Shown in pieces: positions 1-64,000 of a DNA stretch of 64,000 nt. Origin of the DNA: Cycloclasticus sp. 46_120_T64 (GTDB lineage: Bacteria > Pseudomonadota > Gammaproteobacteria > Methylococcales > Cycloclasticaceae); contig MAAM01000010.1 in assembly GCA_002162695.1 (NCBI GenBank), forward strand, positions 124,001 to 188,000, given 5' to 3'. Position numbers and translations under genes: made by a program. How positions within the stretch are numbered: position 1 is the stretch's first letter; every line of letters begins with the position of its first letter. The notes under the pieces are model-generated. The model had not been told where the DNA came from and did not search any database. It was given only the letters and a program-made list of their open reading frames with translations.

Positions 1-2037
1 TAGTAGCTTGAAGTGGCCTGTTAGCTGGTCTTTTAAACCCTCGAAGCTGGAATAGGCTTCGCCATTCTTACGGAAACCGCCCAGCCAGTTTTCTTTTGGG
101 GTGAACTCCTCAAGCCAGGTATAAGGCGAGGCAATCGCTAGTACGCCGCCGATGTTTATTCGTTGACGGATGTTAGCGAGGAATACCGCTGGGGTACGAA
201 GCCGATCAATTAGGTTGATCGCCAAGACTAAGTCATAGTTGTCAAACTGAGGTTTTAGATTGCTGGCATCGCCTTGGATGAACGTAATATTTTGTTGTTG
301 GCTTAAGCCCAGGTCGGTTAATGACCGTTCGTGGTAGGAGACAATGTCACCTTCCTCAATTAACTCGTAATGAATAGCACCTTTTTGCTGCATTTGGTGG
401 GCGATACGGATAAAACGCGCAGAGAAATCAATGCCAGTGACCTGTTCAAAGTGTTGTGCTAATTCAAACGAGGCGCGACCCACCGCGCAGCCAAGGTCCA
501 GTGCGCGAAGCGTGGGGGTCTCTGTGAGTTGTTGCATACAAAGCCGCACGCAATGCGCAGATAAGTCTTCAACCTCAAAATAATCAGGCCCATAGTGGAA
601 GTGACAGTATTGTGAGACGGCGGTATCGCTTTCATACATAGCAGTGGGTTTCTCGATGGTTTGGTTAGACTCTACGTAACGAAAGCCCGCGTGTTGATAA
701 AAATGGCGTCTAAAGGCATAACGTGCGTGTTTGGTGGCCTCGTTGCCGGTGGAAATCCAGCTGCCGCCTTTGATTAAATTATGTCGAGTATCGAAGGTGG
801 GGGTTGAAAAGTCATCGTATAAGGGGTGCACTTCAAAACCATCAAATCCACTGATCGGGGTTTCTGTCCACTGCCATGCGTTACCGATTAAGTCGTGGAA
901 TTCACCAAAGGCAAAGAGGTCGACAGGGCAGGCAGAGGCCCAGTGCTCAAGATTGATATTGCCGGGTGCGGAGGCCCAGTCGGGTTGGTTGGGGATATCA
1001 TGCAGCTGATGTAAATGTAACCATTGCTCCTCACTCGGTAGTCGAATCAACTTGCCGCTAGTTTCACTCAACCAATTACAAAAGGCTTTGGCTTCTAAGT
1101 AGTTGATTTCCACCGGCCAATTCCATGGCATAGGTTGTTCGCTTAACAGGGTTCTTAACTGGTATGTATCGGCTTTTTTAACCCAGAACAGCGGATGCTC
1201 CGGCTTTTTATACTGTCGCCACTGCCAGCCTTCCTCGGTCCAAAAGCGCTGCTGCTGGTAACCACCCGCTTCAACGAAGCCGAGGAATTCAGCGTTTGAT
1301 ACTAAATATTTGCTGGCGGCAAAGGTTTCCACGTCGGCGGTTTTATTACCGTATTCACAGTCCCAGCCAAAGGTGGGTTCGCTACGCTGCTTGCCAAGCT
1401 CGATGCAGCCACTTGCCACCTTGATAAGTTGATTGTCGGGTGCTTCGCCAGCGTGGGGGCAGACGGGCCATGCGTCGTGTTGGCGCAGGTGTTTCAGAGG
1501 TATCTGGCGGATAATCGCCGAGGAAGTTTCAATATGAATACGCTGGTGCTCGATGCCCATTAAGATGCCCCAGAAGTCGCTGTGCCAGTCAATCGGGAGT
1601 TCTAGCGGGGTGGTGCTGATTAACTCATCGAGTAGCCCTAAGACGATGGCGCGGTATTCACGCACCTCGTCAATACTCGGCCAGTGGTAGTTGGCTTGAT
1701 TTAAGTCATCCCAAGACATCTCATCCACACCTACCGCGAAAATCGATTCAAAATGCGGGTTGACCCGTTGCGGAATTAACGAGGCTAGGCTGAGCTTATT
1801 GATGAAAAAGGCAGGGGTGTGGCCATAATAGAACACCAGAGGGTGGCGTAGGGATTCTGCGCGTAGGTAGAACGCGGCGTCGTCAATCAGCGTTTCGTAC
1901 AGCTGCTCTTCGAGTAAGAAGGTGTTGTGTAAGTACTGGCGGATCTCGCTTCTTTTTTGCTCGACGTCGTCGCTGTTGAGTAATACGGTTCGGCTCGTTG
2001 TGATGCTGGCCCCGTCGTCCCTGATACTGCTTAGCAT
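1..2037 (-). CDS. ovoA: OvoA, 5-histidylcysteine sulfoxide synthase / ovothiol N-methyltransferase (3' end outside window)
   Basis: Iron enzyme that joins cysteine to the histidine imidazole with O2 and, through its C-terminal domain, methylates the product towards ovothiol A. 679 codons are visible and the stop lies left of position 1. The N-terminal DinB-like domain carries the non-haem iron motif HxxxHxE at H164, H168 and E170. An FGE/sulfatase-modifying-factor-like domain follows (roughly residues 230-440, ending near KGGSW). A class I SAM methyltransferase domain then starts around residue 500 with motif I LDLGCAVGR. The ATG at 2037 is preceded by AAAAGGATT, a good ribosome site. The order DinB-FGE-methyltransferase is diagnostic of OvoA as opposed to EgtB, which lacks the methyltransferase. 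The TRAP permease genes lie upstream on the same strand, about 90 bp away. Confidence 0.95.
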   Translation of the reverse strand, partial: MLSSIRDDGASITTSRTVLLNSDDVEQKRSEIRQYLHNTFLLEEQLYETLIDDAAFYLRAESLRHPLVFYYGHTPAFFINKLSLASLIPQRVNPHFESIFAVGVDEMSWDDLNQANYHWPSIDEVREYRAIVLGLLDELISTTPLELPIDWHSDFWGILMGIEHQRIHIETSSAIIRQIPLKHLRQHDAWPVCPHAGEAPDNQLIKVASGCIELGKQRSEPTFGWDCEYGNKTADVETFAASKYLVSNAEFLGFVEAGGYQQQRFWTEEGWQWRQYKKPEHPLFWVKKADTYQLRTLLSEQPMPWNWPVEINYLEAKAFCNWLSETSGKLIRLPSEEQWLHLHQLHDIPNQPDWASAPGNINLEHWASACPVDLFAFGEFHDLIGNAWQWTETPISGFDGFEVHPLYDDFSTPTFDTRHNLIKGGSWISTGNEATKHARYAFRRHFYQHAGFRYVESNQTIEKPTAMYESDTAVSQYCHFHYGPDYFEVEDLSAHCVRLCMQQLTETPTLRALDLGCAVGRASFELAQHFEQVTGIDFSARFIRIAHQMQQKGAIHYELIEEGDIVSYHERSLTDLGLSQQQNITFIQGDASNLKPQFDNYDLVLAINLIDRLRTPAVFLANIRQRINIGGVLAIASPYTWLEEFTPKENWLGGFRKNGEAYSSFEGLKDQLTGHFKLL

Positions 2038-2127
2038 GCTCAATCCTTTTATTGTTTTAGCCTTAGTTTATTACTGGCTTTGGCAAAAGCAAAGCATCAG
2101 GAGGGCTATTTGTGTAGATCCTTTTGT

Positions 2128-3504
2128 TTAGCTGCCGTAAATAGTGGCCGGTAACCAGGTGGCGAGAGCAGGCCAGAGGGCAAGTAAGCCCAGCAGTAAC
2201 AACTGAATTAAGATGAAGGGCAGCACGCCCTTATATATTTGAGTGGTTTTAATCGATTCAGGGGCAACGCCGCGTAAATAAAATAACGCAAAACCGAAGG
2301 GCGGGGTCAAAAATGATGTTTGTAAATTGAGCGCAATCATAATGCCGAGCCAAACAGGGTTTATGCCCATGGTGAGTAGAATCGGAGCCACGATGGGTAC
2401 GACGACAAAGGTGATTTCTATGAAGTCGAGCACGAAGCCGAGTAGAAACATCACCAGCATCACCACCACCATCGCGCCAAAAACGCCGCCGGGTAGGTCG
2501 GACAGTAATTCTTCAATTAACTCATCGCCACCAAAGCCTCTGAATACTAATGAAAATAATGAAGCGCCAATCAGGATGAAGAATACCATCGCGGTGACTT
2601 GGGTGGTTTCGCGGGAAACGGCGCGTAGTTGCTCAATATTCAGTTGTTTTTTTGCGTAGGCCAAGAAAATAGCGCCCATTGCACCGACTGCAGCGGCCTC
2701 TGTGGGGGTGGCGATACCGCCAATGATAGAGCCGAGTACGGCAACGATTAGGATCAGCGGCGGAAATAAACCCTTTGCTAGGTCGACGAATAGATGGGTA
2801 TCGGACTGACGCGCGGGCAGCGGCGGGCAGGACGCGGGTTTAAAGAAGGCCATTCCCGCGAGGTATAATAAGTACAGCAGGACCAATAATAAACCGGGAA
2901 TTAACGCGCCGGCAAACAGGTCGCCAACGGAAATGGTATCGGGTGAGAAAATCCCCATATCAAGCTGTGCTTGTTGGTATGACGAGGAGATGACGTCGCC
3001 GAGTAATACCAACACAATCGACGGTGGAATAATTTGCCCAAGGGTGCCCGATGCGCAGATCGTACCGCAGGCTAAGGCGGGGTCGTAGTTGCGTTTTAAC
3101 ATCGTCGGTAGTGATAATAAGCCCATAGTGACGACGGTTGCGCCGACGATGCCGGTGCTGGCAGCCATTAACATACCCACTAAAACGACTGAAAAGCCGA
3201 GCCCACCAGGTAGGCTACCGAATAGCTTCGACATGTTTTCTAACAGGCCTTCGGCTACCTTTGACTTTTCCAGCATCACCCCCATAAAGACGAATAAAGG
3301 CACGGCGACTAAGGTATCGTTTTCGATAATACCAAATAAGCGATTGGGTAGTGCTTCAAGAAAGACGGGGTCGAAACTACCGGCGTATTCACCGGCCAAG
3401 GCAAAGACTAAGGCGGTGCCAGCGAGGGTGATAGCAACCGGGTAGCCCATCAGTAAAATGATGAAAACCGCGGCAAACATCCATAAGGCGATACTACCGT
3501 CCAT
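2128..3504 (-). CDS. dctM: TRAP transporter large permease, DctM family
   Basis: Large membrane subunit of a tripartite ATP-independent periplasmic transporter, the part that couples solute uptake to an ion gradient in the inner membrane. The 458 residues are almost wholly hydrophobic, with about 12 predicted helices. It has typical DctM stretches such as GATVVTMGLLSLPTML (about residues 120-135) and TPTEAAAVGA (about residue 267). It overlaps the 3' end of the small-subunit gene by 11 bp, so the two are co-translated. No DctP solute-binding gene is adjacent, so the substrate cannot be inferred from context; the large sequence class is close to the four-carbon dicarboxylate/mannitol type. Confidence 0.93.
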   Translation of the reverse strand: MDGSIALWMFAAVFIILLMGYPVAITLAGTALVFALAGEYAGSFDPVFLEALPNRLFGIIENDTLVAVPLFVFMGVMLEKSKVAEGLLENMSKLFGSLPGGLGFSVVLVGMLMAASTGIVGATVVTMGLLSLPTMLKRNYDPALACGTICASGTLGQIIPPSIVLVLLGDVISSSYQQAQLDMGIFSPDTISVGDLFAGALIPGLLLVLLYLLYLAGMAFFKPASCPPLPARQSDTHLFVDLAKGLFPPLILIVAVLGSIIGGIATPTEAAAVGAMGAIFLAYAKKQLNIEQLRAVSRETTQVTAMVFFILIGASLFSLVFRGFGGDELIEELLSDLPGGVFGAMVVVMLVMFLLGFVLDFIEITFVVVPIVAPILLTMGINPVWLGIMIALNLQTSFLTPPFGFALFYLRGVAPESIKTTQIYKGVLPFILIQLLLLGLLALWPALATWLPATIYGS

Positions 3505-4006
3505 GTTGATCTCCGGTCAGGGTGCGCACCGATTTCAGTGCTTCTGATAAGCCTTGCAGGGCTAATAATAAAGCGAGGCCAGGAATCAGGCTCTTGAGTA
3601 TGAAGACGGCGTCAATTCCGCCCGCTTCGCGTGAACCTTCGTAATAGGACCAAGAGGCGGCAACATAATCCCAGCTGATATAGGCGATAAATAGGCACAC
3701 CGGCAGTAATAAAAATATCGAGCCGAGCAGGTTCACGATGGCTCGGCCTCGTTCTCCCCAGCGTTGGTATAAAATATCCACCCGTACGTGGCCGTCAATT
3801 TTAAGCGTATGGGCAATGGCCAGCATAAAAACGCCGCCGTGTAGGTAGGTGATGGATTCTTGTGCGGCGATTGAGCCAAGGTTAAAACCATAACGCAGTA
3901 GCACAATGGTAAACATAATGAGTACCATCAACGCGGTAAACCAAGCCACGATATTGAAAAGGCGTTGGTTAAAACGATCGATAAGGTCAATAGATTTATT
4001 GAGCAT
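3494..4006 (-). CDS. dctQ: TRAP transporter small permease, DctQ family
   Basis: Small membrane subunit of the TRAP transporter, partner of the overlapping dctM. From the start chosen here it has 170 residues and four hydrophobic segments (about 16-38, 50-70, 90-115 and 130-150), as expected for DctQ. The reading frame is open to 4078, but the first 24 codons are polar and unlike the family. The ATG at 4006 begins MLNKSIDLIDRFNQRLF, the usual amphipathic lead into helix 1, and has AAGG about 10 nt upstream. thrB lies upstream in the same direction with a gap of about 140 bp. Confidence 0.88.
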   Translation of the reverse strand: MLNKSIDLIDRFNQRLFNIVAWFTALMVLIMFTIVLLRYGFNLGSIAAQESITYLHGGVFMLAIAHTLKIDGHVRVDILYQRWGERGRAIVNLLGSIFLLLPVCLFIAYISWDYVAASWSYYEGSREAGGIDAVFILKSLIPGLALLLALQGLSEALKSVRTLTGDQHGR

Positions 4007-4145
4007 GCGGCGGGGCCTTGATCTATAAAGAAACGAACATATTACAGTGCTCGGGTAAGCAAATACAGCGCTATCCAAGTGTTAGTTAGAATTTTTATCT
4101 GGTGGCTCAGTCGGGGTGGGTTTTCTTGCTGAGAAGGTACGAGGC

Positions 4146-5090
4146 TTAATTTAAGCGGCAATTGTCGGGGGCATTCCGCCTAGACATGAGGATCGATTTC
4201 ATCGCCTCGGGGTCTTTTATATGGGTGATTTCGCCAGCTTTTGGGAAGTGTACATCGCGTAATCTTGATAACCAAAAACGGAATGCGGCTGCGCGGATAA
4301 TGATCGGCCAATGTTGAACTTCTTCTGGGGTGAATGGGCGAATGGCTTGGTAGGCTTGGATAAAAGCGTCGAAGCGCTCTTTGTTTAAGCTGCCGTCGTT
4401 TTCTATGCACCAATCATTAACGGCTACCGCGATATCGTAAGTCAGGTAATCGTTACAGGCGTAATAAAAGTCGATGATGCCGGATAATTGTTCGCCTGAA
4501 AATAGCGCGTTATCGCGGAATAAATCGGCGTGAATGACGCTTTTTGGTAATCCAAGTTGACTGTATTCGGCTTGAAAGGCGAGTTCGTCGCGAATAATAT
4601 CGGCGCTGTGCTGGTCGACCAAGGGAATCAGTAACTCGGAGGCTTGTTGACGCCAGTTTGCGCCACGACTGTTTTCACGGCTAATATCAAGGCGTACGCT
4701 GGCTTGATGGAATTGAGCCATCGATTTGCCGAGTACCGCGCACTGTGTGGTCGTGGGTTGTTCAACATCGCTACCGGCGAGTCTCTCAACCAAGGCGGCT
4801 GGCTTGCCGTTGAGGGTCGATAATAGCTGACCCTCCTTATCACGAATAGGTTGTGCGCTGGGCACACCATTATCAGCGACAAACGCCATAATATTTAAAA
4901 AATAAGGGAGTTCTTCGGCCTTCAACTCTTCAAATAGGGTGAGTACATAATCGCCTTCGGTAGTGGAGACGAAGTAGTTGGTGTTTTCAATACCTGAACT
5001 GATGCCTTGATAGCTGACGAGTTCGCCGAGTGAATAGTTTTTTAAATGGTGAATAAGTTGAGCACGCTCAACAACCGTGTAAACAGACAT
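4146..5090 (-). CDS. thrB: homoserine kinase (APH-fold type)
   Basis: Phosphorylates homoserine on its way to threonine. The 314 residues match the aminoglycoside-phosphotransferase-fold homoserine kinase of Pseudomonas and Rhizobium, not the GHMP-fold ThrB of E. coli. Visible marks are the N-lobe segment SGIENTNYFV near residue 32, the catalytic loop VIHADLFRDN near residue 185 and the metal-binding IIDFYYAC near residue 205. The gene lies next to the DUF2782 gene and two genes from polA, as thrB does in Pseudomonas, which supports the call. A 32-bp gap separates it from the DUF2782 gene upstream, so the two probably share a transcript. Confidence 0.94.
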   Translation of the reverse strand: MSVYTVVERAQLIHHLKNYSLGELVSYQGISSGIENTNYFVSTTEGDYVLTLFEELKAEELPYFLNIMAFVADNGVPSAQPIRDKEGQLLSTLNGKPAALVERLAGSDVEQPTTTQCAVLGKSMAQFHQASVRLDISRENSRGANWRQQASELLIPLVDQHSADIIRDELAFQAEYSQLGLPKSVIHADLFRDNALFSGEQLSGIIDFYYACNDYLTYDIAVAVNDWCIENDGSLNKERFDAFIQAYQAIRPFTPEEVQHWPIIIRAAAFRFWLSRLRDVHFPKAGEITHIKDPEAMKSILMSRRNAPDNCRLN

Positions 5091-5122
5091 AGTGTGAAAA
5101 TCGAGTGAATTATATTGGGGTT

Positions 5123-5464
5123 TTACCAGCTAATGAGCAGCCATTGAGGGATGTTCATGCCTTCTTCGAGCGCGGAGCGTCGAGTCTCTAGGTCGCCGTC
5201 GCCATCGCTGTCGACTAAGTAATAAGCGGGGGCGTTGGCGGGGGAAATTTTTACCATATAAACGCGGCCATTAACGCTATATTCGGTAATGTTCTCCTTC
5301 GCTTTACGGGTGATGGTAATATCCGGTGCCATGTTTTCGCCGCTAACAATCTGTGCGGGCAATTCAGGTGGCTGCGGGATGATTGCTGGGCGAATCTCTT
5401 GTGCGGCAAGTTGCGACGAGGCGCAGAATAATAAGATTAAGGTGATCGGGAGTATGCAACGCAT
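5123..5464 (-). CDS. DUF2782 domain-containing secreted protein
   Basis: Small protein of 113 residues with a signal peptide (hydrophobic stretch 5-20, likely cleavage after AQ near residue 22). The mature part resembles DUF2782: a YMVKISPANAPAYYLVDSDGDGDLE core ends in a short aromatic tail. Function is unknown. The family is typically encoded between thrB and polA in pseudomonads, as here. It sits 32 bp upstream of thrB in the same direction. Confidence 0.82.
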   Translation of the reverse strand: MRCILPITLILLFCASSQLAAQEIRPAIIPQPPELPAQIVSGENMAPDITITRKAKENITEYSVNGRVYMVKISPANAPAYYLVDSDGDGDLETRRSALEEGMNIPQWLLISW

Positions 5465-5534
5465 ATATATGCCTTTGAGCTATCGGATAAGCTAATTATG
5501 CCATTATCTGCGGCGCTTTTGTAAAACTTGCGGT

Positions 5535-6212
5535 TTACAGCTCGAGTAAGACCTCCTCTTCTTTGGCTGACGGGGTAAACCCTCGTTGCTCATAAAAATT
5601 AAAAATAGTTTCCAACACCTCATCGGCGGTTTCGCAAATACTAAACAGTTTGAGGTCATCTTCGCTGATGGTGCCGGCGGCCAATAAACTACTAGAAAAC
5701 CAGTCAATGAGGCCCTTCCAAAACTCGCCATTGATGAGAATAATGGGGATTTTTCGTGATTTGCCTGTTTGCACTAAGGTTAATATTTCGGCTAGCTCAT
5801 CTAAGGTACCAAAGCCGCCTGGCAGTACCACATAGGCTGAGGCATATTTTACAAACATCACCTTGCGGGCAAAAAAGTGCCTGAAATCTAGGCTGATGTC
5901 TTGATAGGGGTTGCTGCTTTGCTCGTGGGGTAGGCGGATATTAAGCCCGATGCTCATTGATGAACCATTAAAGGCACCTTTATTGGCTGCTTCCATAATC
6001 CCTGGGCCGCCGCCGCTAATGACCGAAAAGCCGGCATTTGATAAGGCGAGGGCAATTTCCTCTGCGCGCTGATAATCTGGCTGGTCGGCTTGGATGCGCG
6101 CCGAGCCATACATGCTGATGGCGGGTTTTACGTGGGATAGCTGCTCAAAGCCATCAACAAACTCGGCAATAATCTGAAAAACCTTCCATGCTTCGCGTTT
6201 TTGTTTGCTCAT
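5535..6212 (-). CDS. LOG family protein (TIGR00730 Rossmann fold)
   Basis: 225 residues with the nucleotide-binding signatures of the LOG/lysine-decarboxylase-like family: GGGPGIMEAANKGA (about residues 70-83) and PGGFGTLDE (about residues 124-132). Characterised members are cytokinin riboside 5'-monophosphate phosphoribohydrolases or related nucleotide hydrolases; the physiological role in this bacterium is unknown. An in-frame ATG exists at 6242, but the ATG at 6212 has AAGGGGG seven bases upstream and begins MSKQKREAW, so it is preferred. The gene is transcribed divergently from polA, with only about 80 bp between the starts. Confidence 0.88.
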   Translation of the reverse strand: MSKQKREAWKVFQIIAEFVDGFEQLSHVKPAISMYGSARIQADQPDYQRAEEIALALSNAGFSVISGGGPGIMEAANKGAFNGSSMSIGLNIRLPHEQSSNPYQDISLDFRHFFARKVMFVKYASAYVVLPGGFGTLDELAEILTLVQTGKSRKIPIILINGEFWKGLIDWFSSSLLAAGTISEDDLKLFSICETADEVLETIFNFYEQRGFTPSAKEEEVLLEL

Positions 6213-6260
6213 CACGGCCCCCTTGGCTGTTTTGCATGACATGTCGTCTGATACAGACAG

Positions 6261-6266
6261 TATAAT
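6261..6266 (+). promoter_or_regulatory. putative -10 box of the polA promoter
   Basis: A perfect TATAAT lies at 6261-6266. Transcription would then begin near 6273, downstream of the alternative ATG at 6269, which supports the ATG at 6296 as the polA start. No good -35 hexamer is seen at the right distance. A 5-3-5 inverted repeat (GTCTG ATA CAGAC, 6246-6258) sits immediately upstream and could be an operator. Confidence 0.45.
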
Positions 6267-6295
6267 CGGTGGATGAAAAATTACTGGACGGTTTC

Positions 6296-9013
6296 ATGAC
6301 TGAAAAAACCCTGGTGCTGGTCGACGGCTCATCGTATTTATTCCGTGCTTATCACGCGGTACCCTTATTAAGTAACTCTAAAGGTGAGTATACCAATGCC
6401 ATTTTAGGGGTGAGTAATATGCTAAAAAAACTGGTGGATAGCTACCCTGATGCCTATTTTGGGGTTATTTTCGATGCGCCGGGGAAAACCTTTCGAAATG
6501 AGATGTACAGCGAGTACAAGGCGAATAGGTCGGCGATGCCCGAGGAATTAAGAGAGCAAATAAAGCCCTTGCATCAGTTGATCAAGGCGATGGGCTTACC
6601 GCTGGTGATGGAGTCGGGAGTGGAAGCCGATGATGTTATCGGCACGCTGGCGCAACAGGCCGAACAAGCGGGTTTGCAGGTTGTTATTTCAACCGGCGAC
6701 AAAGATATTGCGCAGCTGGTGACGAACAAGATTTCCTTGATCAATACGATGAATAATCAGTGGTTAGACCCTGCTGGGGTGATCGAGAAGTTTGGGGTGC
6801 CTGCGTCGAAGATTATTGATTATTTGGCGTTGATGGGAGATACCTCGGATAATATTCCAGGGGTGCCGAAAGTCGGGCCAAAAACGGCGGCTAAGTGGTT
6901 AGATAAATTTGGTTCCTTAGATCAAATTATCGCCCGAGCCGATGAAGTGAAGGGCAAGGTCGGTGAAAGTTTGCGCGCGCATCTAGATGCAATCCCTTTG
7001 TCTAAAGCTTTGGTGACGATTCGTTGTGATGTGCCACTGGATGAATCGCCGCTAGACTTGATTCGGCAGCCGGCGGATACCGCAACGCTGGCCGAGATGT
7101 TGGCACATTTTGAATTTAATAGTTGGTTGAAACAGCTGGATGTTGGTCTTGTGACGCGGACGGAGCCTGTCGAGGAAGAAGCCGAGGCGGCGGAACCGGT
7201 GAGTGAGTTAACGGTGGATACGGTGTTGGATGAGGCCAGTTTCAATGCTTGGCTGGCGAAACTCAGTGCAGCCGAGATCTTTGCTTTCGATACTGAGACG
7301 ACCGCGCTGGACTATACCAAGGCGCTGATTGTTGGTGTGTCCTTTTCGGTTGAACCTGGGCACGCAGCCTATGTGCCATTGGCGCATCAATACCCCGGTG
7401 CGCCGGAGCAGTTGTCGAGGCAATGGGTGTTGGAGCAGCTGAAACCATTATTAGAGTCGACGAGCACTCTTAAACTGGGGCAAAATCTTAAATATGACGC
7501 AAATGTGCTGTGTAATCACGGTATTCAACTCGCGGGGGTGGCGCACGATACGATGTTGCAATCCTATGTGTGGAATAGCACCGCGACTCGACACAATATG
7601 GATGCGCTGGCCGATACCTATTTGGCTTGTGCCACGATTCGTTATGAAGAGGTGGCGGGTAAAGGCGCAAAACAAATTTGTTTCGATCAGGTAGCGATTG
7701 AGGTAGCGGCCCCGTATGCGGCGGAAGATGTGGATATCAGCTTGCGCTTGCACCGGCATCTATTCCCCCAGTTAGCAAAGCTGGAAACCTTGAACTATGT
7801 GTATCAGCAGATTGAAATGCCCTTGTTACCGGTACTCGCTCGTATGGAACAAACGGGCGTACTGGTCGATGCGGCGATGCTGCAGCAGCAAAGTGTCGAG
7901 TTGGCGGCAAAAGTTAAGGTATTGGAGGATCAGGCGCACGAGGTGGCTGGGCAGCCATTTAACCTAGCTTCGCCAAAACAAATCCAGGAGATTTTATACG
8001 ATAAATTGGGTTTGCCGGTGTTGAAGAAAACACCGAAAGGCCAGCCTTCTACCGCCGAGACGGTGTTGCAGGAATTGGCGGTTGATTTTCCCTTGCCGAG
8101 ATTGATTCTTCAGCATCGGAGTTTGAGTAAACTACGTTCAACCTACACCGATAAATTGCCAAAACAGATTAATCCGGTAACCGGCCGTGTACATACCTCG
8201 TATCACCAAGCGGTGGCGGCAACGGGGCGCTTGTCCTCGTCGGATCCTAATTTGCAGAATATCCCAGTGCGCAGTGAAGAAGGGCGGCGGATTCGACAAG
8301 CTTTTATTGCCGAACCGGGTTATAGCGTATTGGCGGCGGATTATTCGCAAATTGAATTACGCATCATGGCGCATTTATCGCAAGATGCGGGTTTATTGCA
8401 AGCCTTTAAAGAAGGCCTAGATGTACATAAGGCGACTGCTGCGGAGGTGTTTGGGGTGGCGCTAGAGCAAGTTGAAGATCATCAGCGGCGTTCGGCGAAA
8501 GCGATTAATTTTGGTTTGATTTACGGTATGTCGGCCTTTGGTTTAGCTAAACAGCTCGATATCGATCGGGCGGCGGCTCAGGGTTATATCAACCTTTATT
8601 TCGAACGCTACCCTGGGGTGAGGCAATATATGGATGAAACGCGCGAGCTGGCGCGGCAGCAGGAATACGTTGAAACGTTATTTGGCCGTCGTTTGTACCT
8701 AGCCGATATCAATGCAAAAAATGGTCAGCGCAGACAGTATGCGGAAAGAACGGCGATTAATGCGCCGATGCAAGGGACCGCCGCGGATATTATAAAATTA
8801 GCGATGTTGGCCGTCGATAGTTGGTTGCAAACCGATAAGCCGCCGGTGCGGATGGTGATGCAGGTGCACGATGAGCTGGTGTTTGAGGTTAAAGATGACT
8901 ATATAGAACAGGCAACGGCGATTATTCAGCAGAAAATGAGTGGGGCAGCGAATCTGGATGTGCCCTTATTGGTTGATGTTGGAGTGGGTCGTAGCTGGAA
9001 CGAGGCACATTAA
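6296..9013 (+). CDS. polA: DNA polymerase I
   Basis: Repair and Okazaki-fragment-processing polymerase, 905 residues from this start. Domain order: 5' flap exonuclease (about 1-290; LVDGSSYLFRAYHA, GVEADDVIGTLA, MGDTSDNIPGVPKVG), 3'-5' proofreading exonuclease (about 320-510; FDTETTALD with the catalytic Asp-Glu pair, and the YAAEDVD third motif), and family A polymerase (about 530-905; motif A DYSQIELRIMAH, motif B RRSAKAINFGLIYG, motif C MQVHDELVFEV). All catalytic motifs of the three activities are present, so the enzyme should be fully active. The start at 6296 fits the family N-terminus and the -10 box at 6261. Confidence 0.98.
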   Translation: MTEKTLVLVDGSSYLFRAYHAVPLLSNSKGEYTNAILGVSNMLKKLVDSYPDAYFGVIFDAPGKTFRNEMYSEYKANRSAMPEELREQIKPLHQLIKAMGLPLVMESGVEADDVIGTLAQQAEQAGLQVVISTGDKDIAQLVTNKISLINTMNNQWLDPAGVIEKFGVPASKIIDYLALMGDTSDNIPGVPKVGPKTAAKWLDKFGSLDQIIARADEVKGKVGESLRAHLDAIPLSKALVTIRCDVPLDESPLDLIRQPADTATLAEMLAHFEFNSWLKQLDVGLVTRTEPVEEEAEAAEPVSELTVDTVLDEASFNAWLAKLSAAEIFAFDTETTALDYTKALIVGVSFSVEPGHAAYVPLAHQYPGAPEQLSRQWVLEQLKPLLESTSTLKLGQNLKYDANVLCNHGIQLAGVAHDTMLQSYVWNSTATRHNMDALADTYLACATIRYEEVAGKGAKQICFDQVAIEVAAPYAAEDVDISLRLHRHLFPQLAKLETLNYVYQQIEMPLLPVLARMEQTGVLVDAAMLQQQSVELAAKVKVLEDQAHEVAGQPFNLASPKQIQEILYDKLGLPVLKKTPKGQPSTAETVLQELAVDFPLPRLILQHRSLSKLRSTYTDKLPKQINPVTGRVHTSYHQAVAATGRLSSSDPNLQNIPVRSEEGRRIRQAFIAEPGYSVLAADYSQIELRIMAHLSQDAGLLQAFKEGLDVHKATAAEVFGVALEQVEDHQRRSAKAINFGLIYGMSAFGLAKQLDIDRAAAQGYINLYFERYPGVRQYMDETRELARQQEYVETLFGRRLYLADINAKNGQRRQYAERTAINAPMQGTAADIIKLAMLAVDSWLQTDKPPVRMVMQVHDELVFEVKDDYIEQATAIIQQKMSGAANLDVPLLVDVGVGRSWNEAH

Positions 9014-9016
9014 CAA

Positions 9017-9053
9017 TTAAAGCAGCGCCACCAGCTGAGTGACGCTGCTTTAA
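9017..9053. terminator. hairpin between polA and the convergent SRPBCC gene
   Basis: An 11-bp perfect stem (9017-9027 with 9043-9053, core AAAGCAGCG/CGCTGCTTT) lies between the two convergent stop codons. The U-tract is short on both sides, so termination strength is uncertain, but the position suggests a shared bidirectional terminator. Confidence 0.6.
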
Positions 9054-9059
9054 AGATAG

Positions 9060-9569
9060 TTATTTAGCGGGTGTTTCTAACATGAGCTTTAGGTTCTCTA
9101 AGCCCGCACGATAAATACCGCGTACGCTTTTTTTCACCTCCTCTGGGTTGGCGTCACCGACGGTGCTAAAACTACCCATCCAAATAAGGGAGCTGCCGCC
9201 CTGATCATTGTCGCGAACGGCATACCAAGCGATGTAGTTTTCAACGGGGAGTATCGCAGGGTCAACTTGTTTTATTCTATAAGTGAAATTGCGGTGTTCC
9301 TCGTTAAAACGTACCAGTTCTTCGGTAATCGTTGGCCCGCCAAGGTTGGCAACACGGACACTGCCTGGATTGTTGGCATTCGTGGTGGTTTGGCTAGTCA
9401 CGGCGGGGTGCCAGCTAGCAATATCATCAAAATTCTTTGAGTTCTCCCAGACTAAGGAGGGGAGAGCGGCAATCTCAATCTTTTCGGTGACGGTTAGTTC
9501 AGCGGCTTGAATAGCCGAGCTAATAAATAGACTCAGCAATGCACTGGTTATGATGAGGGATTTACGCAT
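9060..9569 (-). CDS. secreted SRPBCC-family protein
   Basis: 169 residues with a clear signal peptide (hydrophobic 5-20, cleavage probably after IQAA). The mature protein looks like a START/polyketide-cyclase (SRPBCC) fold close to the MxaD-like group: the early helix VWENSKNFDDIASWHP is followed by strands and a long C-terminal helix (EVKKSVRGIYRAGLENLKLML). Such folds hold hydrophobic ligands; the ligand here is unknown. It lies between polA and engB, where Pseudomonas has no such gene, so it is probably a lineage-specific insertion. Confidence 0.75.
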   Translation of the reverse strand: MRKSLIITSALLSLFISSAIQAAELTVTEKIEIAALPSLVWENSKNFDDIASWHPAVTSQTTTNANNPGSVRVANLGGPTITEELVRFNEEHRNFTYRIKQVDPAILPVENYIAWYAVRDNDQGGSSLIWMGSFSTVGDANPEEVKKSVRGIYRAGLENLKLMLETPAK

Positions 9570-9691
9570 TGTTTCCTGTGGGGTTTGTTAGTGAATGATC
9601 GATATGGTTGGATTTAACTTCTGTTGTTATCGGTTTTGAGCTTGTTACAGCGAGGATTTTGAGGTGTTGAGTAAAATACAGGCTTATTCTT

Positions 9692-9718
9692 GAACTTTTG
9701 AAAATAACGAGGGTCTAT
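9692..9718 (+). promoter_or_regulatory. RpoE/AlgU (sigma-E)-type promoter for the small RNA
   Basis: GAACTT at 9692-9697 is followed after 16 bases by TCTAT at 9714-9718. This matches the extracytoplasmic-stress sigma factor consensus GAACTT-N16/17-TCTRA closely. It sits a few bases upstream of the structured RNA described next and points towards it. Confidence 0.7.
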
Positions 9719-9724
9719 CGGGTG

Positions 9725-9845
9725 TGTCTTCAGAGGCACGACCTACTCATTCTCCTCCCCCCCCCTCCCAGTTTGAGTAGGTGTTCCGGTTTGCAATAAC
9801 CGGATGTTATGAGCCCTGGTAGTTGTTTTCCAGGGCTTTTTTTTT
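9725..9845 (+). ncRNA. ErsA-like small RNA (polA-engB intergenic)
   Basis: About 120 nt predicted from the promoter above to a run of nine T. It folds into four consecutive hairpins: GTGTCT/AGGCAC (about 9725-9740); CTACTCA/TGAGTAG (9743-9749 with 9774-9780), whose loop holds a 9-C run (9757-9765); TCCGGTT/AACCGGA (9785-9791 with 9798-9804); and the terminator AGCCCTGG/CCAGGGCT (9812-9819 with 9830-9837). A C-rich loop displayed on a stem is the arrangement used to pair with Shine-Dalgarno sequences. In Pseudomonas the AlgU-dependent RNA ErsA, and in E. coli Spot 42, occupy the polA-engB gap. Position, promoter class, length and C-rich loop all point to ErsA; sequence homology itself could not be tested. 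Confidence 0.72.
9812..9845 (+). terminator. intrinsic terminator of the small RNA
   Basis: An 8-bp GC-rich stem (9812-9819 with 9830-9837) and a 10-nt loop are followed directly by nine T (9837-9845). It ends four bases before the convergent engB stop codon. Confidence 0.88.
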
Positions 9846-9849
9846 GTCG

Positions 9850-10452
9850 CTATTTTTCAGTCATTAGGTGAGCGTCTAACCAACAATGAATTTCTTCAAT
9901 GCCTTGTTTCTTCAGCGATGAAAATAACTCTACTTGTACCTTGGCGGTGGACTCTTTGAGTAATTTTTGTGCGGCAAATAAGGCGTTTTTAGCGGCATTA
10001 CGGTTGAGTTTGTCAGATTTTGTTAGCGCAACATAGACGTCTAAGTTCAAGTGTGCGGCGTAGTCAATCATTTGCATGTCATACTCGGCCAGGTTGCGGC
10101 GAATATCGACCAGTAGCACGAGGCCATTCAGCGCTTTACGCTTTTCTAAGTAGCGCTCGAGTTCTTTTTGCCACTTGATTTGTATGTCACGGGGCACTTT
10201 AGCGTAACCGTAACCGGGTAAGTCAACTAGGCAGCGTTGTTCGTCGAGCTGGAAATACACCATTTGTTGTGTTCGACCGGGTGTTTTACTGGTTCGAGCG
10301 AGGCTTCGTTGATTGGTTAGGGTGTTGATTGCACTGGATTTTCCAGCATTTGACCTGCCGGCAAAGGCAACCTCGTATTCAACGTCTTCGGGGGTCGTTT
10401 TCAGATTGGGTGCGCTAAGGAGGAAGGTGGCTCGGTGGTAAAGAGGGTTCAT
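9850..10452 (-). CDS. engB: ribosome biogenesis GTPase EngB (YihA/YsxC)
   Basis: Essential-type GTPase acting in assembly of the 50S ribosomal subunit. Its 200 residues carry the full G-motif set: G1 GRSNAGKS (about residues 32-39), G3 DLPGYG (about residues 78-83), G4 TKSD (about residues 143-146) and a G5-like SSLKKQG near the C-terminus. A TPGRTQ switch I segment lies near residue 58. Length and motifs are normal for EngB. It is divergent from the cytochrome genes and convergent with the small RNA. Confidence 0.97.
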   Translation of the reverse strand: MNPLYHRATFLLSAPNLKTTPEDVEYEVAFAGRSNAGKSSAINTLTNQRSLARTSKTPGRTQQMVYFQLDEQRCLVDLPGYGYAKVPRDIQIKWQKELERYLEKRKALNGLVLLVDIRRNLAEYDMQMIDYAAHLNLDVYVALTKSDKLNRNAAKNALFAAQKLLKESTAKVQVELFSSLKKQGIEEIHCWLDAHLMTEK

Positions 10453-10608
10453 GATGCGGTCTACGTTCGTTGTTTGCTTTATTGTACCGGACTGGGTGAT
10501 TTCAGTGTGCCTAACAACAAATGTCGTAGAAAAAGGCTAAACTGAAGCTGGTTTTATTGTAAAATTTGGCTTAAAGCTGACAACAACTTGGTTAATTGGA
10601 GAGATAAT

Positions 10609-10911
10609 ATGCAAAAGATTTTATGGGTAATGGCTGTATTAGCGTTATTTGTTTCTACTTCCTCAGTGGCTGGTGATGTGGCTGCGGGTAAAGCAAAGTC
10701 GGCGCAATGTGCCGCTTGTCATGGTGCTGCGGGCATTAGTCCAATGGGTTTGTATCCCAATCTAGCGCAACAAAAAGAACAGTATTTAGCCAAACAGATG
10801 AATGACTTCCGCTCAGGTACGCGTAACGACCCAACTATGAAAGCGATGGCGAGTGCTCTAACGGATGCTGATATTGCAAATCTTGCGGCGTATTACGCAA
10901 GTATCAAATAA
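10609..10911 (+). CDS. class I cytochrome c, monohaem, periplasmic
   Basis: 100-residue exported electron carrier. It has a signal peptide (hydrophobic 4-18, cleavage near SSVAG), one haem-attachment motif CAACH around residues 35-39, and a distal methionine candidate in [21 protein letters not shown] near the C-terminus. The ATG at 10609 has GGAGAG six bases upstream; the frame is open 21 bases further but without a ribosome site. The diheme cytochrome c4 gene follows 20 bp later. The same pair stands next to engB in Pseudomonas. Confidence 0.92.
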
Positions 10912-10931
10912 ATTTTAAGAACGGAACAACG

Positions 10932-11537
10932 ATGAAAGTAAATGTATTGCTAGTTTGTTTTTTAACCGCATTGAGCTCAATGAGTGTTTTTGCTCAGGGT
11001 GATGTGCAAGCTGGACGCGCTAAAGCGGCTATGTGTGCGGGCTGTCATGGTCCAAATGGTAATAGCTTAAATCCAGTATGGCCTAAGCTAGCGGGTCAGC
11101 ATGCTTTTTATATAGAAAAAGAACTGCATGATTTTCAAGATAACAAACGCGTTAATGCGACCATGGCGCCGATGGTGGCTGGTTTGACTGATCTGGATAT
11201 TGAAAACTTAGCGGCGTTTTTTGCCAGCGTACCGTCAACGGTAGAAGCTGCGAGAGCGGATCAAATCACCCTCGGTGAAAAACTCTATCGTGCGGGTAAG
11301 GTTAGTAATGGCTTGCCAGCGTGTATCGCTTGTCATGGGCCTAATGGTGCAGGTAGTGCGCCGGCGCGTTTTCCTCGAATAGGCGGGCAACACGCGGCTT
11401 ATTTGGTGCAGACACTAAAGGATTTTAAAGCCGAAACGCGTAATAATGATCACCAAGCGATGATGCGTGATATTGCTGGGCGTATGAGTAATAAAGAAAT
11501 AGAGGCGGTTTCCTCATATATTTCTGGCCTACACTAA
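10932..11537 (+). CDS. cytochrome c4, diheme
   Basis: 201-residue periplasmic cytochrome with two homologous class I haem domains. It has a signal peptide (1-22), a first haem motif CAGCH near residue 36 and a second CIACH near residue 132. Each is followed by a methionine-bearing segment (MAPMVAGLTD; MRDIAGRMSN). Cytochrome c4 passes electrons to terminal oxidases such as cbb3. An intrinsic terminator follows, so cytochrome c and c4 form their own unit ahead of the maturation genes. Confidence 0.94.
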   Translation: MKVNVLLVCFLTALSSMSVFAQGDVQAGRAKAAMCAGCHGPNGNSLNPVWPKLAGQHAFYIEKELHDFQDNKRVNATMAPMVAGLTDLDIENLAAFFASVPSTVEAARADQITLGEKLYRAGKVSNGLPACIACHGPNGAGSAPARFPRIGGQHAAYLVQTLKDFKAETRNNDHQAMMRDIAGRMSNKEIEAVSSYISGLH

Positions 11538-11553
11538 GTCGGTAACCTTTATC

Positions 11554-11585
11554 GGAAGGGCAACTCGTTTGCCCTTCCTTACTCT
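11554..11585 (+). terminator. intrinsic terminator after the cytochrome pair
   Basis: A perfect 10-bp stem GGAAGGGCAA/TTGCCCTTCC (11554-11563 with 11569-11578) with a 5-nt loop is followed by a T-rich TTACTCTTT. It separates the cytochrome genes from resB. Confidence 0.78.
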
Positions 11586-11626
11586 TTAAGCTAGTGATAG
11601 GCGGCCTAGCCTTCATTAGGCCTCAT

Positions 11627-13603
11627 ATGAATAATCAATCCTCAGCTCCAGTCAAACCAGCAGCCTTACTGCTGAAGTTTTTAGGTTCGATGAACCTCGC
11701 GATCACCTTGTTGGTCGCGCTCTCTATTGCGGCCATTATTGGCACGGTGTTACAGCAAAATCAGCCGTATACCGATTACATTATCAAGTTTGGCCCGTTT
11801 TGGTTTGAGGTGTTTCAAGCGCTAGCTTTGTACGATGTTTATTCGTCGAGTTGGTTTTTGCTGATTTTGTTTTTTTTGGTGATTTCCACCAGTACCTGCA
11901 TTTATCGAAACAGCCCAACTATGCTGCGTGAAATGCGCGAGTATAAACAGAATATCCAGCTGAAAACCCTGCAAAATTATACTAATAGCGATAGCTGGCA
12001 GTTGAGTTGTAGCATGGCGGAGGCGCAAGACGTGGTGCAAAAGCTGTTGCCGCATAATGGTTATAGTGCGCGTTTAAAAGAGCAACCAGGGCATACGCTA
12101 GTGTCGGGTATGAAAGGCGGTGGTAGCCGCTTAGGTTATATCTTTACCCATTTATCAATTGTGTTGATATGTTTGGGCGGCTTGATTGACGGTAATGCCA
12201 TCTTGAAGGCGCGTGAAATGCTCGGACAAATTGTGCCGGAAACGCGGAATCTGCCCGCTAATGAAGTACCCTCGATCAGTCATTTATCCGCCAGTAACCC
12301 ATCTTTCCGTGGCAGTGTATCGGTGCCGGAGGGCAGCCGTACCGATGTGACCTTTATTAATTACCGTGATGGTTACCTGGTGCAAAACCTGCCGTTCTCG
12401 ATTGAAGTCAAAGACTTCAGGATAGAGCACTATAGGAGCGGACAACCCAAATCCTTTGAGAGTGACCTCGTTGTGCACGACGAGCGATTAGCCGAACCAT
12501 TAAAACAAACGATCTCCGTTAATCACCCGTTAATCTACGATGGTTATGCTATCTATCAAGCGAGTTTTTCGGATGGAGGTTCTGAAGTGAACTTTTTAGC
12601 CTGGCCATTGAGTGACGGTGGTGAACAAGCCTCAACGGTGAGTACTAAAGTAGGGGAAGGGTTGAAGATGAGCTCGTTCGAGCAACCCTGGGTGCTTGAG
12701 ACATCAAATTTCCGTTTATTTAATATCAACCCATCAGAGGACCCGGCTAAGAAGTTTAAAAATATTGGGCCCAGTGTGCAGTTTAAAATGCGCAATAAGC
12801 TCGGTGAGGCGAAGGAGTATTTAAACTATATGCTGCCAGTTGAACGAGAGGGTGCTTATTATTACTTGAGTGGGATGCGTTCCTCGCCAGCGGATGAATT
12901 CAAATACCTGTATATCCCGGTTGATGAGGCGGGTGGTATCGAACGCTTTATGCGTTACTTGAATGCTTTGTCGGACGCATCGTTAATTCGTCAAATTGTG
13001 GCAAAACAAGGGCTCACTAGCTCGCCATTACCGTTGCAGGAATCAGCTCAGCTGAATGACGCGATGGTTTTGTTGGCGGCTTTGTTCGTAGAAAAAGGCA
13101 TGCAAGGGGTTGTTGCGCAGGTTGAGGAAAACGTGCCGCTGGAAAAACGTGATGAGGTGGCTAAGCTGTATGTGCGGGTGTTGCAGCAACTATTGGCGGC
13201 GGTGTACGTTGAGGTGTTGGCAGAAGAGGGTGTCGATGTTAGTTTAGGCATTGATGAAAAAAGAGCGGTGTTTTTTGATGCGGCAGCGGCTGCGATTGGC
13301 GCGATAGGTCGTTATGGTTCACCGGTGTATTTACAGCTGACGAATTTTAAGCACCACCAAGCTAGTGGCTTACAGATTGCGCGCGCACCGGGTAAAAATT
13401 TAGTGTATCCGGGTTGCGGCTTGCTGGTGTTGGGTGTGTTTTTAATGTTTTATGCGCCGGAACGTCGTATCTGGGCTTGGTTAGAGCCGACGGAGCAAGG
13501 GGTTAAATTAGTGTTGGCTGGACATGCCAGTAAAAATAAAATGGATTTTGCTAAGCAGTACCAACAGTTACGGGATCAATTTGATCGCGTATTAACGAGT
13601 TAA
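11627..13603 (+). CDS. resB: cytochrome c biogenesis protein ResB/Ccs1 (System II)
   Basis: One half of the System II haem-delivery and ligation complex that attaches haem to periplasmic cytochromes c. 658 residues: transmembrane segments at about 20-45, 70-95, 165-185 and near 600, with a large periplasmic domain between the third and fourth. Family-typical stretches include GTVLQQNQPY, the HYRSGQPKSFESDL segment and GYAIYQASF. The frame is open from a GTG at 11594, but the ATG at 11627 begins a normal N-terminus. It is followed nine bases later by ccsA and then by dsbA, whose product manages the cysteine redox state needed for haem attachment. Confidence 0.95.
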   Translation: MNNQSSAPVKPAALLLKFLGSMNLAITLLVALSIAAIIGTVLQQNQPYTDYIIKFGPFWFEVFQALALYDVYSSSWFLLILFFLVISTSTCIYRNSPTMLREMREYKQNIQLKTLQNYTNSDSWQLSCSMAEAQDVVQKLLPHNGYSARLKEQPGHTLVSGMKGGGSRLGYIFTHLSIVLICLGGLIDGNAILKAREMLGQIVPETRNLPANEVPSISHLSASNPSFRGSVSVPEGSRTDVTFINYRDGYLVQNLPFSIEVKDFRIEHYRSGQPKSFESDLVVHDERLAEPLKQTISVNHPLIYDGYAIYQASFSDGGSEVNFLAWPLSDGGEQASTVSTKVGEGLKMSSFEQPWVLETSNFRLFNINPSEDPAKKFKNIGPSVQFKMRNKLGEAKEYLNYMLPVEREGAYYYLSGMRSSPADEFKYLYIPVDEAGGIERFMRYLNALSDASLIRQIVAKQGLTSSPLPLQESAQLNDAMVLLAALFVEKGMQGVVAQVEENVPLEKRDEVAKLYVRVLQQLLAAVYVEVLAEEGVDVSLGIDEKRAVFFDAAAAAIGAIGRYGSPVYLQLTNFKHHQASGLQIARAPGKNLVYPGCGLLVLGVFLMFYAPERRIWAWLEPTEQGVKLVLAGHASKNKMDFAKQYQQLRDQFDRVLTS

Positions 13604-13612
13604 GGGCGTTTT

Positions 13613-14788
13613 ATGAATAGTACGCAAACGGCATTACAGTTTGAATTGAACCAGCGTTCATTTTGGAAGAATTTAACCGTGTTCGACTGGTTGTGGGGCT
13701 CGCTGGTCATGCTTGCGACGGCTTATGGCTACAGTCGGTATGTGGGGTTGATGGATGTTTATGAGCAGTCCATCTTAGTGGCGACAGGGGCTAGTTTAAT
13801 TGCCCTAGGTTGGCATTGGAAAGAGATTCGTTTATTGTCATTAGCGGTTTTTTTGCTCAGTATTTTTGGTATTAGTCGCTACGTTAATGGCTTGGCCGAT
13901 GCGCAAACGGATTTTTTCCTGAAGTTTTTAGTCTCGAGTCAGTCGGCCATTATGTGGATGAGCGCGCTTTATGTATTAGCAACGCTGACATACCTGCTGT
14001 CGTTTGTGGCGCGTGCAGAATTTGCCGGCAAGGTTGCCAGTGCGATGACTTGGTCGGCAACGACGATGGGCCTCGTTGGCCTGATGGTGAGATGGCGTGA
14101 ATCATACATTATCGGTTTGGATGTTGGGCATATCCCGGTGAGTAACCTGTATGAAGTATTTATTTTATTCTCCATAATAACCGCCTTATTGTATTTGTTT
14201 TACGAGCGCCGTTACCAAACGCGGGTGTTAGGCGTGTTTGTATTGCTGGTGATTAGCGCGGCGGTCGCTTTTTTGCTTTGGTATGCCTTCGATAGGAATG
14301 CGGCGGACATCCAGCCCTTGGTGCCTGCGCTGAAAAGTTATTGGATGAAAATACACGTGCCGGCAAACTTTATAGGTTATGGGGCTTTTGCTCTGGCCGC
14401 GATGGTCGCTACGGCGTATTTAATTCGGCAGAAAGCAGAGCGGGGCGCAGCCAATGGCTTGGCAATGACCTTGCCTGAGTTGGAGATTTTGGGTGACCTG
14501 ATGTATAAGTCGATCGCGTTAGGCTTTGCCTTTTTTACCTTGGCGACGATATTAGGTGCATTATGGGCGGCGGAAGCTTGGGGTGGTTATTGGTCGTGGG
14601 ACCCTAAAGAAACCTGGGCGCTGATTGTCTGGCTGAATTATGCCGCTTGGTTACATATGCGTTTAAGCATGGGCTGGCGTGGTAATCCGATGGCGTGGTG
14701 GGCAATTATTGGTTTATTTGTAACCTTGTTCGCCTTTTTAGGGGTGAATATGTTTTTATCAGGTTTACACTCATATGGTGAGTTGTAA
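13613..14788 (+). CDS. ccsA: cytochrome c biogenesis protein CcsA/CcsB (ResC, System II)
   Basis: Haem-handling membrane partner of ResB. The 391 residues form several transmembrane helices. The tryptophan-rich WWD motif WGGYWSWDPKETWAL lies near residues 323-337, which presents haem at the periplasmic face. Conserved histidines flank it (for example in HVPANFIGYG and WLHMRLSM). Nine bases separate it from resB, so co-translation is likely, and it ends 22 bp before the chosen dsbA start. Confidence 0.95.
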   Translation: MNSTQTALQFELNQRSFWKNLTVFDWLWGSLVMLATAYGYSRYVGLMDVYEQSILVATGASLIALGWHWKEIRLLSLAVFLLSIFGISRYVNGLADAQTDFFLKFLVSSQSAIMWMSALYVLATLTYLLSFVARAEFAGKVASAMTWSATTMGLVGLMVRWRESYIIGLDVGHIPVSNLYEVFILFSIITALLYLFYERRYQTRVLGVFVLLVISAAVAFLLWYAFDRNAADIQPLVPALKSYWMKIHVPANFIGYGAFALAAMVATAYLIRQKAERGAANGLAMTLPELEILGDLMYKSIALGFAFFTLATILGALWAAEAWGGYWSWDPKETWALIVWLNYAAWLHMRLSMGWRGNPMAWWAIIGLFVTLFAFLGVNMFLSGLHSYGEL

Positions 14789-14810
14789 GGTCTTAGCAAA
14801 GGAGAGGGAA

Positions 14811-15446
14811 ATGCAAAAATTATTGATATTACTGACGGTGTTTTTTTTCAGTTATGCGGCATCCGCACTAGCGGCCGAGCCTGCCGCGTATGTGGCGGGT
14901 AAAGATTATAGTTTAATCACGCCGATACAACCCACCGACACGGTTGATAAGTTAGAGGTGGTGGAGATTTTTTGGTACGGCTGTCCACATTGTCACCAAT
15001 TTGAACCAACACTCGGGCCTTGGACGAAAGACTTGCCTGAGGACGTGGGTTTTTATCGCTTGCCAGCTATTTTTAGTCCCTTATGGGAAGTTCACGCGCG
15101 GGCCTACTTTACCGCCGATATATTAAATGTGCTCGATGAGTCACATAGTGCGCTCTTTCATGTGTTACACGTGAAAAGAAAGAAGCTCTCCACCCTAGAG
15201 AAGTTAGCCGATTTTTATGTGCAGTATGGCGTCGATAAGGCGTTATTCGAAAAAACCTATCACTCTTTCGTGGTCAATACACGCGTCGCTAGGGCAAAGG
15301 AAATGGTTACCCGTTATGGTGTAGAGGGTGTGCCAGCGATGGTGGTGAATGGTAAGTACTTGATTACAGGGCCGATGGCAAAGAGCTATGAAAATATGCT
15401 CAGAATCACCGACTTCTTATTGGCTAAAGAGCGTGCCTTGAAGTAA
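14811..15446 (+). CDS. dsbA: thiol:disulfide interchange protein DsbA
   Basis: Periplasmic disulfide-forming oxidoreductase, 211 residues. It has a signal peptide (hydrophobic 4-19, cleavage around ALAA), a thioredoxin-fold active site CPHC near residues 57-60 in the context FWYGCPHCHQFEP, and the cis-proline loop GVEGVPAMVVNG near residue 175. The ATG at 14811 follows AAGGAGAGGG, a strong ribosome site; an upstream in-frame start at 14775 overlaps ccsA and is less likely. dsbA also lies beside the cytochrome c4 gene in Pseudomonas; here resB and ccsA come between them. Confidence 0.95.
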   Translation: MQKLLILLTVFFFSYAASALAAEPAAYVAGKDYSLITPIQPTDTVDKLEVVEIFWYGCPHCHQFEPTLGPWTKDLPEDVGFYRLPAIFSPLWEVHARAYFTADILNVLDESHSALFHVLHVKRKKLSTLEKLADFYVQYGVDKALFEKTYHSFVVNTRVARAKEMVTRYGVEGVPAMVVNGKYLITGPMAKSYENMLRITDFLLAKERALK

Positions 15447-15500
15447 ATTATTCGCCGCCTATACAGGGTGAAAGATTTAGCGCTTAAGTTTGTTTAGATC

Positions 15501-15944
15501 TCAGCGACAATTTTTTTCAAGGCTGGCGTTTAACTGTTGCCGCCGTTTGTCTTTGTCGCTTTCACTCAAGCGCCGATAGTTTCCTTCGCCGTCTTTGTAA
15601 GAGCGGTTGCCACTTAATTCTAGCGCCGCGAGTGATTGTCTGATGTTGGCGCAGTTTTCTTTCATCTGTTGTTGTTGCTCGGCTCGCTGTCTTGTTTCAT
15701 CGTGAGCGGCCTGACGCTCGGCATTTGACTGGGCAATGGCATCGGCGCTTTGCTGTAGTGATTGGCCGGCCGTTTGCTCCTGGCTGATGTGTTTCTTGAT
15801 ATGGATTTTTTGCCGAGGAATAGAGCGATCGCGCGGTGGGCTCTGGCTATATTGCGGCACGTCTTGCTGGTTAGTCCAGTGATAGATAGCGGATAGATTG
15901 GCGCTACTGTATAGCAGGCAAATAATAACTAATGTATGGCGCAT
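15501..15944 (-). CDS. DUF4124 domain-containing secreted protein
   Basis: 147 residues with a signal peptide (1-19). A short DUF4124 domain (IYHWTNQQDVPQYSQSPP, about residues 20-37) is followed by a long polar, glutamine-rich, probably coiled-coil segment (about 55-115) and a charged C-terminus. Such proteins are common in gammaproteobacteria; their function is unknown. It is convergent with dsbA and stands alone. Confidence 0.75.
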   Translation of the reverse strand: MRHTLVIICLLYSSANLSAIYHWTNQQDVPQYSQSPPRDRSIPRQKIHIKKHISQEQTAGQSLQQSADAIAQSNAERQAAHDETRQRAEQQQQMKENCANIRQSLAALELSGNRSYKDGEGNYRRLSESDKDKRRQQLNASLEKNCR

Positions 15945-16134
15945 CGCGACTCCCTACAATTTAAGTCTCATTGAGGGCTTAAGTATATACCAGCGAAGCG
16001 TTAATGAAAGGGGCTTCTAAGTGATGCTCATTCAGTCCGCTGTTAATGAGTAGTTTTAGTCTAGAGCGATTAGCTGTGGCAGGCTTAAAATAGAGTCGTC
16101 ATGAGTTGTCAATATAATATTTTCATAAAAAATA

Positions 16135-16163
16135 TTGACTGTTATTGCTATCACTGGTATTTT
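16135..16163 (+). promoter_or_regulatory. putative sigma-70 promoter of ilvI-ilvH
   Basis: TTGACT at 16135-16140, a 17-base spacer, then TATTTT at 16158-16163. The predicted leader runs about 65 nt to the GTG start. I see no leader peptide rich in branched-chain codons or attenuator hairpin in it, so attenuation control is not supported. The rest of the 290-bp gap from 15945 holds no recognisable gene. Confidence 0.55.
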
Positions 16164-16237
16164 GTCGAGTTCGATTGCGTGTCGTAATTGGGCCTAGCAG
16201 AATTAGGTTATATTATTTTGAATTTGGAGTGTTTATT

Positions 16238-17968
16238 GTGGAGCTAAGTGGCGGTGAAATCGTCATCCAGTCCTTGAAAGATGAGGGCGTGGAATACGTG
16301 TTTGGGTACCCTGGTGGGTGCGTCCTACATATTTATGATGCTATTTTTAGGCAGGAAGATGTCAAACACGTGCTGGTCCGTCATGAACAAGGGGCAACAC
16401 ACGCGGCGGATGGTTATGCACGAGCATCAGGCAAACCTGGAGTCGTCTTAGTCACATCGGGCCCTGGTGCTACTAATGCGGTAACAGGTATTGCAACCGC
16501 TTATATGGACTCCATTCCAATGGTGGTGATTACTGGGCAAGTCCCTAAAGCGGTGATTGGCTCGGATGCTTTCCAAGAGGTGGATACGATAGGTATTACC
16601 CGGCCTTGTGTGAAACATAATTTCCTCGTGAAAAATGTGGGTGATATTGCCGAGACGATGAAGAAGGCTTTCTACTTAGCGACATCGGGGCGCCCGGGTC
16701 CGGTTATTGTAGATATACCAAAAGATATTACCGACCCGAATATTAAAGTGCCTTATGAGTACCCAGCTGAAATTAGCATGCGTTCATATACGCCGCCAGT
16801 GAGTGGTGATATTGGGCAAATAATTGAAGCCGTTAAGCTGATTAAAGAAGCCAAGCGCCCTGTTATATATAGTGGTGGTGGTGTTGTGCTGGGTGAAGGC
16901 AGCGCGGAGCTTAGAGAGCTTTGTCGTGCATTGAATTTCCCAGTGACACAAACACTGATGGGTTTAGGCGCCTTTCCTGGCACAGACCCGCAGTTTATAG
17001 GCATGCTGGGTATGCATGGTACCTATGAAGCGAATATGGCCATGCACAACAGTGATTTAATTATCGCGATTGGCGCTAGGTTTGATGACCGAGTGACCGG
17101 TAAGGTGGATGAGTTTTGTCCGCATGCAAAAATCATCCATATTGATGTTGATCCCGCATCGATTGCAAAAATCATTGAAGTTGACGTCGCTATTGTTGGC
17201 CAAGTTAAACCAATTTTATTAGATATGTTGGCGCAAATTAAGCACTTGGATGAAACCTTTGACCGTGCTCGAATTGCCGATTGGTGGTTGCAGATTGACC
17301 AATGGCGCGCCACCGACTGCATGGCGTACGATACGACCACGGGAACGATTAAGCCTCAATATGTGATTGAGCAATTGTACAAAGTAACGGGCGGTGAAGC
17401 TTATCTAACCTCTGATGTTGGTCAGCACCAAATGTTTGCTGCGCAGTTCTATCCATTTGATGAGCCTCGTCGTTGGATTAACTCCGGCGGTTTAGGAACC
17501 ATGGGGTTTGGTTTGCCAGCAGCCATGGGGGTTAAGTTTGCCCACCCAGATGCTGATGTGGCTTGTGTTACCGGCGAAGGCAGCATTCAAATGTGCTTGC
17601 AAGAACTATCAACCATGTTGCAATACGATACACCGGTTAAGGTTATTAACTTAAACAATGGTTATCTGGGGATGGTTCGTCAGTGGCAAGAGTTTAGTTA
17701 CGATAGCCGTTATTCACACTCTTACCTTGAAGCCTTGCCAGACTTTAAAAAGTTGGCGGAAGCCTATGGGCACGTCGGCATGACCATTAAGAAAAAAGAA
17801 GATGTGGAGCCGGCTTTACGTGAGGCATTTGCGATGAAAAATCGCACCGTATTTTTAGACTTTTTAACGGATACGAAAGAAAACGTTTACCCGATGATTG
17901 CTGCGGGTAAGGCGCATCACGATATGATGATGGGGCCTAGCTCAAAATATAAGAGGAATGAACCATGA
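16238..17968 (+). CDS. ilvI: acetolactate synthase large (catalytic) subunit
   Basis: Thiamine-diphosphate enzyme that makes acetolactate or acetohydroxybutyrate in valine, leucine and isoleucine synthesis. 576 residues from GTG 16238, which has GGAG nine bases upstream and starts VELSGGEIVIQSL as the family does; the open frame continues upstream without a credible start. Visible marks are the PYR-domain HEQGATHAADGYARASGKPG (with the catalytic Glu of HEQ), a central FAD-binding domain, and the ThDP motif GEGSIQMCLQELSTM...NLNNGYLGMV near residues 445-480. It overlaps ilvH by four bases. Confidence 0.96.
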   Translation: MELSGGEIVIQSLKDEGVEYVFGYPGGCVLHIYDAIFRQEDVKHVLVRHEQGATHAADGYARASGKPGVVLVTSGPGATNAVTGIATAYMDSIPMVVITGQVPKAVIGSDAFQEVDTIGITRPCVKHNFLVKNVGDIAETMKKAFYLATSGRPGPVIVDIPKDITDPNIKVPYEYPAEISMRSYTPPVSGDIGQIIEAVKLIKEAKRPVIYSGGGVVLGEGSAELRELCRALNFPVTQTLMGLGAFPGTDPQFIGMLGMHGTYEANMAMHNSDLIIAIGARFDDRVTGKVDEFCPHAKIIHIDVDPASIAKIIEVDVAIVGQVKPILLDMLAQIKHLDETFDRARIADWWLQIDQWRATDCMAYDTTTGTIKPQYVIEQLYKVTGGEAYLTSDVGQHQMFAAQFYPFDEPRRWINSGGLGTMGFGLPAAMGVKFAHPDADVACVTGEGSIQMCLQELSTMLQYDTPVKVINLNNGYLGMVRQWQEFSYDSRYSHSYLEALPDFKKLAEAYGHVGMTIKKKEDVEPALREAFAMKNRTVFLDFLTDTKENVYPMIAAGKAHHDMMMGPSSKYKRNEP

Positions 17969-18459
17969 GTCGCCAGCATATAATTTCGATGTTATTGGAA
18001 AATGAGTCAGGTGCCTTATCTCGTGTTGCAGGCCTGTTTTCTGCACGAGCTTATAATATCGAGTCGTTAACCGTAGCGGCGACCATCGATCCTTCCTTAT
18101 CGCGCTTAACCGTCGTAACGGTCGGTAGTGATAAGGTGATCGAGCAGATAAAAAAGCAGCTTGATAAATTAGTGGATGTGGTCAAACTGATTGACTTGTC
18201 TGAATCATTTTCCCTAGAACGGGAGTTGGTTCTACTGAAGGTGAAAAAGAGTGACGCTACCGAACAAAAAATCAGCGATTTAGGCGCTGATTCGATGGCA
18301 TGCATCACCGATGAAACCGATGGTTTTTTAATTATTGAGGTGTCGGGTGAGAAGACTTGGTTAGATGACTTCTTATTGACCTTGGGCGACGATATAGTTG
18401 AAGTGGTTCGCTCGGGTGTTATCGGTCTTTCGCGTGGTGAAAGAACACTGACTCTGTAA
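17965..18459 (+). CDS. ilvH: acetolactate synthase regulatory subunit
   Basis: 164-residue regulatory partner of IlvI that raises activity and confers valine feedback inhibition. It has an N-terminal ACT domain (ISMLLENESGALSRVAGLFSARAYNIESL, the valine-binding region) and the usual C-terminal ALS_ss_C domain ending in the RSGVIGLSRGE segment. ATGA overlap with ilvI indicates translational coupling. Confidence 0.96.
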   Translation: MSRQHIISMLLENESGALSRVAGLFSARAYNIESLTVAATIDPSLSRLTVVTVGSDKVIEQIKKQLDKLVDVVKLIDLSESFSLERELVLLKVKKSDATEQKISDLGADSMACITDETDGFLIIEVSGEKTWLDDFLLTLGDDIVEVVRSGVIGLSRGERTLTL

Positions 18460-18514
18460 GTAAACGACTCGTCTCTGAGTCACAAAATGGTAACGCTTTG
18501 CGCTAGCAAAGTGA

Positions 18515-19561
<1,047 letters not shown>

Positions 19562-19580
19562 GCAATTCTTTAGAATATCG

Positions 19581-19611
19581 AAAAAACGGCCGTTTATCGG
19601 CCGTTTTTTTT
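19581..19611 (+). terminator. intrinsic terminator after ilvC
   Basis: A perfect 12-bp stem (19581-19592 with 19598-19609, core ACGGCCG/CGGCCGT), 5-nt loop and a run of T. The A-tract on the left arm makes it potentially active in both directions. Confidence 0.9.
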
Positions 19612-19669
19612 ACGATCAATAATATAGCCTGCGTTATACTTAATTCTCTATCTACAGATTATTCCTCAG

Positions 19670-20419
19670 ATGAAAGCCACACAAAAACCTCGTTCCAAAG
19701 GCATTTACTTATTGCCTAACCTGTTTACCACCAGCGCCTTATTTGCTGGTTTTTATGCGATTACGGGGGCCGTTAATGGTCATTTTGAAATTGCCGTTAT
19801 TGCGATTTTTATCGCGATGATTTTGGATGGGCTAGATGGTCGAGTCGCCAGAATGACGAATACTCAGAGTGAGTTTGGTGCGCAGTACGATAGCTTGGCT
19901 GATCTGGTTTCATTTGGTGTGGCCCCTGCGGCAGTCGCCTATGCCTGGGGTTTAGCATCCTTAGGAAAGCTGGGCTGGATGGTGGCGTTTATTTATGCAA
20001 CCTGTGGCGCGCTGCGTTTAGCACGTTTTAATGTGCAACATAGCACGGCGGATAAACGTTACTTTCAGGGTTTGGCCAGTCCGGCGGCGGCGGCCTTAGT
20101 GGCGGGTTATATCTGGATGTTAGAGGCACATCAAATATCAGGGACGGCGGCGGTGTATGGTTTATTGGCAGTGACCAGTTTATCCGGTTTATTGATGGTG
20201 AGTAATATTCGTTACCATAGCTTCAAAGAACTTAATTTTACCGGCAAGGTGCCCTTCGTGGTCGCGGTTATTGTGATGTTGGTACTGGCTTTGATTTATG
20301 TTGCGCCACCGCTAGTCTTATTTGTTATCTGCTTGTTGTACGCCCTCTCAGGCATTGTATTAACGATTAGTTTGCTTAGACGCAGGCGTAAAGAAAAGAA
20401 GGCCGATACCGCTATATGA
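19670..20419 (+). CDS. pssA: CDP-diacylglycerol-serine O-phosphatidyltransferase
   Basis: Membrane enzyme making phosphatidylserine from CDP-diacylglycerol and serine, the first step to phosphatidylethanolamine. 249 residues with about eight transmembrane helices. The CDP-alcohol phosphotransferase signature D-G-x2-A-R-x8-G-x3-D-x3-D appears as LDGLDGRVARMTNTQSEFG followed by AQYDSLADLVSFG (about residues 53-88). This is the membrane-integral (Bacillus/pseudomonad) type, unlike the peripheral E. coli PssA. It often follows ilvC in pseudomonads. Confidence 0.94.
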   Translation: MKATQKPRSKGIYLLPNLFTTSALFAGFYAITGAVNGHFEIAVIAIFIAMILDGLDGRVARMTNTQSEFGAQYDSLADLVSFGVAPAAVAYAWGLASLGKLGWMVAFIYATCGALRLARFNVQHSTADKRYFQGLASPAAAALVAGYIWMLEAHQISGTAAVYGLLAVTSLSGLLMVSNIRYHSFKELNFTGKVPFVVAVIVMLVLALIYVAPPLVLFVICLLYALSGIVLTISLLRRRRKEKKADTAI

Positions 20420-21015
20420 GGACGGCTGCTCGACACTTAGAGTACTTGGACGCGATGGGGGTTCAAGTCTGGTTCGATCGGCGTGTTACGCCGCAGGCAT
20501 CGAATGTGGACGGTGGCAGTGTTCAACCGCGTTCAGTGGAACCCTTGTTTTTTTCGGGGTCGTTACCAGCACAAGTGATGGTTATTTCTGCTTTTCCTTC
20601 GTCGCAAGATGTGCAGCAGGTTAGCCCATTTAGTGGAGACAGCGCTCGTTTACTCGCTCAGATGTTACAAGCCTTGGGTTTACAGTATGACGAGTGTTAT
20701 TTAATAAACAGTGCGGATATGCCAGCAACCGGCGATTCGCAATTGGATAAACAATGTTTGGCCGAGTGTCGCGCGTATTTGCTGCAACAAATACACGAGG
20801 TTTCACCGAAGGTTATTTTGTTGTTGGGCGAAGCGGCGGCGCAAAGCCTGCTTAAATCCTCGGATCCTCTAGTGAAATTAACTGCGGATCAGCCGTCGGT
20901 CGATGATATTGCGCTACCAATGGTCGTAACGCAGCCACTAGAAGGCTTATTACAGCAGCCGCTGACAAAAAAACAAAGCTGGTCTGAGCTGCAGCGGCTT
21001 AAAGAGTTTTTATAA
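20416..21015 (+). CDS. candidate DNA polymerase III psi subunit (HolD-like, UDG-like fold)
   Basis: 199 residues of uncertain identity. It overlaps pssA by four bases and lies two bases before rimI. In E. coli holD (psi) adjoins rimI, and in Pseudomonas aeruginosa the gene beside rimI was reported as a divergent psi. Residues 7-23 (HLEYLDAMGVQVWFDRR) match the HolD N-terminal pattern L-x2-[LM]-G-[IV]-x2-W-x2-RR. The rest (VMVISAFPSS near residue 54, VILLLGEAAAQSLL near residue 134) looks like the uracil-DNA-glycosylase fold that psi is known to resemble, without obvious catalytic motifs. The assignment rests on context and pattern, not on a search; it could also be an uncharacterised UDG-family protein. 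Confidence 0.55.
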   Translation: MRTAARHLEYLDAMGVQVWFDRRVTPQASNVDGGSVQPRSVEPLFFSGSLPAQVMVISAFPSSQDVQQVSPFSGDSARLLAQMLQALGLQYDECYLINSADMPATGDSQLDKQCLAECRAYLLQQIHEVSPKVILLLGEAAAQSLLKSSDPLVKLTADQPSVDDIALPMVVTQPLEGLLQQPLTKKQSWSELQRLKEFL

Positions 21016-21017
21016 TA

Positions 21018-21524
21018 ATGGCGATTTGGCAAGATTTTAAAGATAAATTAGGCCTCGGCGAAAAGCCAGCGCTGTTCTTACGCCCGCTGAAAGAGCGAGA
21101 CCTGCAGCACGTGTTGCGGATAGAACGAGAGATGTATGACTATCCTTGGAGTGAGGATATTTTTAGGGACTGTCTACGGGTTGCTTATAGTAATTGGGCG
21201 CTGATCAAGGATGAGCAGTTTATCGGTTATGCCATTTTGTCGATTGCCGTTGGTGAGGCGCATATCTTAAATATTTGCCTCGACAAACAATACACCGGGC
21301 AAGGCTTGGGGCGACATTTTCTGGCTGAATTACTGGATATGGCGAAGGGTAAAGAAGCTGCGCGTATCTTTTTAGAAGTGAGGCAGTCCAATACGGTAGC
21401 GATTAACCTGTATCAAACGATGGGTTTTAAAAAAATAGGTCAACGCAAAAAATATTATCAGGCGGCCGATGGCCGAGAAGACGCGATGGTGCTGTCTTTA
21501 GAGATCGCGGACGCAGAACGTTAA
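21018..21524 (+). CDS. rimI: ribosomal protein S18-alanine N-acetyltransferase
   Basis: GNAT-fold enzyme that acetylates the N-terminal alanine of ribosomal protein S18. 168 residues, slightly longer than E. coli RimI because of an N-terminal extension of about 20 residues. The acetyl-CoA-binding motif A appears as QYTGQGLGRHFL (about residues 93-104), followed by FLEVRQSNTVAINLYQTMGFKKIGQRKKYY, the usual RimI C-terminal half. It is adjacent to the psi-like gene, matching the holD-rimI arrangement. Confidence 0.93.
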   Translation: MAIWQDFKDKLGLGEKPALFLRPLKERDLQHVLRIEREMYDYPWSEDIFRDCLRVAYSNWALIKDEQFIGYAILSIAVGEAHILNICLDKQYTGQGLGRHFLAELLDMAKGKEAARIFLEVRQSNTVAINLYQTMGFKKIGQRKKYYQAADGREDAMVLSLEIADAER

Positions 21525-21586
21525 AACGGTCTGTTAGGGCTTGCTTGCCGTATAATAGGCGGTTTTATAGTACGTGATTAATCAGC

Positions 21587-23158
21587 ATGCCTAGCGAATT
21601 CAAAAAGCGGCGCACTTTCGCCATTATTTCTCACCCCGATGCGGGTAAAACGACGTTAACAGAAAAACTGTTGTTATTTGGTGGTGCTATTCAGACGGCG
21701 GGCTCGGTGAAGGGGCGTAAGGCATCACGCCATGCCACCTCCGATTGGATGGAGATGGAAAAAGAACGGGGTATTTCAATTACCACCTCGGTGATGCAGT
21801 TTGAGCATAATGGAAAGTTGTTGAACTTGCTCGATACACCGGGGCATGAGGATTTCTCTGAAGATACTTACCGTACCCTGACCGCAGTAGACTCGGCCTT
21901 GATGGTGATTGATTGCGCTAAAGGCGTTGAGGCAAGAACCATTAAATTAATGGAAGTGTGTCGCCTACGGGATACACCGATTATTACCTTTATCAATAAG
22001 TTAGACCGTGAGGGCCGTGACCCGCTTGAGCTGATCGATGAAGTCGAATCGGTGCTGAAAATTGAGTGCGCACCGATGACGTGGCCAATTGGAATGGGTA
22101 AGCGCTTTAAGGGCGTTTATCATATCTATAAGGATGAAGTACACGTGTTCAGCCCGACCCACGGCGGCAGGATTGCGACGGGTGAAGTGTTCAAAGGCTT
22201 AGATGACCCAAAACTAAAGGAATTACTCGGTAATGAAGGCGAAGATTTTTTCGAAGAGCTAGAGTTGGTACGTGAGGCGAGTACGCCATTTGATATTGAT
22301 GCGTACTTGGCTGGCAAACAAACCCCAGTGTTCTTTGGTTCGGCGGTTAATAACTTCGGGGTGGGAGAGTTATTGGATGCCTTTGCCGAATACGCGCCTG
22401 AACCTCAATCACGACAAGCAACAGAGCGAGAAGTTAAGCCGTGTGAAGAAAGTTTTTCCGGTTTTGTGTTTAAGGTACAAGCGAATATGGACCCGGCACA
22501 TCGTGACCGTATTGCCTTCATGCGCATTTGCTCGGGTGAATATACCCAAGGCATGAAGATGAACCATGTTCGTATCGCAAAAAACATTCAAGTGGGCAAC
22601 GCGATTACCTTCCAAGCGGATAGTCGAAAAAGTGTGCAACAGGCTTTTGCCGGCGATATTATCGGTTTGCATAACCACGGTACCATTCAAGTTGGTGATA
22701 CCTTTAGCCAAGGCGAGAAATTGAAGTTCGGTGGCATTCCATATTTTGCTCCTGAATTGTTTCGTCGTGCGGTGTTAAAAGATCCTTTGCGGATGAAAGC
22801 CTTACAAAAGGGCCTCAAACAATTAACCGAAGAGGGTGCGACCCAGTTATTTAAGCCGTTGAAGAATAACAATCTAATCTTAGGGGCGGTCGGGGTGTTG
22901 CAGTTTGAAGTCACTGCGCACCGTTTGAAGAGTGAGTACAACGTGGAGTGCGTGTACGATAATGCACCGATTAGCACCGCACGTTGGGTCAGTTCAGACG
23001 ATCCGCAAAAGTTGGAAGAATTTAAAAAGAAAGCACACGATAACTTGGCAGAAGATGGCAGTGGTTATATGGTCTACTTGGCGACTAGTCGAGTAAATTT
23101 ATCGTTAACCGAAGAACGTTGGCCTGATATTACCTTTAGCGCCACCCGCGAGCTTTAA
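21587..23158 (+). CDS. prfC: peptide chain release factor 3
   Basis: GTPase that recycles release factors 1 and 2 from the ribosome. 523 residues. G-domain motifs: G1 [13 protein letters not shown] (about residues 16-28), effector [14 protein letters not shown]3 DTPGHEDF (about residues 84-91), G4 NKLD (about residues 138-141). Domains II and III follow, with the RF3-specific C-terminus. Length and motifs are normal for RF3, not EF-G. Genes on both sides lack sequence relation, so it is likely transcribed singly or as the tail of the pssA-rimI unit. Confidence 0.97.
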
Positions 23159-23250
23159 TAGCCAGTCAGTAAGCCCGTGCGGAGTGTTGGGGCTTAATAA
23201 ATTTAAGCCGCTGCTTTGGATAAGGTCATGATGCTAACCAGGAGTGAATG

Positions 23251-23955
23251 ATGAACGAGAAAAATTATACAATCGATGCCCTCGAACTTGGGCCCATGGA
23301 AAATTTTGTTTACCTGATTCAAGACCACGCCAGCAAGCGCGCAGCGATTGTTGACCCTGCGTGGGATGTAGCCAAAGCGATAGCGTTAGCGAATCAACGT
23401 GGTTACACCATCAGCGATATTCTACTCACGCATAGCCATCACGACCACATCAACGGTATCGATGACGTATTGCAGCAGTTTGATGCTGAATTACACTTAT
23501 TAAAACCAGAAGCTGAGTTTTGGGGTGAGCACAGTGGTAAACCGAGTTTGCATTACGGTGGTGATAAAATAATATTGGGTGATACGGAAATCGACATACT
23601 GCATACCCCAGGACATACCCCGGGTTCTGCGTGTTACCACCTTGGCGATGATTTAATTACCGGTGATACGATGTTTGTTTTTGGTTGTGGGCGTTGTGAT
23701 ATGACGGGGGGAGATCCCGCGCAGATGTTTAAAACATTGAATAAAATTCGTACACAATTACCGGCAACGACGAACATTTTACCGGGGCATAATTATGCGG
23801 TTAGCAAGAGCAGCACGCTGGCTGAGCAAATTAGCGGTAACCCCTTTATGCAGCACCATAATGTAGAGGATTTTGTGCGTTACCGAATGAATACACCGGC
23901 GCGTAAAACACCGTATGAAGCTGAGCCACACGCCCATTGCGAACATGATCACTGA
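23251..23955 (+). CDS. MBL-fold metallo-hydrolase (glyoxalase II-like)
   Basis: 234 residues of the metallo-beta-lactamase fold. The metal motif HxHxDH appears as THSHHDHINGIDD (about residues 60-72), followed by HTPGHTPGS with the third histidine (about residue 118), a GDTMFVFGCGRCDM segment with the bridging Asp (about residue 137) and GHNY (about residue 178). The pattern GCGRxDxxGGDP resembles glyoxalase II and the ETHE1-type persulfide dioxygenases, so the substrate is uncertain. The last residues are His-rich (HAHCEHDH), perhaps metal-binding. The second of two adjacent ATG codons has AGGAG at the better spacing and was chosen. Confidence 0.85.
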   Translation: MNEKNYTIDALELGPMENFVYLIQDHASKRAAIVDPAWDVAKAIALANQRGYTISDILLTHSHHDHINGIDDVLQQFDAELHLLKPEAEFWGEHSGKPSLHYGGDKIILGDTEIDILHTPGHTPGSACYHLGDDLITGDTMFVFGCGRCDMTGGDPAQMFKTLNKIRTQLPATTNILPGHNYAVSKSSTLAEQISGNPFMQHHNVEDFVRYRMNTPARKTPYEAEPHAHCEHDH

Positions 23956-23972
23956 GGCTTAATGTAACAAAG

Positions 23973-24003
23973 CTCTGCTGAGGTCTAATCAGCAGGGCTA
24001 GAC
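23973..24003. terminator. hairpin between the MBL gene and the convergent GGDEF-EAL gene
   Basis: AGCTCTGCTGA pairs with TCAGCAGGGCT (about 23973-24003, one G-T pair). There is no clear T-run on the plus strand. It lies between convergent genes and may end either transcript. Confidence 0.4.
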
Positions 24004-24107
24004 CACGGATGAGGGCCCGTCACAACGGCGAACTTAAAGCGGCTATTTTTTTGTGTACGGGTAGAGGCTGTTGTTATCGGCTCTGCCGCTGACAACAATA
24101 AATCACA

Positions 24108-26231
24108 TTAAGCGAATTGAAGAGTGTCCAAGGGTACCGGTTTAGAAATACCATAACCCTGTGCGTAATCGACCCCAATGTCTCGTAAAATATCTAAGAT
24201 TTGCTCGTTCTCAACAAATTCGGCAATGGTTTTAATGCCCATGATTTGGGCAATGCGGTGGATAGACTCGACGAACTCTTTATCCACCAAGTCATCGGTA
24301 ATATTTTTGACAAAGTGACCGTCAATTTTTAGGTAGTCAACCGGCAAGGTTTTTAGGTAAGTGAATGAGGATAAACCGCTGCCAAAATCATCCAGTGAAA
24401 ACCTGCAGTCACGCTTTTTCATTTCAGTCATAAAAGTTAGCGCGTCTTTGAGATTTGAAATGGCGGCGGTTTCGGTTATTTCAAAACAAATGCGATCGGT
24501 TGGCGTGCCGTATTGATCGAAAAGCTTGCTGGTTGCTTGTAGAAAGTGTTTATCACTGACCGAGATGCCCGATAAGTTGATACTGATGACCGGCAGTTTT
24601 TGCAGGCTTTTCGGTAAATCAGCAAAGTATTGACACACTTTTTCTAACACCCATCGATCGATGCTTTGCATTAAATTAAAGCGCTCGGCGGCAGGAATAA
24701 AACTATTCGGTGGAATAATTTTACCGTCTTGGTCGAGCATCCGTATCAGTACTTCATAATGTGCGGTATGTGGGTGGTGGATACTCGCAATTTCTTGTGC
24801 ATACAAGATGAAGCGGTCTTCTTCTAAGGCCGATTGTAGGCGAGAAAACCATTGCATCACTTGCTGTGGTTGCTCATCGGTCGCATCTTGTGAATCATGC
24901 ACTTGTACACGATTACGGCCTAGTGATTTGGCTGAATAACAGGCAGAATCGGCGGCGCTAAGGATTTCGGCGGCATTTCTCTCGCGACCACTGATCTTAC
25001 TGAGGCCAATGCTCGCGCCGAGCATATAAGGTTTGTTATCGTGAACAAAACGATACTCTAAGGTGGCTTGACGTAAGGTGTTGGCAATCTTCAAGGCATT
25101 TTCTGCTGGACACATCGGTAGTAACACACAAAATTCGTCACCACCGATACGCGCTAGAATGTCATCTTTGCGTAATTGATCTTGAAACACTTGGCTTATT
25201 TGTTTAAGCAGTTTATCGCCGATGCCATGCCCGCAGGTATCATTCACAATTTTGAATTGATCGAGGTCGATATACAGCAGGTTATGACTATTGCCGTAAT
25301 TTTTAGCGTCGAGCCGGTGTTCTTCGATTTTAGTTTCTAATTCCCGACGGTTGATAAGCCCTGTGAGGTGGTCGTGTTTGGCTTGCCAGCTGAGTTGGGC
25401 CGAGATATGCCGAGACTGGGTGATGTCTCTGAAGGTCATCACAGCACCTAATAAACTGTCGTCAAGGTCGATAATCGCGGCGATAGATAGGTTGACGGCA
25501 TAAGTACTGCCATCGGCGGCTAGGAACTGATAGTTGTCAGAGTCGGTTAGTGTTTGTCTGTTGTCCAAACAAGCATTAATGGGGTGCGGGCAAGCGCCTA
25601 TAGAGGCTTGTGCGATAGGACAAACATCGCGTAAGGTTTTTCCTCGCATGACATCTCTACTTAAGCCGGTGAGTTTTTCTGCTTTATCGTTAACCGAGGT
25701 GATACGTCCATGCTGGTCGGTGGTGATGACCGCATCGGCAATCGACATGAGGGTGACATTGGCCCACTCTTTTTCTCGTCGCATTTGCTCGGAAACATCG
25801 CGTAACTGCTTCTCACGTTTCACCGCGGCAGAAATGTCGGTGATTTCAATCAGGCAATGATGGCTGTCATGGCCTTTTTTGAGTGGGAACAGTTTTATAT
25901 TGTGTTCGATATCCTTGCCGTTGCGGAAACTGAGTGGGAACACTTTCTTATTGAGTTTATGCGATAGGGTGGAAGGTAGCTGATGTTCTATGGCATCGCG
26001 AATCGCTTGTAATAAACGGGTTTTATCTAAAATGGGAAATATTGTTTCTAGTGGTTTTCCCTTGCTGCTCTCGAGAGTGTGCTGGCTATGTTTGCTGACC
26101 CAGTGGTTCCAATAAATGAGTTTTGAAAACTCATCGATAACGATGATGCCAAAACCGCAGGCGTTGAAGATGTCGCTCTGGTCGCGCTGTAAACTCGTGC
26201 TGCTGGGGCGTTTTTCTGTGCCTGCCGTCAT
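24108..26231 (-). CDS. PAS-PAS-GGDEF-EAL cyclic di-GMP turnover protein
   Basis: 707-residue cytoplasmic protein with no transmembrane segment. Two PAS domains (about 12-140 and 150-270) are followed by a GGDEF domain (about 285-445) with an intact GGDEF signature (RIGGDEFCVLL) and an EAL domain (about 460-707). The EAL motif reads EVL (residues YEVLIRM), but the other catalytic residues look present: an Asn in SINLSG, ExTE in FEITETAAI, DDFGSG, the Lys of YLKIDG and the Glu of EFVEN. It could therefore make and degrade c-di-GMP. It is the last gene of the leftward operon and overlaps the CheC gene by four bases. Confidence 0.92.
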   Translation of the reverse strand: MTAGTEKRPSSTSLQRDQSDIFNACGFGIIVIDEFSKLIYWNHWVSKHSQHTLESSKGKPLETIFPILDKTRLLQAIRDAIEHQLPSTLSHKLNKKVFPLSFRNGKDIEHNIKLFPLKKGHDSHHCLIEITDISAAVKREKQLRDVSEQMRREKEWANVTLMSIADAVITTDQHGRITSVNDKAEKLTGLSRDVMRGKTLRDVCPIAQASIGACPHPINACLDNRQTLTDSDNYQFLAADGSTYAVNLSIAAIIDLDDSLLGAVMTFRDITQSRHISAQLSWQAKHDHLTGLINRRELETKIEEHRLDAKNYGNSHNLLYIDLDQFKIVNDTCGHGIGDKLLKQISQVFQDQLRKDDILARIGGDEFCVLLPMCPAENALKIANTLRQATLEYRFVHDNKPYMLGASIGLSKISGRERNAAEILSAADSACYSAKSLGRNRVQVHDSQDATDEQPQQVMQWFSRLQSALEEDRFILYAQEIASIHHPHTAHYEVLIRMLDQDGKIIPPNSFIPAAERFNLMQSIDRWVLEKVCQYFADLPKSLQKLPVISINLSGISVSDKHFLQATSKLFDQYGTPTDRICFEITETAAISNLKDALTFMTEMKKRDCRFSLDDFGSGLSSFTYLKTLPVDYLKIDGHFVKNITDDLVDKEFVESIHRIAQIMGIKTIAEFVENEQILDILRDIGVDYAQGYGISKPVPLDTLQFA

Positions 26232-26845
26232 ATACCGAGCATCGTGTCGATTTGCTTCCGGACTTTGGTAATTGATTCTATATCCATGATAAAGGTGACG
26301 TGGCCAGTGATGTCTTGTTCGGCAATTTGAAACGACATTTTTAATAAGAGTACGAAGCTATCGTCACGTTGGCCTTCGGCAAATAATTCGTTGAGTTCTT
26401 CGTGTATATACTCTGGGGTGTCGCTACTGAGGTGTTCGTGAAAAACATTGGCTAAACTACTGATGCAAGCATTTAGGATGATGTTACCGATTTCGGTGAT
26501 AGCTTCTTCTTCCATTTCACTGAGCTGCGCTAAGGGTAGCGCCTCACCCAAGACCGCCCTGACTAGGGAGATGCTGTTTTCATCGGTGAACAATAAGAGT
26601 GCATCGCCGCAAAACTCGCCGCTGAATGACTGCCTAACGCCAGAAATGGTATGAGGCGGTTTGTCATACAGCTGGTTGGGTACTTTTTGTTGGGCTAAGA
26701 CTCGAATAATGGGGACGCTCAACAGTACTTCTTGGCGAACCATAGTGCTTAAAGAGGCAGTCGCTGCGCCCATGCCTATATTCAGTAATTCACCGAGGGC
26801 ATCGAGGTGGATGTCGTCAAGGATCGCGTTAGGGTTGTTCATCAT
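26228..26845 (-). CDS. cheC: CheC-family CheY-phosphate phosphatase
   Basis: 205 residues. CheC-type phosphatases carry the motif [DS]-x3-E-x2-N-x22-P. Here copy 1 is exact (D-A-L-G-E-L-L-N, then 22 residues, then P; residues about 14-44). Copy 2 has Glu in the first position (E-A-I-T-E-I-G-N, then 22 residues, then P; residues about 113-143). Both catalytic Glu/Asn pairs are thus kept. The role would be to remove phosphate from a CheY-type receiver; the receiver encoded just upstream, overlapping by one base (TAATG), is the obvious partner. No CheZ is encoded in the window, so this may also serve the divergent chemotaxis operon. Confidence 0.85.
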   Translation of the reverse strand: MMNNPNAILDDIHLDALGELLNIGMGAATASLSTMVRQEVLLSVPIIRVLAQQKVPNQLYDKPPHTISGVRQSFSGEFCGDALLLFTDENSISLVRAVLGEALPLAQLSEMEEEAITEIGNIILNACISSLANVFHEHLSSDTPEYIHEELNELFAEGQRDDSFVLLLKMSFQIAEQDITGHVTFIMDIESITKVRKQIDTMLGI

Positions 26846-27198
26846 TAACCTATAAAGGCTGAAATATTATCGGCAGTAATCGGCTTGGGGATAAACTGGA
26901 TATCGAGTGCCTGAGCTTTCTCTTTGATCGCTGTTTGTACATTGGCAGTGAGTAAGGCCATTTTTGCATAGGGAAATAGCGGTTTTAGCAGCGCGGCAAG
27001 CTCTAAACCATTGAGTCCAGGCATATTAAAGTCAATCGTAAATATATCAAAAGGTTGGGTTGCTACGAGTGCTAAGGCAGCATCGGCATTTTCGGCGGCT
27101 TCCACCTTCCAGTCGGGGTGTAAGTCGATAATAATCTTACTGAGGACCATGCGCGACATTGCGCTGTCATCGACAATTAATATGCTGCGTTGAGACAT
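26845..27198 (-). CDS. single-domain response regulator (CheY-like)
   Basis: 117-residue receiver domain with no output domain. It has the acidic pair DD (residues 10-11), phospho-acceptor Asp within TIDFNMPG (about residue 55), a conserved Thr in LLTAN (about residue 84) and Lys in PKPIT (about residue 105). The stop overlaps the cheC start by one base, which ties the two together as a receiver and its phosphatase. It has its own short upstream gap of 115 bp after the cyclase gene. Confidence 0.92.
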   Translation of the reverse strand: MSQRSILIVDDSAMSRMVLSKIIIDLHPDWKVEAAENADAALALVATQPFDIFTIDFNMPGLNGLELAALLKPLFPYAKMALLTANVQTAIKEKAQALDIQFIPKPITADNISAFIG

Positions 27199-27313
27199 AG
27201 ATAAATCCTGTTGTTTTTATTGGTTATTGTGTGAGCTAATAATAGTCGAGATTACAAAAAACACATTGTATAGTGATTTATCGTAGCCACGGGGGCTAAT
27301 CACTAGGGCCCCG

Positions 27314-28633
27314 TCATTCATCAGCGTCGCTTTCTGGGTTTTTTGATACCGAGGCGACTTGGTTTCGCCCGCCATCTTTTGCTAGGTAAGTTGCGTGATC
27401 AGCACGGGCAAAAACGCTAGCAATGGTATCTTGTTGATCGCCAACAAATAAGCTACTGCTGCCAATGCTCGCGGTTACTAACAAGCCGGCAGGTTTGCTT
27501 TTTTCAATGGCTTGCCTAACGCTTTCGGCCTTAAGCTCTGCATCGCTAAGACCGCAGTGCGGCAATAAAATAACAAACTCTTCACCACCAAAACGGCAGG
27601 CGATATCTTCTCCGCGGCAGCAATTCAGCAGCGTTGCGCCGATACTCTCTAATACGCTATCTCCCGTAGGGTGGCCGTGTTGATCATTAATATCTTTGAA
27701 TTTATCTAAGTCGATAACCAGCATGCTGAGCGGGTAGCCATGACGATGGGCTTGCTGAACCGTTTTGGGTCCGGACTCCATCATGAAGTGACGGTTAAAT
27801 AAGTTCGTTAGCTGGTCTTTCATCGCGAGTTCTTGCAAGTGCTGTTGCTGAGTTTCTAGCGAATCTAGGCGTTTTTTTGAGGTAATTAGGTTTTGGCTGC
27901 GAACGATGAGCTCTTCTTGAATCACCGGTTTGACGATATAGTCGTTGGCTCCACTACGTAATATATCAAGTTTTTGCTGGGTATCACTGAGGCCAGACAT
28001 GGCAAGAATGGGAATACTGAGGTGCTCTTCATTTTTACGAATGGCTTTCACAATGTCTAGGCCGGTGAGTGGGCCATCTAGGATAATATCGGTTAATACT
28101 AGGTCGTAAGAATCGTCTTCGAATGCCTCGAGTGCCTCCTCGGCGCGCTGGAAGTGGTTTATGTGGTGGCCTTGGTTACTCAAGGTAGCGATCACTATCG
28201 AGGATTGGCTGAGGCTGTCCTCGATATATAGGATATTGCCGGTGTTATGCTTGTTGTGATTGGTTTTGAAGGCTTGTCGCTCTAGAAAGGCGGCGAATTT
28301 AACCAGCGAATTTTTATGAAAAATTTCGGTAGCACCGGCGCGCAAGGCCAGTTCTAAGGTTGCGTTGTTTTCATTGGTGGTAATAATGACCAGCGGAACG
28401 GTTTGGCTATAACCGGCTATTTGGCGGATTTTATGGCAGAGCTCGGAGCCTGACATATCTTGCAACTCCATGGCTATGCAGATAAGGTCAAAGTTGCTGC
28501 AGTCCACAAGTTCCAAAGCCTCTTCACCGGTGCGTGTGAACAGCGCGTTGCAGTTGTTTTCTTCTAGCAATTGCTGGATGACTAATTGATAGACATTCGA
28601 GGGTTCGACCACCAGTACTTTATAGTTATTCAT
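27314..28633 (-). CDS. REC-REC-GGDEF diguanylate cyclase (PleD-like)
   Basis: 439 residues. Two tandem receiver domains (about 1-120 and 128-250) precede a GGDEF domain (about 270-430) with an active-site signature GGEEF (RFGGEEFVILLPHCG). The second receiver keeps the phospho-Asp in LVLTDIILDG; the first has ICIAMELQDMSG, where Ala replaces the usual Asp, so only receiver 2 is likely phosphorylated. This is the PleD architecture in which phosphorylation promotes dimerisation and c-di-GMP synthesis. It is encoded 33 bp downstream of the PP2C regulator. Confidence 0.92.
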   Translation of the reverse strand: MNNYKVLVVEPSNVYQLVIQQLLEENNCNALFTRTGEEALELVDCSNFDLICIAMELQDMSGSELCHKIRQIAGYSQTVPLVIITTNENNATLELALRAGATEIFHKNSLVKFAAFLERQAFKTNHNKHNTGNILYIEDSLSQSSIVIATLSNQGHHINHFQRAEEALEAFEDDSYDLVLTDIILDGPLTGLDIVKAIRKNEEHLSIPILAMSGLSDTQQKLDILRSGANDYIVKPVIQEELIVRSQNLITSKKRLDSLETQQQHLQELAMKDQLTNLFNRHFMMESGPKTVQQAHRHGYPLSMLVIDLDKFKDINDQHGHPTGDSVLESIGATLLNCCRGEDIACRFGGEEFVILLPHCGLSDAELKAESVRQAIEKSKPAGLLVTASIGSSSLFVGDQQDTIASVFARADHATYLAKDGGRNQVASVSKNPESDADE

Positions 28634-28666
28634 TATATGCTGCCTAGTGCTAGTCCTTGAAACGCA

Positions 28667-30382
28667 TTAATCGTTTTGCCATATAAAGACGGCGGTGGCT
28701 TGTCTGCCGCAGTCCGTGTATTCAAGGGAGTCACAAATTGTCTTTACCAGTTCAAGGCCTCGTCCGCTATATTGTTGATTATCAATTAAAGGGCGGCTGA
28801 TGTTTTTTGGCTCAAAACCATCTCCGGTATCTTGTACGCGAATTGTCAGCTTGCCGCCATTGTTATACGGTGCGTGGGTGAAAATCAATTTTATACTGCC
28901 TTCGGATAATTGTTCAAGCCGTTGCTGCTTTAAGTCGAAAAACTGAGCAAAGCCATCGGCGGAGAACTTTAAGCTGGAATCCAAGTTAAGCAGGCCGTGT
29001 TCGAGTGAATTAACAAAAAGTTCGGTGACCACCAAGAAAATAGATTCGCGAAAAGGGGTCAAACCCTGTATTTCCATTAATGAATTCACCAAGGCGGGCA
29101 CTGGGTTGAGTCGCTTTAGGGTATTAAAATCCAGCGTCGAGGAAGTTTTCCAGCTCGATGGTTCGATGTGGACAGGCACCTTATGTAGCTCGTGAAGGCC
29201 CCATTTCTCTGCGCTGAAGTCGCAGCTGAGCCTGACCAAGGTAATGTCATCCTGTTGTGCTTGTTGGCCTCGGTGGGCATCGAGCGCATGCAGAATATTA
29301 TCGAAGCAGGACTCCCGGCCAAGACGTAGGCAGTCTTCTACGCCGATCATGTCAAAGGCTTGGCCCTCGTTGTTTTCGGTTTCAATGACCCCGTCGGTAA
29401 ACATGATTAACTGTTGGCTACTGCGTACGTGGTGGTGATGTTCAATCAGCTGCAGGTCGGGGCTGTCGATGATGCCTAAGGGTAAGTTATTAGACGGGAT
29501 GGTTTTAATATCACCGCTTTCTGTGCAAAATAATAAGTGTTCGGGGAGGCCGCAGGTGATAGTGCTTAAATTATGGTTCTCACGGTCTAGGCAGGCCAAT
29601 GTGGCTGCTAAAAACATATTAACGGGTAATAGTTTTTGTAGTTTGAAATTGATTTCTGCGGTTATTTCCCGAATACCAAAACCCTTCGCCGTCATCCCGT
29701 AAAATATTTCTGCGGCGGGTGCCGAAGCGAGCGAGGCGGTAATGCCGTGGCCGGTGAAATCGCCTAATAACACGTTGAGTTTATCGGCTGGAGTATAGGC
29801 GCACAGCAGCAGGTCACCGTTGAACTTCGACATCGGAGATAACGCCGAATGTAGGTTGGGTGATTGCATAAAACCGGTGCTAACGATGTTCTCGTAGACC
29901 GCTGCGGCGGCTTCATGCTCTTGAGTTTCTTGTTCTTGGAAGGCCTCGATTTCAGCTTTTTGCCGCATTTGTTCGTTATACAGCTGCTTTATTTTCAGCA
30001 GGGAACGGGTTTTTGCCGATAAGATATTGGCGTTAAAGGGTTTTTTGATGAAGTCAGAACCACCCACTTCGATACATTGGTCAAGGTATTTATCGCTATC
30101 GCCACCGGTGATGAAGATGATTGGAATAAAGCGTTCCGCTAGCGTTCTGCGAATAATGCGTGTCGCTTCAATGCCATCCATGACCGGCATTTCAATATCC
30201 ATGAAAATGACATCGACCTGCTCGGGATCAAATAAATTGATGGCTTCTTGCCCATCCTTGGCGGCGGTGACCTCATAACCCAGCTCGTCGAGCATATGGT
30301 TGAGTAATAGGCGCTGAGTCAGGCTATCATCAACGATTAATGCCTTAGGTGCAGAGTTGTCTGCTTGATTAATGATTGACAC
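28667..30382 (-). CDS. REC-PP2C(SpoIIE)-HATPase partner-switching regulator (HsbR-like)
   Basis: 571 residues with three domains: an N-terminal receiver (about 10-130; phospho-Asp in IFMDIEMPVMDG), a PP2C-type SpoIIE serine phosphatase (about 180-390; LLGDFTGHGITASLASAPAA and FTDGVIETEN), and a C-terminal RsbW-like HATPase/anti-sigma kinase (about 430-568; VVTELFVNSLEHGL, VQDTGDGF, GRGLELV). The same architecture occurs in Pseudomonas HsbR and Shewanella CrsR, which dephosphorylate and phosphorylate an STAS antagonist. The STAS gene next door (16 bp upstream) is the expected substrate. Confidence 0.92.
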   Translation of the reverse strand: MSIINQADNSAPKALIVDDSLTQRLLLNHMLDELGYEVTAAKDGQEAINLFDPEQVDVIFMDIEMPVMDGIEATRIIRRTLAERFIPIIFITGGDSDKYLDQCIEVGGSDFIKKPFNANILSAKTRSLLKIKQLYNEQMRQKAEIEAFQEQETQEHEAAAAVYENIVSTGFMQSPNLHSALSPMSKFNGDLLLCAYTPADKLNVLLGDFTGHGITASLASAPAAEIFYGMTAKGFGIREITAEINFKLQKLLPVNMFLAATLACLDRENHNLSTITCGLPEHLLFCTESGDIKTIPSNNLPLGIIDSPDLQLIEHHHHVRSSQQLIMFTDGVIETENNEGQAFDMIGVEDCLRLGRESCFDNILHALDAHRGQQAQQDDITLVRLSCDFSAEKWGLHELHKVPVHIEPSSWKTSSTLDFNTLKRLNPVPALVNSLMEIQGLTPFRESIFLVVTELFVNSLEHGLLNLDSSLKFSADGFAQFFDLKQQRLEQLSEGSIKLIFTHAPYNNGGKLTIRVQDTGDGFEPKNISRPLIDNQQYSGRGLELVKTICDSLEYTDCGRQATAVFIWQND

Positions 30383-30398
30383 TTGAGCGGGCTCAGGC

Positions 30399-30698
30399 CT
30401 AGTTCAAGGTGAATAATTGACCAAAATTGGCAATTTCTAAGATTTTTTTCACATCGGGTTTAGCATTGATTAAGGAAATACTGTCTTTATGGTCGTTCAT
30501 CTTGTTTTTAAGCAGTAATAACATGCCTAAGGCCGAGCTATCCACGTATTCGGTGGTCCGTAGGTCTACAAAGACGTGTACGGTTTGTTGATTGATGGCG
30601 TCGATGGCGGAACGAAATTCTTTATGTATACCGAAGTCAAAACGACCTGAAATACTGATAGTGAGTTTGTTGTCCGTAGTTTGTGATGAAATACTCAT
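30399..30698 (-). CDS. STAS-domain anti-sigma factor antagonist (HsbA-like)
   Basis: 99-residue STAS domain. The phosphorylation loop reads VDSSALGMLLLL (about residues 51-62), keeping the Ser in the second position of DSS that SpoIIAA-type antagonists have phosphorylated. It is therefore a plausible switch substrate of the adjacent PP2C/kinase. It is the first gene of the leftward operon and is separated from the divergent chemotaxis operon by 260 bp. Confidence 0.9.
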   Translation of the reverse strand: MSISSQTTDNKLTISISGRFDFGIHKEFRSAIDAINQQTVHVFVDLRTTEYVDSSALGMLLLLKNKMNDHKDSISLINAKPDVKKILEIANFGQLFTLN

Positions 30699-30958
30699 AA
30701 GTAACCTGCTTGAAATTAACGTTAATTTTAATCATTAGCTAAGCCCCTTTTCCGTTAGCGGCTTTTTTGTATTCAATGTTTGAAGGTTAGCAGATGGTTG
30801 TTTTTTTGTCGGAACTTTCCGCTAGCAAAAATTATTTTTGGCTGCTCTCTATATATTAAAAGTGTTTTTATTTTGATAAATAAACAATTGAAAAAAAACT
30901 TTAGTTGCTTTCTTTTTTCGCGGCTATACTTCAGGAAACAATAAATGGGGGGCTGTTT
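30699..30958. promoter_or_regulatory. divergent intergenic region between the two signalling operons
   Basis: 260 bp, AT-rich, containing the start signals of both operons. A good -10-like TATACT is present at 30925-30930 about 29 bases before the rightward start, without a convincing -35. I found no sigma-54 GG-N10-GC pair or sigma-28 consensus. GGGGGG lies six to twelve bases before the start at 30959. No gene is visible in the gap. Confidence 0.4.
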
Positions 30959-31564
30959 ATGTCAGAGGTCAGTAGTAATTACTTTGTTGCGGCTGCAAGC
31001 ATTGCAGCTAAACTCGATTATGCGACCAAGGTTGCTCAACGTTTATCATTAACCGCGAGTAACGCTCGGGCCCTAACCCTGAGAGCAGGGCAAAGCGCCG
31101 CCGGTTTCCGCCCGTTAACCGATGCCATTCACCGTTTATCCGACATCACGGTTAGCTCATCCAAAAAAATTAATGCCATTGCCGCGGTGCTCAGTCGTAT
31201 GGCGGTTGAGAAGTATCGTTCCGATAGCGCATTAAAATACTTTGACGCGGTTTATTTGCAAGCACAGGGCAGTCGGCACCTCGACAGCCTGAGTGACGTG
31301 TATGAGCGTACGAAGCTTAAGCAAAAAGAGTTAATGACTCAATACCAGCAAAAAATACAACAACTAACCCAGGAATTAGAAGCGGTTGAGGGCGAGCTAC
31401 GCTCGGCCGTGGTACTGAAAGTATTGTGTCAGATTGAAGCCTCGCAAGCAGGCGCAACCTACCAAGACGCACTGAATAACGTCGCCGAAAATGTGGAAAA
31501 TATTGCGGAGACGATCAAGGAACAGATTGTTTTTTCACGTCAACAAGTAGCCATATTACAGTAG
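30959..31564 (+). CDS. soluble protein with a cryptic chemoreceptor-tip pattern
   Basis: 201 residues, no membrane segment, mostly helical with a coiled-coil section (about 110-150). I do not recognise it as a named family. Residues 35-60 match the invariant spacing of the MCP signalling tip exactly: N-A-x5-R-A-G-x4-G-F-x4-D-x4-L (N35, A36, R42, A43, G44, G49, F50, D55, L60). The conserved tip Glu (middle of the x5) is Leu here. It may thus be a degenerate MCP hairpin that joins or modulates the receptor array. It heads the chemotaxis operon, nine bases before the ODP gene. The ATG at 30959 follows a G-rich ribosome site; a frame extension to 30905 lacks one. Confidence 0.7.
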   Translation: MSEVSSNYFVAAASIAAKLDYATKVAQRLSLTASNARALTLRAGQSAAGFRPLTDAIHRLSDITVSSSKKINAIAAVLSRMAVEKYRSDSALKYFDAVYLQAQGSRHLDSLSDVYERTKLKQKELMTQYQQKIQQLTQELEAVEGELRSAVVLKVLCQIEASQAGATYQDALNNVAENVENIAETIKEQIVFSRQQVAILQ

Positions 31565-31573
31565 GGTATTTAA

Positions 31574-32314
31574 ATGAAAGCAGAGAAGCTATACGAGAAT
31601 AATGACCACACATGGATTGTTTTTGGGCGGGATGAAGATAAGCCAGATTTAATTATTGATACCAATCAGTATATGGTGACGAGTAAGAAAAATTCTTTAT
31701 TGATGGACCCCGGAGGGGTTGAATTGTTCTCCGCTATGTTGTCGGCAGTCATAAAAGAAGTGCCTGCGCAGAAAATCACCCACTTATTTGCTTCGCATCA
31801 AGACCCCGATATTATTTCTTCATTGGGTCTGTGGGACTTGGCGTTAACGGATGCAACCTTGCACTCGCCTTGGCTGTGGGAAGGTTATATTCGTCACTTT
31901 GGTATGCAGCATATCGAATATGAGGGTATTCCTGACGAGGGGAGTCGGTTGACTTTAGACGAGGTGGTTCTGGAGTTTATTCCTGCGCATTACTTGCATT
32001 CATCGGGTAATTTTAATGTGTACGATCCGAAGGCTAAAATTTTGATGTCGGGGGATATTGGCGCAGCCATGGAGGAGCCCGATGCGCCGATGTTTGTAGA
32101 AGATTTTGATGCTCACATCGGTAAGATGAAAATGTTTCATCAGCGTTGGATGCCATCGAATAAAGCAAAAAATGACTGGGTTAGGCGGGTTAGGCAACTT
32201 GATATTGAGATGATGTGCCCGCAGCATGGACGTATTTTTAGAGGGGCTGATGTAAAACGATTTTTAGATTGGTTTGAAAACCTAGAGGTGGGTGTACTTG
32301 GCGGTCGACGTTAA
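31574..32314 (+). CDS. ODP-like di-iron MBL-fold oxygen/iron sensor
   Basis: 246 residues. It has the flavodiiron-type MBL core without the flavodoxin domain. Metal ligands are in exact family spacing: H75-x-D77-x-D79, 62 residues, H142, 18 residues, D161, 56 residues, H218. Asp77 stands where flavodiiron proteins have Glu. This matches ODP, the oxygen-binding di-iron protein that works with CheA in Treponema denticola chemotaxis. Here too it is encoded with cheA, cheY and receptors. It is expected to bind O2 at two irons and report on oxygen or iron state instead of reducing O2 rapidly. Confidence 0.85.
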   Translation: MKAEKLYENNDHTWIVFGRDEDKPDLIIDTNQYMVTSKKNSLLMDPGGVELFSAMLSAVIKEVPAQKITHLFASHQDPDIISSLGLWDLALTDATLHSPWLWEGYIRHFGMQHIEYEGIPDEGSRLTLDEVVLEFIPAHYLHSSGNFNVYDPKAKILMSGDIGAAMEEPDAPMFVEDFDAHIGKMKMFHQRWMPSNKAKNDWVRRVRQLDIEMMCPQHGRIFRGADVKRFLDWFENLEVGVLGGRR

Positions 32315-32455
32315 AAAACCGTGTTTGATAACGCGGTGATTATATTAAACCGCTGCTAGCCTTAAAGTTAACAAAGGCAATAAGGATTTGCTGAGAGAGC
32401 GTTTGTATTAGCGGCCAGGCTCTCTGCTGAACTAACCCAATGTTAGGTGTCATAT

Positions 32456-32731
32456 ATGAATATTAAACTGCAAAATGAATTGGATATCCGCCAAGTCGCG
32501 GAATTGAAACTACAGTTAAGTGAGGCATTAATGGCCGAGGGCAATATCAGTCTTGATGCCGCCGACGTCGATGCTGCCGATACCGCTGGTTTGCAATTAT
32601 TAGTGGCCTTTGTTCAACAAGGCCGGTTAAAAAATAAGTCTATTGAGTGGCGTAACGTAACAGACTGTTTTTTAGCAACAAGCAAACTAATGGGGCTGGA
32701 TGACAGCTTGGGTTTGAATGAGTCGGTATAA
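32456..32731 (+). CDS. STAS-domain protein of the chemotaxis operon
   Basis: 91 residues with the STAS fold pattern (ISLDAADVDAADTAGLQLLVAFVQQG, the strand-loop-helix around residues 32-57). The loop reads ADTAGLQ where antagonists have DSSGLG: the usual phospho-Ser position is Ala, preceded by Thr. A classical serine switch is therefore unlikely unless that Thr is used. The gene is set between the ODP and cheY genes. Start ATG 32456 is preferred over a GTG three codons upstream. Confidence 0.8.
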   Translation: MNIKLQNELDIRQVAELKLQLSEALMAEGNISLDAADVDAADTAGLQLLVAFVQQGRLKNKSIEWRNVTDCFLATSKLMGLDDSLGLNESV

Positions 32732-32785
32732 ATGAACAATATGGGTTTGACAATATAGTTATAAACTAAACAATAGGGGAAAAGT

Positions 32786-33148
32786 ATGGCTCGAATACTT
32801 GTCGTGGATGATTCTGCTTCAATGCGGCAAATGGTGGCGTTCACCTTGAAAGGAGCGGGACATGAGGTTGTTGAAAAATCCGATGGAGTCGAGGCGCTAG
32901 CGTGTGCAAAATCGGCAAGTTTCGACTTGGTTATCACCGATGTCAATATGCCTAATATGGACGGGATCACGCTAACAAAGGAATTGCGTGCCCTGCCCAA
33001 TTATCGATTTACGCCGATATTAACGCTCACCACAGAATCATCGGCGGAAAAAAAGATGGCTGGTAAACAAGCCGGCGCAACAGGCTGGTTGGTAAAGCCG
33101 TTTAATCCTGATCAACTACTCGCAACCGCGAAAAAAGTACTGGGGTAA
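32786..33148 (+). CDS. cheY: chemotaxis response regulator CheY
   Basis: 120-residue single receiver domain: acidic pair D8-D9, phospho-Asp D52 (ITDVNMPNMDG), Thr in LTLTTESS (about residue 82) and Lys in LVKPFNP (about residue 104). It lies four bases before cheA, whose kinase is its expected phosphate donor. It may act on the flagellar motor or, given the cytoplasmic receptor array, as output to another process. Confidence 0.94.
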   Translation: MARILVVDDSASMRQMVAFTLKGAGHEVVEKSDGVEALACAKSASFDLVITDVNMPNMDGITLTKELRALPNYRFTPILTLTTESSAEKKMAGKQAGATGWLVKPFNPDQLLATAKKVLG

Positions 33149-33152
33149 GTCA

Positions 33153-35294
33153 ATGTCTATTGATATGTCGCAATTTCACGAAGCCTTCTTTGAAGAAAGT
33201 TTTGAAGGTCTGGAAATTATGGAGTCTGAGCTGCTAACACTGGATGTTGGTGAGGGGGATGTCGAGATAATCAATACGATATTCAGGGCAGCGCATTCGA
33301 TTAAGGGAGGAGCGGGCACATTCGGTTTTATGAATGTTTCTGAATTTACCCATGTGATGGAAACATTACTGGATGAAATGCGCGACGGCTCACGGGAGGT
33401 CACTCAGTTCGCTGTCGACTCCTTATTAGAATCGGTCGATGTGCTCAGGAGCATGTTGGAAGCCGCGCGGGATAAGACCGAGGTGGACGAAGACATGGTG
33501 GCAGCCCGCTACGCGGTGCTGAATAACATCCTAAAGGAAAACGGTGGAGCCTCATCAGCAACAGATGATGCCCCAGCAGAGGCGACTCCCGCCCCGTTGG
33601 CGAACGAACAGACGGCTGAGGCATTGTGGACAGTCGATTTTATTCCACATGCTGATTTGTTGATGGCTGGTAATGATCCCGTGCGGATGTTTAGGGCTTT
33701 GAGCGAGTTGGGCGAGCTGCAAGTTAATGTTGACTTGGAAAAACTACCGCCTTTCGATGAGTTAGCGCCGGAAGACTTATGCCTGAGTTGGCAGTTGACC
33801 TTAAGCGGGGATGTTGCTCGTTCCGCTATCGAAGAAGTCTTTGAATGGGTCGAGGATGACTGTGATTTAATCATTACCTCCACAGGTGGTAATGCGCTGG
33901 CTGACTCGCCGCCAATAGTGGAGCCTGCGGCACACGTGGAAGCCGTTCCCGAAGCGGCTCCAGCTCCAGCCACTGCGGCACCGAGTGTAAACACGGCGGC
34001 TAGTGATAGCCCAGCGGCCAAAAAATCGGCGGCGAAACCGAAAAAAGCAACCGAGTCAGCATCGATCAGGGTGGGTATCGATAAAATTGATGAGATCATC
34101 AATTTGGTCGGTGAACTGGTTATTACCCAGTCTATGTTAGATCAGGCCGGTGACGACTTGGAAGCGAATGCGGATACCGTTGGTAATGATAGTGAATCGC
34201 AAAAAACCAATGCAGATATTTTATTGCGCTTAAGCAAAGGTTTAGCGCAACTGGAACGTAATACACGAGAGCTGCAAGATGGGGTGATGCGGATTCGAAT
34301 GTTGCCGATCAGTTTTGTCTTTAGTCGGATGCCAAGATTGGTGCATGATTTAACCGGTAAGCTGAATAAAAAAGTTGAGTTGGTGTTATCGGGTGAAGAA
34401 ACCGAGCTGGATAAAACGGTGATGGAAAATATCGGCGATCCGTTGGTTCATTTAGTGCGTAATGCTTTGGATCATGGCGTTGAAACCCCGGATATTAGGC
34501 GGGCCGCCGGCAAAGATGAAACAGGGGTGTTGAGCCTCAATGCATACCATCAAGGTGGCAATATCATCATCGAAATTAAAGATGATGGTGCGGGTATAAA
34601 TAAAAAAAAGGTACGGGATAAAGCGATTGAAAAAGGCATTATCTCGGCGACCGACAACCTGTCTGATGAGGAAGTTAATAACCTGATTTTTGCGCCGGGT
34701 TTCTCAACTGCCGAGGTGGTGAGCGACGTATCGGGCCGTGGTGTCGGCATGGACGTGGTGAAAACCAGTATTAATAAACTCGGTGGCCGAGTTGTGGTGC
34801 AGTCGGAAGAGGGTAAGGGCTCTGTTTTTACTATTCGTTTGCCACTCACTTTAGCCATTTTGGATGGCCAGCTGGTGACCGTTGGTGGTGAGTCCTACGT
34901 TATTCCATTGATCGCCATTATTGAATCCTTGCAGGTCGATCGAGCACAAATTAATGCGGTGGCCGGTAAAGCCGAAGTCTATAAGTTACGTGATCAATAT
35001 ATTCCTATCATGAGGGCGCGGGCGGTGTTTGGTTTAGACGATAGCACCGATGACTTACACGACTCGTTAATGGTGGTGGTTGAAGTTGATGGCTCGCCGA
35101 TAGGGATCATTGTTGATGAGCTACAAGGGCAGCAACAAGTGGTTATTAAAAGCTTAGAAACGAATTACCGGAAAGTAGAAACCATGTCGGGTGCGACCAT
35201 TTTGGGGGATGGTACGGTGGCACTCATTTGGGATGTTAATGGCATGGTACGTGTACATAACAAGAAGTTAAATAAAGGCCTGATTAAGGCTTAG
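33153..35294 (+). CDS. cheA: chemotaxis histidine kinase CheA
   Basis: 713 residues. An N-terminal Hpt domain with phospho-histidine H48 (AAHSIKGGAGTFGF) is followed by an Ala/Pro-rich linker (about 130-160) and a P2-like domain (about 160-250). A second Ala/Pro/Lys linker leads to the dimerisation helix pair (about 300-370, IDEIINLVGELVITQS). The ATPase domain has an N-box DPLVHLVRNALDHG, a G1 box KDDGAG and a GRGVGMDVV G2 box. A CheW-like P5 domain ends the protein (about 565-700, LAILDGQLVTVGGESYVIP). All catalytic motifs are intact. It sits in a tight operon with cheY and cheW. Confidence 0.97.
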   Translation: MSIDMSQFHEAFFEESFEGLEIMESELLTLDVGEGDVEIINTIFRAAHSIKGGAGTFGFMNVSEFTHVMETLLDEMRDGSREVTQFAVDSLLESVDVLRSMLEAARDKTEVDEDMVAARYAVLNNILKENGGASSATDDAPAEATPAPLANEQTAEALWTVDFIPHADLLMAGNDPVRMFRALSELGELQVNVDLEKLPPFDELAPEDLCLSWQLTLSGDVARSAIEEVFEWVEDDCDLIITSTGGNALADSPPIVEPAAHVEAVPEAAPAPATAAPSVNTAASDSPAAKKSAAKPKKATESASIRVGIDKIDEIINLVGELVITQSMLDQAGDDLEANADTVGNDSESQKTNADILLRLSKGLAQLERNTRELQDGVMRIRMLPISFVFSRMPRLVHDLTGKLNKKVELVLSGEETELDKTVMENIGDPLVHLVRNALDHGVETPDIRRAAGKDETGVLSLNAYHQGGNIIIEIKDDGAGINKKKVRDKAIEKGIISATDNLSDEEVNNLIFAPGFSTAEVVSDVSGRGVGMDVVKTSINKLGGRVVVQSEEGKGSVFTIRLPLTLAILDGQLVTVGGESYVIPLIAIIESLQVDRAQINAVAGKAEVYKLRDQYIPIMRARAVFGLDDSTDDLHDSLMVVVEVDGSPIGIIVDELQGQQQVVIKSLETNYRKVETMSGATILGDGTVALIWDVNGMVRVHNKKLNKGLIKA

Positions 35295-35334
35295 TCAGGA
35301 CTTAATTGGCAAGAACAGTAGCATAGGAGCATAC

Positions 35335-35868
35335 ATGAGTACCTCATTACAGGCTGTTAGTGACGATGTTGAAGAAAGTGACAATATTCATCAAAACCAA
35401 TATTTAACATTCTTGTTAGGGGATGAAGAATACGGCGTTGATATCTTAAGGGTACAGGAAATACGCGGTTGGGACTCGGTCACGACGATCCCGAATGCCC
35501 CAGCCTTCATCAAGGGGGTTATTAACCTACGTGGCACCATCGTATCTATTTTAGATTTACGTGAGCGTTTTGGCATCGAAAGTGTCGAATATAACGAGTT
35601 GACCGTGGTGGTGGTATTACGGGTCAAAGGTGAAGGTAAAGACCGGATCATGGGGGTCGTGGTGGATGCTGTTTCCGAGGTTTATCACATCGCCGAAAAT
35701 GACCTGAAAGACCCACCAGACCTAGGTTATGCGATCAATATGGATTATATGCGTGGGATGGCAACGGTGGATGACAAGATGGTTATTATTTTGGATATCG
35801 ATCAATTGATGAGCTTGAAAGAGATCGATGATGCAACCGAATCGGGCGAAAAGGCAGTAGAGGACTAG
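35335..35868 (+). CDS. cheW: chemotaxis adaptor CheW
   Basis: 177-residue coupling protein that links receptors to CheA. It has the usual two-barrel CheW pattern: YLTFLLGDEEYGVDILRVQEI (about residues 23-43), a PNAPAFIKGVINLRG segment (about residues 53-67) and the C-terminal strand VIILDIDQLM. It is preceded by cheA (40 bp) and followed by parA six bases later. Confidence 0.96.
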   Translation: MSTSLQAVSDDVEESDNIHQNQYLTFLLGDEEYGVDILRVQEIRGWDSVTTIPNAPAFIKGVINLRGTIVSILDLRERFGIESVEYNELTVVVVLRVKGEGKDRIMGVVVDAVSEVYHIAENDLKDPPDLGYAINMDYMRGMATVDDKMVIILDIDQLMSLKEIDDATESGEKAVED

Positions 35869-35874
35869 CGGATT

Positions 35875-36624
35875 ATGCGGACATTTGCGGTGTTAAACCA
35901 AAAAGGTGGTGTCGGTAAAACGACGACGGCGATCAACTTGGCGCATGCGATGGCGTTGCGTGGACACCTCGTGACTGCGATTGATATGGATCCGCAAAAC
36001 CACCTGACCGCGGGTTTGGGCCAAGAAACGCACCCACAGGTGGGCATTGATGAGGTATTGCTCGCCGAGTCAGATCTGCAAACGACTGTTATCGATGCTC
36101 GGCAGAATTTGCAGTTAGTGCCGGCCGGTACACGGCTATCGGAAGTGGAACAAGGTGCCAGAGGGGTAAAAGGCGGTTTGTTGTTGGCCAATGAAATTAA
36201 AAAACTGGAGCGGCAGGACTTCGTGTTCATTGACTGCCCACCCTCATCGGGCATTTTGTCGATGAACGCGATATTAGCCGCTAATGAAATTATTGTGCCG
36301 GTATCGAGTGACTACTTGGCCTTGCATGGAATGTCTCGTTTAATGGGAATCCTTAACCACGTAGAAAAGCGCTTGCACCATAAGATGACCGTCTGGGTGG
36401 CATTAACGCGCTTTCATGGGCGTCGACGTTTAGCCAATGAGGTGCGTGACAAGCTGGTTAACTACTTCCCCGGCAGTGTTTTAAAAACTCCGATACGGGA
36501 AGCCGTCGCATTAGCAGAAAGCCCGAGTTATGGGCAAACTATTTTTGAGTATCAAAAACGTGGCAATGGCTCGAATGATTATAGCGCCTTAGCCGACGAC
36601 CTATTACATGGGAGGACTCGATGA
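35875..36624 (+). CDS. ParA/MinD-type ATPase of the chemotaxis operon
   Basis: 249 residues. It has the deviant Walker A motif NQKGGVGKTTTAINLA (residues 8-23, with the signature first Lys), Walker A' DMDPQNHLTAGLG and Walker B FVFIDCPPSSG. This is the compact ParA form without an N-terminal DNA-binding domain. In Rhodobacter sphaeroides a ParA relative (PpfA) placed in a che operon positions and partitions the cytoplasmic receptor cluster, and in Vibrio a related ParC places polar arrays. With a soluble receptor encoded 180 bp downstream the PpfA-like role is the better guess. Its stop overlaps the start of a small gene by four bases (ATGA). Confidence 0.92.
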   Translation: MRTFAVLNQKGGVGKTTTAINLAHAMALRGHLVTAIDMDPQNHLTAGLGQETHPQVGIDEVLLAESDLQTTVIDARQNLQLVPAGTRLSEVEQGARGVKGGLLLANEIKKLERQDFVFIDCPPSSGILSMNAILAANEIIVPVSSDYLALHGMSRLMGILNHVEKRLHHKMTVWVALTRFHGRRRLANEVRDKLVNYFPGSVLKTPIREAVALAESPSYGQTIFEYQKRGNGSNDYSALADDLLHGRTR

Positions 36625-36785
36625 GTAACATAGCGAAAACCCAGAAAAGGAAACACACACATCAGCAACCGATACACGGTACGGGCAAGCATAAACACGC
36701 TGTCAGAGACACCAGTTTTGTGAGCATGAGTGAAGCACGACAAATTGCAGAACTGGTATTTGCTGGCATTGCCTGGAGCGGCTAA
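36621..36785 (+). CDS. 54-residue basic protein in the chemotaxis operon
   Basis: An unrecognised small gene. It begins at the ATGA overlap with parA and ends 18 bp before the receptor gene. The protein is MSNIAKTQKRKHTHQQ at its start, rich in Lys, Arg and His over the first 28 residues, then a short amphipathic helix (SMSEARQIAELVFAGIAW). No known family comes to mind. Activators of ParA ATPases (ParB, SopB, TlpT) use a short positively charged N-terminus, so it might connect ParA to the array; that is inference. Translational coupling is the main evidence that it is real. Confidence 0.6.
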   Translation: MSNIAKTQKRKHTHQQPIHGTGKHKHAVRDTSFVSMSEARQIAELVFAGIAWSG

Positions 36786-36803
36786 TCATTAACAGGGGGA
36801 GTA

Positions 36804-39761
36804 ATGACGGATAGAAAGAAAAGCGCAAAAGACAAGACGCTGGGGTTTGACCCCTTGGCTTGGATGGAAGAAGAGGAGTCGGCGCCGGAACCTGTGGTAG
36901 AAAAAAAGCCAGCGGCGAAAAAACCCGCGGCGAAGGCGAAAGCAAAACCAAAACCAAAGCCAAAAGCAAAGCCCGCTGCTAAAGAGGCGGAAGTTGCGCC
37001 CTATGAGTCCTCGTTAGGGCTGGAGGTTGAAGTATTAGAAAGCAGCTTTGCTTTATTGGCGCCGGTTGCAGAAGAAATGATCGGGCAGTTTTATACCACC
37101 CTATTTGAGCGCTACCCCGGTGTTATCCCGATGTTTGAGAATACCACCCAAGCGCAGCAGGTCACTAAACTGGTGGCGGCGATAAAACTCACCATCGAAA
37201 ATTTACGTAACCCCGATACATTGGTTGGCGTGTTGTTAGCGATGGGGGAGAGGCATCAAGGCTACGGTGCGGAAGAAGCGCACTATATAGCGGTACGAGA
37301 TACCTTGCTGGAGGTCATGCAGCAATACGCAGGAGATCAGTGGACAGAAGAAATTAATGACGCATGGACGGGCGCGTTGAATCTAATCGCAGAAACAATG
37401 TTAAGTGCTTATAAAGGGGACGAGGGAGACATCATGAGTGAAGAACAAATAGCTGAATTGAACTACCTGAAGGCGGCGATACAGGGCGCAGAGACTAACC
37501 TAATGATGTGCGACGCCGATTTGAATATCACCTACGCCAATAGCGCGGTGGTTGAAATGTTGCGTAACCGGCAAACGGAGTTACGCACTATTTGGCCGGG
37601 CCTCGATGCCGATGCCCTAGTGGGGCAATGTATCGATCAGTTCCATAAGAACCCCGCGCACCAGCGTGGCCTCTTGGCGGATAAAAACCGTTTACCCGCC
37701 GAAGCGGAGATTGTTGTCGCAGGGATTACCTTTAAGGTGAATGCCTCCTTCATCGAAGGCGATGATGGCGAGTACGCCGGCAATATGGTGGAGTGGCAGG
37801 ATTTAACCGAAGAAAAAGCGAAAGAGAAAGAAGTAGCGCGTTTGCAATCGGCGGTGGATAGCGCCCAAACCAACCTGATGATGTGTGACGCCGATTTGAA
37901 TATCACCTACGCCAATAGCGCGGTGGTTGAAATGATGCGTAATCGGCAGACTGAGCTACGCACGATTTGGCCGAGTCTCGATGCCGATGCCTTAGTGGGG
38001 CAATGTATTGATCAGTTCCATAAAAATCCCGCGCACCAGCGTGGCCTCTTGGCGGATAAAAACAGCCTGCCAGCCGAAGCGTTGATCGAAGTCGCTGGGA
38101 TCATCTTTAAGGTGAATGCCTCCTACATCGAAGGCCCCGATGGCGAGTACATGGGCAATATGGTGGAGTGGCAAGATTTAACCGAAGAAAAAGCGAAAGA
38201 GAGAGTGGTGGCGCGCTTGCAAGCCGCGGTGGATAGCGCCCAAACCAACCTGATGATGTGTGACGACGATTTGAATATCACCTACGCCAATAACTCGGTG
38301 GTTGAGATGATGCGTAACCGGCAAACGGAGTTACGCACGATTTGGCCGAGTCTCAACCCCGATGCTTTGGTGGGTGAGTGTATCGACCAGTTCCATAAGG
38401 ACCCATCACATCAGCGGGCTTTGCTCGGCGATAAAAATCGTTTACCCGCCGAAGCGGAGATTGTTGTCGCTGGGATCACCTTTAAGGTGAATGCCTCCTA
38501 CATCGAAGGCCCGGATGGCGAGTACATGGGTAATATGGTGGAGTGGCAAGACTTAACCGAAATAAAGGACGCCGAAAAACAAATTCAAAATATTATTCAG
38601 GCGGCCACTGAAGGGCGTTTAGACGATAGAATTGATCACGCAACGTATGATGGCGGGATGAAGGCCATTGCTTCGGGGGTCAATGACTTAGTCGAAACCT
38701 TTTCGTTACCTATTCGGGCTATTGGCAGCGTATTGGGGGATCTTTCCGAGGGTAACTTAGACATCCAAGCGAATGGTGAATATCTAGGTGAGATCAAAGA
38801 CTTAATGGATTCTGCCAATACCACTATTGATAACCTACGTGACTCGATCGGTAATATCAGCACGGCGTCGGGTAATATTGCGGTGGCGACCAGTGAGATT
38901 GCCGCCGGCAATGCCGACTTAAGTAATCGGACGGAGCAGCAAGCGGCGGAGCTAGAGGAAACCGCGGCCAGTGTTGAAGAATTGACCAGCACGGTACAGC
39001 AAACGGCATCGAATTCAAAACGGGCGAATGATTTGGCCGAAGGCGCTAGTTCGCTCGCGACGAAAGGCGGCGATGTGGTGAAAGACGCGGTGGTGGCGAT
39101 GAGTGAAATCAACTCCTCCAGCAAAAAAATCGCTGATATTATCGGGGTGATTGATGAGATCGCCTTCCAAACCAATCTATTGGCGCTTAATGCGGCGGTG
39201 GAAGCGGCGAGGGCGGGTGAACATGGACGTGGTTTTGCGGTGGTGGCCAGTGAGGTTAGGAACTTGGCTCAACGCAGTGCCGGTGCGGCGAAAGAAATTA
39301 AATTACTCATTAACGACAGTACCGATAAGGTGAACGAAGGTACCAAACTGGTTGATGAGTCGGGTGAGGTATTGGGGCAGATTGTGACCTCGGTGCAAGA
39401 GGTGAGTGCCTTAATTTCTGATATTGCAGCGGCTAGTTCAGAACAGGCGGCGGGTATTGAGCAGGTGAACGCCTCGGTGACTAATCTCGATAGTGTGACC
39501 CAGCAAAATGCGGCCCTGGTTGAGGAGTCATCAGCGGCGGCGATGTCATTACAAGACCAATCCGGTACCTTGGACAAGGCGACCTCATTCTTTACCTTAC
39601 CCGCCTCGATGGTGACGGCTAAACCGGTAGCGACGAATCGACCAGCGGCTGAACCCGCAGCGCCGAAACCGAAACCCGTGGCGGCGCCCCAAGCCAAACC
39701 AGCGGCGAAACCCAAACCGATGGCCAGTGGCGACAAGGATGACGAATGGGATGAGTTTTAA
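36804..39761 (+). CDS. cytoplasmic globin-PAS-PAS-PAS-HAMP chemoreceptor
   Basis: 985-residue methyl-accepting receptor with no transmembrane segment. Order: Lys/Ala/Pro-rich N-terminus (1-65), globin domain (about 66-205) with proximal His151 (GERHQGYG), and three tandem PAS domains repeating every 125 residues from about T231, T356 and T481. Each PAS has the Aer2-type FHK[ND]P[AS]HQR haem motif (His281/286, 406/411, 531/536) and the Iβ tryptophan (W331, W456, W581) that steadies O2 in Aer2. HAMP-like repeats follow (about 605-690), then the MCP signalling domain with its tip near residues 785-825 ([21 protein letters not shown]). An Ala/Pro/Lys linker ends in EWDEF, matching the xWxxF tether for CheR and CheB. 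It would sense gas through up to four haems. Confidence 0.94.
37494..38618 (+). repeat. three tandem 375-bp coding repeats (haem-PAS units)
   Basis: Corresponding codons (ACN AAC CTN ATG ATG TG) recur at 37494, 37869 and 38244, exactly 375 bp apart. Long stretches are identical or nearly so at the nucleotide level between copies, including synonymous positions, for example the blocks encoding NITYAN and VEWQDLTE. This points to recent duplication or ongoing gene conversion. Confidence 0.93.
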
Positions 39762-39772
39762 CGGCAGCTAGC

Positions 39773-39814
39773 ATGTGTTGCCAACCTTGTTCGATAACAA
39801 GGTTGGCAACACAT
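39773..39814. repeat. perfect 19-bp inverted repeat within the che operon
   Basis: Positions 39773-39791 are the exact reverse complement of 39796-39814, with a 4-base loop (CGAT). No T-run follows, so it is not a classical intrinsic terminator. It lies between the receptor stop (39761) and cheR, where it could stabilise upstream mRNA or limit expression of the downstream genes. Confidence 0.85.
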
Positions 39815-39858
39815 AAACCACTGAATTAGCAGGGCTGAGGCCTGTGCCGGTGTCAAAA

Positions 39859-40725
39859 ATGGAGGGGATGGTGGTTGCGAAAAGGAAAGAAGGTAAACAA
39901 AGGGAGTTCGAGTTCACCGATGAAATATTTCAGCAGATTCGTCAGTTGGTGAAATTACATACCGGGATAGTGCTCGCAGATGGCAAACAAGATATGGTCT
40001 ACGGGCGTTTGACGAGGCGTTTACGAGCGCTTGATTTGGCTGACTTCGGTAGTTATTTAGATATTATTCGACAGGAAGATGAAGAGGAAATTATTAATTT
40101 AGTTAATGCGATTACGACTAATTTAACCTCCTTTTTTAGGGAAGAACACCACTTTGATTATTTAAAGAGCACGGTGTTTCCGAGTTTGTTAGAAAAGAAT
40201 GCTCCGACGCGGAAAATACGCATATGGAGTGCCGGTTGTTCAACCGGTGAGGAGCCGTATAGTCTGGCCATTACGGTGCAAGAGTTTTTTTCTGAACACC
40301 CAGACTGGGATGTGAAAATAATTGCCACCGACTTAGACTCCAATGTACTCGCGAAGGGGGCAAAAGGGGTTTACGAGATAAACCGAGTCGAGGGGGTGAA
40401 TCCGGAGTATAAACGACGTTGGATGAAACGTGGTAAGGACGATAAGGCTGATTTAGTGAAAATGAGGGCCGAATTGCAAGGGCTGATTACCTTCAAACAA
40501 TTAAATTTATTGCATGGCTGGCCGATTAACGGGCCTATTGATATTATTTTTTGCCGTAATGTGGTTATTTATTTTGATAAAGAGACCCAGCGTGGTTTAT
40601 TTGATCGTTATGCCGATGTGTTAGCAGACGATGGCCATCTGTTTATCGGCCACTCGGAGAATATGTTTAATGTCTGTGACCGTTTCGATTCCTTGGGTCA
40701 GACGATGTATCAGCGAAGTAACTGA
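39859..40725 (+). CDS. cheR: chemotaxis protein methyltransferase CheR
   Basis: 288 residues. SAM-dependent methyltransferase that methylates receptor glutamates. It has an N-terminal helical domain (about 10-80; TNLTSFFREEHHFDYL) and a SAM-binding fold with motif I RIWSAGCSTGEEPYSLA (about residues 117-133), DIIFCRNVVIYFD (about residues 228-240) and the C-terminal LFIGHSE segment. The exact start is uncertain: GTG 39844, ATG 39859 and ATG 39868 are in frame, with a GGAGGGG stretch between the last two. The cheD gene follows after three bases. Confidence 0.95.
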   Translation: MEGMVVAKRKEGKQREFEFTDEIFQQIRQLVKLHTGIVLADGKQDMVYGRLTRRLRALDLADFGSYLDIIRQEDEEEIINLVNAITTNLTSFFREEHHFDYLKSTVFPSLLEKNAPTRKIRIWSAGCSTGEEPYSLAITVQEFFSEHPDWDVKIIATDLDSNVLAKGAKGVYEINRVEGVNPEYKRRWMKRGKDDKADLVKMRAELQGLITFKQLNLLHGWPINGPIDIIFCRNVVIYFDKETQRGLFDRYADVLADDGHLFIGHSENMFNVCDRFDSLGQTMYQRSN

Positions 40726-40728
40726 TCG

Positions 40729-41376
40729 ATGACGCATTCGAATATTAAACCAGACGATATGCCTAGTGCCTTGCCGGGCTTTGAAGATATTAACCGCTAT
40801 TGGGATACCAGTCATGGTTATTATTCGGCGAAAATCCTACCCGGGCAATACTATGTTAGTAATAATGATGAGTTGATAGCCACGGTGTTGGGCTCTTGTA
40901 TTTCAGTCTGCGTGACCGACAAGGTGGCCGGTATCGGCGGGATGAATCACTTTATGTTGCCTATTTATTCGCGAGAACAGGCGGACTCTTGGGGCAGTAC
41001 GGTGATCAGTGCGGAAACCCGTTATGGAAACTTTGCGATGGAGCATATGATAAATGATGTCATTAAACATGGTGGGGTGAAGAATCGCTTGGAATTGAAG
41101 GTGATAGGGGGGGGGCGGGTGATGGATCAGATGACCGATATAGGCCTAAGGAATATCTCGTTTGTGTACGACTACATAGCCAACGAACGCCTGCAGCTGG
41201 TGAAAGAAGACGTAGGTGACCGCTATCCACGGAAGGTCTTATTTCATGTAAAAACGGGTAAGGTGAAGGTGAGGAAGTTGAAAAAAGTGAATAATTCGAC
41301 ACTATTAGAAAGAGATAGCGAATACTTAAGTAAATTAAATACGCAAACGGTCGGCGGTTCAGTCGATTTGTTTTAG
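40729..41376 (+). CDS. cheD: chemoreceptor glutamine deamidase CheD
   Basis: 215 residues. Deamidates receptor glutamines and, in Bacillus, also binds CheC. The papain-like catalytic Cys lies in ATVLGSCISVCVTD (about residue 63) and the catalytic His in GGMNHFMLP (about residue 79). Phosphatase CheC and CheD are both encoded in this window, as in the Bacillus adaptation circuit. The protein ends in GGSVDLF, similar to the tail of the membrane MCP two genes on. The gene lies between cheR and cheB in the operon. Confidence 0.95.
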   Translation: MTHSNIKPDDMPSALPGFEDINRYWDTSHGYYSAKILPGQYYVSNNDELIATVLGSCISVCVTDKVAGIGGMNHFMLPIYSREQADSWGSTVISAETRYGNFAMEHMINDVIKHGGVKNRLELKVIGGGRVMDQMTDIGLRNISFVYDYIANERLQLVKEDVGDRYPRKVLFHVKTGKVKVRKLKKVNNSTLLERDSEYLSKLNTQTVGGSVDLF

Positions 41377-41391
41377 GGTGAAGGGGGTAGC

Positions 41392-42435
41392 GTGACAAAC
41401 ATTAAAAAAATTAGATTGTTAATCGTTGATGATTCGGCCATTGTGCGTCAGGTACTCAGCGAAATTTTTAGTAAAACAGATGATATAGAGGTGATTGGTA
41501 CAGCGATAGATCCGTTAATTGCGCGTGATAAAATTAAACGGTTAAAACCTGATGTATTAACCTTGGATATAGAAATGCCAAGGATGGATGGGATTACTTT
41601 TTTGGCCAACTTAATGCGACTGCGCCCGGTGCCAGTGGTGATGGTTTCGACCTTGACTGAAAAAGGTGCGGAGGCAACCTTTAAGGCGCTAGAGCTTGGC
41701 GCTATCGATTTTGTTGCAAAACCCAAAGTGAATGTTAAAACCGAGCTGGCGAAATATGCCGAAGATATCTGCGCTAAGGTGCGGGCGGCAGCGGCTGCGC
41801 GCATTCGGACGGCGAGCCCGCTTAAGTCAGCAGAAACGGCGGTGACATTAGCGACCCCGCGAAAGAATCTCCGGCAAATCATAGCTATTGGTTCATCAAC
41901 GGGGGGGACCGAAGCGATTAAGGAGTTACTGGTCGGTTTACCGGTCGATTCACCACCGGTGGTTATTACCCAGCATATTCCAAAAACATTTAGTACGGCA
42001 TTTGCTCAACGTTTAAATGGGATGTGTGAACTTACCGTGCTGGAGGCAAACACGGGCATGCAGTTAAAATCAGGTCACGTCTACCTTGCACCGGGCGATC
42101 GGCACCTATTAGTGGTGAAAAAAGGCGCTATTTTTAGCTGTGTATTGAATGATGGGCCAGCGGTAAATCGGCATAAACCCTCGGTTGATGTGATGTTTCG
42201 TTCACTCATTGAATGCGCGCCAAAGGATGTACACGCGGTGATGCTGACGGGGATGGGCAGCGATGGGGCAGAGGGTATGCTGGACCTACTCAAGGCTGGG
42301 GCCACCACGACCGCACAGGATGAAGCTTCTAGCGTGGTTTGGGGGATGCCGGGCAGTGCGGTGAAACTATCGGCTGTGCAATCGGTTTTACCGTTGAAAA
42401 AAATAGCTGGGCACCTGATTGCTCAGTATGAATAG
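41392..42435 (+). CDS. cheB: chemotaxis-specific methylesterase CheB
   Basis: 347 residues. N-terminal receiver domain (about 6-125; phospho-Asp in LTLDIEMPRMDG, Lys in VAKPK) and a C-terminal methylesterase domain with the catalytic triad Ser (AIGSSTGGTEAI, about residue 166), His (VVITQHIPKTF, about residue 193) and Asp (LTGMGSDGAEG, about residue 288). The GTG start at 41392 follows AAGGGGG and fits the family N-terminus. CheB removes methyl groups added by CheR once phosphorylated by CheA. Confidence 0.96.
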   Translation: MTNIKKIRLLIVDDSAIVRQVLSEIFSKTDDIEVIGTAIDPLIARDKIKRLKPDVLTLDIEMPRMDGITFLANLMRLRPVPVVMVSTLTEKGAEATFKALELGAIDFVAKPKVNVKTELAKYAEDICAKVRAAAAARIRTASPLKSAETAVTLATPRKNLRQIIAIGSSTGGTEAIKELLVGLPVDSPPVVITQHIPKTFSTAFAQRLNGMCELTVLEANTGMQLKSGHVYLAPGDRHLLVVKKGAIFSCVLNDGPAVNRHKPSVDVMFRSLIECAPKDVHAVMLTGMGSDGAEGMLDLLKAGATTTAQDEASSVVWGMPGSAVKLSAVQSVLPLKKIAGHLIAQYE

Positions 42436-42483
42436 TAAAAACAGGTGGCTTATGCTACTCAACGAGTTAGCGGGGAGTACTTC

Positions 42484-43704
42484 ATGATGAAAGAGCGAGG
42501 GTTTGTTCAACAATTTCGTATTGCCATACTGATTAGCCTGATTGCTATTGTGGCAAGCTTTATGCCTCCAATCGCTACCGCTTATTGGTCGCCACTATTA
42601 TTGATGATCGTCAGCGCAAGCTGGATGTTCATTGCTTTCAAAAGCTCCCAGAGTTCGGCGGTTATGGGGGGGGCGAGCAGTGCCAGCGCAAACGATAGCG
42701 GGGGGGGGACGGTAGAGCTGGATAATGAGGTGTCGGCTTTGTTACAGGATGTTGCGAGGATTGTGGCCGATGAAATGTCTAGAGCACAAACTGAGGTGCA
42801 ACGTATTAGACAATTGACGGGCGACGCGGTGGTTGAGTTAGCGAGCAGTTTTAATGGGATGAATGAGCATGCGCAAATACAGGGGCGAGAAATAGCCGGG
42901 GTTCTTAGTACTTTCACGACCGAAGACGAAGGCAGTGTCGATTTTGCTAAATTTGTCATCGATGCGAGTAATACCCTCGATTATTTTGTGGATAATATGC
43001 TCACGATTAGTCATAAAAGTATGGAAATGGTGGGTAATGTTGATGATATTTCAACGAATATGGATGAGATATATTCCTTACTAAATAATGTGACTGGGAT
43101 TGCCGATCAGACCAATTTATTGGCGCTGAATGCGGCGATTGAAGCCGCGCGTGCGGGCGAACACGGACGAGGTTTTGCGGTGGTGGCTGACGAGGTGCGT
43201 AAGTTATCTACCGGGTCGGCGACGACCGGTGAGCAAATTAGGCAGGTTATTAAGAAATCTCGGGTTAATATTGATAGCGCGGTGGACACTATTGGCACGA
43301 TGGCGTCGAAGGATATGAATTCGACGATTAAGTCGAAAGACCAGATGCAGTTGATGATGCGGAAGATAGAGGTATTAAATGCCAATATGGCAACAAAAAT
43401 GGTCGTTGTACAGGATATGAGCAACAATATTAATAATAGCGTGGCAATGGCGGTACGTGCTTTGCAGTTTGAAGATATGGTCAGCCAGTTATCCGAGCAC
43501 GTGGAGACAACCTGCCAACAAGTGGCGCCGTTTATTACTCAGGCTGGGGTGAGTTATAACAATGATACGAGCGCTGGTAGCGCTGCTGAGCGGATTAAAG
43601 TTTTGCGTAGAAACTTACAGCAGATACGTAACGAAACCTGCGCGCCTCAGCACGAGGCGGTTGTGCAGAGCTCGATGTCGGAGGGCGAGATCGATTTATT
43701 CTAG
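42484..43704 (+). CDS. short membrane-anchored methyl-accepting protein
   Basis: 406 residues. Two closely spaced transmembrane helices (about 10-27 and 34-53) leave almost no periplasmic domain. The rest is cytoplasmic, with an MCP signalling tip near residues 205-250 ([31 protein letters not shown]). No sensor domain is visible; input may come from the membrane or from partner receptors. The C-terminus is EGEIDLF, not the CheR tether. Start ATG 42484 has GGGGAG six bases upstream; an upstream GTG is less likely. It is the last gene of the operon and is followed by a terminator. Confidence 0.92.
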
Positions 43705-43735
43705 TGGCTCCCCGCTGAAAATACTTAGCGGTCAT

Positions 43736-43775
43736 AAAAGCAGCGTATCAGTGTACTGAAACGCTGCTTTTATGT
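43736..43775. terminator. bidirectional terminator between the che operon and proS
   Basis: An 11-bp perfect stem AAAAGCAGCGT/ACGCTGCTTTT (43736-43746 with 43761-43771), extended inside by TCAG/CTGA, with T-runs on both strands. It ends both the rightward chemotaxis operon and the leftward proS. Confidence 0.88.
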
Positions 43776-43777
43776 GT

Positions 43778-45484
43778 TTAGCAGCGGTCTTTTAGGTGCT
43801 GAATAATGTCTTGCAGTGGAATATCGACATTCTCTGTATCTGTTCTACCGCGGTATTCAACCATACCGTTATCTAGGCCACGGTCACCGAGGACGATACG
43901 GTGAGGAATACCAATCAGTTCCATATCCGAGAACATAAAGCCTGGACGTACCTTACGGTCATCAAAGATTACCTCAAAACCAGCTTCAATTAGCTGTTCG
44001 TAGAGGGTTTCACTGGCGGCTTTCAGGCGTTCCGATTTATGCATATTCATCGGTAATAAAGCCACTTGGAACGGCGCTAGGGCTGCGGGCCAGATGATCC
44101 CCTTATCGTCGTGGTGCTGCTCAATGGCAGCCGCAATCACCCGAGTAATACCAATGCCATAACAGCCCATGGTCATGGTTTGGTTTTTGCCTTGTTCATT
44201 CAACACGCTGGCCTTCATCGCTTCACTATATTTTGTGCCTAGCTGAAAAATATGACCGACTTCGATACCACGGGCGATGGTGAGCGTCCCCTGGCCATCG
44301 GGGCTTTTATCACCGGCGACGACTTGGCGAATATCAGCAATATGATCGGCTTCAGCTAAGTCGCGGAGCCAATTAACCCCGGTGAAGTGCTGGTCGTTTT
44401 CGTTGGCACCACAAACAAAGTTGGCGGCTTGTGCCGCACTACGGTCAACAATCATCGGTATATCAAGGCCGATGGGGCCAATATAACCCGCGTTACAGCC
44501 GGCAATGCGTTTAATATCGTCATCGCTGGCTAAGGTTAAGGGGCTGGCAACGCCGGCTAGTTTTTCTGCTTTGATTTCATTGAGCTGATGATCGCCACGT
44601 AATACAAGCGCGATAACATTATCCTCATCGCCATTAACCAACAAAGTTTTTAAGCACTGCTGCGGTTGTATATTTAAGAAGTTACTGATTTCTTCGATGC
44701 TGCGTTGGCCCACCGTGCTAACTTTCTGTAGGGTCTCGCTGGCTTCGCCTCTTGGTTCGCTGGGTGCAAGTGCCTCAGCTTTTTCGACGTTAGCGGCGTA
44801 CTGGCTGTCGGTTGAAAAGGCGATGGCGTCTTCACCAGAATCGGCCAAGACATGAAATTCGTGAGAGGCATTACCGCCAATTGAGCCGGTGTCGGCTAAT
44901 ACAGGTCGGAAGTCTAAGCCCAAGCGGTTGAATATATTGTTATACGCTAGGTACATTCGATCATAGGTTTGCTGCAAGGATTCTTCGTCGCTATGAAAGG
45001 AGTACGCGTCTTTCATGATGAATTCACGTGAGCGCATAATGCCAAAACGTGGACGGATTTCGTCACGAAATTTGGTTTGGATTTGGTAGTAGTTCAGCGG
45101 TAGTTGTTTATAACTCTTAATTTCGTTGCGCGCCAACTCGGTAATGATTTCTTCGTGGGTTGGGCCTAAACAAAATTCACGGCCATGACGGTCGTTTAAG
45201 CGGGTGAGTTCTGCGCCGTATTGTTCCCAGCGTCCTGACTCTTGCCATAACTCGGCGGGTTGCACCACCGGCATTAATACTTCAAGTGCACCGGCGTTAT
45301 TCATTTCCTCACGCACGATGGTTTGTACTTTTTGCAGTACTTTGACCCCCAACGGTAGCCAATTATATAAACCAGCGGCCAATTTTCGCACTAGGCCGGC
45401 ACGAATCATTAATTGATGACTAATGATCTCTGCATCGGCAGGGGTTTCTTTAACGGTATTAAGAGGGAATTGACTGGTACGCAT
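43778..45484 (-). CDS. proS: prolyl-tRNA synthetase (bacterial type)
   Basis: Charges tRNA-Pro. 568 residues with the class II core: motif 2-like region [21 protein letters not shown] (about residues 137-157), the editing INS domain between motifs 2 and 3 (about 225-405), motif 3 [11 protein letters not shown] (about residues 440-450) and an anticodon-binding C-terminal domain (about 470-568). This is the long bacterial form with cis-editing. It is convergent with the che operon. Confidence 0.97.
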
Positions 45485-45941
45485 AATGGTTTTAACTGTA
45501 TTGGGATGACTGAATTGAAGCGGCTATTTTACGCGTAAAAGCACCCAGGGGATAAACATATTGTTTGATCTTGCACTCTCTTGCGAAGCTTTTAGCGAGA
45601 TCTTTCGAAGAGAGTGGGTGAAAGACTGAATGCGGTGGTGGGACTGGTTTTATTGCCGCGTGGATGATTTTTCGTAGTTAATAGATGTTTTGTTAATGAG
45701 CTTTTGGCGTTTGGGTGGATGATGTTTGGGTGAGGCTATGGGCTTCTCGTTGTTGTCGGGGATGAGGCCTAACAATAAACAACGCCGGTACGGCTTGTTC
45801 AATTCGCGAATGTCGCCCAGCTAGTTTATGCTTGATACGAACGGCTTGATTTATTTCGCGATTAATCAGCGGTTTAGCTCGTTGGCAGTTAATCTGCATT
45901 GACGAGTAGGGGATTAACTTAAGAATAATAAAAGGATCACC
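45485..45941. other. 457-bp intergenic region between proS and the porin gene
   Basis: I see no convincing gene. An inverted repeat CACTCTCTT/AAGAGAGTG (45574-45582 with 45608-45616) could form a hairpin without T-run. No clear Pho box (paired CTGTCAT) was seen, although the downstream porin is of the phosphate-selective family. AAAGGAT precedes the porin ATG. Confidence 0.5.
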
Positions 45942-47306
45942 ATGGGATTGAATAAACTTGTTTTAGCATCCGCGGTTTGTGCGGCCTTATCAACGCCGCT
46001 ACAAGCGGGTTCGGAGCTTGCGACGCTGCTGATGGTATTACATGAAAATGGCACTATTTCTAGTGAGCAATACCAGCGTGTGCTGGCTGAAATGGAGGCC
46101 TCGCGGCAACAAGAGGAACAGCTCAAACAGGGCATGCAAGCGCAGTTGGATAAGGCCAGTAATGTTGACGTGAGCCTTAGCAAGGGTGGTTTGGCCGTTA
46201 AAACCCGTGACGGGCGTTTTAGCACTAATATTGGTGGGCGTATGCAGTTAGATGTGGCGAGCTATGGGGAAGGTAGTCATGGAGCAGGGAGTACATTAGG
46301 TGATGGAAGTGAAGTTCGCCGTGCTCGCTTGTATCTGAAAGGAACTATTTATCAGGATTGGTTTTATAAGTTTGAATACGACTTTGCCGGCTCGGGGGAT
46401 AATAAAAGCGGCATTACCGATATTTGGTTGGGTTATAAGGGTTTTGACTTTGAGGGTTTGAGCCTAAAAGTCGGGCACTTTAGAGACCCGTTCATGTTGC
46501 AAGATCAAGTCAGCGATAATAATACCCAGTTTACCGAGCGAGCGTCTATTGATGCCTTCACCGCCGGACGCCATATTGGTGTTATGGCGAGTATAAATCG
46601 TCAGCACTGGACAACGGCACTCGGTGTTTTTGGCGATAAAGCGAGTAACAAAGGAGGCACCGCAGATGAAGGTTGGGGGACAGCCGGGCGTGTCACTTGG
46701 ATGCCTATTAATGAAAAAGGAGCCTTATTACACTTAGGTTTAGCGGCTGATTACCGCAGTACACGCGGCAATGATGTGCGTTTTAAGCAGCAGCCTGAAA
46801 CTCATGTGTCGGGGGTTAACTTTGTTGATACCGGCACATTAACCGATGTCGATAGTTATTTAAGTTTAGCGGCAGAACTTGCGGTTGTTCAGGGGCCGTT
46901 TTCAGCGCAAGCCGAATATGTACACAGCCGCTTAGATCGTGAGTTTGCTAATAACGCTACCTTTGATGGCTGGTATGCGCAAGCCGGTTGGTTATTAACA
47001 GGGGAGTCGCGACCTTACACGTTTAAGGGAGCCAAATTTAAGGCGATTAAACCGAACAGTATCGTTGGCAAAGGCGGCATTGGTGCTTGGGAGCTGGCGT
47101 TACGTTATAGCACCATCGACTTGAATGATGGGCTTATTAGCGGGGGTGAAATGGATAATCTAACCCTGGGTTTGAACTGGTTCCCAACACCGGGTTTACG
47201 TGTTTCGGCTAACTATATTAAAGTGTTGGAGATGGAGAGAGCAGAACATTCGCTTGATAATGAAGAAGCCGACATCATGCAGTTGCGTGGGCAATGGGCA
47301 TTTTAA
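45942..47306 (+). CDS. OprO/OprP-family outer-membrane porin
   Basis: 454 residues. It has a signal peptide (1-22, cleavage after LQAG or nearby), then a short helical/coiled-coil segment (about 25-65), then a beta-barrel with alternating hydrophobic strands ending in phenylalanine (LRGQWAF), the outer-membrane assembly signal. Phosphate-selective porin marks include IGGRMQLDVASY, RRARLYLKGTIYQDWFYKFEYDF and LKVGHFRDPFMLQDQVSD. Substrate may be phosphate, polyphosphate or another anion; the sequence alone does not decide. Confidence 0.9.
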   Translation: MGLNKLVLASAVCAALSTPLQAGSELATLLMVLHENGTISSEQYQRVLAEMEASRQQEEQLKQGMQAQLDKASNVDVSLSKGGLAVKTRDGRFSTNIGGRMQLDVASYGEGSHGAGSTLGDGSEVRRARLYLKGTIYQDWFYKFEYDFAGSGDNKSGITDIWLGYKGFDFEGLSLKVGHFRDPFMLQDQVSDNNTQFTERASIDAFTAGRHIGVMASINRQHWTTALGVFGDKASNKGGTADEGWGTAGRVTWMPINEKGALLHLGLAADYRSTRGNDVRFKQQPETHVSGVNFVDTGTLTDVDSYLSLAAELAVVQGPFSAQAEYVHSRLDREFANNATFDGWYAQAGWLLTGESRPYTFKGAKFKAIKPNSIVGKGGIGAWELALRYSTIDLNDGLISGGEMDNLTLGLNWFPTPGLRVSANYIKVLEMERAEHSLDNEEADIMQLRGQWAF

Positions 47307-47375
47307 GTGAGTTGAGTTATATACCGGTGCGCGTATTGTGTTGTTGTTTTTAGTAGTCCTAGATAAGGACTTCGA

Positions 47376-47606
47376 ATGACAAGTTTGAATAATCGTATCG
47401 CTAGCGCGGGCATTAGCCTGTGCTTATTGTCGGGGTATAAGTGAGCAGCTGGGGTGGTTAGGGCGACAAGGTGTAAAAAAATGGCTATGCAATAGCCGTT
47501 AATTTCCGTTGTTGATGACTTGGCTCTATATCAAAAAGAACGTTTACCGTGGCTTGCGGCGAATATCCAACGGCTGGCGGATGGGTATCTGGAAGTGGGG
47601 CAGTAA
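47376..47606 (+). pseudogene. possible remnant of a decayed gene
   Basis: Within the 381-bp gap between porin and uvrA, an ATG at 47376 with AAGGA upstream opens a 22-codon frame resembling a truncated signal peptide (MTSLNNRIASAGISLCLL) and stops at 47444. A separate open segment, 47496-47606, would encode an orderly C-terminal-looking stretch (LALYQKERLPWLAANIQ) ending in a stop. The middle is missing and in a different frame. I cannot name the parent family; chance is a real alternative. Confidence 0.25.
47475..47497 (-). terminator. possible uvrA terminator
   Basis: Read on the minus strand, GGCTAT/ATAGCC with a 3-nt loop is followed by seven T (47481-47475). The stem is short (6 bp) and lies about 190 bp beyond the uvrA stop. 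Confidence 0.4.
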
Positions 47607-47687
47607 TTGTTGTAGCCCGATGTTTATAAGCCCGCCGGTATTAACGGCGCTCGCTGACGCGGCGCCGTTTTAAGGAACAGAATGAGC

Positions 47688-50534
47688 TTATGCATGAGCC
47701 GATTGCTGAATGAGGGCCTTTGCTAATATCGCCTGTAAATAATACCCGGTGTGGGAGTCCTTACACAGGGCAACCTCTTCTGGGGAACCTTCGGCAATCA
47801 CTTCGCCACCCCCGTCGCCACCTTCTGGGCCAATATCGATCACCCAGTCGGCGGTTTTTATTACATCTAAATTATGTTCGATGACGACTAAGGTATTACC
47901 GTGGTCGCGTAGTTTGTGTAATACCGCGAGTAATTGCTGAATATCGGCAAAGTGTAAACCGGTGGTGGGCTCATCTAATATATACAGGGTTTTTCCGGTG
48001 TCGCGTTTAGATAGTTCACGTGATAATTTAACCCGTTGTGCCTCACCGCCGGACAAGGTGACGGCGTTTTGGCCGAGGGTGATATAACCGAGGCCAACCT
48101 CAATGAGGGTGTGTAGCTTGCGTGAAATAACCGGTATGGCTTCGAAAAATGTAGCGGCCTCATCCACGGTCATCGAGAGTACTTCATGGATGGTTTTTCC
48201 CTTGTAGCGGATATCCAGCGTTTCACGGTTATAACGTTGGCCTTTGCAGTTTTCGCAATTCACGTAGACATCGGCGAGGAAGTGCATTTCAACCTTAATC
48301 ACCCCATCACCTTTACAGGCTTCGCAACGGCCACCCTTCACATTGAAGCTAAAACGACCGGGGGTGTAACCCCGTGAACGGGCTTCGGGAGTGGCAGAAA
48401 ATAACTCTCTGATCGGGGTGAATAAACCGGTATAGGTCGCGGGGTTGGATCTAGGTGTACGGCCAATCGGGCTTTGGTCGATATCGACGACTTTATCGAG
48501 CTGTTCAATGCCATCAACACCCTCATTCGCCGCGATCGGAATAGAGGATTTATTAAGCGCCCGCGCGACACTGGGGTAGAGGGTTTCGTTGATAAGGGTC
48601 GACTTGCCAGAGCCGGATACGCCGGTGACACAGGTAAACAAACCTAAGGGAATGTCGACGGAAACGTCTTTTAGGTTATTAGCGGAGGCCTTATTGATGC
48701 GTAATACCTTGCTGAGATCAGCGTGGTGGCGGTTTGCCGGTACCTCAATAAATCGCCGACCCGAGAGGTAGTCGCCGGTGGTGGAATTTGGGTTGTCGAT
48801 GATGTCTTGCGGGGTCCCTTGGGCGGTTATTTGCCCGCCATGAATGCCCGCGAGTGGGCCAATATCAACCACATAATCGGCGGCTAAAATGGCGTCTTCA
48901 TCGTGCTCGACTACGACCACCGTATTGCCGATGTCGCGTAGGTGAAACAGGGTGTTGATAAGGCGCTGATTGTCGCGTTGATGTAAGCCGATAGAGGGTT
49001 CGTCTAAGACGTACATGACCCCAACGAGGCCGGCACCGATTTGGCTGGCGAGTCGAATGCGTTGTGCTTCGCCACCGGATAAGGTATCGGCGCTGCGATC
49101 CAAGGATAGGTAGTCGAGGCCGACGTTGATTAAGAAGTCGAGTCTCGCTTTAATTTCTTTGATGATACGCTTGGCGATTTCGCCGCGGTGACCGCTGATC
49201 TCCAGCTCGGCAAACAGGCTGCTGGTTTTACGTATAGAGAGGTGGGTGATCTCCGGCAAGGTGTGGCTGCCAACGAATACGTGCCTTGCGGCTTGATTTA
49301 GGCGCTGCCCTTGGCAACCCGTGCAAGAACGGCTGGCTAAATACTTGGCCAACTCCTCGCGGACGGTATTAGAGTCGGTGTCTCGGTAACGCCGCTCCAT
49401 GCTGTTGATAATGCCTTCAAAGGGGTGGCTGCTTCGACGTTTATCACCCCGACTATTGAGGGTGGTAAAAACAATCTCTTGTTGCCCACTACCAAATAAA
49501 ATAGTGTTTTGAATCTCCTCTGAGTAGCTGCTGAATGGTTCTTCGGGGTCGAAACCATAGTGCTGGGCTAATGAGGTGATCATTTGGTAATAATACATAT
49601 TGCGCTTATCCCAGCCACGAATAGCGCCGCCGGCTAGGCTGATGTCGGGGCTATGTAATACTTGGCTGGGGTCGATGTATTGCTGAATACCAAGACCGTC
49701 ACAGCCCGAACACGCGCCTTTCGGGCTGTTAAAGGAGAAACTACGGGGTTCTAATTCACTGATCGAATAGCCGCAACTCGGGCAAGCAAAGCGGGCGGAG
49801 AATAATACCTCTTCGTCGTCATCAATGCTGCTGATGATGGCGATACCATCGGTGAGTTTGAGGGTGGTCTCGAAAGATTCGGCCAAGCGAACCGATAGCT
49901 CGTCGTTAATCTTAAAACGATCGACCACCACCTCGATAGTGTGTTTCTTTTTTAGTTCTAGGCTGGGTAACTCATCTAGTTCGACCACTTCACCGTCTAT
50001 ACGGGCGCGAATAAAACCTTGGTTGCGTAAGTCGTTAAGCACATTGAAGTGTTCACCTTTGCGCTCTTGAATGACTGGGGCGAGTAACATCCAGCGTTTA
50101 TCCGGATTCAGTGATAATACGCTATCGACCATTTGACTGATGGTTTGTGCTTCAAGCGAGGTGTCGTGTTCAGGGCAGCGCGGAATACCGGTGCGGGCAA
50201 ATAATAAACGCAGGTAATCGTAAATCTCGGTAATCGTGCCCACGGTGGAGCGCGGGTTGTGCGAAGTAGACTTCTGTTCGATGGAAATAGCGGGGGAGAG
50301 GCCTTCAATATGATCCACATCGGGTTTTTCCATCACCGATAAAAATTGACGAGCATACGCCGACAGCGACTCTACATAGCGGCGCTGACCCTCGGCATAA
50401 ATAGTGTCAAAAGCTAATGATGACTTGCCTGAGCCGGATAAACCGGTGATAACGATGAGCTTGTCCCTAGGAAGGTCTAAGTCGATCCCTTTTAAATTGT
50501 GCGTTCGTGCACCGCGAATTTTAATGCTAGCCAT
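47688..50534 (-). CDS. uvrA: excinuclease ABC subunit A
   Basis: Damage-recognition ATPase of nucleotide excision repair. 948 residues from ATG 50534 ([16 protein letters not shown], the canonical start); 18 upstream codons in frame are not family-like. It has two ABC ATPase modules: Walker [13 protein letters not shown] (about residue 31) and [13 protein letters not shown] (about residue 640), two signature motifs [12 protein letters not shown] and [12 protein letters not shown], and zinc-finger cysteine pairs (CPSCGYS...[14 protein letters not shown]...CENCKGQR). The order uvrA, divergent MFS gene, ssb is conserved in pseudomonads. No LexA box was seen in the 68-bp divergent gap. Confidence 0.98.
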
Positions 50535-50602
50535 CTCTACTCTAATGTTTACCGCCAAACCTGTTAATATACCCCTCTTTTTACACACTGGGCAAAGTAA
50601 TT

Positions 50603-52012
50603 ATGGCTGATTCATTAAGCCAAGTATCAACCATGAGCCGACAAGAAAAGCGGGCCAGTATTGGGCTGGCGGGTATTTTCTCGATGCGCATGCTTGGGCT
50701 CTTTATGATTTTGCCGGTGATGTCTCTATATGCGGAAGAATTAATCGGCGTGACCCCGTTATTATTGGGTTTGGCGATCAGCGTTTATGGGCTGACTCAG
50801 GCCTTATTACAGATTCCGTTTGGTCTACTGTCTGATCGTTTCGGACGTAAAAGAATTATCACCATCGGTTTATTATTGTTTGTCTCTGGCAGCATCGTGG
50901 CGGCCATGTCGACGACCATTTATGGGGTTATTCTGGGCCGGGCCCTACAGGGGAGTGGTGCGGTTGCCGCTGCCGTTATGGCCTTGGCCGCTGATTTAAC
51001 CCTAGAACAAAACCGTACTAAAATTATGGCGACGATTGGTATCAGCATTGGTATCTCCTTTGGCGTTGCGATGGTGCTGGGGCCGTTGCTCGCTTCGTTT
51101 GCTGGTTTATCGGGGATCTTCTGGTTTACCGCCGTGTTGGCCTTTGGCGCGATTGTTATTTTGCATAAGGTGGTGCCGGACGCTAGTAAACTCACCATCC
51201 ATAAAGATGCCGAGCCGATCCCTGCATTAATGGCGAAGGTATTGAAAGATGGCCAGTTGTTACGGTTGGATTTTGGCATCTTTTGTTTACACCTAGTGAT
51301 GACGGCTATGTTCGTGGTACTGCCTTTATTGTTACGGGGTAAGCTTGGTTTGGCGGCGGAGGATCACTGGATGGTGTATTTGCCGGTGTTGGCCTTGTCG
51401 GTTGTTGTGATGGTGCCCTTTGTGATTGTGGCTGAAAAAAAGCGTAAGATGAAATTGGTTTTTGTCAGTGCGGTTGGCGTTTTATCGTTAGCCAGTTTTG
51501 CTTTATACCTGTTCAGTGAGAGTCTATGGGGGATGGTCGCGACCCTGTTTGTTTTTTTTACCGCGTTTAATTTATTAGAAGCCACCCTGCCATCGCTTAT
51601 TTCAAAAATAGCCTTCGCTGGCGGTAAAGGCACCGCGATGGGGGTGTATTCAAGTTCGCAATTTTTTGGTGCTTTTTGCGGTGGGCTGCTGGGTGGTTTT
51701 ATATGGGACAGTTACGGTTTAAGTAGCGTGTTTCTGATGTGTGGTAGCGTCCTGTTTATCTGGTTTTTAGTGGCTTTTGGGATGAAATCACCGGGTCATA
51801 TGAGCAGCTTATTGAAGCACTTAGAATTGCAAACAGCCGAGCAGGCAAAACAAATAACTGCTAAGCTACTCGCTATAAAAGGCGTGTTAGACGTGGGTAT
51901 TTCCGTTGATGATTCAACCGCTTATCTGAAAGTTGATAACGACCTATTAGACGAAGAAGCATTGGATGCTATATTTTTAAATTTACAATCCTGTCCTCAA
52001 GGGCAAGAATAA
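50603..52012 (+). CDS. YajR-like MFS transporter with C-terminal YAM-type domain
   Basis: 469 residues. Twelve predicted transmembrane helices occupy residues 20-390, with the MFS signature GLLSDRFGRKRIITIG in the loop after helix 2 (about residues 74-89). A soluble C-terminal domain of about 65 residues (LAIKGVLDVGISVDDSTAYLKVD) has the ferredoxin-like pattern of the YAM domain in E. coli YajR. The substrate is unknown; family members are drug/proton antiporter-like. It is divergent from uvrA and 12 bp before ssb. Confidence 0.9.
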   Translation: MADSLSQVSTMSRQEKRASIGLAGIFSMRMLGLFMILPVMSLYAEELIGVTPLLLGLAISVYGLTQALLQIPFGLLSDRFGRKRIITIGLLLFVSGSIVAAMSTTIYGVILGRALQGSGAVAAAVMALAADLTLEQNRTKIMATIGISIGISFGVAMVLGPLLASFAGLSGIFWFTAVLAFGAIVILHKVVPDASKLTIHKDAEPIPALMAKVLKDGQLLRLDFGIFCLHLVMTAMFVVLPLLLRGKLGLAAEDHWMVYLPVLALSVVVMVPFVIVAEKKRKMKLVFVSAVGVLSLASFALYLFSESLWGMVATLFVFFTAFNLLEATLPSLISKIAFAGGKGTAMGVYSSSQFFGAFCGGLLGGFIWDSYGLSSVFLMCGSVLFIWFLVAFGMKSPGHMSSLLKHLELQTAEQAKQITAKLLAIKGVLDVGISVDDSTAYLKVDNDLLDEEALDAIFLNLQSCPQGQE

Positions 52013-52024
52013 CTGGAGCACGAA

Positions 52025-52486
52025 ATGGCAAGTAGAGGCGTTAATAAAGTAATCTTGGTGGGTAACCTAGGTAAGGACCCAGAAATTCGTTATATGCCAA
52101 GCGGCGGTGCGGTTGCAAACGTGACGGTGGCAACTTCAGAAACTTGGAAAGACAAAAATTCTGGTGAGCAAAAAGAGCAAACAGAATGGCATCGAGTGGT
52201 GTTTTTCAATCGCTTGGCCGAAATTGTTGGTGAGTACTTGAAAAAAGGCTCAAAAATTTACGTAGAAGGTTCATTACAAACACGTAAATGGCAAGACCAA
52301 AGCGGGCAAGATCGTTACACCACAGAAATCAAAGCCAGCACCATGCAAATGTTGGATAGTCGAGGTGGTGGTTCAGCTGAATTTGCACCGGCTCCACAAA
52401 GCAGAGGCCGCAGTGATAACTTCTCATCGGCACCGGCGCAACCGACTGCACCGATGGATGATTTTGATGATGATATCCCGTTTTAA
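52025..52486 (+). CDS. ssb: single-stranded DNA-binding protein
   Basis: 153 residues. OB-fold domain (about 1-110; [50 protein letters not shown]), a short Gly/Ser/Pro-rich linker and the conserved acidic tip DDFDDDIPF that recruits partner proteins such as PriA, RecQ and the polymerase III chi subunit. Ribosome site GGAGC precedes the ATG. A strong terminator follows. Confidence 0.98.
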
Positions 52487-52519
52487 TTTCGGATAAAGTG
52501 ACTTTTGTAAAGACTATAT

Positions 52520-52552
52520 AAGAAGGCCTCATTAGTGAGGCCTTCTTACTTT
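52520..52552. terminator. bidirectional terminator between ssb and the hybrid kinase
   Basis: A perfect 12-bp stem (52520-52531 with 52536-52547, core AAGGCCTCA/TGAGGCCTT) with a 4-nt loop. The T-run is modest (CTTACTTTC) on the plus strand. It lies between convergent genes. Confidence 0.75.
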
Positions 52553-52567
52553 CTGCTAGTGGAAAGA

Positions 52568-55066
52568 CTATATATATTGTCGTATCGCCGCCATCAACTC
52601 GTCCATTTGGATCGGTTTGGTTAGGTACACATCAAACAAACCTTTGCTGGATTCTATATCGTGTTTCATCGCGGATGCAGAAAAGGCCAAAATGGGTTTG
52701 TTTTTGTAGATGTCGGTTTGCCGGAGTTTTTTAGTGAGTTCTTTGCCACTCATCCCCGGAAGGTTTATATCCATCAGGATGAGGTCGATATCGTGTTGCA
52801 TGGCGTAGTCCCAACCCAGCTCGGCTGATTCAACGACGTCTAGTTGGTATTCTTCGTGTAGCTCAAAAACGCCTTCTACATAGAGCTGATTGACCACATT
52901 GTCTTCAATATAAAGGACCTTTTTTTTCGTCGAACTCGAGTCCACCGAGTCCACCGAGTCCACCGAGTCCACCGAGTCCACCGAGTCCACCGAGTCCACC
53001 GAGTCCACCGAGTCCACCGAGTTGGTGATAGGGAAGGTCAGCCAAAAACTAGAGCCGATGTTTTCGGTACTATCGAAGCCGATGCGGCCGCCCATCATTT
53101 CAACTAGGTTTTTTGTCACCACGAGGCCAATGCCACTGCCTTCGATCTGCGAATTCGCGTTGTTTAAGCGATTGAATGCCGCGAAGACGTATTTTTTATT
53201 GCGTTCAGAAATACCAATACCGGTATCACTCACGGTGAAATGCAGTTGTTTGTCTTCGCTCGCTTGCCAGTCAATGCTTACCTGACCACCGTTTTTATTG
53301 TATTTAACGGCGTTGCTAACCAGGTTGATGATCACCTGTTTGAGTTTAGTGTAATCGGCGAGGATGAGGACATCGCTATCGGCCTTCAGTTGGATGTTGA
53401 TGTTGGCTTCGTTGGCAAGGGGCTTGAGCAAGTTGATGACGTCTTGGCTAATGCCGTTGATATGTACGGGCTCTAGGGAAAGTATTAACTTCCCCGATTC
53501 TATGGTGGCTAATTCGAGTACGTTATTAATCAGTTTTAACAAGTGTTGACCACTGGATAAAATATAATCAAGGCTCTCGCGCTGGTTGTCACTTAGAGGT
53601 TCGTCTTCATCGGCTGCTAACAATTGGGCAAAACCTAAGATGGAGTTCATGGGGGTTCTTAACTCATGGCTCATGGAGGAGAGGAATTCTGATTTGGCTT
53701 GGTTGGCTTTGATTGCTTCGTTGGTGATGCGTTGATTATCCTCGGTGAGTTTCTTTTCGACTGAAATATCACGCCAAACAATGTGTAATAAGGGGTGGGG
53801 GGCATTATTAAGCCGGGTAACCAATACATCGCACCAAAAAGTAGAGCCATCGGTTTTGTTTTGTAACCATTCGACTCGCTGAGAGCCATGCTTAATCGCT
53901 AATTCGATTATTTTATGGGCTTTTTCTAATGATAGTTCTCCATCGGGCTGGTAGGTCGGGGAAAAGTCAAGAATATGGTCGGGTATTTCGTCGGCTGATT
54001 GGTAACCCATCATTTCGGCCAGTTTGGCATTGAAATTTAGAAAATGATCGTCGATCACCATCGCGGTGCCGTAACCCGATTTATCAAATAACAGCTCAAA
54101 ATATGATTTTTCTTGTTCTGTCTTCTGCAGATTATTGGCCAGTTGTTGATTCGCGTACTGTAGTTTTGTTTCAAGCTTTTTGATGTGGCTGATATCGGTA
54201 CGTATGGCGATATATTGTTCGGCTTCTCCGGCGGTGTTGACTAAGGGGGCAATGGTTGATTTAACCCAATACAGAGAGCCGTCTTTGGCTTTGTTTTGGA
54301 TGTCGCCATGCCAGACCTGGCCATTAGAAATGGTGTCCCATAGCGTGATAAAAAACTCGGCTGAGTGATAGTGTGACTTTAATAATCGATGATTAGCGCC
54401 GATGAGTTCTTCTTTCGAGTATTGACTGATGGATTCAAACTTGTCATTCACGTAGGTGATATTGCCTTTTGCATCGGTGATGCTGACGATAGCGTGTTCG
54501 TTCAAAGCGAGTTGTTGTGCCGATAACCATTGTTTTTGCTCGATAACCTTATCTTGAGCCGCCTGCTGCTCACCGAGGTCACGAATAATAATATTAAATT
54601 CATGGTGGTCGTGAAGTTTGAGCAGGAGAACGGTGGCTTCTATTGGAAATGTGCTGCCATCACGGCGCTGTACCTCCAGTTGAAGCCGTTTAAACGGAGG
54701 AGGGTTTGTCTTCGTCAGTAGCGCTGGTAACTCTTGGCTATATAGCTCGCGTGTATTGGCTGGAATAATGAGCTCATGTAGTACCTTGCCAATCGCCTCG
54801 TCGCTACGAAACTGGAACATTTGTTCAGCTTGCCCAGTCCATAAGCTGACTTGCTCGTTAGCATCGACCCGAATGAGGGCGTCGGGTGAATATGCGCTAA
54901 ACGATGAAACTCGCTCATTATCATATTGAGCTTGTAATGAGGCTTTTATGGTGTGTTTTTTTTGCCGGATATAAAGGTATAGAAAACTGACTGCCAATAG
55001 CAGTAAGGCGACCGCAATGATGCCCATCAAATCGTCAGGGATTGTTAAAAATTTATCGTCCATCAC
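52568..55066 (-). CDS. PAS-rich hybrid sensor histidine kinase
   Basis: 832 residues. One N-terminal transmembrane helix (about 10-32) is followed by three PAS domains (about 55-160, 185-300, 310-435), a HisKA domain with phospho-His in FLSSMSHELRTPMNSI (about residues 466-481), and a HATPase domain (N-box IINLVSNAVKYN, DTGIGI, GSGIGLVV). A linker of nine SVD tripeptides (about 682-708) joins it to a C-terminal receiver (about 715-832; phospho-Asp in LILMDINLPGMSG). The phosphorelay should pass from His to the attached receiver; the output partner is unknown. The neighbouring divergent REC-HD-GYP protein is a candidate. Confidence 0.93.
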   Translation of the reverse strand: MMDDKFLTIPDDLMGIIAVALLLLAVSFLYLYIRQKKHTIKASLQAQYDNERVSSFSAYSPDALIRVDANEQVSLWTGQAEQMFQFRSDEAIGKVLHELIIPANTRELYSQELPALLTKTNPPPFKRLQLEVQRRDGSTFPIEATVLLLKLHDHHEFNIIIRDLGEQQAAQDKVIEQKQWLSAQQLALNEHAIVSITDAKGNITYVNDKFESISQYSKEELIGANHRLLKSHYHSAEFFITLWDTISNGQVWHGDIQNKAKDGSLYWVKSTIAPLVNTAGEAEQYIAIRTDISHIKKLETKLQYANQQLANNLQKTEQEKSYFELLFDKSGYGTAMVIDDHFLNFNAKLAEMMGYQSADEIPDHILDFSPTYQPDGELSLEKAHKIIELAIKHGSQRVEWLQNKTDGSTFWCDVLVTRLNNAPHPLLHIVWRDISVEKKLTEDNQRITNEAIKANQAKSEFLSSMSHELRTPMNSILGFAQLLAADEDEPLSDNQRESLDYILSSGQHLLKLINNVLELATIESGKLILSLEPVHINGISQDVINLLKPLANEANINIQLKADSDVLILADYTKLKQVIINLVSNAVKYNKNGGQVSIDWQASEDKQLHFTVSDTGIGISERNKKYVFAAFNRLNNANSQIEGSGIGLVVTKNLVEMMGGRIGFDSTENIGSSFWLTFPITNSVDSVDSVDSVDSVDSVDSVDSVDSVDSSSTKKKVLYIEDNVVNQLYVEGVFELHEEYQLDVVESAELGWDYAMQHDIDLILMDINLPGMSGKELTKKLRQTDIYKNKPILAFSASAMKHDIESSKGLFDVYLTKPIQMDELMAAIRQYI
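52941..53021. repeat. nine tandem copies of a 9-bp unit inside the hybrid kinase gene
   Basis: TCCACCGAG on the plus strand (TCG GTG GAC in the coding sense, Ser-Val-Asp) is repeated nine times without a mismatch. The unit length is a multiple of three, so copy-number changes by slippage keep the frame and alter only linker length between kinase and receiver. Confidence 0.97.
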
Positions 55067-55238
55067 GTAGCAGGCCTCGTTATTTTATTGGAGAGTTAGG
55101 GAGAGGGATGAAAACCCTTAGCCGTTTATGGTTTTTAAAATATAGCAGGATTAACCGACCTTGCTGAGCGAATATGAACTAAGCTTGAATGAGACATAAG
55201 GTGTGAGTTAATCGGGTGGGTGATCAATAGGCGGCTAT

Positions 55239-56312
55239 ATGAGGAACTTAGGGCAAGAAATTTTACAGGCGAATATTTTAATCGTTGATGATCAGCCGGT
55301 TAATGTGCGCCTATTAGAAAAGATATTGAAGCAGGCGGGTTATCAAAACTTATACAGTACGGTGGATTCTAGAGAGGCGCTGCCGATGTTCCAGCAGCAC
55401 GATATTGATGTGTTGTTATTAGATATTCGGATGCCAGATTTGGATGGTTTTCAAGTGATGTCCTTATTACAGCAGCATGTCGCGGAGGATTATTTACCTA
55501 TTTTAGTGTTAACCGCCGAACTCACCCCGGAAACGAGGTCGCAGGCCTTAAGTGGTGGTGCAAAGGACTTTCTGGGGAAACCCTTCGACCGTTTAGAGGC
55601 CTTGCAGCGGATCCATAATATCCTCGAAGTGCGTTTATTGCATAAAAAAATTAAGCAGCAAAATATCCTATTAGAGGAAAAGGTTAAACAACGAACCCAG
55701 CAGCTAGAGGAAAGCCGCCATGATGTGATTCAGCGTTTGGGTTTGGCGGCCGAGTATAAAGATAATGAAACCGGTAACCACGTACTGAGAATGAGTAAAT
55801 TTTCTCAGTTATTAGCGAGGGCGGCGGGGCTCAGCGAAGACTTGGTCGAGCTTATTTTTAATGCAGCACCGATGCACGATGTCGGCAAAATAGGTATCCC
55901 CGATAGAGTGTTACTAAAACCGGGTAAACTAGATGCCGATGAATGGAAAATCATGCAGTCACACGTGAACATTGGCGCGGAAATTTTATCTGGCGGTGCT
56001 TCCGAGCTGATGAAAATGGCGCAGAGTATCGCGCTGACTCACCATGAAAAATGGGATGGCAGTGGCTACCCTGCGGGCTTGTCGGCAGAGGATATCCCCA
56101 TTGAGGGACGAATTTGCGCGCTGTGTGATGTGTTCGATGCCTTGACCTCGGAACGGCCTTATAAGGAGGCTTGGCCGATCGACAAGGCGATGGCGCTTAT
56201 TCACGAAGAAAAGGGTAAGCACTTCGAGCCTCGCTTGGTGGATGCGTTTGACAGCGTTTTGGATGAGGTGGTGCTATTTCGCGAGCAACACACTGATAAG
56301 TTCAGCCATTAA
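55239..56312 (+). CDS. REC-HD-GYP cyclic di-GMP phosphodiesterase-type regulator (RpfG-like)
   Basis: 357 residues. An N-terminal receiver (about 12-130; acidic pair in IVDDQ, phospho-Asp in VLLLDIRMPDLDG) and coiled-coil linker (about 135-165) precede an HD-GYP domain (about 165-345). The HD motif HDVGKIGIPD (about residues 213-222) and HHEKWDGSGYPAGL (about residues 268-281) with the GYP triplet are intact, so hydrolysis of c-di-GMP is likely. It lies divergent to the hybrid kinase, 172 bp away, which may be its phosphodonor. Confidence 0.94.
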   Translation: MRNLGQEILQANILIVDDQPVNVRLLEKILKQAGYQNLYSTVDSREALPMFQQHDIDVLLLDIRMPDLDGFQVMSLLQQHVAEDYLPILVLTAELTPETRSQALSGGAKDFLGKPFDRLEALQRIHNILEVRLLHKKIKQQNILLEEKVKQRTQQLEESRHDVIQRLGLAAEYKDNETGNHVLRMSKFSQLLARAAGLSEDLVELIFNAAPMHDVGKIGIPDRVLLKPGKLDADEWKIMQSHVNIGAEILSGGASELMKMAQSIALTHHEKWDGSGYPAGLSAEDIPIEGRICALCDVFDALTSERPYKEAWPIDKAMALIHEEKGKHFEPRLVDAFDSVLDEVVLFREQHTDKFSH

Positions 56313-56482
56313 AGTTTCTGATTGAGGGGTGTCGAGGCGGTGATCTGTCAAACAAGTTAAAGATAATCGCCCGTTATTTTGAACCTAGGATGACAGCTCT
56401 ATATAATTCATTGGAGATGAGTTCAAATAAGGGTGTCTAGATCCTGTTTGCCTCGCCATATTAACTAAATATATAGAGAGTT

Positions 56483-56980
56483 ATGTCGAATTTAAATACT
56501 ACCCCGCCTGATTGGTTAAGCCCTGAAGAGTATCAGATGATTGTCGCTCCATCGTTGAAAGTAGCGGCGGAACTTGCGGCTAGTCGCGGTGATCCAAAAT
56601 TATTCCAAGATATGGCGTGTATGCTCTGCTTAATCCATATGGTGAGTCGTTTAAAGAATTATTATGTTGATGAATGGGCGGTGATGAGCGCGATGTCGAG
56701 TGAAACGTCATTACAAAGCGCCCCAGAGGCTGCGTGCATGATGGTTTTAACCGAGGGCAGTGTCGACAAGGAAGAGCTGGGGCCGATGATTTCATCGTTA
56801 AATAGGGCTTATGCCTTGGTGATTGACGCGGGTGTCAGCGAAACCAGCGATGAGGATATTCAACGCGCTTGGGCGGCGATGAAAACGAATGAACACGAAC
56901 AGTTTATGGCCTTATTGGAACAGTCTGCGAAGAAGTTTGTGATTGCCTTAGACGGATGGGAAAAAACGAGGAATGCTTAA
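56483..56980 (+). CDS. hypothetical protein, mostly helical
   Basis: 165 residues with no signal peptide or membrane segment and no family that I recognise. Composition is helix-forming, with a Met/Cys-rich stretch (QDMACMLCLIHMVSRL, about residues 43-58) and an acidic second half. It overlaps the start of the following transglycosylase gene by eight bases, so the two are co-translated, and its job may relate to cell wall turnover. The 170-bp gap upstream holds no visible gene. Confidence 0.7.
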   Translation: MSNLNTTPPDWLSPEEYQMIVAPSLKVAAELAASRGDPKLFQDMACMLCLIHMVSRLKNYYVDEWAVMSAMSSETSLQSAPEAACMMVLTEGSVDKEELGPMISSLNRAYALVIDAGVSETSDEDIQRAWAAMKTNEHEQFMALLEQSAKKFVIALDGWEKTRNA

Positions 56981-57578
56981 GGGATTAGCCGGCCTATTGG
57001 CCGGTGTTTTGTTGGTGGGTTGCGCAACGACAGTACCGAGTAATCAGGCTAATATCTGCGATATCTTCTACGAAAAAGAGGCTTGGTATCAACAAACGCT
57101 GAGCTCACAAAATAAGTGGGGAACGCCGATTGCGGTGCAAATGGCGATTATCCATCAAGAGTCACACTTTCAAGCGGATGTACGCCCCCCACGCGATTGG
57201 TTTTTAGGTTTGTTTCCCCTGCCACGGCGTTCTTCCGCATACGGTTATGGACAAGCGCAAGATTCAACCTGGGACTGGTATATGAAATCAACCGGTCATG
57301 GCGGTGCCGATCGTGATGATTTTGCCGATGTGGTCGATTTTATTGGTTGGTATACGAATGTGAGTCAGCGTAAACTGAAGGTGTCGAAGTGGGATGCTGA
57401 GAAACAATACTTGGCTTACCACGAAGGGCATGGCGGTTATAGTCGGGGAACTTATTTGGCTAAACCTTGGTTGCAACGAGTGGCAAAAAGGGTGGCAAAA
57501 CAAGCCCGGCGTTACTCGGCGCAGCTAAAGTCTTGTGAGTCGAGTTTAGCATCTGGCTGGTCGTTATGGCCATTTTAG
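56973..57578 (+). CDS. lipoprotein with lytic-transglycosylase (SLT) fold
   Basis: 201 residues. It has a lipoprotein signal peptide with lipobox LLVGC (Cys about residue 17). The SLT-like core has a catalytic-Glu candidate in MAIIHQESHF (about residues 58-67), then AYGYGQAQDSTWDWY (about residues 89-103) and the tyrosine motif YLAYHEGHGGY (about residues 149-159). It would cleave peptidoglycan glycan strands from the inner or outer membrane surface. It precedes the larger MltD gene by 42 bp. Confidence 0.85.
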   Translation: MLKGLAGLLAGVLLVGCATTVPSNQANICDIFYEKEAWYQQTLSSQNKWGTPIAVQMAIIHQESHFQADVRPPRDWFLGLFPLPRRSSAYGYGQAQDSTWDWYMKSTGHGGADRDDFADVVDFIGWYTNVSQRKLKVSKWDAEKQYLAYHEGHGGYSRGTYLAKPWLQRVAKRVAKQARRYSAQLKSCESSLASGWSLWPF

Positions 57579-57620
57579 CGATGCTGAATATACGTTGGAG
57601 AATAGAGTGAAGGATCATTA

Positions 57621-59117
57621 ATGACAGCGTTTTTTTCGCTAAGAAATATCAAGAGGGTTGGTTGTGGCTGCTTATTCGTTTTAACGCTTTTGCCGGCGCT
57701 ATCGTTCGCCGATGAGGTTCAGCCATTTCCACGGCCAGCGACACTGCAGGCCGACGTGCGTTTTTGGACAAGAATCTATAGTGAAGTAACCACCCATGAA
57801 GGTCTGTTGCACGACAATCAGCAACTCAATATTATTTACGCACGTTTGTCCTTTAGCCCCAGTAGTTCACACCGAGCGAGGCAACAGAGCATCAAAAAAA
57901 AGAAAGCGTATTATAAAAAGATACTGCTAGACCTCGCGACTAAGCCGCATATTCGGCTCACGGGCCGACAGCATAAAAGGGTGAAGGCAATGTGGCCAAC
58001 GGAGACCAGTCGTGAGGAGTTTAAAGCCGCGGCAACGCGTTTACGCTTTCAATTAGGCCAAGCCGACCGCTTTAAGCAGGGTTTGGTGCGCTCGGGTCGG
58101 TGGTTGCCGTTTATCAAACAAGAGTTTAGTGCCTTGGATATCCCGCTGGAGTTGGCTTCATTACCGCATGTGGAATCGTCGTTTCGTTCAGACGCCAAGT
58201 CACACGCGGGGGCGGCCGGTTTGTGGCAGTTTACCCGTTCAACGGGGCGACGTTATATGCGTATTGATCAGGTGTTGGATGAACGCCTGGACCCCTTTTT
58301 AGCAACCCGAGCAGCGGGGTTGTTGTTAAAAAATAACCACCAGATTACCGGTACTTGGCCGCTGGCCTTAACCGCTTATAATCATGGCGCAGGAGGTATG
58401 CGGCGAGCCATTAAGGCCACTGGCGGTACCGATATTTCGAAGATTGTTCGTGAGTATAAGGGGCGTACATTTGGTTTTGCTTCGCGAAATTTTTATAATG
58501 CCTTTTTAGCTGCGCGGGATATCGATGAGCAGCCGGCAAAGTACTTTGGTGAAGTGGTACGTGAGCCCGCGATGCAAATTCAAGAAATTGAGTTGTCTAG
58601 TTATTACACGGTGAAAGGCTTACTGACGGCGTTTGGGGTTAAAAACAATATTTTTAAATCATTGAATCCGGCCTTGCAGCCAACGATCTGGTCAAACCAT
58701 AAATACGTGCCGAAGGGGTATCGTTTACGGGTGCCGGTGGGCGCATTAGCGGCCAGCACTAACGATTTAATGGCGAGTATTCCGAGTAATGAAAGAGGCC
58801 GTCGGCAAAAAGCTGATTTTTCGTATCGGGTGAAACGCGGTGATACCTTGTCCAAAATAGCGCAGCGCTTTAAGCTCAGTAGTCGTCAATTAGCCGCACT
58901 GAATAGTTTGAAAGACCGGCATAAGATTCGGGTCGGGCAAGTGTTGCGACTGCCGCACGCGGCGAGCCAGCCGAAGCGCCTTTATCAGGTTCGACGAGGC
59001 GATAACCTATCGCTTATCGCGCGTAAAGAGGGGGTGTTGGAAGCCGACTTGTTAAGTTTAAATAAGCTTAAAAACCGCGACCTTTTATACGTCGGTCAGC
59101 GGCTAAGATTGAGGTGA
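57621..59117 (+). CDS. mltD: membrane-bound lytic murein transglycosylase D
   Basis: 498 residues with a signal peptide (about 1-31). A helical N-terminal region is followed by the SLT catalytic domain (about 165-310; LASLPHVESSFRSDAKSHAGAAGLWQF with the catalytic Glu, then LTAYNHGAGG). Two clear LysM domains lie at the C-terminus (about 400-445 and 453-498; YRVKRGDTLSKIAQRF, YQVRRGDNLSLIARKEG), and a degenerate one may precede them. Cys lies near residue 15 in the signal region, but the lipobox is not convincing. Family identity is certain. Confidence 0.93.
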   Translation: MTAFFSLRNIKRVGCGCLFVLTLLPALSFADEVQPFPRPATLQADVRFWTRIYSEVTTHEGLLHDNQQLNIIYARLSFSPSSSHRARQQSIKKKKAYYKKILLDLATKPHIRLTGRQHKRVKAMWPTETSREEFKAAATRLRFQLGQADRFKQGLVRSGRWLPFIKQEFSALDIPLELASLPHVESSFRSDAKSHAGAAGLWQFTRSTGRRYMRIDQVLDERLDPFLATRAAGLLLKNNHQITGTWPLALTAYNHGAGGMRRAIKATGGTDISKIVREYKGRTFGFASRNFYNAFLAARDIDEQPAKYFGEVVREPAMQIQEIELSSYYTVKGLLTAFGVKNNIFKSLNPALQPTIWSNHKYVPKGYRLRVPVGALAASTNDLMASIPSNERGRRQKADFSYRVKRGDTLSKIAQRFKLSSRQLAALNSLKDRHKIRVGQVLRLPHAASQPKRLYQVRRGDNLSLIARKEGVLEADLLSLNKLKNRDLLYVGQRLRLR

Positions 59118-59196
59118 ACTATATATATTGGCGATAAGTATTGGCTGGCGAGTTGCTTAGCTGCGGGGCGCTGCTAAACAACTCAAGTATCTTTAA

Positions 59197-60354
59197 CTAA
59201 ACCTCGTTCTGCGCGGGTTGGATAATGAGTTCGCCTGCAGCAATACTAAAATGACTCTTCCCTTCTAGGGTGCTCAGCAAGGCCTCGCCGACCATTTCTT
59301 TACGCCAGTCATTCAGTAAGGCGATGTCTCGCTGACCATGAATCAGCTGTAATAACTCTTTGCGGCTAGCGACGGAGCTGGGGTTAATCCCGGCACGTTC
59401 CGCGTTTAGGCGAACCTGAGCCATCAATAAATCGGCAATGGCCTCGTCTTTTTCGCTGACTTTCAGCGAACTGGGTTTTTCCTGTGTTGATGGCTTTTGA
59501 TCACTGGCGTTAGCGATAATGCTAATGAGCTGGTTGCCGTATTTCTCGATAAACTTATCGCTAATACCACGAATGCTGGCAAGAACCTGGGTGTCGCTAG
59601 GTTTTAGTTTGGCCACTTCGATGAGAATTTCATCTTTAACGAGCCAACCCCGTGGAATGTTTTTTTGCTGTGCGAGTGCTTCTCGCCACTCGGCCATTTT
59701 TTGTAAGCTGGATAGTGATGCACCTTTCAGGCGTTTCGCTGCGCGCATCCGTTTCCACGCTAATGCGGGTGGGTTGGCGTATAAGCTGCTCTTACACAGT
59801 TTTGCGAATTCCGGCGCAAGCCAATCGAGACGGTCTTTTTCGATCAACTGTTGTTGCATTAAGGGGTATAACTTGGCCAGGTAGATAACGTCATCCGCGG
59901 CGTAGTCGATTTGATCTTGACTGAGCGGACGGCGTATCCAGTCGGTTCTAGAATGGGCTTTGCCCAGTTGTACGCCCAACATCGCTTCGACTAAACGCCC
60001 GTAACCGGCTTGTTCGGGGAGGCCTAAAATGGGCGCAGCGACTTGGGTATCAAATACCGGTGATAGCGGTTTGCCACACCAATCGTAGAAAATTTCTTGA
60101 TCCTGGCGGGCCGCGTGGAAAATTTTAAGAATTTTCTCATCGTATAATACGTCCAGTAAAGGCTTGATATCACAGACCAGTGGGTCGATGATAGCGACTA
60201 AATCGGGGGTGGCAATTTGGATCAGCGCGAGAATAGAACGGTAGGTTTTTTCACGTTGAAACTCGGTGTCGATGGCCAACCAAGGCACTTGTTTTATACG
60301 CTCGCAAAAGCTCAGGAGTTGTTCGGGGGTGTCGATGTATTGAATTTGGCTCAT
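59197..60354 (-). CDS. rnd: ribonuclease D
   Basis: 3'-5' exoribonuclease that trims tRNA precursors. 385 residues. DEDD-family catalytic domain (about 1-190) with Exo I WLAIDTEFQRE, Exo II IFHAARQDQEIF and Exo III DYAADDVIYL, followed by two HRDC domains (about 205-285 and 300-375). This is the full length of E. coli RNase D. It is divergent from the DUF2007 gene, with 38 bp between starts. Confidence 0.96.
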   Translation of the reverse strand: MSQIQYIDTPEQLLSFCERIKQVPWLAIDTEFQREKTYRSILALIQIATPDLVAIIDPLVCDIKPLLDVLYDEKILKIFHAARQDQEIFYDWCGKPLSPVFDTQVAAPILGLPEQAGYGRLVEAMLGVQLGKAHSRTDWIRRPLSQDQIDYAADDVIYLAKLYPLMQQQLIEKDRLDWLAPEFAKLCKSSLYANPPALAWKRMRAAKRLKGASLSSLQKMAEWREALAQQKNIPRGWLVKDEILIEVAKLKPSDTQVLASIRGISDKFIEKYGNQLISIIANASDQKPSTQEKPSSLKVSEKDEAIADLLMAQVRLNAERAGINPSSVASRKELLQLIHGQRDIALLNDWRKEMVGEALLSTLEGKSHFSIAAGELIIQPAQNEV

Positions 60355-60392
60355 AACTGCTAGTGGTATTTAAAATAGGGGTATCTAAAACG

Positions 60393-60710
60393 ATGATAAA
60401 GGTATTTTCAGCGCAGGACTTTATTGAAGTCGCGTTTTGGAGAAACTATCTTGAGCAACAGGATATTTCTTGTCAAATCAGAAATGAATTTTTAGGTTCC
60501 GCCGTTGGTGAGGTGCCGGCAATTGAGTGCTGGCCTGAATTGTGGATTATAAACGATAATGACGAGGCCGAGGCTTACAAATATTTAGCCAGTGAGCCAT
60601 TAGCAGAGCAGTCATTGCCTGCTTGGCAGTGTGTCTGTTGTGGCGAGCAGAGTGAGGGGCAGTTTACCGATTGTTGGAACTGTGGCGAATCGAAAAATGA
60701 ACAGGATTAG
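60393..60710 (+). CDS. DUF2007 / putative signal-transducing protein with zinc ribbon
   Basis: 105 residues. An N-terminal DUF2007 (GlnB-hinge-like) domain (about 1-70: IEVAFWRNYLEQQDISCQIRN, LWIINDNDEAEAYKYL) is followed by a C-terminal CxCCG...CWNCGE zinc-ribbon (four Cys, about residues 80-98). Function is unknown. The ATG at 60393 is preferred; an upstream GTG at 60363 adds ten residues. Confidence 0.82.
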   Translation: MIKVFSAQDFIEVAFWRNYLEQQDISCQIRNEFLGSAVGEVPAIECWPELWIINDNDEAEAYKYLASEPLAEQSLPAWQCVCCGEQSEGQFTDCWNCGESKNEQD

Positions 60711-60719
60711 GAGTTAAGG

Positions 60720-60899
60720 ATGGCGTTATGGGAGCAATTGGCTTTGGGGGCGGTCGCGCTATTGGTTATTTTCTGGTTTAAACCGGGAATCAATGCGGCG
60801 TTGAAGCAAAGCGAAGAGGCGGAAAAAGATTGGCCGGCCCTATTGTTGCCGATTGCCGGGGTTATTTTATTTGTGATCTTTTTAGTGGCGACTGTGTAG
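60720..60899 (+). CDS. 59-residue membrane protein
   Basis: Small protein with two hydrophobic helices (about 5-22 and 40-58) separated by a charged loop (KQSEEAEKDW). The ATG is preceded by AGGAG at good spacing and follows the DUF2007 stop by nine bases, so the two are likely co-expressed. It fits the class of small inner-membrane proteins; I do not recognise the family. Confidence 0.7.
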   Translation: MALWEQLALGAVALLVIFWFKPGINAALKQSEEAEKDWPALLLPIAGVILFVIFLVATV

Positions 60900-61004
60900 C
60901 CGCTTTAAATACGACGGTATAGCTTGTATTTAGCGACTAATAAGGCTTAGTTTTTCGGCTTAGTTTTGATAGCATGGGCGAACTATAGATGAGGCCAGTA
61001 TTAG

Positions 61005-61514
61005 ATGATTGAAGACGATGAATATGATGATGATTTCATCAGTAAAACACAGATTAAACGTGAGGCCGACGATCTCGTCGGATTAGGCAAAACGATTGCC
61101 GATTTATCGGCTGAACAGTTTGACGGCATGCCCTTAAGCGATAACCTACGCGAATCGATTCGCCTCGTACGTAAATTATCGAAGGGTGGTGCGATTAAAC
61201 GGCAATACAAATATATTGGTAAGTTGTTACGCGAGACGGATGTCGACGAAATTCGGCAGGCGATTGAACGATTGCTTGATAAAGACCGTGCTGCGTCGGC
61301 GCGCTTGCACCTGTTAGAGAAGTGGCGCGACCGTTTGGCACAAGAAGGGGATAGTGCGTTGAGTGAGTTTGTCGAACAATATCCAAGTGCGGACCGGCAA
61401 CACTTAAGGCAGCTGCAACGCAAGGCAAAACAAGAGCTAGAACGTGAGAAACCACCGGCCGCCGCGCGTAAAATTTTTCAATATATCAAGGATATCAGTA
61501 AACAAACTGGATAA
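61005..61514 (+). CDS. darP: ribosome biogenesis factor DarP (DUF615, YjgA)
   Basis: 169 residues, highly charged and helical, matching the YjgA/DarP family that binds late 50S assembly intermediates. Family features seen are an acidic N-terminus (MIEDDEYDDDFISKTQIKRE), SAEQFDGMPLSDNLRE (about residues 34-49), RQYKYIGKLLRE (about residues 65-76) and a Lys/Arg-rich C-terminus. It is in one direction with the two small genes upstream. Confidence 0.93.
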   Translation: MIEDDEYDDDFISKTQIKREADDLVGLGKTIADLSAEQFDGMPLSDNLRESIRLVRKLSKGGAIKRQYKYIGKLLRETDVDEIRQAIERLLDKDRAASARLHLLEKWRDRLAQEGDSALSEFVEQYPSADRQHLRQLQRKAKQELEREKPPAAARKIFQYIKDISKQTG

Positions 61515-61539
61515 TAAAATCTTGTTTTAGGAGAAGTTC

Positions 61540-62106
61540 ATGTTGAATAAAAAATTAGTAGTGCTGGTTTTATGTTGTGGTGTTTTTTCTATGAATTTGG
61601 CTTATGCGATTGAGCCTGTTGACGACTTTTCGCTGTATAGCGAGTCTTTTTGGAGTGATCTTTTTGGTCAAAAAACCATTAAGCATGAGCAGCAAGCCCG
61701 CTCGATTCCCCCAGTTAAGCAGCTAGAGTCTTCAAGGCGATTGTTTAGTGATGTAGAGCGCAGCAATATTCGACACTATTATCGCCGAGCAGCTGAGAAT
61801 AAAAACGAGCATAAGGGTAAAAAGAAGCAGCATAAGCAGAAACAACTGCCGTACGGTTTACAAAAGAAATTGGCACGTGGCGGCCAGTTACCGCCTGGTT
61901 GGCAGAATAAAGTACGCCGCGGAGAAGTGCTAGAGGCCAATATATTAAGCCGCTCGCTAGGGCTGCCGGATGAATTGACTCGGCGTTTACCGGCCCATGA
62001 AGATGGGATAGTGATTCGTCGAGTAGGTGATAAGGTGGTACGTGTCTTAGAGGGCAAGGGCACCGTGTTAGATGTGATCGACTTGGCGGATATAGTCTTA
62101 CGCTGA
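61540..62106 (+). CDS. CigR/RcnB-like secreted protein
   Basis: 188 residues with a signal peptide (1-23, cleavage near AYA). A Lys-rich middle (about 85-102) leads into a repeated LPYGLQKKLARGGQLPPGW pattern (about 103-121), typical of CigR/RcnB-like periplasmic proteins. A C-terminal beta segment ends VLDVIDLADIVL. Function is unknown; RcnB affects metal homeostasis and CigR is an inner-membrane-associated virulence modulator in Salmonella. A terminator follows. Confidence 0.68.
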   Translation: MLNKKLVVLVLCCGVFSMNLAYAIEPVDDFSLYSESFWSDLFGQKTIKHEQQARSIPPVKQLESSRRLFSDVERSNIRHYYRRAAENKNEHKGKKKQHKQKQLPYGLQKKLARGGQLPPGWQNKVRRGEVLEANILSRSLGLPDELTRRLPAHEDGIVIRRVGDKVVRVLEGKGTVLDVIDLADIVLR

Positions 62107-62201
62107 GATCCCCGTATGCTGGTCGTTTGAGCCTGCTTTATTAGGTTTTTTCGGCCTACGCCGTAAAGCTAACGCTTAATTTCAAGCCTAAGCTAAGAGT
62201 T

Positions 62202-62233
62202 AGCCGTGATGGTTTTTCATCACGGCTTTTTTT
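62202..62233 (+). terminator. intrinsic terminator after the CigR-like gene
   Basis: A 10-bp stem AGCCGTGATG/CATCACGGCT (62202-62211 with 62218-62227), a 6-nt loop and a T-run (62227-62233). Confidence 0.88.
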
Positions 62234-62290
62234 GTTTAGAGTTGACGTGCTTCAATTCACCTAGCTGTTGGTCTTACGGCTTGTTCGCAC

Positions 62291-64000
62291 TCAAAGTGGC
62301 CAAACACGCAGAATCAGCGGAATAGAGATGACGGTAATGATGATTTCTAAGGGCAGCCCCATACGCCAATAGTCACCAAATTGGTAACCACCGGGGCCCA
62401 TCACGAGGGTATTGGATTGATGTCCGATCGGGGTTAAAAACGCACAGGACGCGCCAATCGCTACCGCCATTAGGAATGGGTCTATATTCACCCCCAACTG
62501 GTTCGCAATGCCCACCGATATCGGTGCCATCACTAGGGCAGTGGCGGCGTTGTTGATGATGTCGGATAAAAACATCGTACTGACTAAAATGAGGGTTAAT
62601 ACCGCGTAAATCGGTAAGCCTGCGGTGAGGTTGACGATACTGTTGGCGATTAGCTCGGTTGCACCGGTGCTTTCTAGGGCGCGGCCGACGGGGATCATCC
62701 CGCCTAATAGAATAATAATTGGCCAGTCGACGTTGCGGTATACCTCTCTACCGGGTAGAAAACCCATCACCGAATAGGCAATAATGGCGACAATGAAGGC
62801 ACCCGCCATCGGCATGATATTGAGTGCGCCGATCATAATTGCGCCAATGAAAATACTCAGTGCGATGAATACGCGGCGCTGCTGGCCAATTTGCAGGCCA
62901 CGCTCGGCTAAGGGTAATAAGTTGAGTTCGCTGAGCATATCGTTAACAAAGGCTTTTTCGCACTGTAATAACAGTACATCACCGGCGGCAAAGGTGTGGT
63001 TACGTAGGCGTTTTCGTAAAATATTTCCCTCGTGTGCCAGCCCAATAACGGCCACGGCATTGGCGGTGCGGCGACGTAAATAGGAGACATCTCTGCCAAC
63101 GATCGGCGAGGTGGCGGTAATCACGCACTCGGTTAAGGCTAGGTCACCATCGGTGAGGTCATCGAAGGTTTTACCGCTAGCGGTTTGGAACTCTAAGTTA
63201 GCATCGGTGAATTTACTGCTTAGGGTTACGGGGTCGCCGCGTAGAATTAAAATATCATCTTGTTTGAGCGCATAATTGGGGTTGGTGTTGAGCGCAAAGC
63301 GGTTGCCACGGGCAATGCCTACCACACCGACTTCATGGCTGCGTAAGCTTTCGATATCATTTACAGGCTGGCCTATCAGCGGGCTGTTTTCCATCACCTT
63401 AACTTCGGTTAAATAGCTGCTGACTTCGAATAATTGCTCGGGAGCGTTTTGTTTGAAACGTTGTTTAGGAATAAGCCGCCAACCAATTAGGCTGATAAAA
63501 ACCACCCCAGTAATGGCAATGACTGAACCAATCGGCGAAAAATCAAACATGCTAAATGATTGGCCCGTAATATCGGCGCGGTAATTGGCGATTATGATAT
63601 TCGGTGGGGTGCCGATCATGGTGCTCATGCCGCCGAGAATGCTGCCAAAGGCGACGGGCATTAAGATCATTGCTGGTGAGCGTTGGTGCTCTTTTGAGGT
63701 GGCGATGGCAACGGGCAATAATAAGGCCAGTGCGCCGACGTTATTCATAAAGGCTGAGAAGAAGGTGACCACGGCGGTTAATAGGCTGATATGGATCAGC
63801 GGGTTGCTGGTATGTGGTAATAAATAGGCGCTAGCCACGTCGACGACACCGGAATTTTTCAAGGCTTGGCTGATGATCAGTACTGCAGTAACGGTGATGA
63901 CGGCTATATGGCCGAAGCCGGCGAAGGCTTCATCTGGGCTGACTAAACCGGAGGCGAGTACCGCACTCATGGCGGTTAAGGCGACGAGGTCATAACGCCA
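62291..64000 (-). CDS. SLC13-type permease with TrkA-C domains (5' end outside window)
   Basis: At least 569 codons; the frame runs off the right edge, so the start is missing. Two halves of transmembrane helices (about 20-180 and 360-560 of the visible part) flank two TrkA-C (RCK_C) cytoplasmic domains (ENSPLIGQPVNDIESLR and TATSPIVGRDVSYLRR begin them). This is the SLC13/DASS-like layout of bacterial anion permeases such as those for sulfate or dicarboxylates. NNAATALVMAPI and the MIGTPPNIIIA segment are family motifs. An in-frame ATG at 63970 is internal, because WRYDLVALTA-type family sequence continues upstream of it. Confidence 0.9.
   Translation of the reverse strand, partial: WRYDLVALTAMSAVLASGLVSPDEAFAGFGHIAVITVTAVLIISQALKNSGVVDVASAYLLPHTSNPLIHISLLTAVVTFFSAFMNNVGALALLLPVAIATSKEHQRSPAMILMPVAFGSILGGMSTMIGTPPNIIIANYRADITGQSFSMFDFSPIGSVIAITGVVFISLIGWRLIPKQRFKQNAPEQLFEVSSYLTEVKVMENSPLIGQPVNDIESLRSHEVGVVGIARGNRFALNTNPNYALKQDDILILRGDPVTLSSKFTDANLEFQTASGKTFDDLTDGDLALTECVITATSPIVGRDVSYLRRRTANAVAVIGLAHEGNILRKRLRNHTFAAGDVLLLQCEKAFVNDMLSELNLLPLAERGLQIGQQRRVFIALSIFIGAIMIGALNIMPMAGAFIVAIIAYSVMGFLPGREVYRNVDWPIIILLGGMIPVGRALESTGATELIANSIVNLTAGLPIYAVLTLILVSTMFLSDIINNAATALVMAPISVGIANQLGVNIDPFLMAVAIGASCAFLTPIGHQSNTLVMGPGGYQFGDYWRMGLPLEIIITVISIPLILRVWPL

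Follow-up and report, generated by a model that had tools for sequence, protein, structure and literature searches.

A soluble chemoreceptor of Cycloclasticus predicted to carry four haems, and an N-terminal motif linked to parA

A chemoreceptor gene in the window (the whole 64-kb stretch of Cycloclasticus DNA analyzed here) raises two questions: what its putative haem domains would sense, and how the array to which it belongs might be positioned in the cell. In its 985-aa product (Table 1), Pfam places a globin (PF00042) at residues 95-199 (E value, 7e-12), PAS_8 in three stretches, and MCPsignal at 742-899 (7.9e-56). The first-pass annotation had read a globin with proximal His151 and three Aer2-type PAS domains; Pfam and NCBIfam recover these domains, and its residue numbers are right, both for the PAS Trp (331, 456, and 581) and for the His of the haem motifs (281, 406, and 531). 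Of the HAMP-like repeats, MCP domain, and EWDEF that it also listed, the last two stand, but a single HAMP scores above the Pfam cut-off. No membrane helix was found in the protein with 19-residue windows (highest Kyte-Doolittle mean, 1.35), which agrees with the earlier description of it as soluble. The order PAS-HAMP-MCP without a transmembrane segment, together with EWDEF, which fits the C-terminal CheR tether pattern x-[HFYW]-x(2)-[HFYW] (PMC7184735), is that of an Aer2-like F7 receptor. The gene product is thus predicted to be a soluble O2-sensing chemoreceptor with four haems, one in the globin and three in the PAS domains.

Table 1. Features of the receptor gene and of the surrounding cluster (positions in the window)
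Feature	Position	Strand	Basis
Receiver-SpoIIE phosphatase-HATPase protein	28667..30382	-	
Second STAS protein	30399..30698	-	
ODP-family protein (PF19583, 3.4e-74), candidate di-iron O2 sensor	31574..32314	+	
STAS protein, anti-sigma-factor-antagonist type	32447..32731	+	
CheY-like receiver	32786..33148	+	
CheA, without globin	33153..35294	+	
CheW	35335..35868	+	
ParA/MinD-family ATPase, directly upstream of receptor	35875..36624	+	
Globin-PAS3-HAMP-MCP receptor, Aer2 type, 985 aa	36804..39761	+	ORF list, Pfam, NCBIfam
N-terminal basic stretch and LGFDPLAWM (residues 1-21), candidate ParA-partner peptide	36804..36866	+	motif-parA linkage
Lys/Ala/Pro-rich linker, residues 27-66	36882..37001	+	composition
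Globin domain, residues 67-210; Tyr97, Phe111, Gln119, His151, and Tyr161, taken to be B10, CD1, E7, F8, and G5	37002..37433	+	Pfam, alignment, model
Proximal His151 codon	37254..37256	+	alignment, residue numbering check
Haem-PAS 1 (His281, Trp331)	37452..37838	+	profile, Aer2 structures
Haem-PAS 2 (His406, Trp456)	37827..38213	+	profile
Haem-PAS 3 (His531, Trp581)	38202..38588	+	profile
HAMP region, residues 616-679	38649..38840	+	Pfam HAMP_2, 1.3e-9
MCP signalling domain	39027..39500	+	Pfam
C-terminal pentapeptide EWDEF, candidate CheR tether	39744..39758	+	sequence; pattern from PMC7184735
CheR	39844..40725	+	
CheD	40729..41376	+	
CheB	41392..42435	+	
Second MCP, at McpA position of F7 clusters	42445..43704	+	gene order PMC7184735

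Stage-1 F7 clusters have the order STAS-cheY-cheA-cheW-aer2-cheR-cheD-cheB-mcpA, with two cheW-like genes (PMC7184735). The cluster in the window follows this order apart from parA, having one cheW and parA. What stage 1 and 2 F7 arrays do is described as unclear (PMC7184735, section 10). A plasmid origin was also considered, and no near match was found among 72,556 plasmid records.

Residues 211-985 align with positions 29-804 of the NCBIfam model of Vibrio Aer2 (NF041847) at 870.1 bits (E value, 1.6e-261), below the model's cut-off of 1200 bits. PAS1 matches the solved haem-PAS domains of Pseudomonas aeruginosa Aer2 (3VOL, 2.5e-22; 4HI4) and Vibrio Aer2 (6CEQ, 6.7e-22), with FHKNPAHQR aligned on FHKNPAHQR. 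The column of its Iβ Trp holds Trp in 3VOL and 4HI4 and Leu in 6CEQ; because the latter is a haem-PAS structure, this Trp may be dispensable for haem. Both the FHKxPxHQR His and the Iβ Trp are found in the receptor, and both are kept in 126 of 126 PAS domains found by profile in the family. A 625-aa structure model likewise matches 3VOL, 4HI4, and 6CEQ in comparisons by Foldseek and VIA-align that concern fold only; the likeness to Aer2 that the first-pass annotation proposed to check by profile and structure is thus borne out. Since this monomer model, whose input was the window and 18 of 20 three-PAS relatives, has a pTM of 0.42 and a poor HAMP region, we argue no domain packing from it.

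The three PAS copies form a tandem array with a 375-nt period, far above chance, and are 80 to 86% identical, homogenised at silent sites. The first-pass annotation gave known receptors one or two haem PAS domains, and had the present one provide several gas affinities in one array. Neither idea is supported: according to a review, the Aer2 proteins of V. vulnificus and Leptospira interrogans have three PAS domains each, and those of V. vulnificus all bind haem and are alike in their affinity for O2. We dropped the equation of three copies with three affinities as unsupported; the copies being homogenised, at most the affinities of globin and PAS may differ. The review also reports that the V. 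vulnificus copies differ in signalling role, and therefore not every haem need signal.

Judged by sequence, the globin belongs with those of flavohaemoglobins and Vitreoscilla (PF00042) and not with the HemAT type. The HemAT globin is the protoglobin PF11563 (PMC6194562), and Pfam finds no PF11563 match in the receptor up to an E value of 1; the PF00042 match and this absence rule out a HemAT-type identity, and with it the earlier comparison. In some relatives PF11563 is also above its cut-off, yet in all those scanned PF00042 has the better score. The model of the globin has a pLDDT of 94.6 and matches O2-bound Hell's gate globin I (Z, 21.1; rmsd, 1.6; 131 aligned). Its pocket holds the residues that we take to be Tyr B10, Gln E7, Phe CD1, His F8, and Tyr G5, as expected of flavohaemoglobins and single-domain globins. 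All 49 globins aligned (the window and 48 of 82 listed stretches) share the first four. Across a set of 129 globins, His F8 is kept in 88 of 91 from Aer2, 6 of 6 from CheA, 9 of 9 from CheW, 3 of 3 from STAS-type proteins, 14 of 14 others, and 6 of 6 of the outgroup; the Aer2 exceptions are two Tyr, in two related genomes of one genus, and one gap at a false match. Row L104, a weak long-branch match in the wider globin set with no globin in the domain survey, was set aside.

Nor is the architecture unique to this genome. The survey that the first-pass annotation called for found a match from globin through PAS1 in at least 40 of the 368 further genomes that were sampled from the class (G312, whose match spans 9-271 and whose ORF has no haem motif, was set aside). 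The supposed novelty of a globin together with three PAS domains falls as well: the architecture is common, three-PAS Aer2 is published, and globin+PAS+MCP, with another type of globin, was reported in silico in 2018, the authors counting seven among 8,075 complete genomes (PMC6194562). We gathered 76 distinct globin+PAS+MCP ORFs (from 99, of which 23 lacking joint globin, PAS, and MCP were left out), "distinct" being defined by exact shared stretches of 80 or 120 residues, with close relatives counted separately. The genome-contig scan was run with 12 closer globins, a 43-globin set having given no usable conserved stretch, and is biased to near relatives. These ORFs hold 1 to 4 globins and 1 to 5 haem-PAS domains, counting haem-PAS-like copies only; by eye, several have other PAS-like stretches in between. 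The number of PAS domains varies widely. Of the 121 start-to-start intervals between them, 116 measure 125 or 126 aa, and the last PAS lies exactly 224 aa from the MCP domain in 56 of 76 relatives. The globin-to-PAS1 linker takes 7 to 28 aa in 70 of 76; the PAS-to-tip spacing is rigid, then, and the globin linker variable. The C-terminal tether pattern is absent in 10 of the 76, in 5 of them through a contig end. The family of multi-haem globin-PAS receptors is widespread and little described.

Globins of the same lineage, in a quick tree with SH-aLRT support and without bootstrap, also form part of CheA, CheW, and STAS-type fusion proteins in related clusters. The globin-CheA cases come from six MAGs, and no globin-CheA or globin-CheW was seen in isolates, which leaves some chance of misassembly. 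Within CheA the globin is inserted near the kinase core, which suggests coupling to the kinase. On a broader reading, which we hold to be evenly poised between right and wrong, the whole array class is "globinised": one flavohaemoglobin-type lineage would have been added, often repeatedly, to Aer2 (at least four globins and four haem-PAS domains per chain) and inserted into CheA, CheW, and STAS-type proteins. Gas sensing would then take place in the receptor, the kinase, and the coupling protein alike, and the arrays would be inherited by ParA via a newly recognized N-terminal GxDPLAW peptide.

Haem binding is something that we infer, and the changing number of PAS domains would suit an array that serves mainly as a spacer, with one or more globin or PAS domains lacking haem, or holding haem without gas exchange in the cell. 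Such an account is very unlikely given the unbroken retention of the PAS His and Trp, the nearly invariant globin pocket, and the description of the nearest solved relatives as haem proteins. The globin might also be a ligand buffer or NO/O2 scavenger, lowering local gas or shielding the PAS haems, while the PAS domains alone signal. Its pocket residues (Tyr B10, Gln E7, His F8, and Tyr G5) are the same as in the flavohaemoglobin-type outgroup, its tether is variable, and a single mechanical coupling is hard to picture for globins that also occur in CheA, CheW, and STAS-type proteins. However, Pfam finds no reductase domain in the receptor, the column that we take to be that of flavohaemoglobin Glu H23 is occupied by Tyr in 74 of the 91 globins from receptors, and the position beside the CheA kinase core speaks for coupling; we consider scavenging rather unlikely.

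As for positioning, the receptor starts with a basic peptide in a gene adjoining parA. Its exact motif, LGFDPLAWM, occurs once in the window, and a loose DNA pattern of it falls in three places in the genome, one being this gene. The strict motif is present in 36 of 40 clusters with parA and in 0 of 36 without (Fisher, 1.5e-17, shared ancestry ignored), where some loci end near the receptor and a parA past the edge could be missed; with both CheW and CheR in view, the counts are 28 of 31 and 0 of 27 (1.6e-13). A relaxed form, picked after the four strict-form misses were seen, occurs in 40 of 40 and 0 of 36 clusters, respectively, and in all 44 parA-bearing loci it starts 17 to 317 nt past the parA stop. 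At 10 loci chosen from parA, independently of globin, the motif was found in 7, GxDPLAALF in 2, and neither in 1, and small non-receptor proteins also carried the motif. The part ahead of it is net basic in 24 of 32. Residues 1-21 look like a candidate ParA-partner (docking) peptide. In Myxococcus, a basic N-terminal peptide of PomX activates PomZ (PMC7993993), and in Rhodobacter sphaeroides the cytoplasmic receptor TlpT lies beside the ParA homologue PpfA, with an N-terminal contact suggested (PMC3964821); the parallel drawn here is one of N-terminal role and, for TlpT, of gene position.

The Lys-rich N-terminal tail, with its Lys/Ala/Pro-rich residues 27-66, could instead bind the nucleoid directly, as FrzCD binds DNA via a basic N-terminal tail (PMC5716589). 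This is unlikely, since the conserved piece is the short GxDPLAWM, tied to the position of parA and shared with small non-receptor proteins. The motif tests treat loci without regard to phylogeny, and the association could arise because parA and the gene that follows it have been passed on together as one operon, without direct interaction. Yet the carrier varies (Aer2 in 28 of 36 clusters; in the other 8 a different protein, mostly of STAS type), and the motif sits just after parA and is missing where parA is missing, which makes descent alone distinctly improbable.

We think it probable that the protein is a cytoplasmic receptor of an ancestral-type F7 (Che2/Aer2) array, sensing O2 and perhaps CO or NO with up to four haems, and that the array is positioned by ParA. 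Each PAS domain would bind b-haem via His281, His406, or His531, with gas held in a pocket with the Iβ Trp. Gas binding would shift the stacked PAS-PAS-PAS-HAMP stalk and so alter CheA activity, with adaptation by CheR (tethered through EWDEF), CheB, and CheD. The globin (Tyr B10, Gln E7, His F8) would bind O2 and act as an accessory sensor on a loose tether, at the end most distant from CheA. Residues 1-21 would dock on ParA and stimulate its ATPase, and ParA would use the nucleoid to position the arrays or partition them, as the N-terminal peptide of PomX does for PomZ and as has been suggested for TlpT. The ODP protein is a candidate second O2 sensor within the same cluster.

Among known systems, Vibrio Aer2 (NF041847) shares the haem-PAS motif, HAMP, MCP, and three (V. 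vulnificus) or two (Vibrio cholerae) PAS domains, with nearly no length change against residues 211-985, but at its N-terminus the present receptor is longer by about 210 residues, which comprise the parA-linked motif, the linker, and the globin. P. aeruginosa Aer2 has a haem-PAS, HAMP, MCP, CheR tether, and F7/Che2 cluster; it differs in having one PAS, three N-terminal HAMPs, and no globin (review). Corallococcus Cc_4972 is also a soluble globin+PAS+MCP protein and proposed aerotaxis receptor, but its globin is Bac_globin PF01152, and the available part of its account (PMC6194562) describes neither an array of three haem-PAS domains nor a ParA motif. HemAT likewise carries an N-terminal globin on an MCP; it has a protoglobin, not PF00042, and no PAS. 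Hell's gate globin I (3s1i) and Vitreoscilla haemoglobin, the closest solved globins in sequence and fold, are free of a receptor.

Three-haem-PAS Aer2 and globin+PAS+MCP proteins were known already; the globin fusions to CheA, CheW, and STAS-type proteins and the parA-linked motif go beyond them. Multi-haem receptors, an ODP gene alongside in this genus, and CheA and CheW globins in relatives point to gas as a main F7 input, and these proteins are natural constructs with which receptor-level and kinase-level control may be told apart. The parA-linked motif offers a direct and cheap way to probe the positioning and inheritance of soluble arrays and, carried by Aer2 or STAS-type proteins, would define a portable ParA-docking tag.

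The open reading frame at 36804-39761 is intact and bears out the architecture proposed by the first-pass annotation, a globin and three PAS domains followed by HAMP, an MCP domain and EWDEF. This receptor is the sole full-length match within its own genome (a 2.21-Mb assembly listed as 99.97% complete), and the nearest titled relative in the contig scan comes from the Cycloclasticus symbiont of Bathymodiolus heckerae (globin identity, 77%).

Coordinates of the receptor domains (residues) and of neighboring and related genes (nucleotides; L numbers denote loci compared with the window)
Feature	Position	Source
Basic stretch and LGFDPLAWM	1-21	Window receptor
Lys/Ala/Pro-rich linker	between LGFDPLAWM and globin	Window receptor
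Globin	67-210	Window receptor
PAS1	217-345	Window receptor
PAS2	342-470	Window receptor
PAS3	467-595	Window receptor
HAMP	616-679	Window receptor
MCP domain, then EWDEF	C-terminal to HAMP	Window receptor
219-aa protein	30905-31564	Window
ODP-family gene	31574-32314	Window
Receptor, at least four globins and four haem-PAS	1-4599	L123
Terminal DPLAW-bearing ORF, three globins and start of a fourth	5920-7442	L118
Globin-CheA	2062-4494	L133
Globin-CheA	1139-3817	L134
Globin-CheA	1993-4617	L118
Globin-CheA	2040-4553	L120
CheW domain interrupted by globin	4957-5898	L148
CheW with three globins	5422-7248	L143
Globin fused before CheW domain	5782-6999	L168
Globin fused after CheW domain	5332-6417	L165
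DPLAW start, globin and STAS, downstream of parA	4939-5889	L125
DPLAW start, globin and weak STAS, downstream of parA	5848-6771	L167

The comparison with HemAT made at that stage does not hold: by sequence and fold the globin is not a protoglobin, and it is closest to Hell's gate globin I, Vitreoscilla haemoglobin and flavohaemoglobins (model confidence, 94.6). Tyr, Phe, Gln and His at the positions we take to be B10, CD1, E7 and F8 are invariant in 49 aligned globins (the window's and 48 of 82 stretches). In a larger set, the F8 His is kept in 88 of 91 receptor globins, the exceptions being two Tyr from one genus and a gap in a false hit (L104).

In the order survey, 3 of 311 genomes match the query from the globin through PAS1, all within the window's genus among the matches listed. 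Among the 18 genomes searched in that genus (G001-G017), 15 gave no match at E 1e-12, and of these seven have a completeness of 90% or more. Such a scattered distribution suggests that the cluster was lost or laterally acquired. In the class sample, at least 40 of 368 other genomes have this match at E up to 1e-20, with G312 left out and the G429 match containing internal stops. The contig scan returned 66 loci, including Thioalkalivibrio sulfidiphilus, Chromatocurvus, Kineobactrum, Nitrospira MAGs and a Myxococcales MAG. Five cyanobacterial loci (L151, L152, L155, L161 and L162) encode 339- to 367-aa proteins with two tandem globins related to that of the receptor. A receptor from an Opitutaceae MAG (L109), suspected to be misbinned, groups among those of Cycloclasticus in the globin tree.

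Pooling gave 113 ORFs, 99 of them distinct, and 76 with globin, PAS and MCP domains. Three PAS domains occur in 43 receptors, two in 24, one in 5 and five in one; the remaining three carry 2, 3 or 4 globins. In the four-globin case (L123), the contig edge cuts through yet another globin at the start of the ORF. The last residues of L118, another contig of the same MAG, recur inside L123, so the L118 break lies in a repeat; no end-to-start overlap of at least 15 bases was found between the two. The PAS-to-PAS distance is fixed in 116 of 121 intervals and the PAS-to-MCP distance in 56 of 76 receptors (224 + 125 in five more), whereas the globin linker varies in length. Read from these spacings, PAS, HAMP and MCP domains would form an in-line stalk on which the globin hangs loosely.

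A receptor combining PAS, globin and MCP domains was already proposed for aerotaxis in a 2018 Corallococcus paper, which tallied seven such proteins (PMC6194562). That globin belongs to PF01152, whereas the family described here carries PF00042. Searches of open-licence literature, covering the papers listed for globin receptors and for Cycloclasticus chemotaxis and globins as well as passages of PMC6194562, PMC13401364, PMC10851874 and PMC6956133, turned up no report of the PF00042 form, nor of globin-CheA or globin-CheW proteins, which is weak evidence of absence.

Among the ORFs of 116 loci, globins also occur in CheA from six MAGs (L059 = L120, L118, L129, L133, L134 and L135), in CheW from six genomes (L088 = L148, L089, L141, L143, L165 and L168) and in three proteins, 308-317 aa long, that bear DPLAW (L058, L099 = L125 and L167). 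Pfam searches bear this out, with a globin and kinase domains in four CheA (L118, L120, L133 and L134), a globin and CheW in four proteins (L143, L148, L165 and L168), and a globin and STAS in L125 and L167, the STAS match being above the cut-off in L125 and under it in L167 (24.1 versus 29.2 bits). In the four checked CheA, the PF00042 globin sits between the Hpt and dimerisation domains, closer to Hpt in L134; in L089, as in L088, the globin interrupts the CheW domain. In a quick tree, the L133 CheA globin and the Aer2 globin from its own cluster pair as sisters (support 99), so here the module was copied within the cluster. The window's own CheA and CheW contain no globin.

The window cluster runs STAS, CheY, CheA, CheW, ParA, receptor, CheR, CheD, CheB and a second MCP; upstream, the opposite strand encodes a STAS protein and a SpoIIE-type phosphatase. 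ParA excepted, this order agrees with stage-1 F7 clusters (PMC7184735). At its head lies an ODP-family gene, so that a di-iron O2 sensor may accompany the haem receptor; in Treponema, ODP is described as an O2 sensor for chemotaxis (PMC7666581). ODP relatives were seen only in loci of the window's genus (116 compared, not all extending that far upstream). The 219-aa protein has no Pfam or NCBIfam match, and in the compared loci its relatives adjoin ODP in this genus only.

ParA is associated with the receptor's N-terminal motif. The strict form, GxDPL[AS]W[MLI], is carried by 36 of 40 parA clusters versus 0 of 36 without parA (28/31 versus 0/27 where CheW and CheR are both in view). By inspection, the other four carry variants; the relaxed form set after seeing them, [DN]P[LF]xW near the N-terminus, gives 40/40 versus 0/36. 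This form lies within the first 100 residues in 54 of 1829 ORFs of at least 150 aa in these loci, carriers included, and it starts 17-317 nt past the parA stop in all 44 distinct parA loci. Ten more parA loci, found independently of globins, have the motif in seven cases, GxDPLAALF in two and neither in one. In 24 of 32 proteins, basic residues outnumber acidic ones ahead of the strict motif. ATPase-activating partners of ParA/MinD use short basic N-terminal extensions, TlpT being among those suggested (PMC7993993), and the TlpT N-terminus is contacted by PpfA (PMC3964821). Given this association, the basic N-termini and these precedents, we propose the DPLAW peptide as a candidate ParA docking site, on a correlation whose counts take no account of descent.

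Solved Aer2 haem-PAS structures align with PAS1, and the haem His and Iβ Trp are kept in all 126 profile-found PAS domains across relatives; further PAS-like stretches, judged by eye, lie in between in several. The Trp column is Leu in one solved haem-PAS, 6CEQ. The window's copies share 80-86% protein identity and agree at 35/42, 27/38 and 28/36 fourfold-degenerate sites, whereas just 4-10 of 27-34 such sites agree with the sister genome, G011, and 9-17 of 27-34 with genome G008. Because silent sites agree better between copies than with these relatives, the copies have been homogenised within the window's lineage. The G008 receptor, read across the ends of its record, has a globin and five PAS domains, a number that assembly could affect; its PAS2 to PAS4 are mutually 98-100% identical. 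The first-pass expectation of several gas affinities thus finds no support in the three PAS domains. Their homogenisation instead argues for gain or redundancy over three tuned affinities, a reading that fits Vibrio vulnificus Aer2, whose three PAS domains have similar O2 affinities according to a review (PMC13401364).
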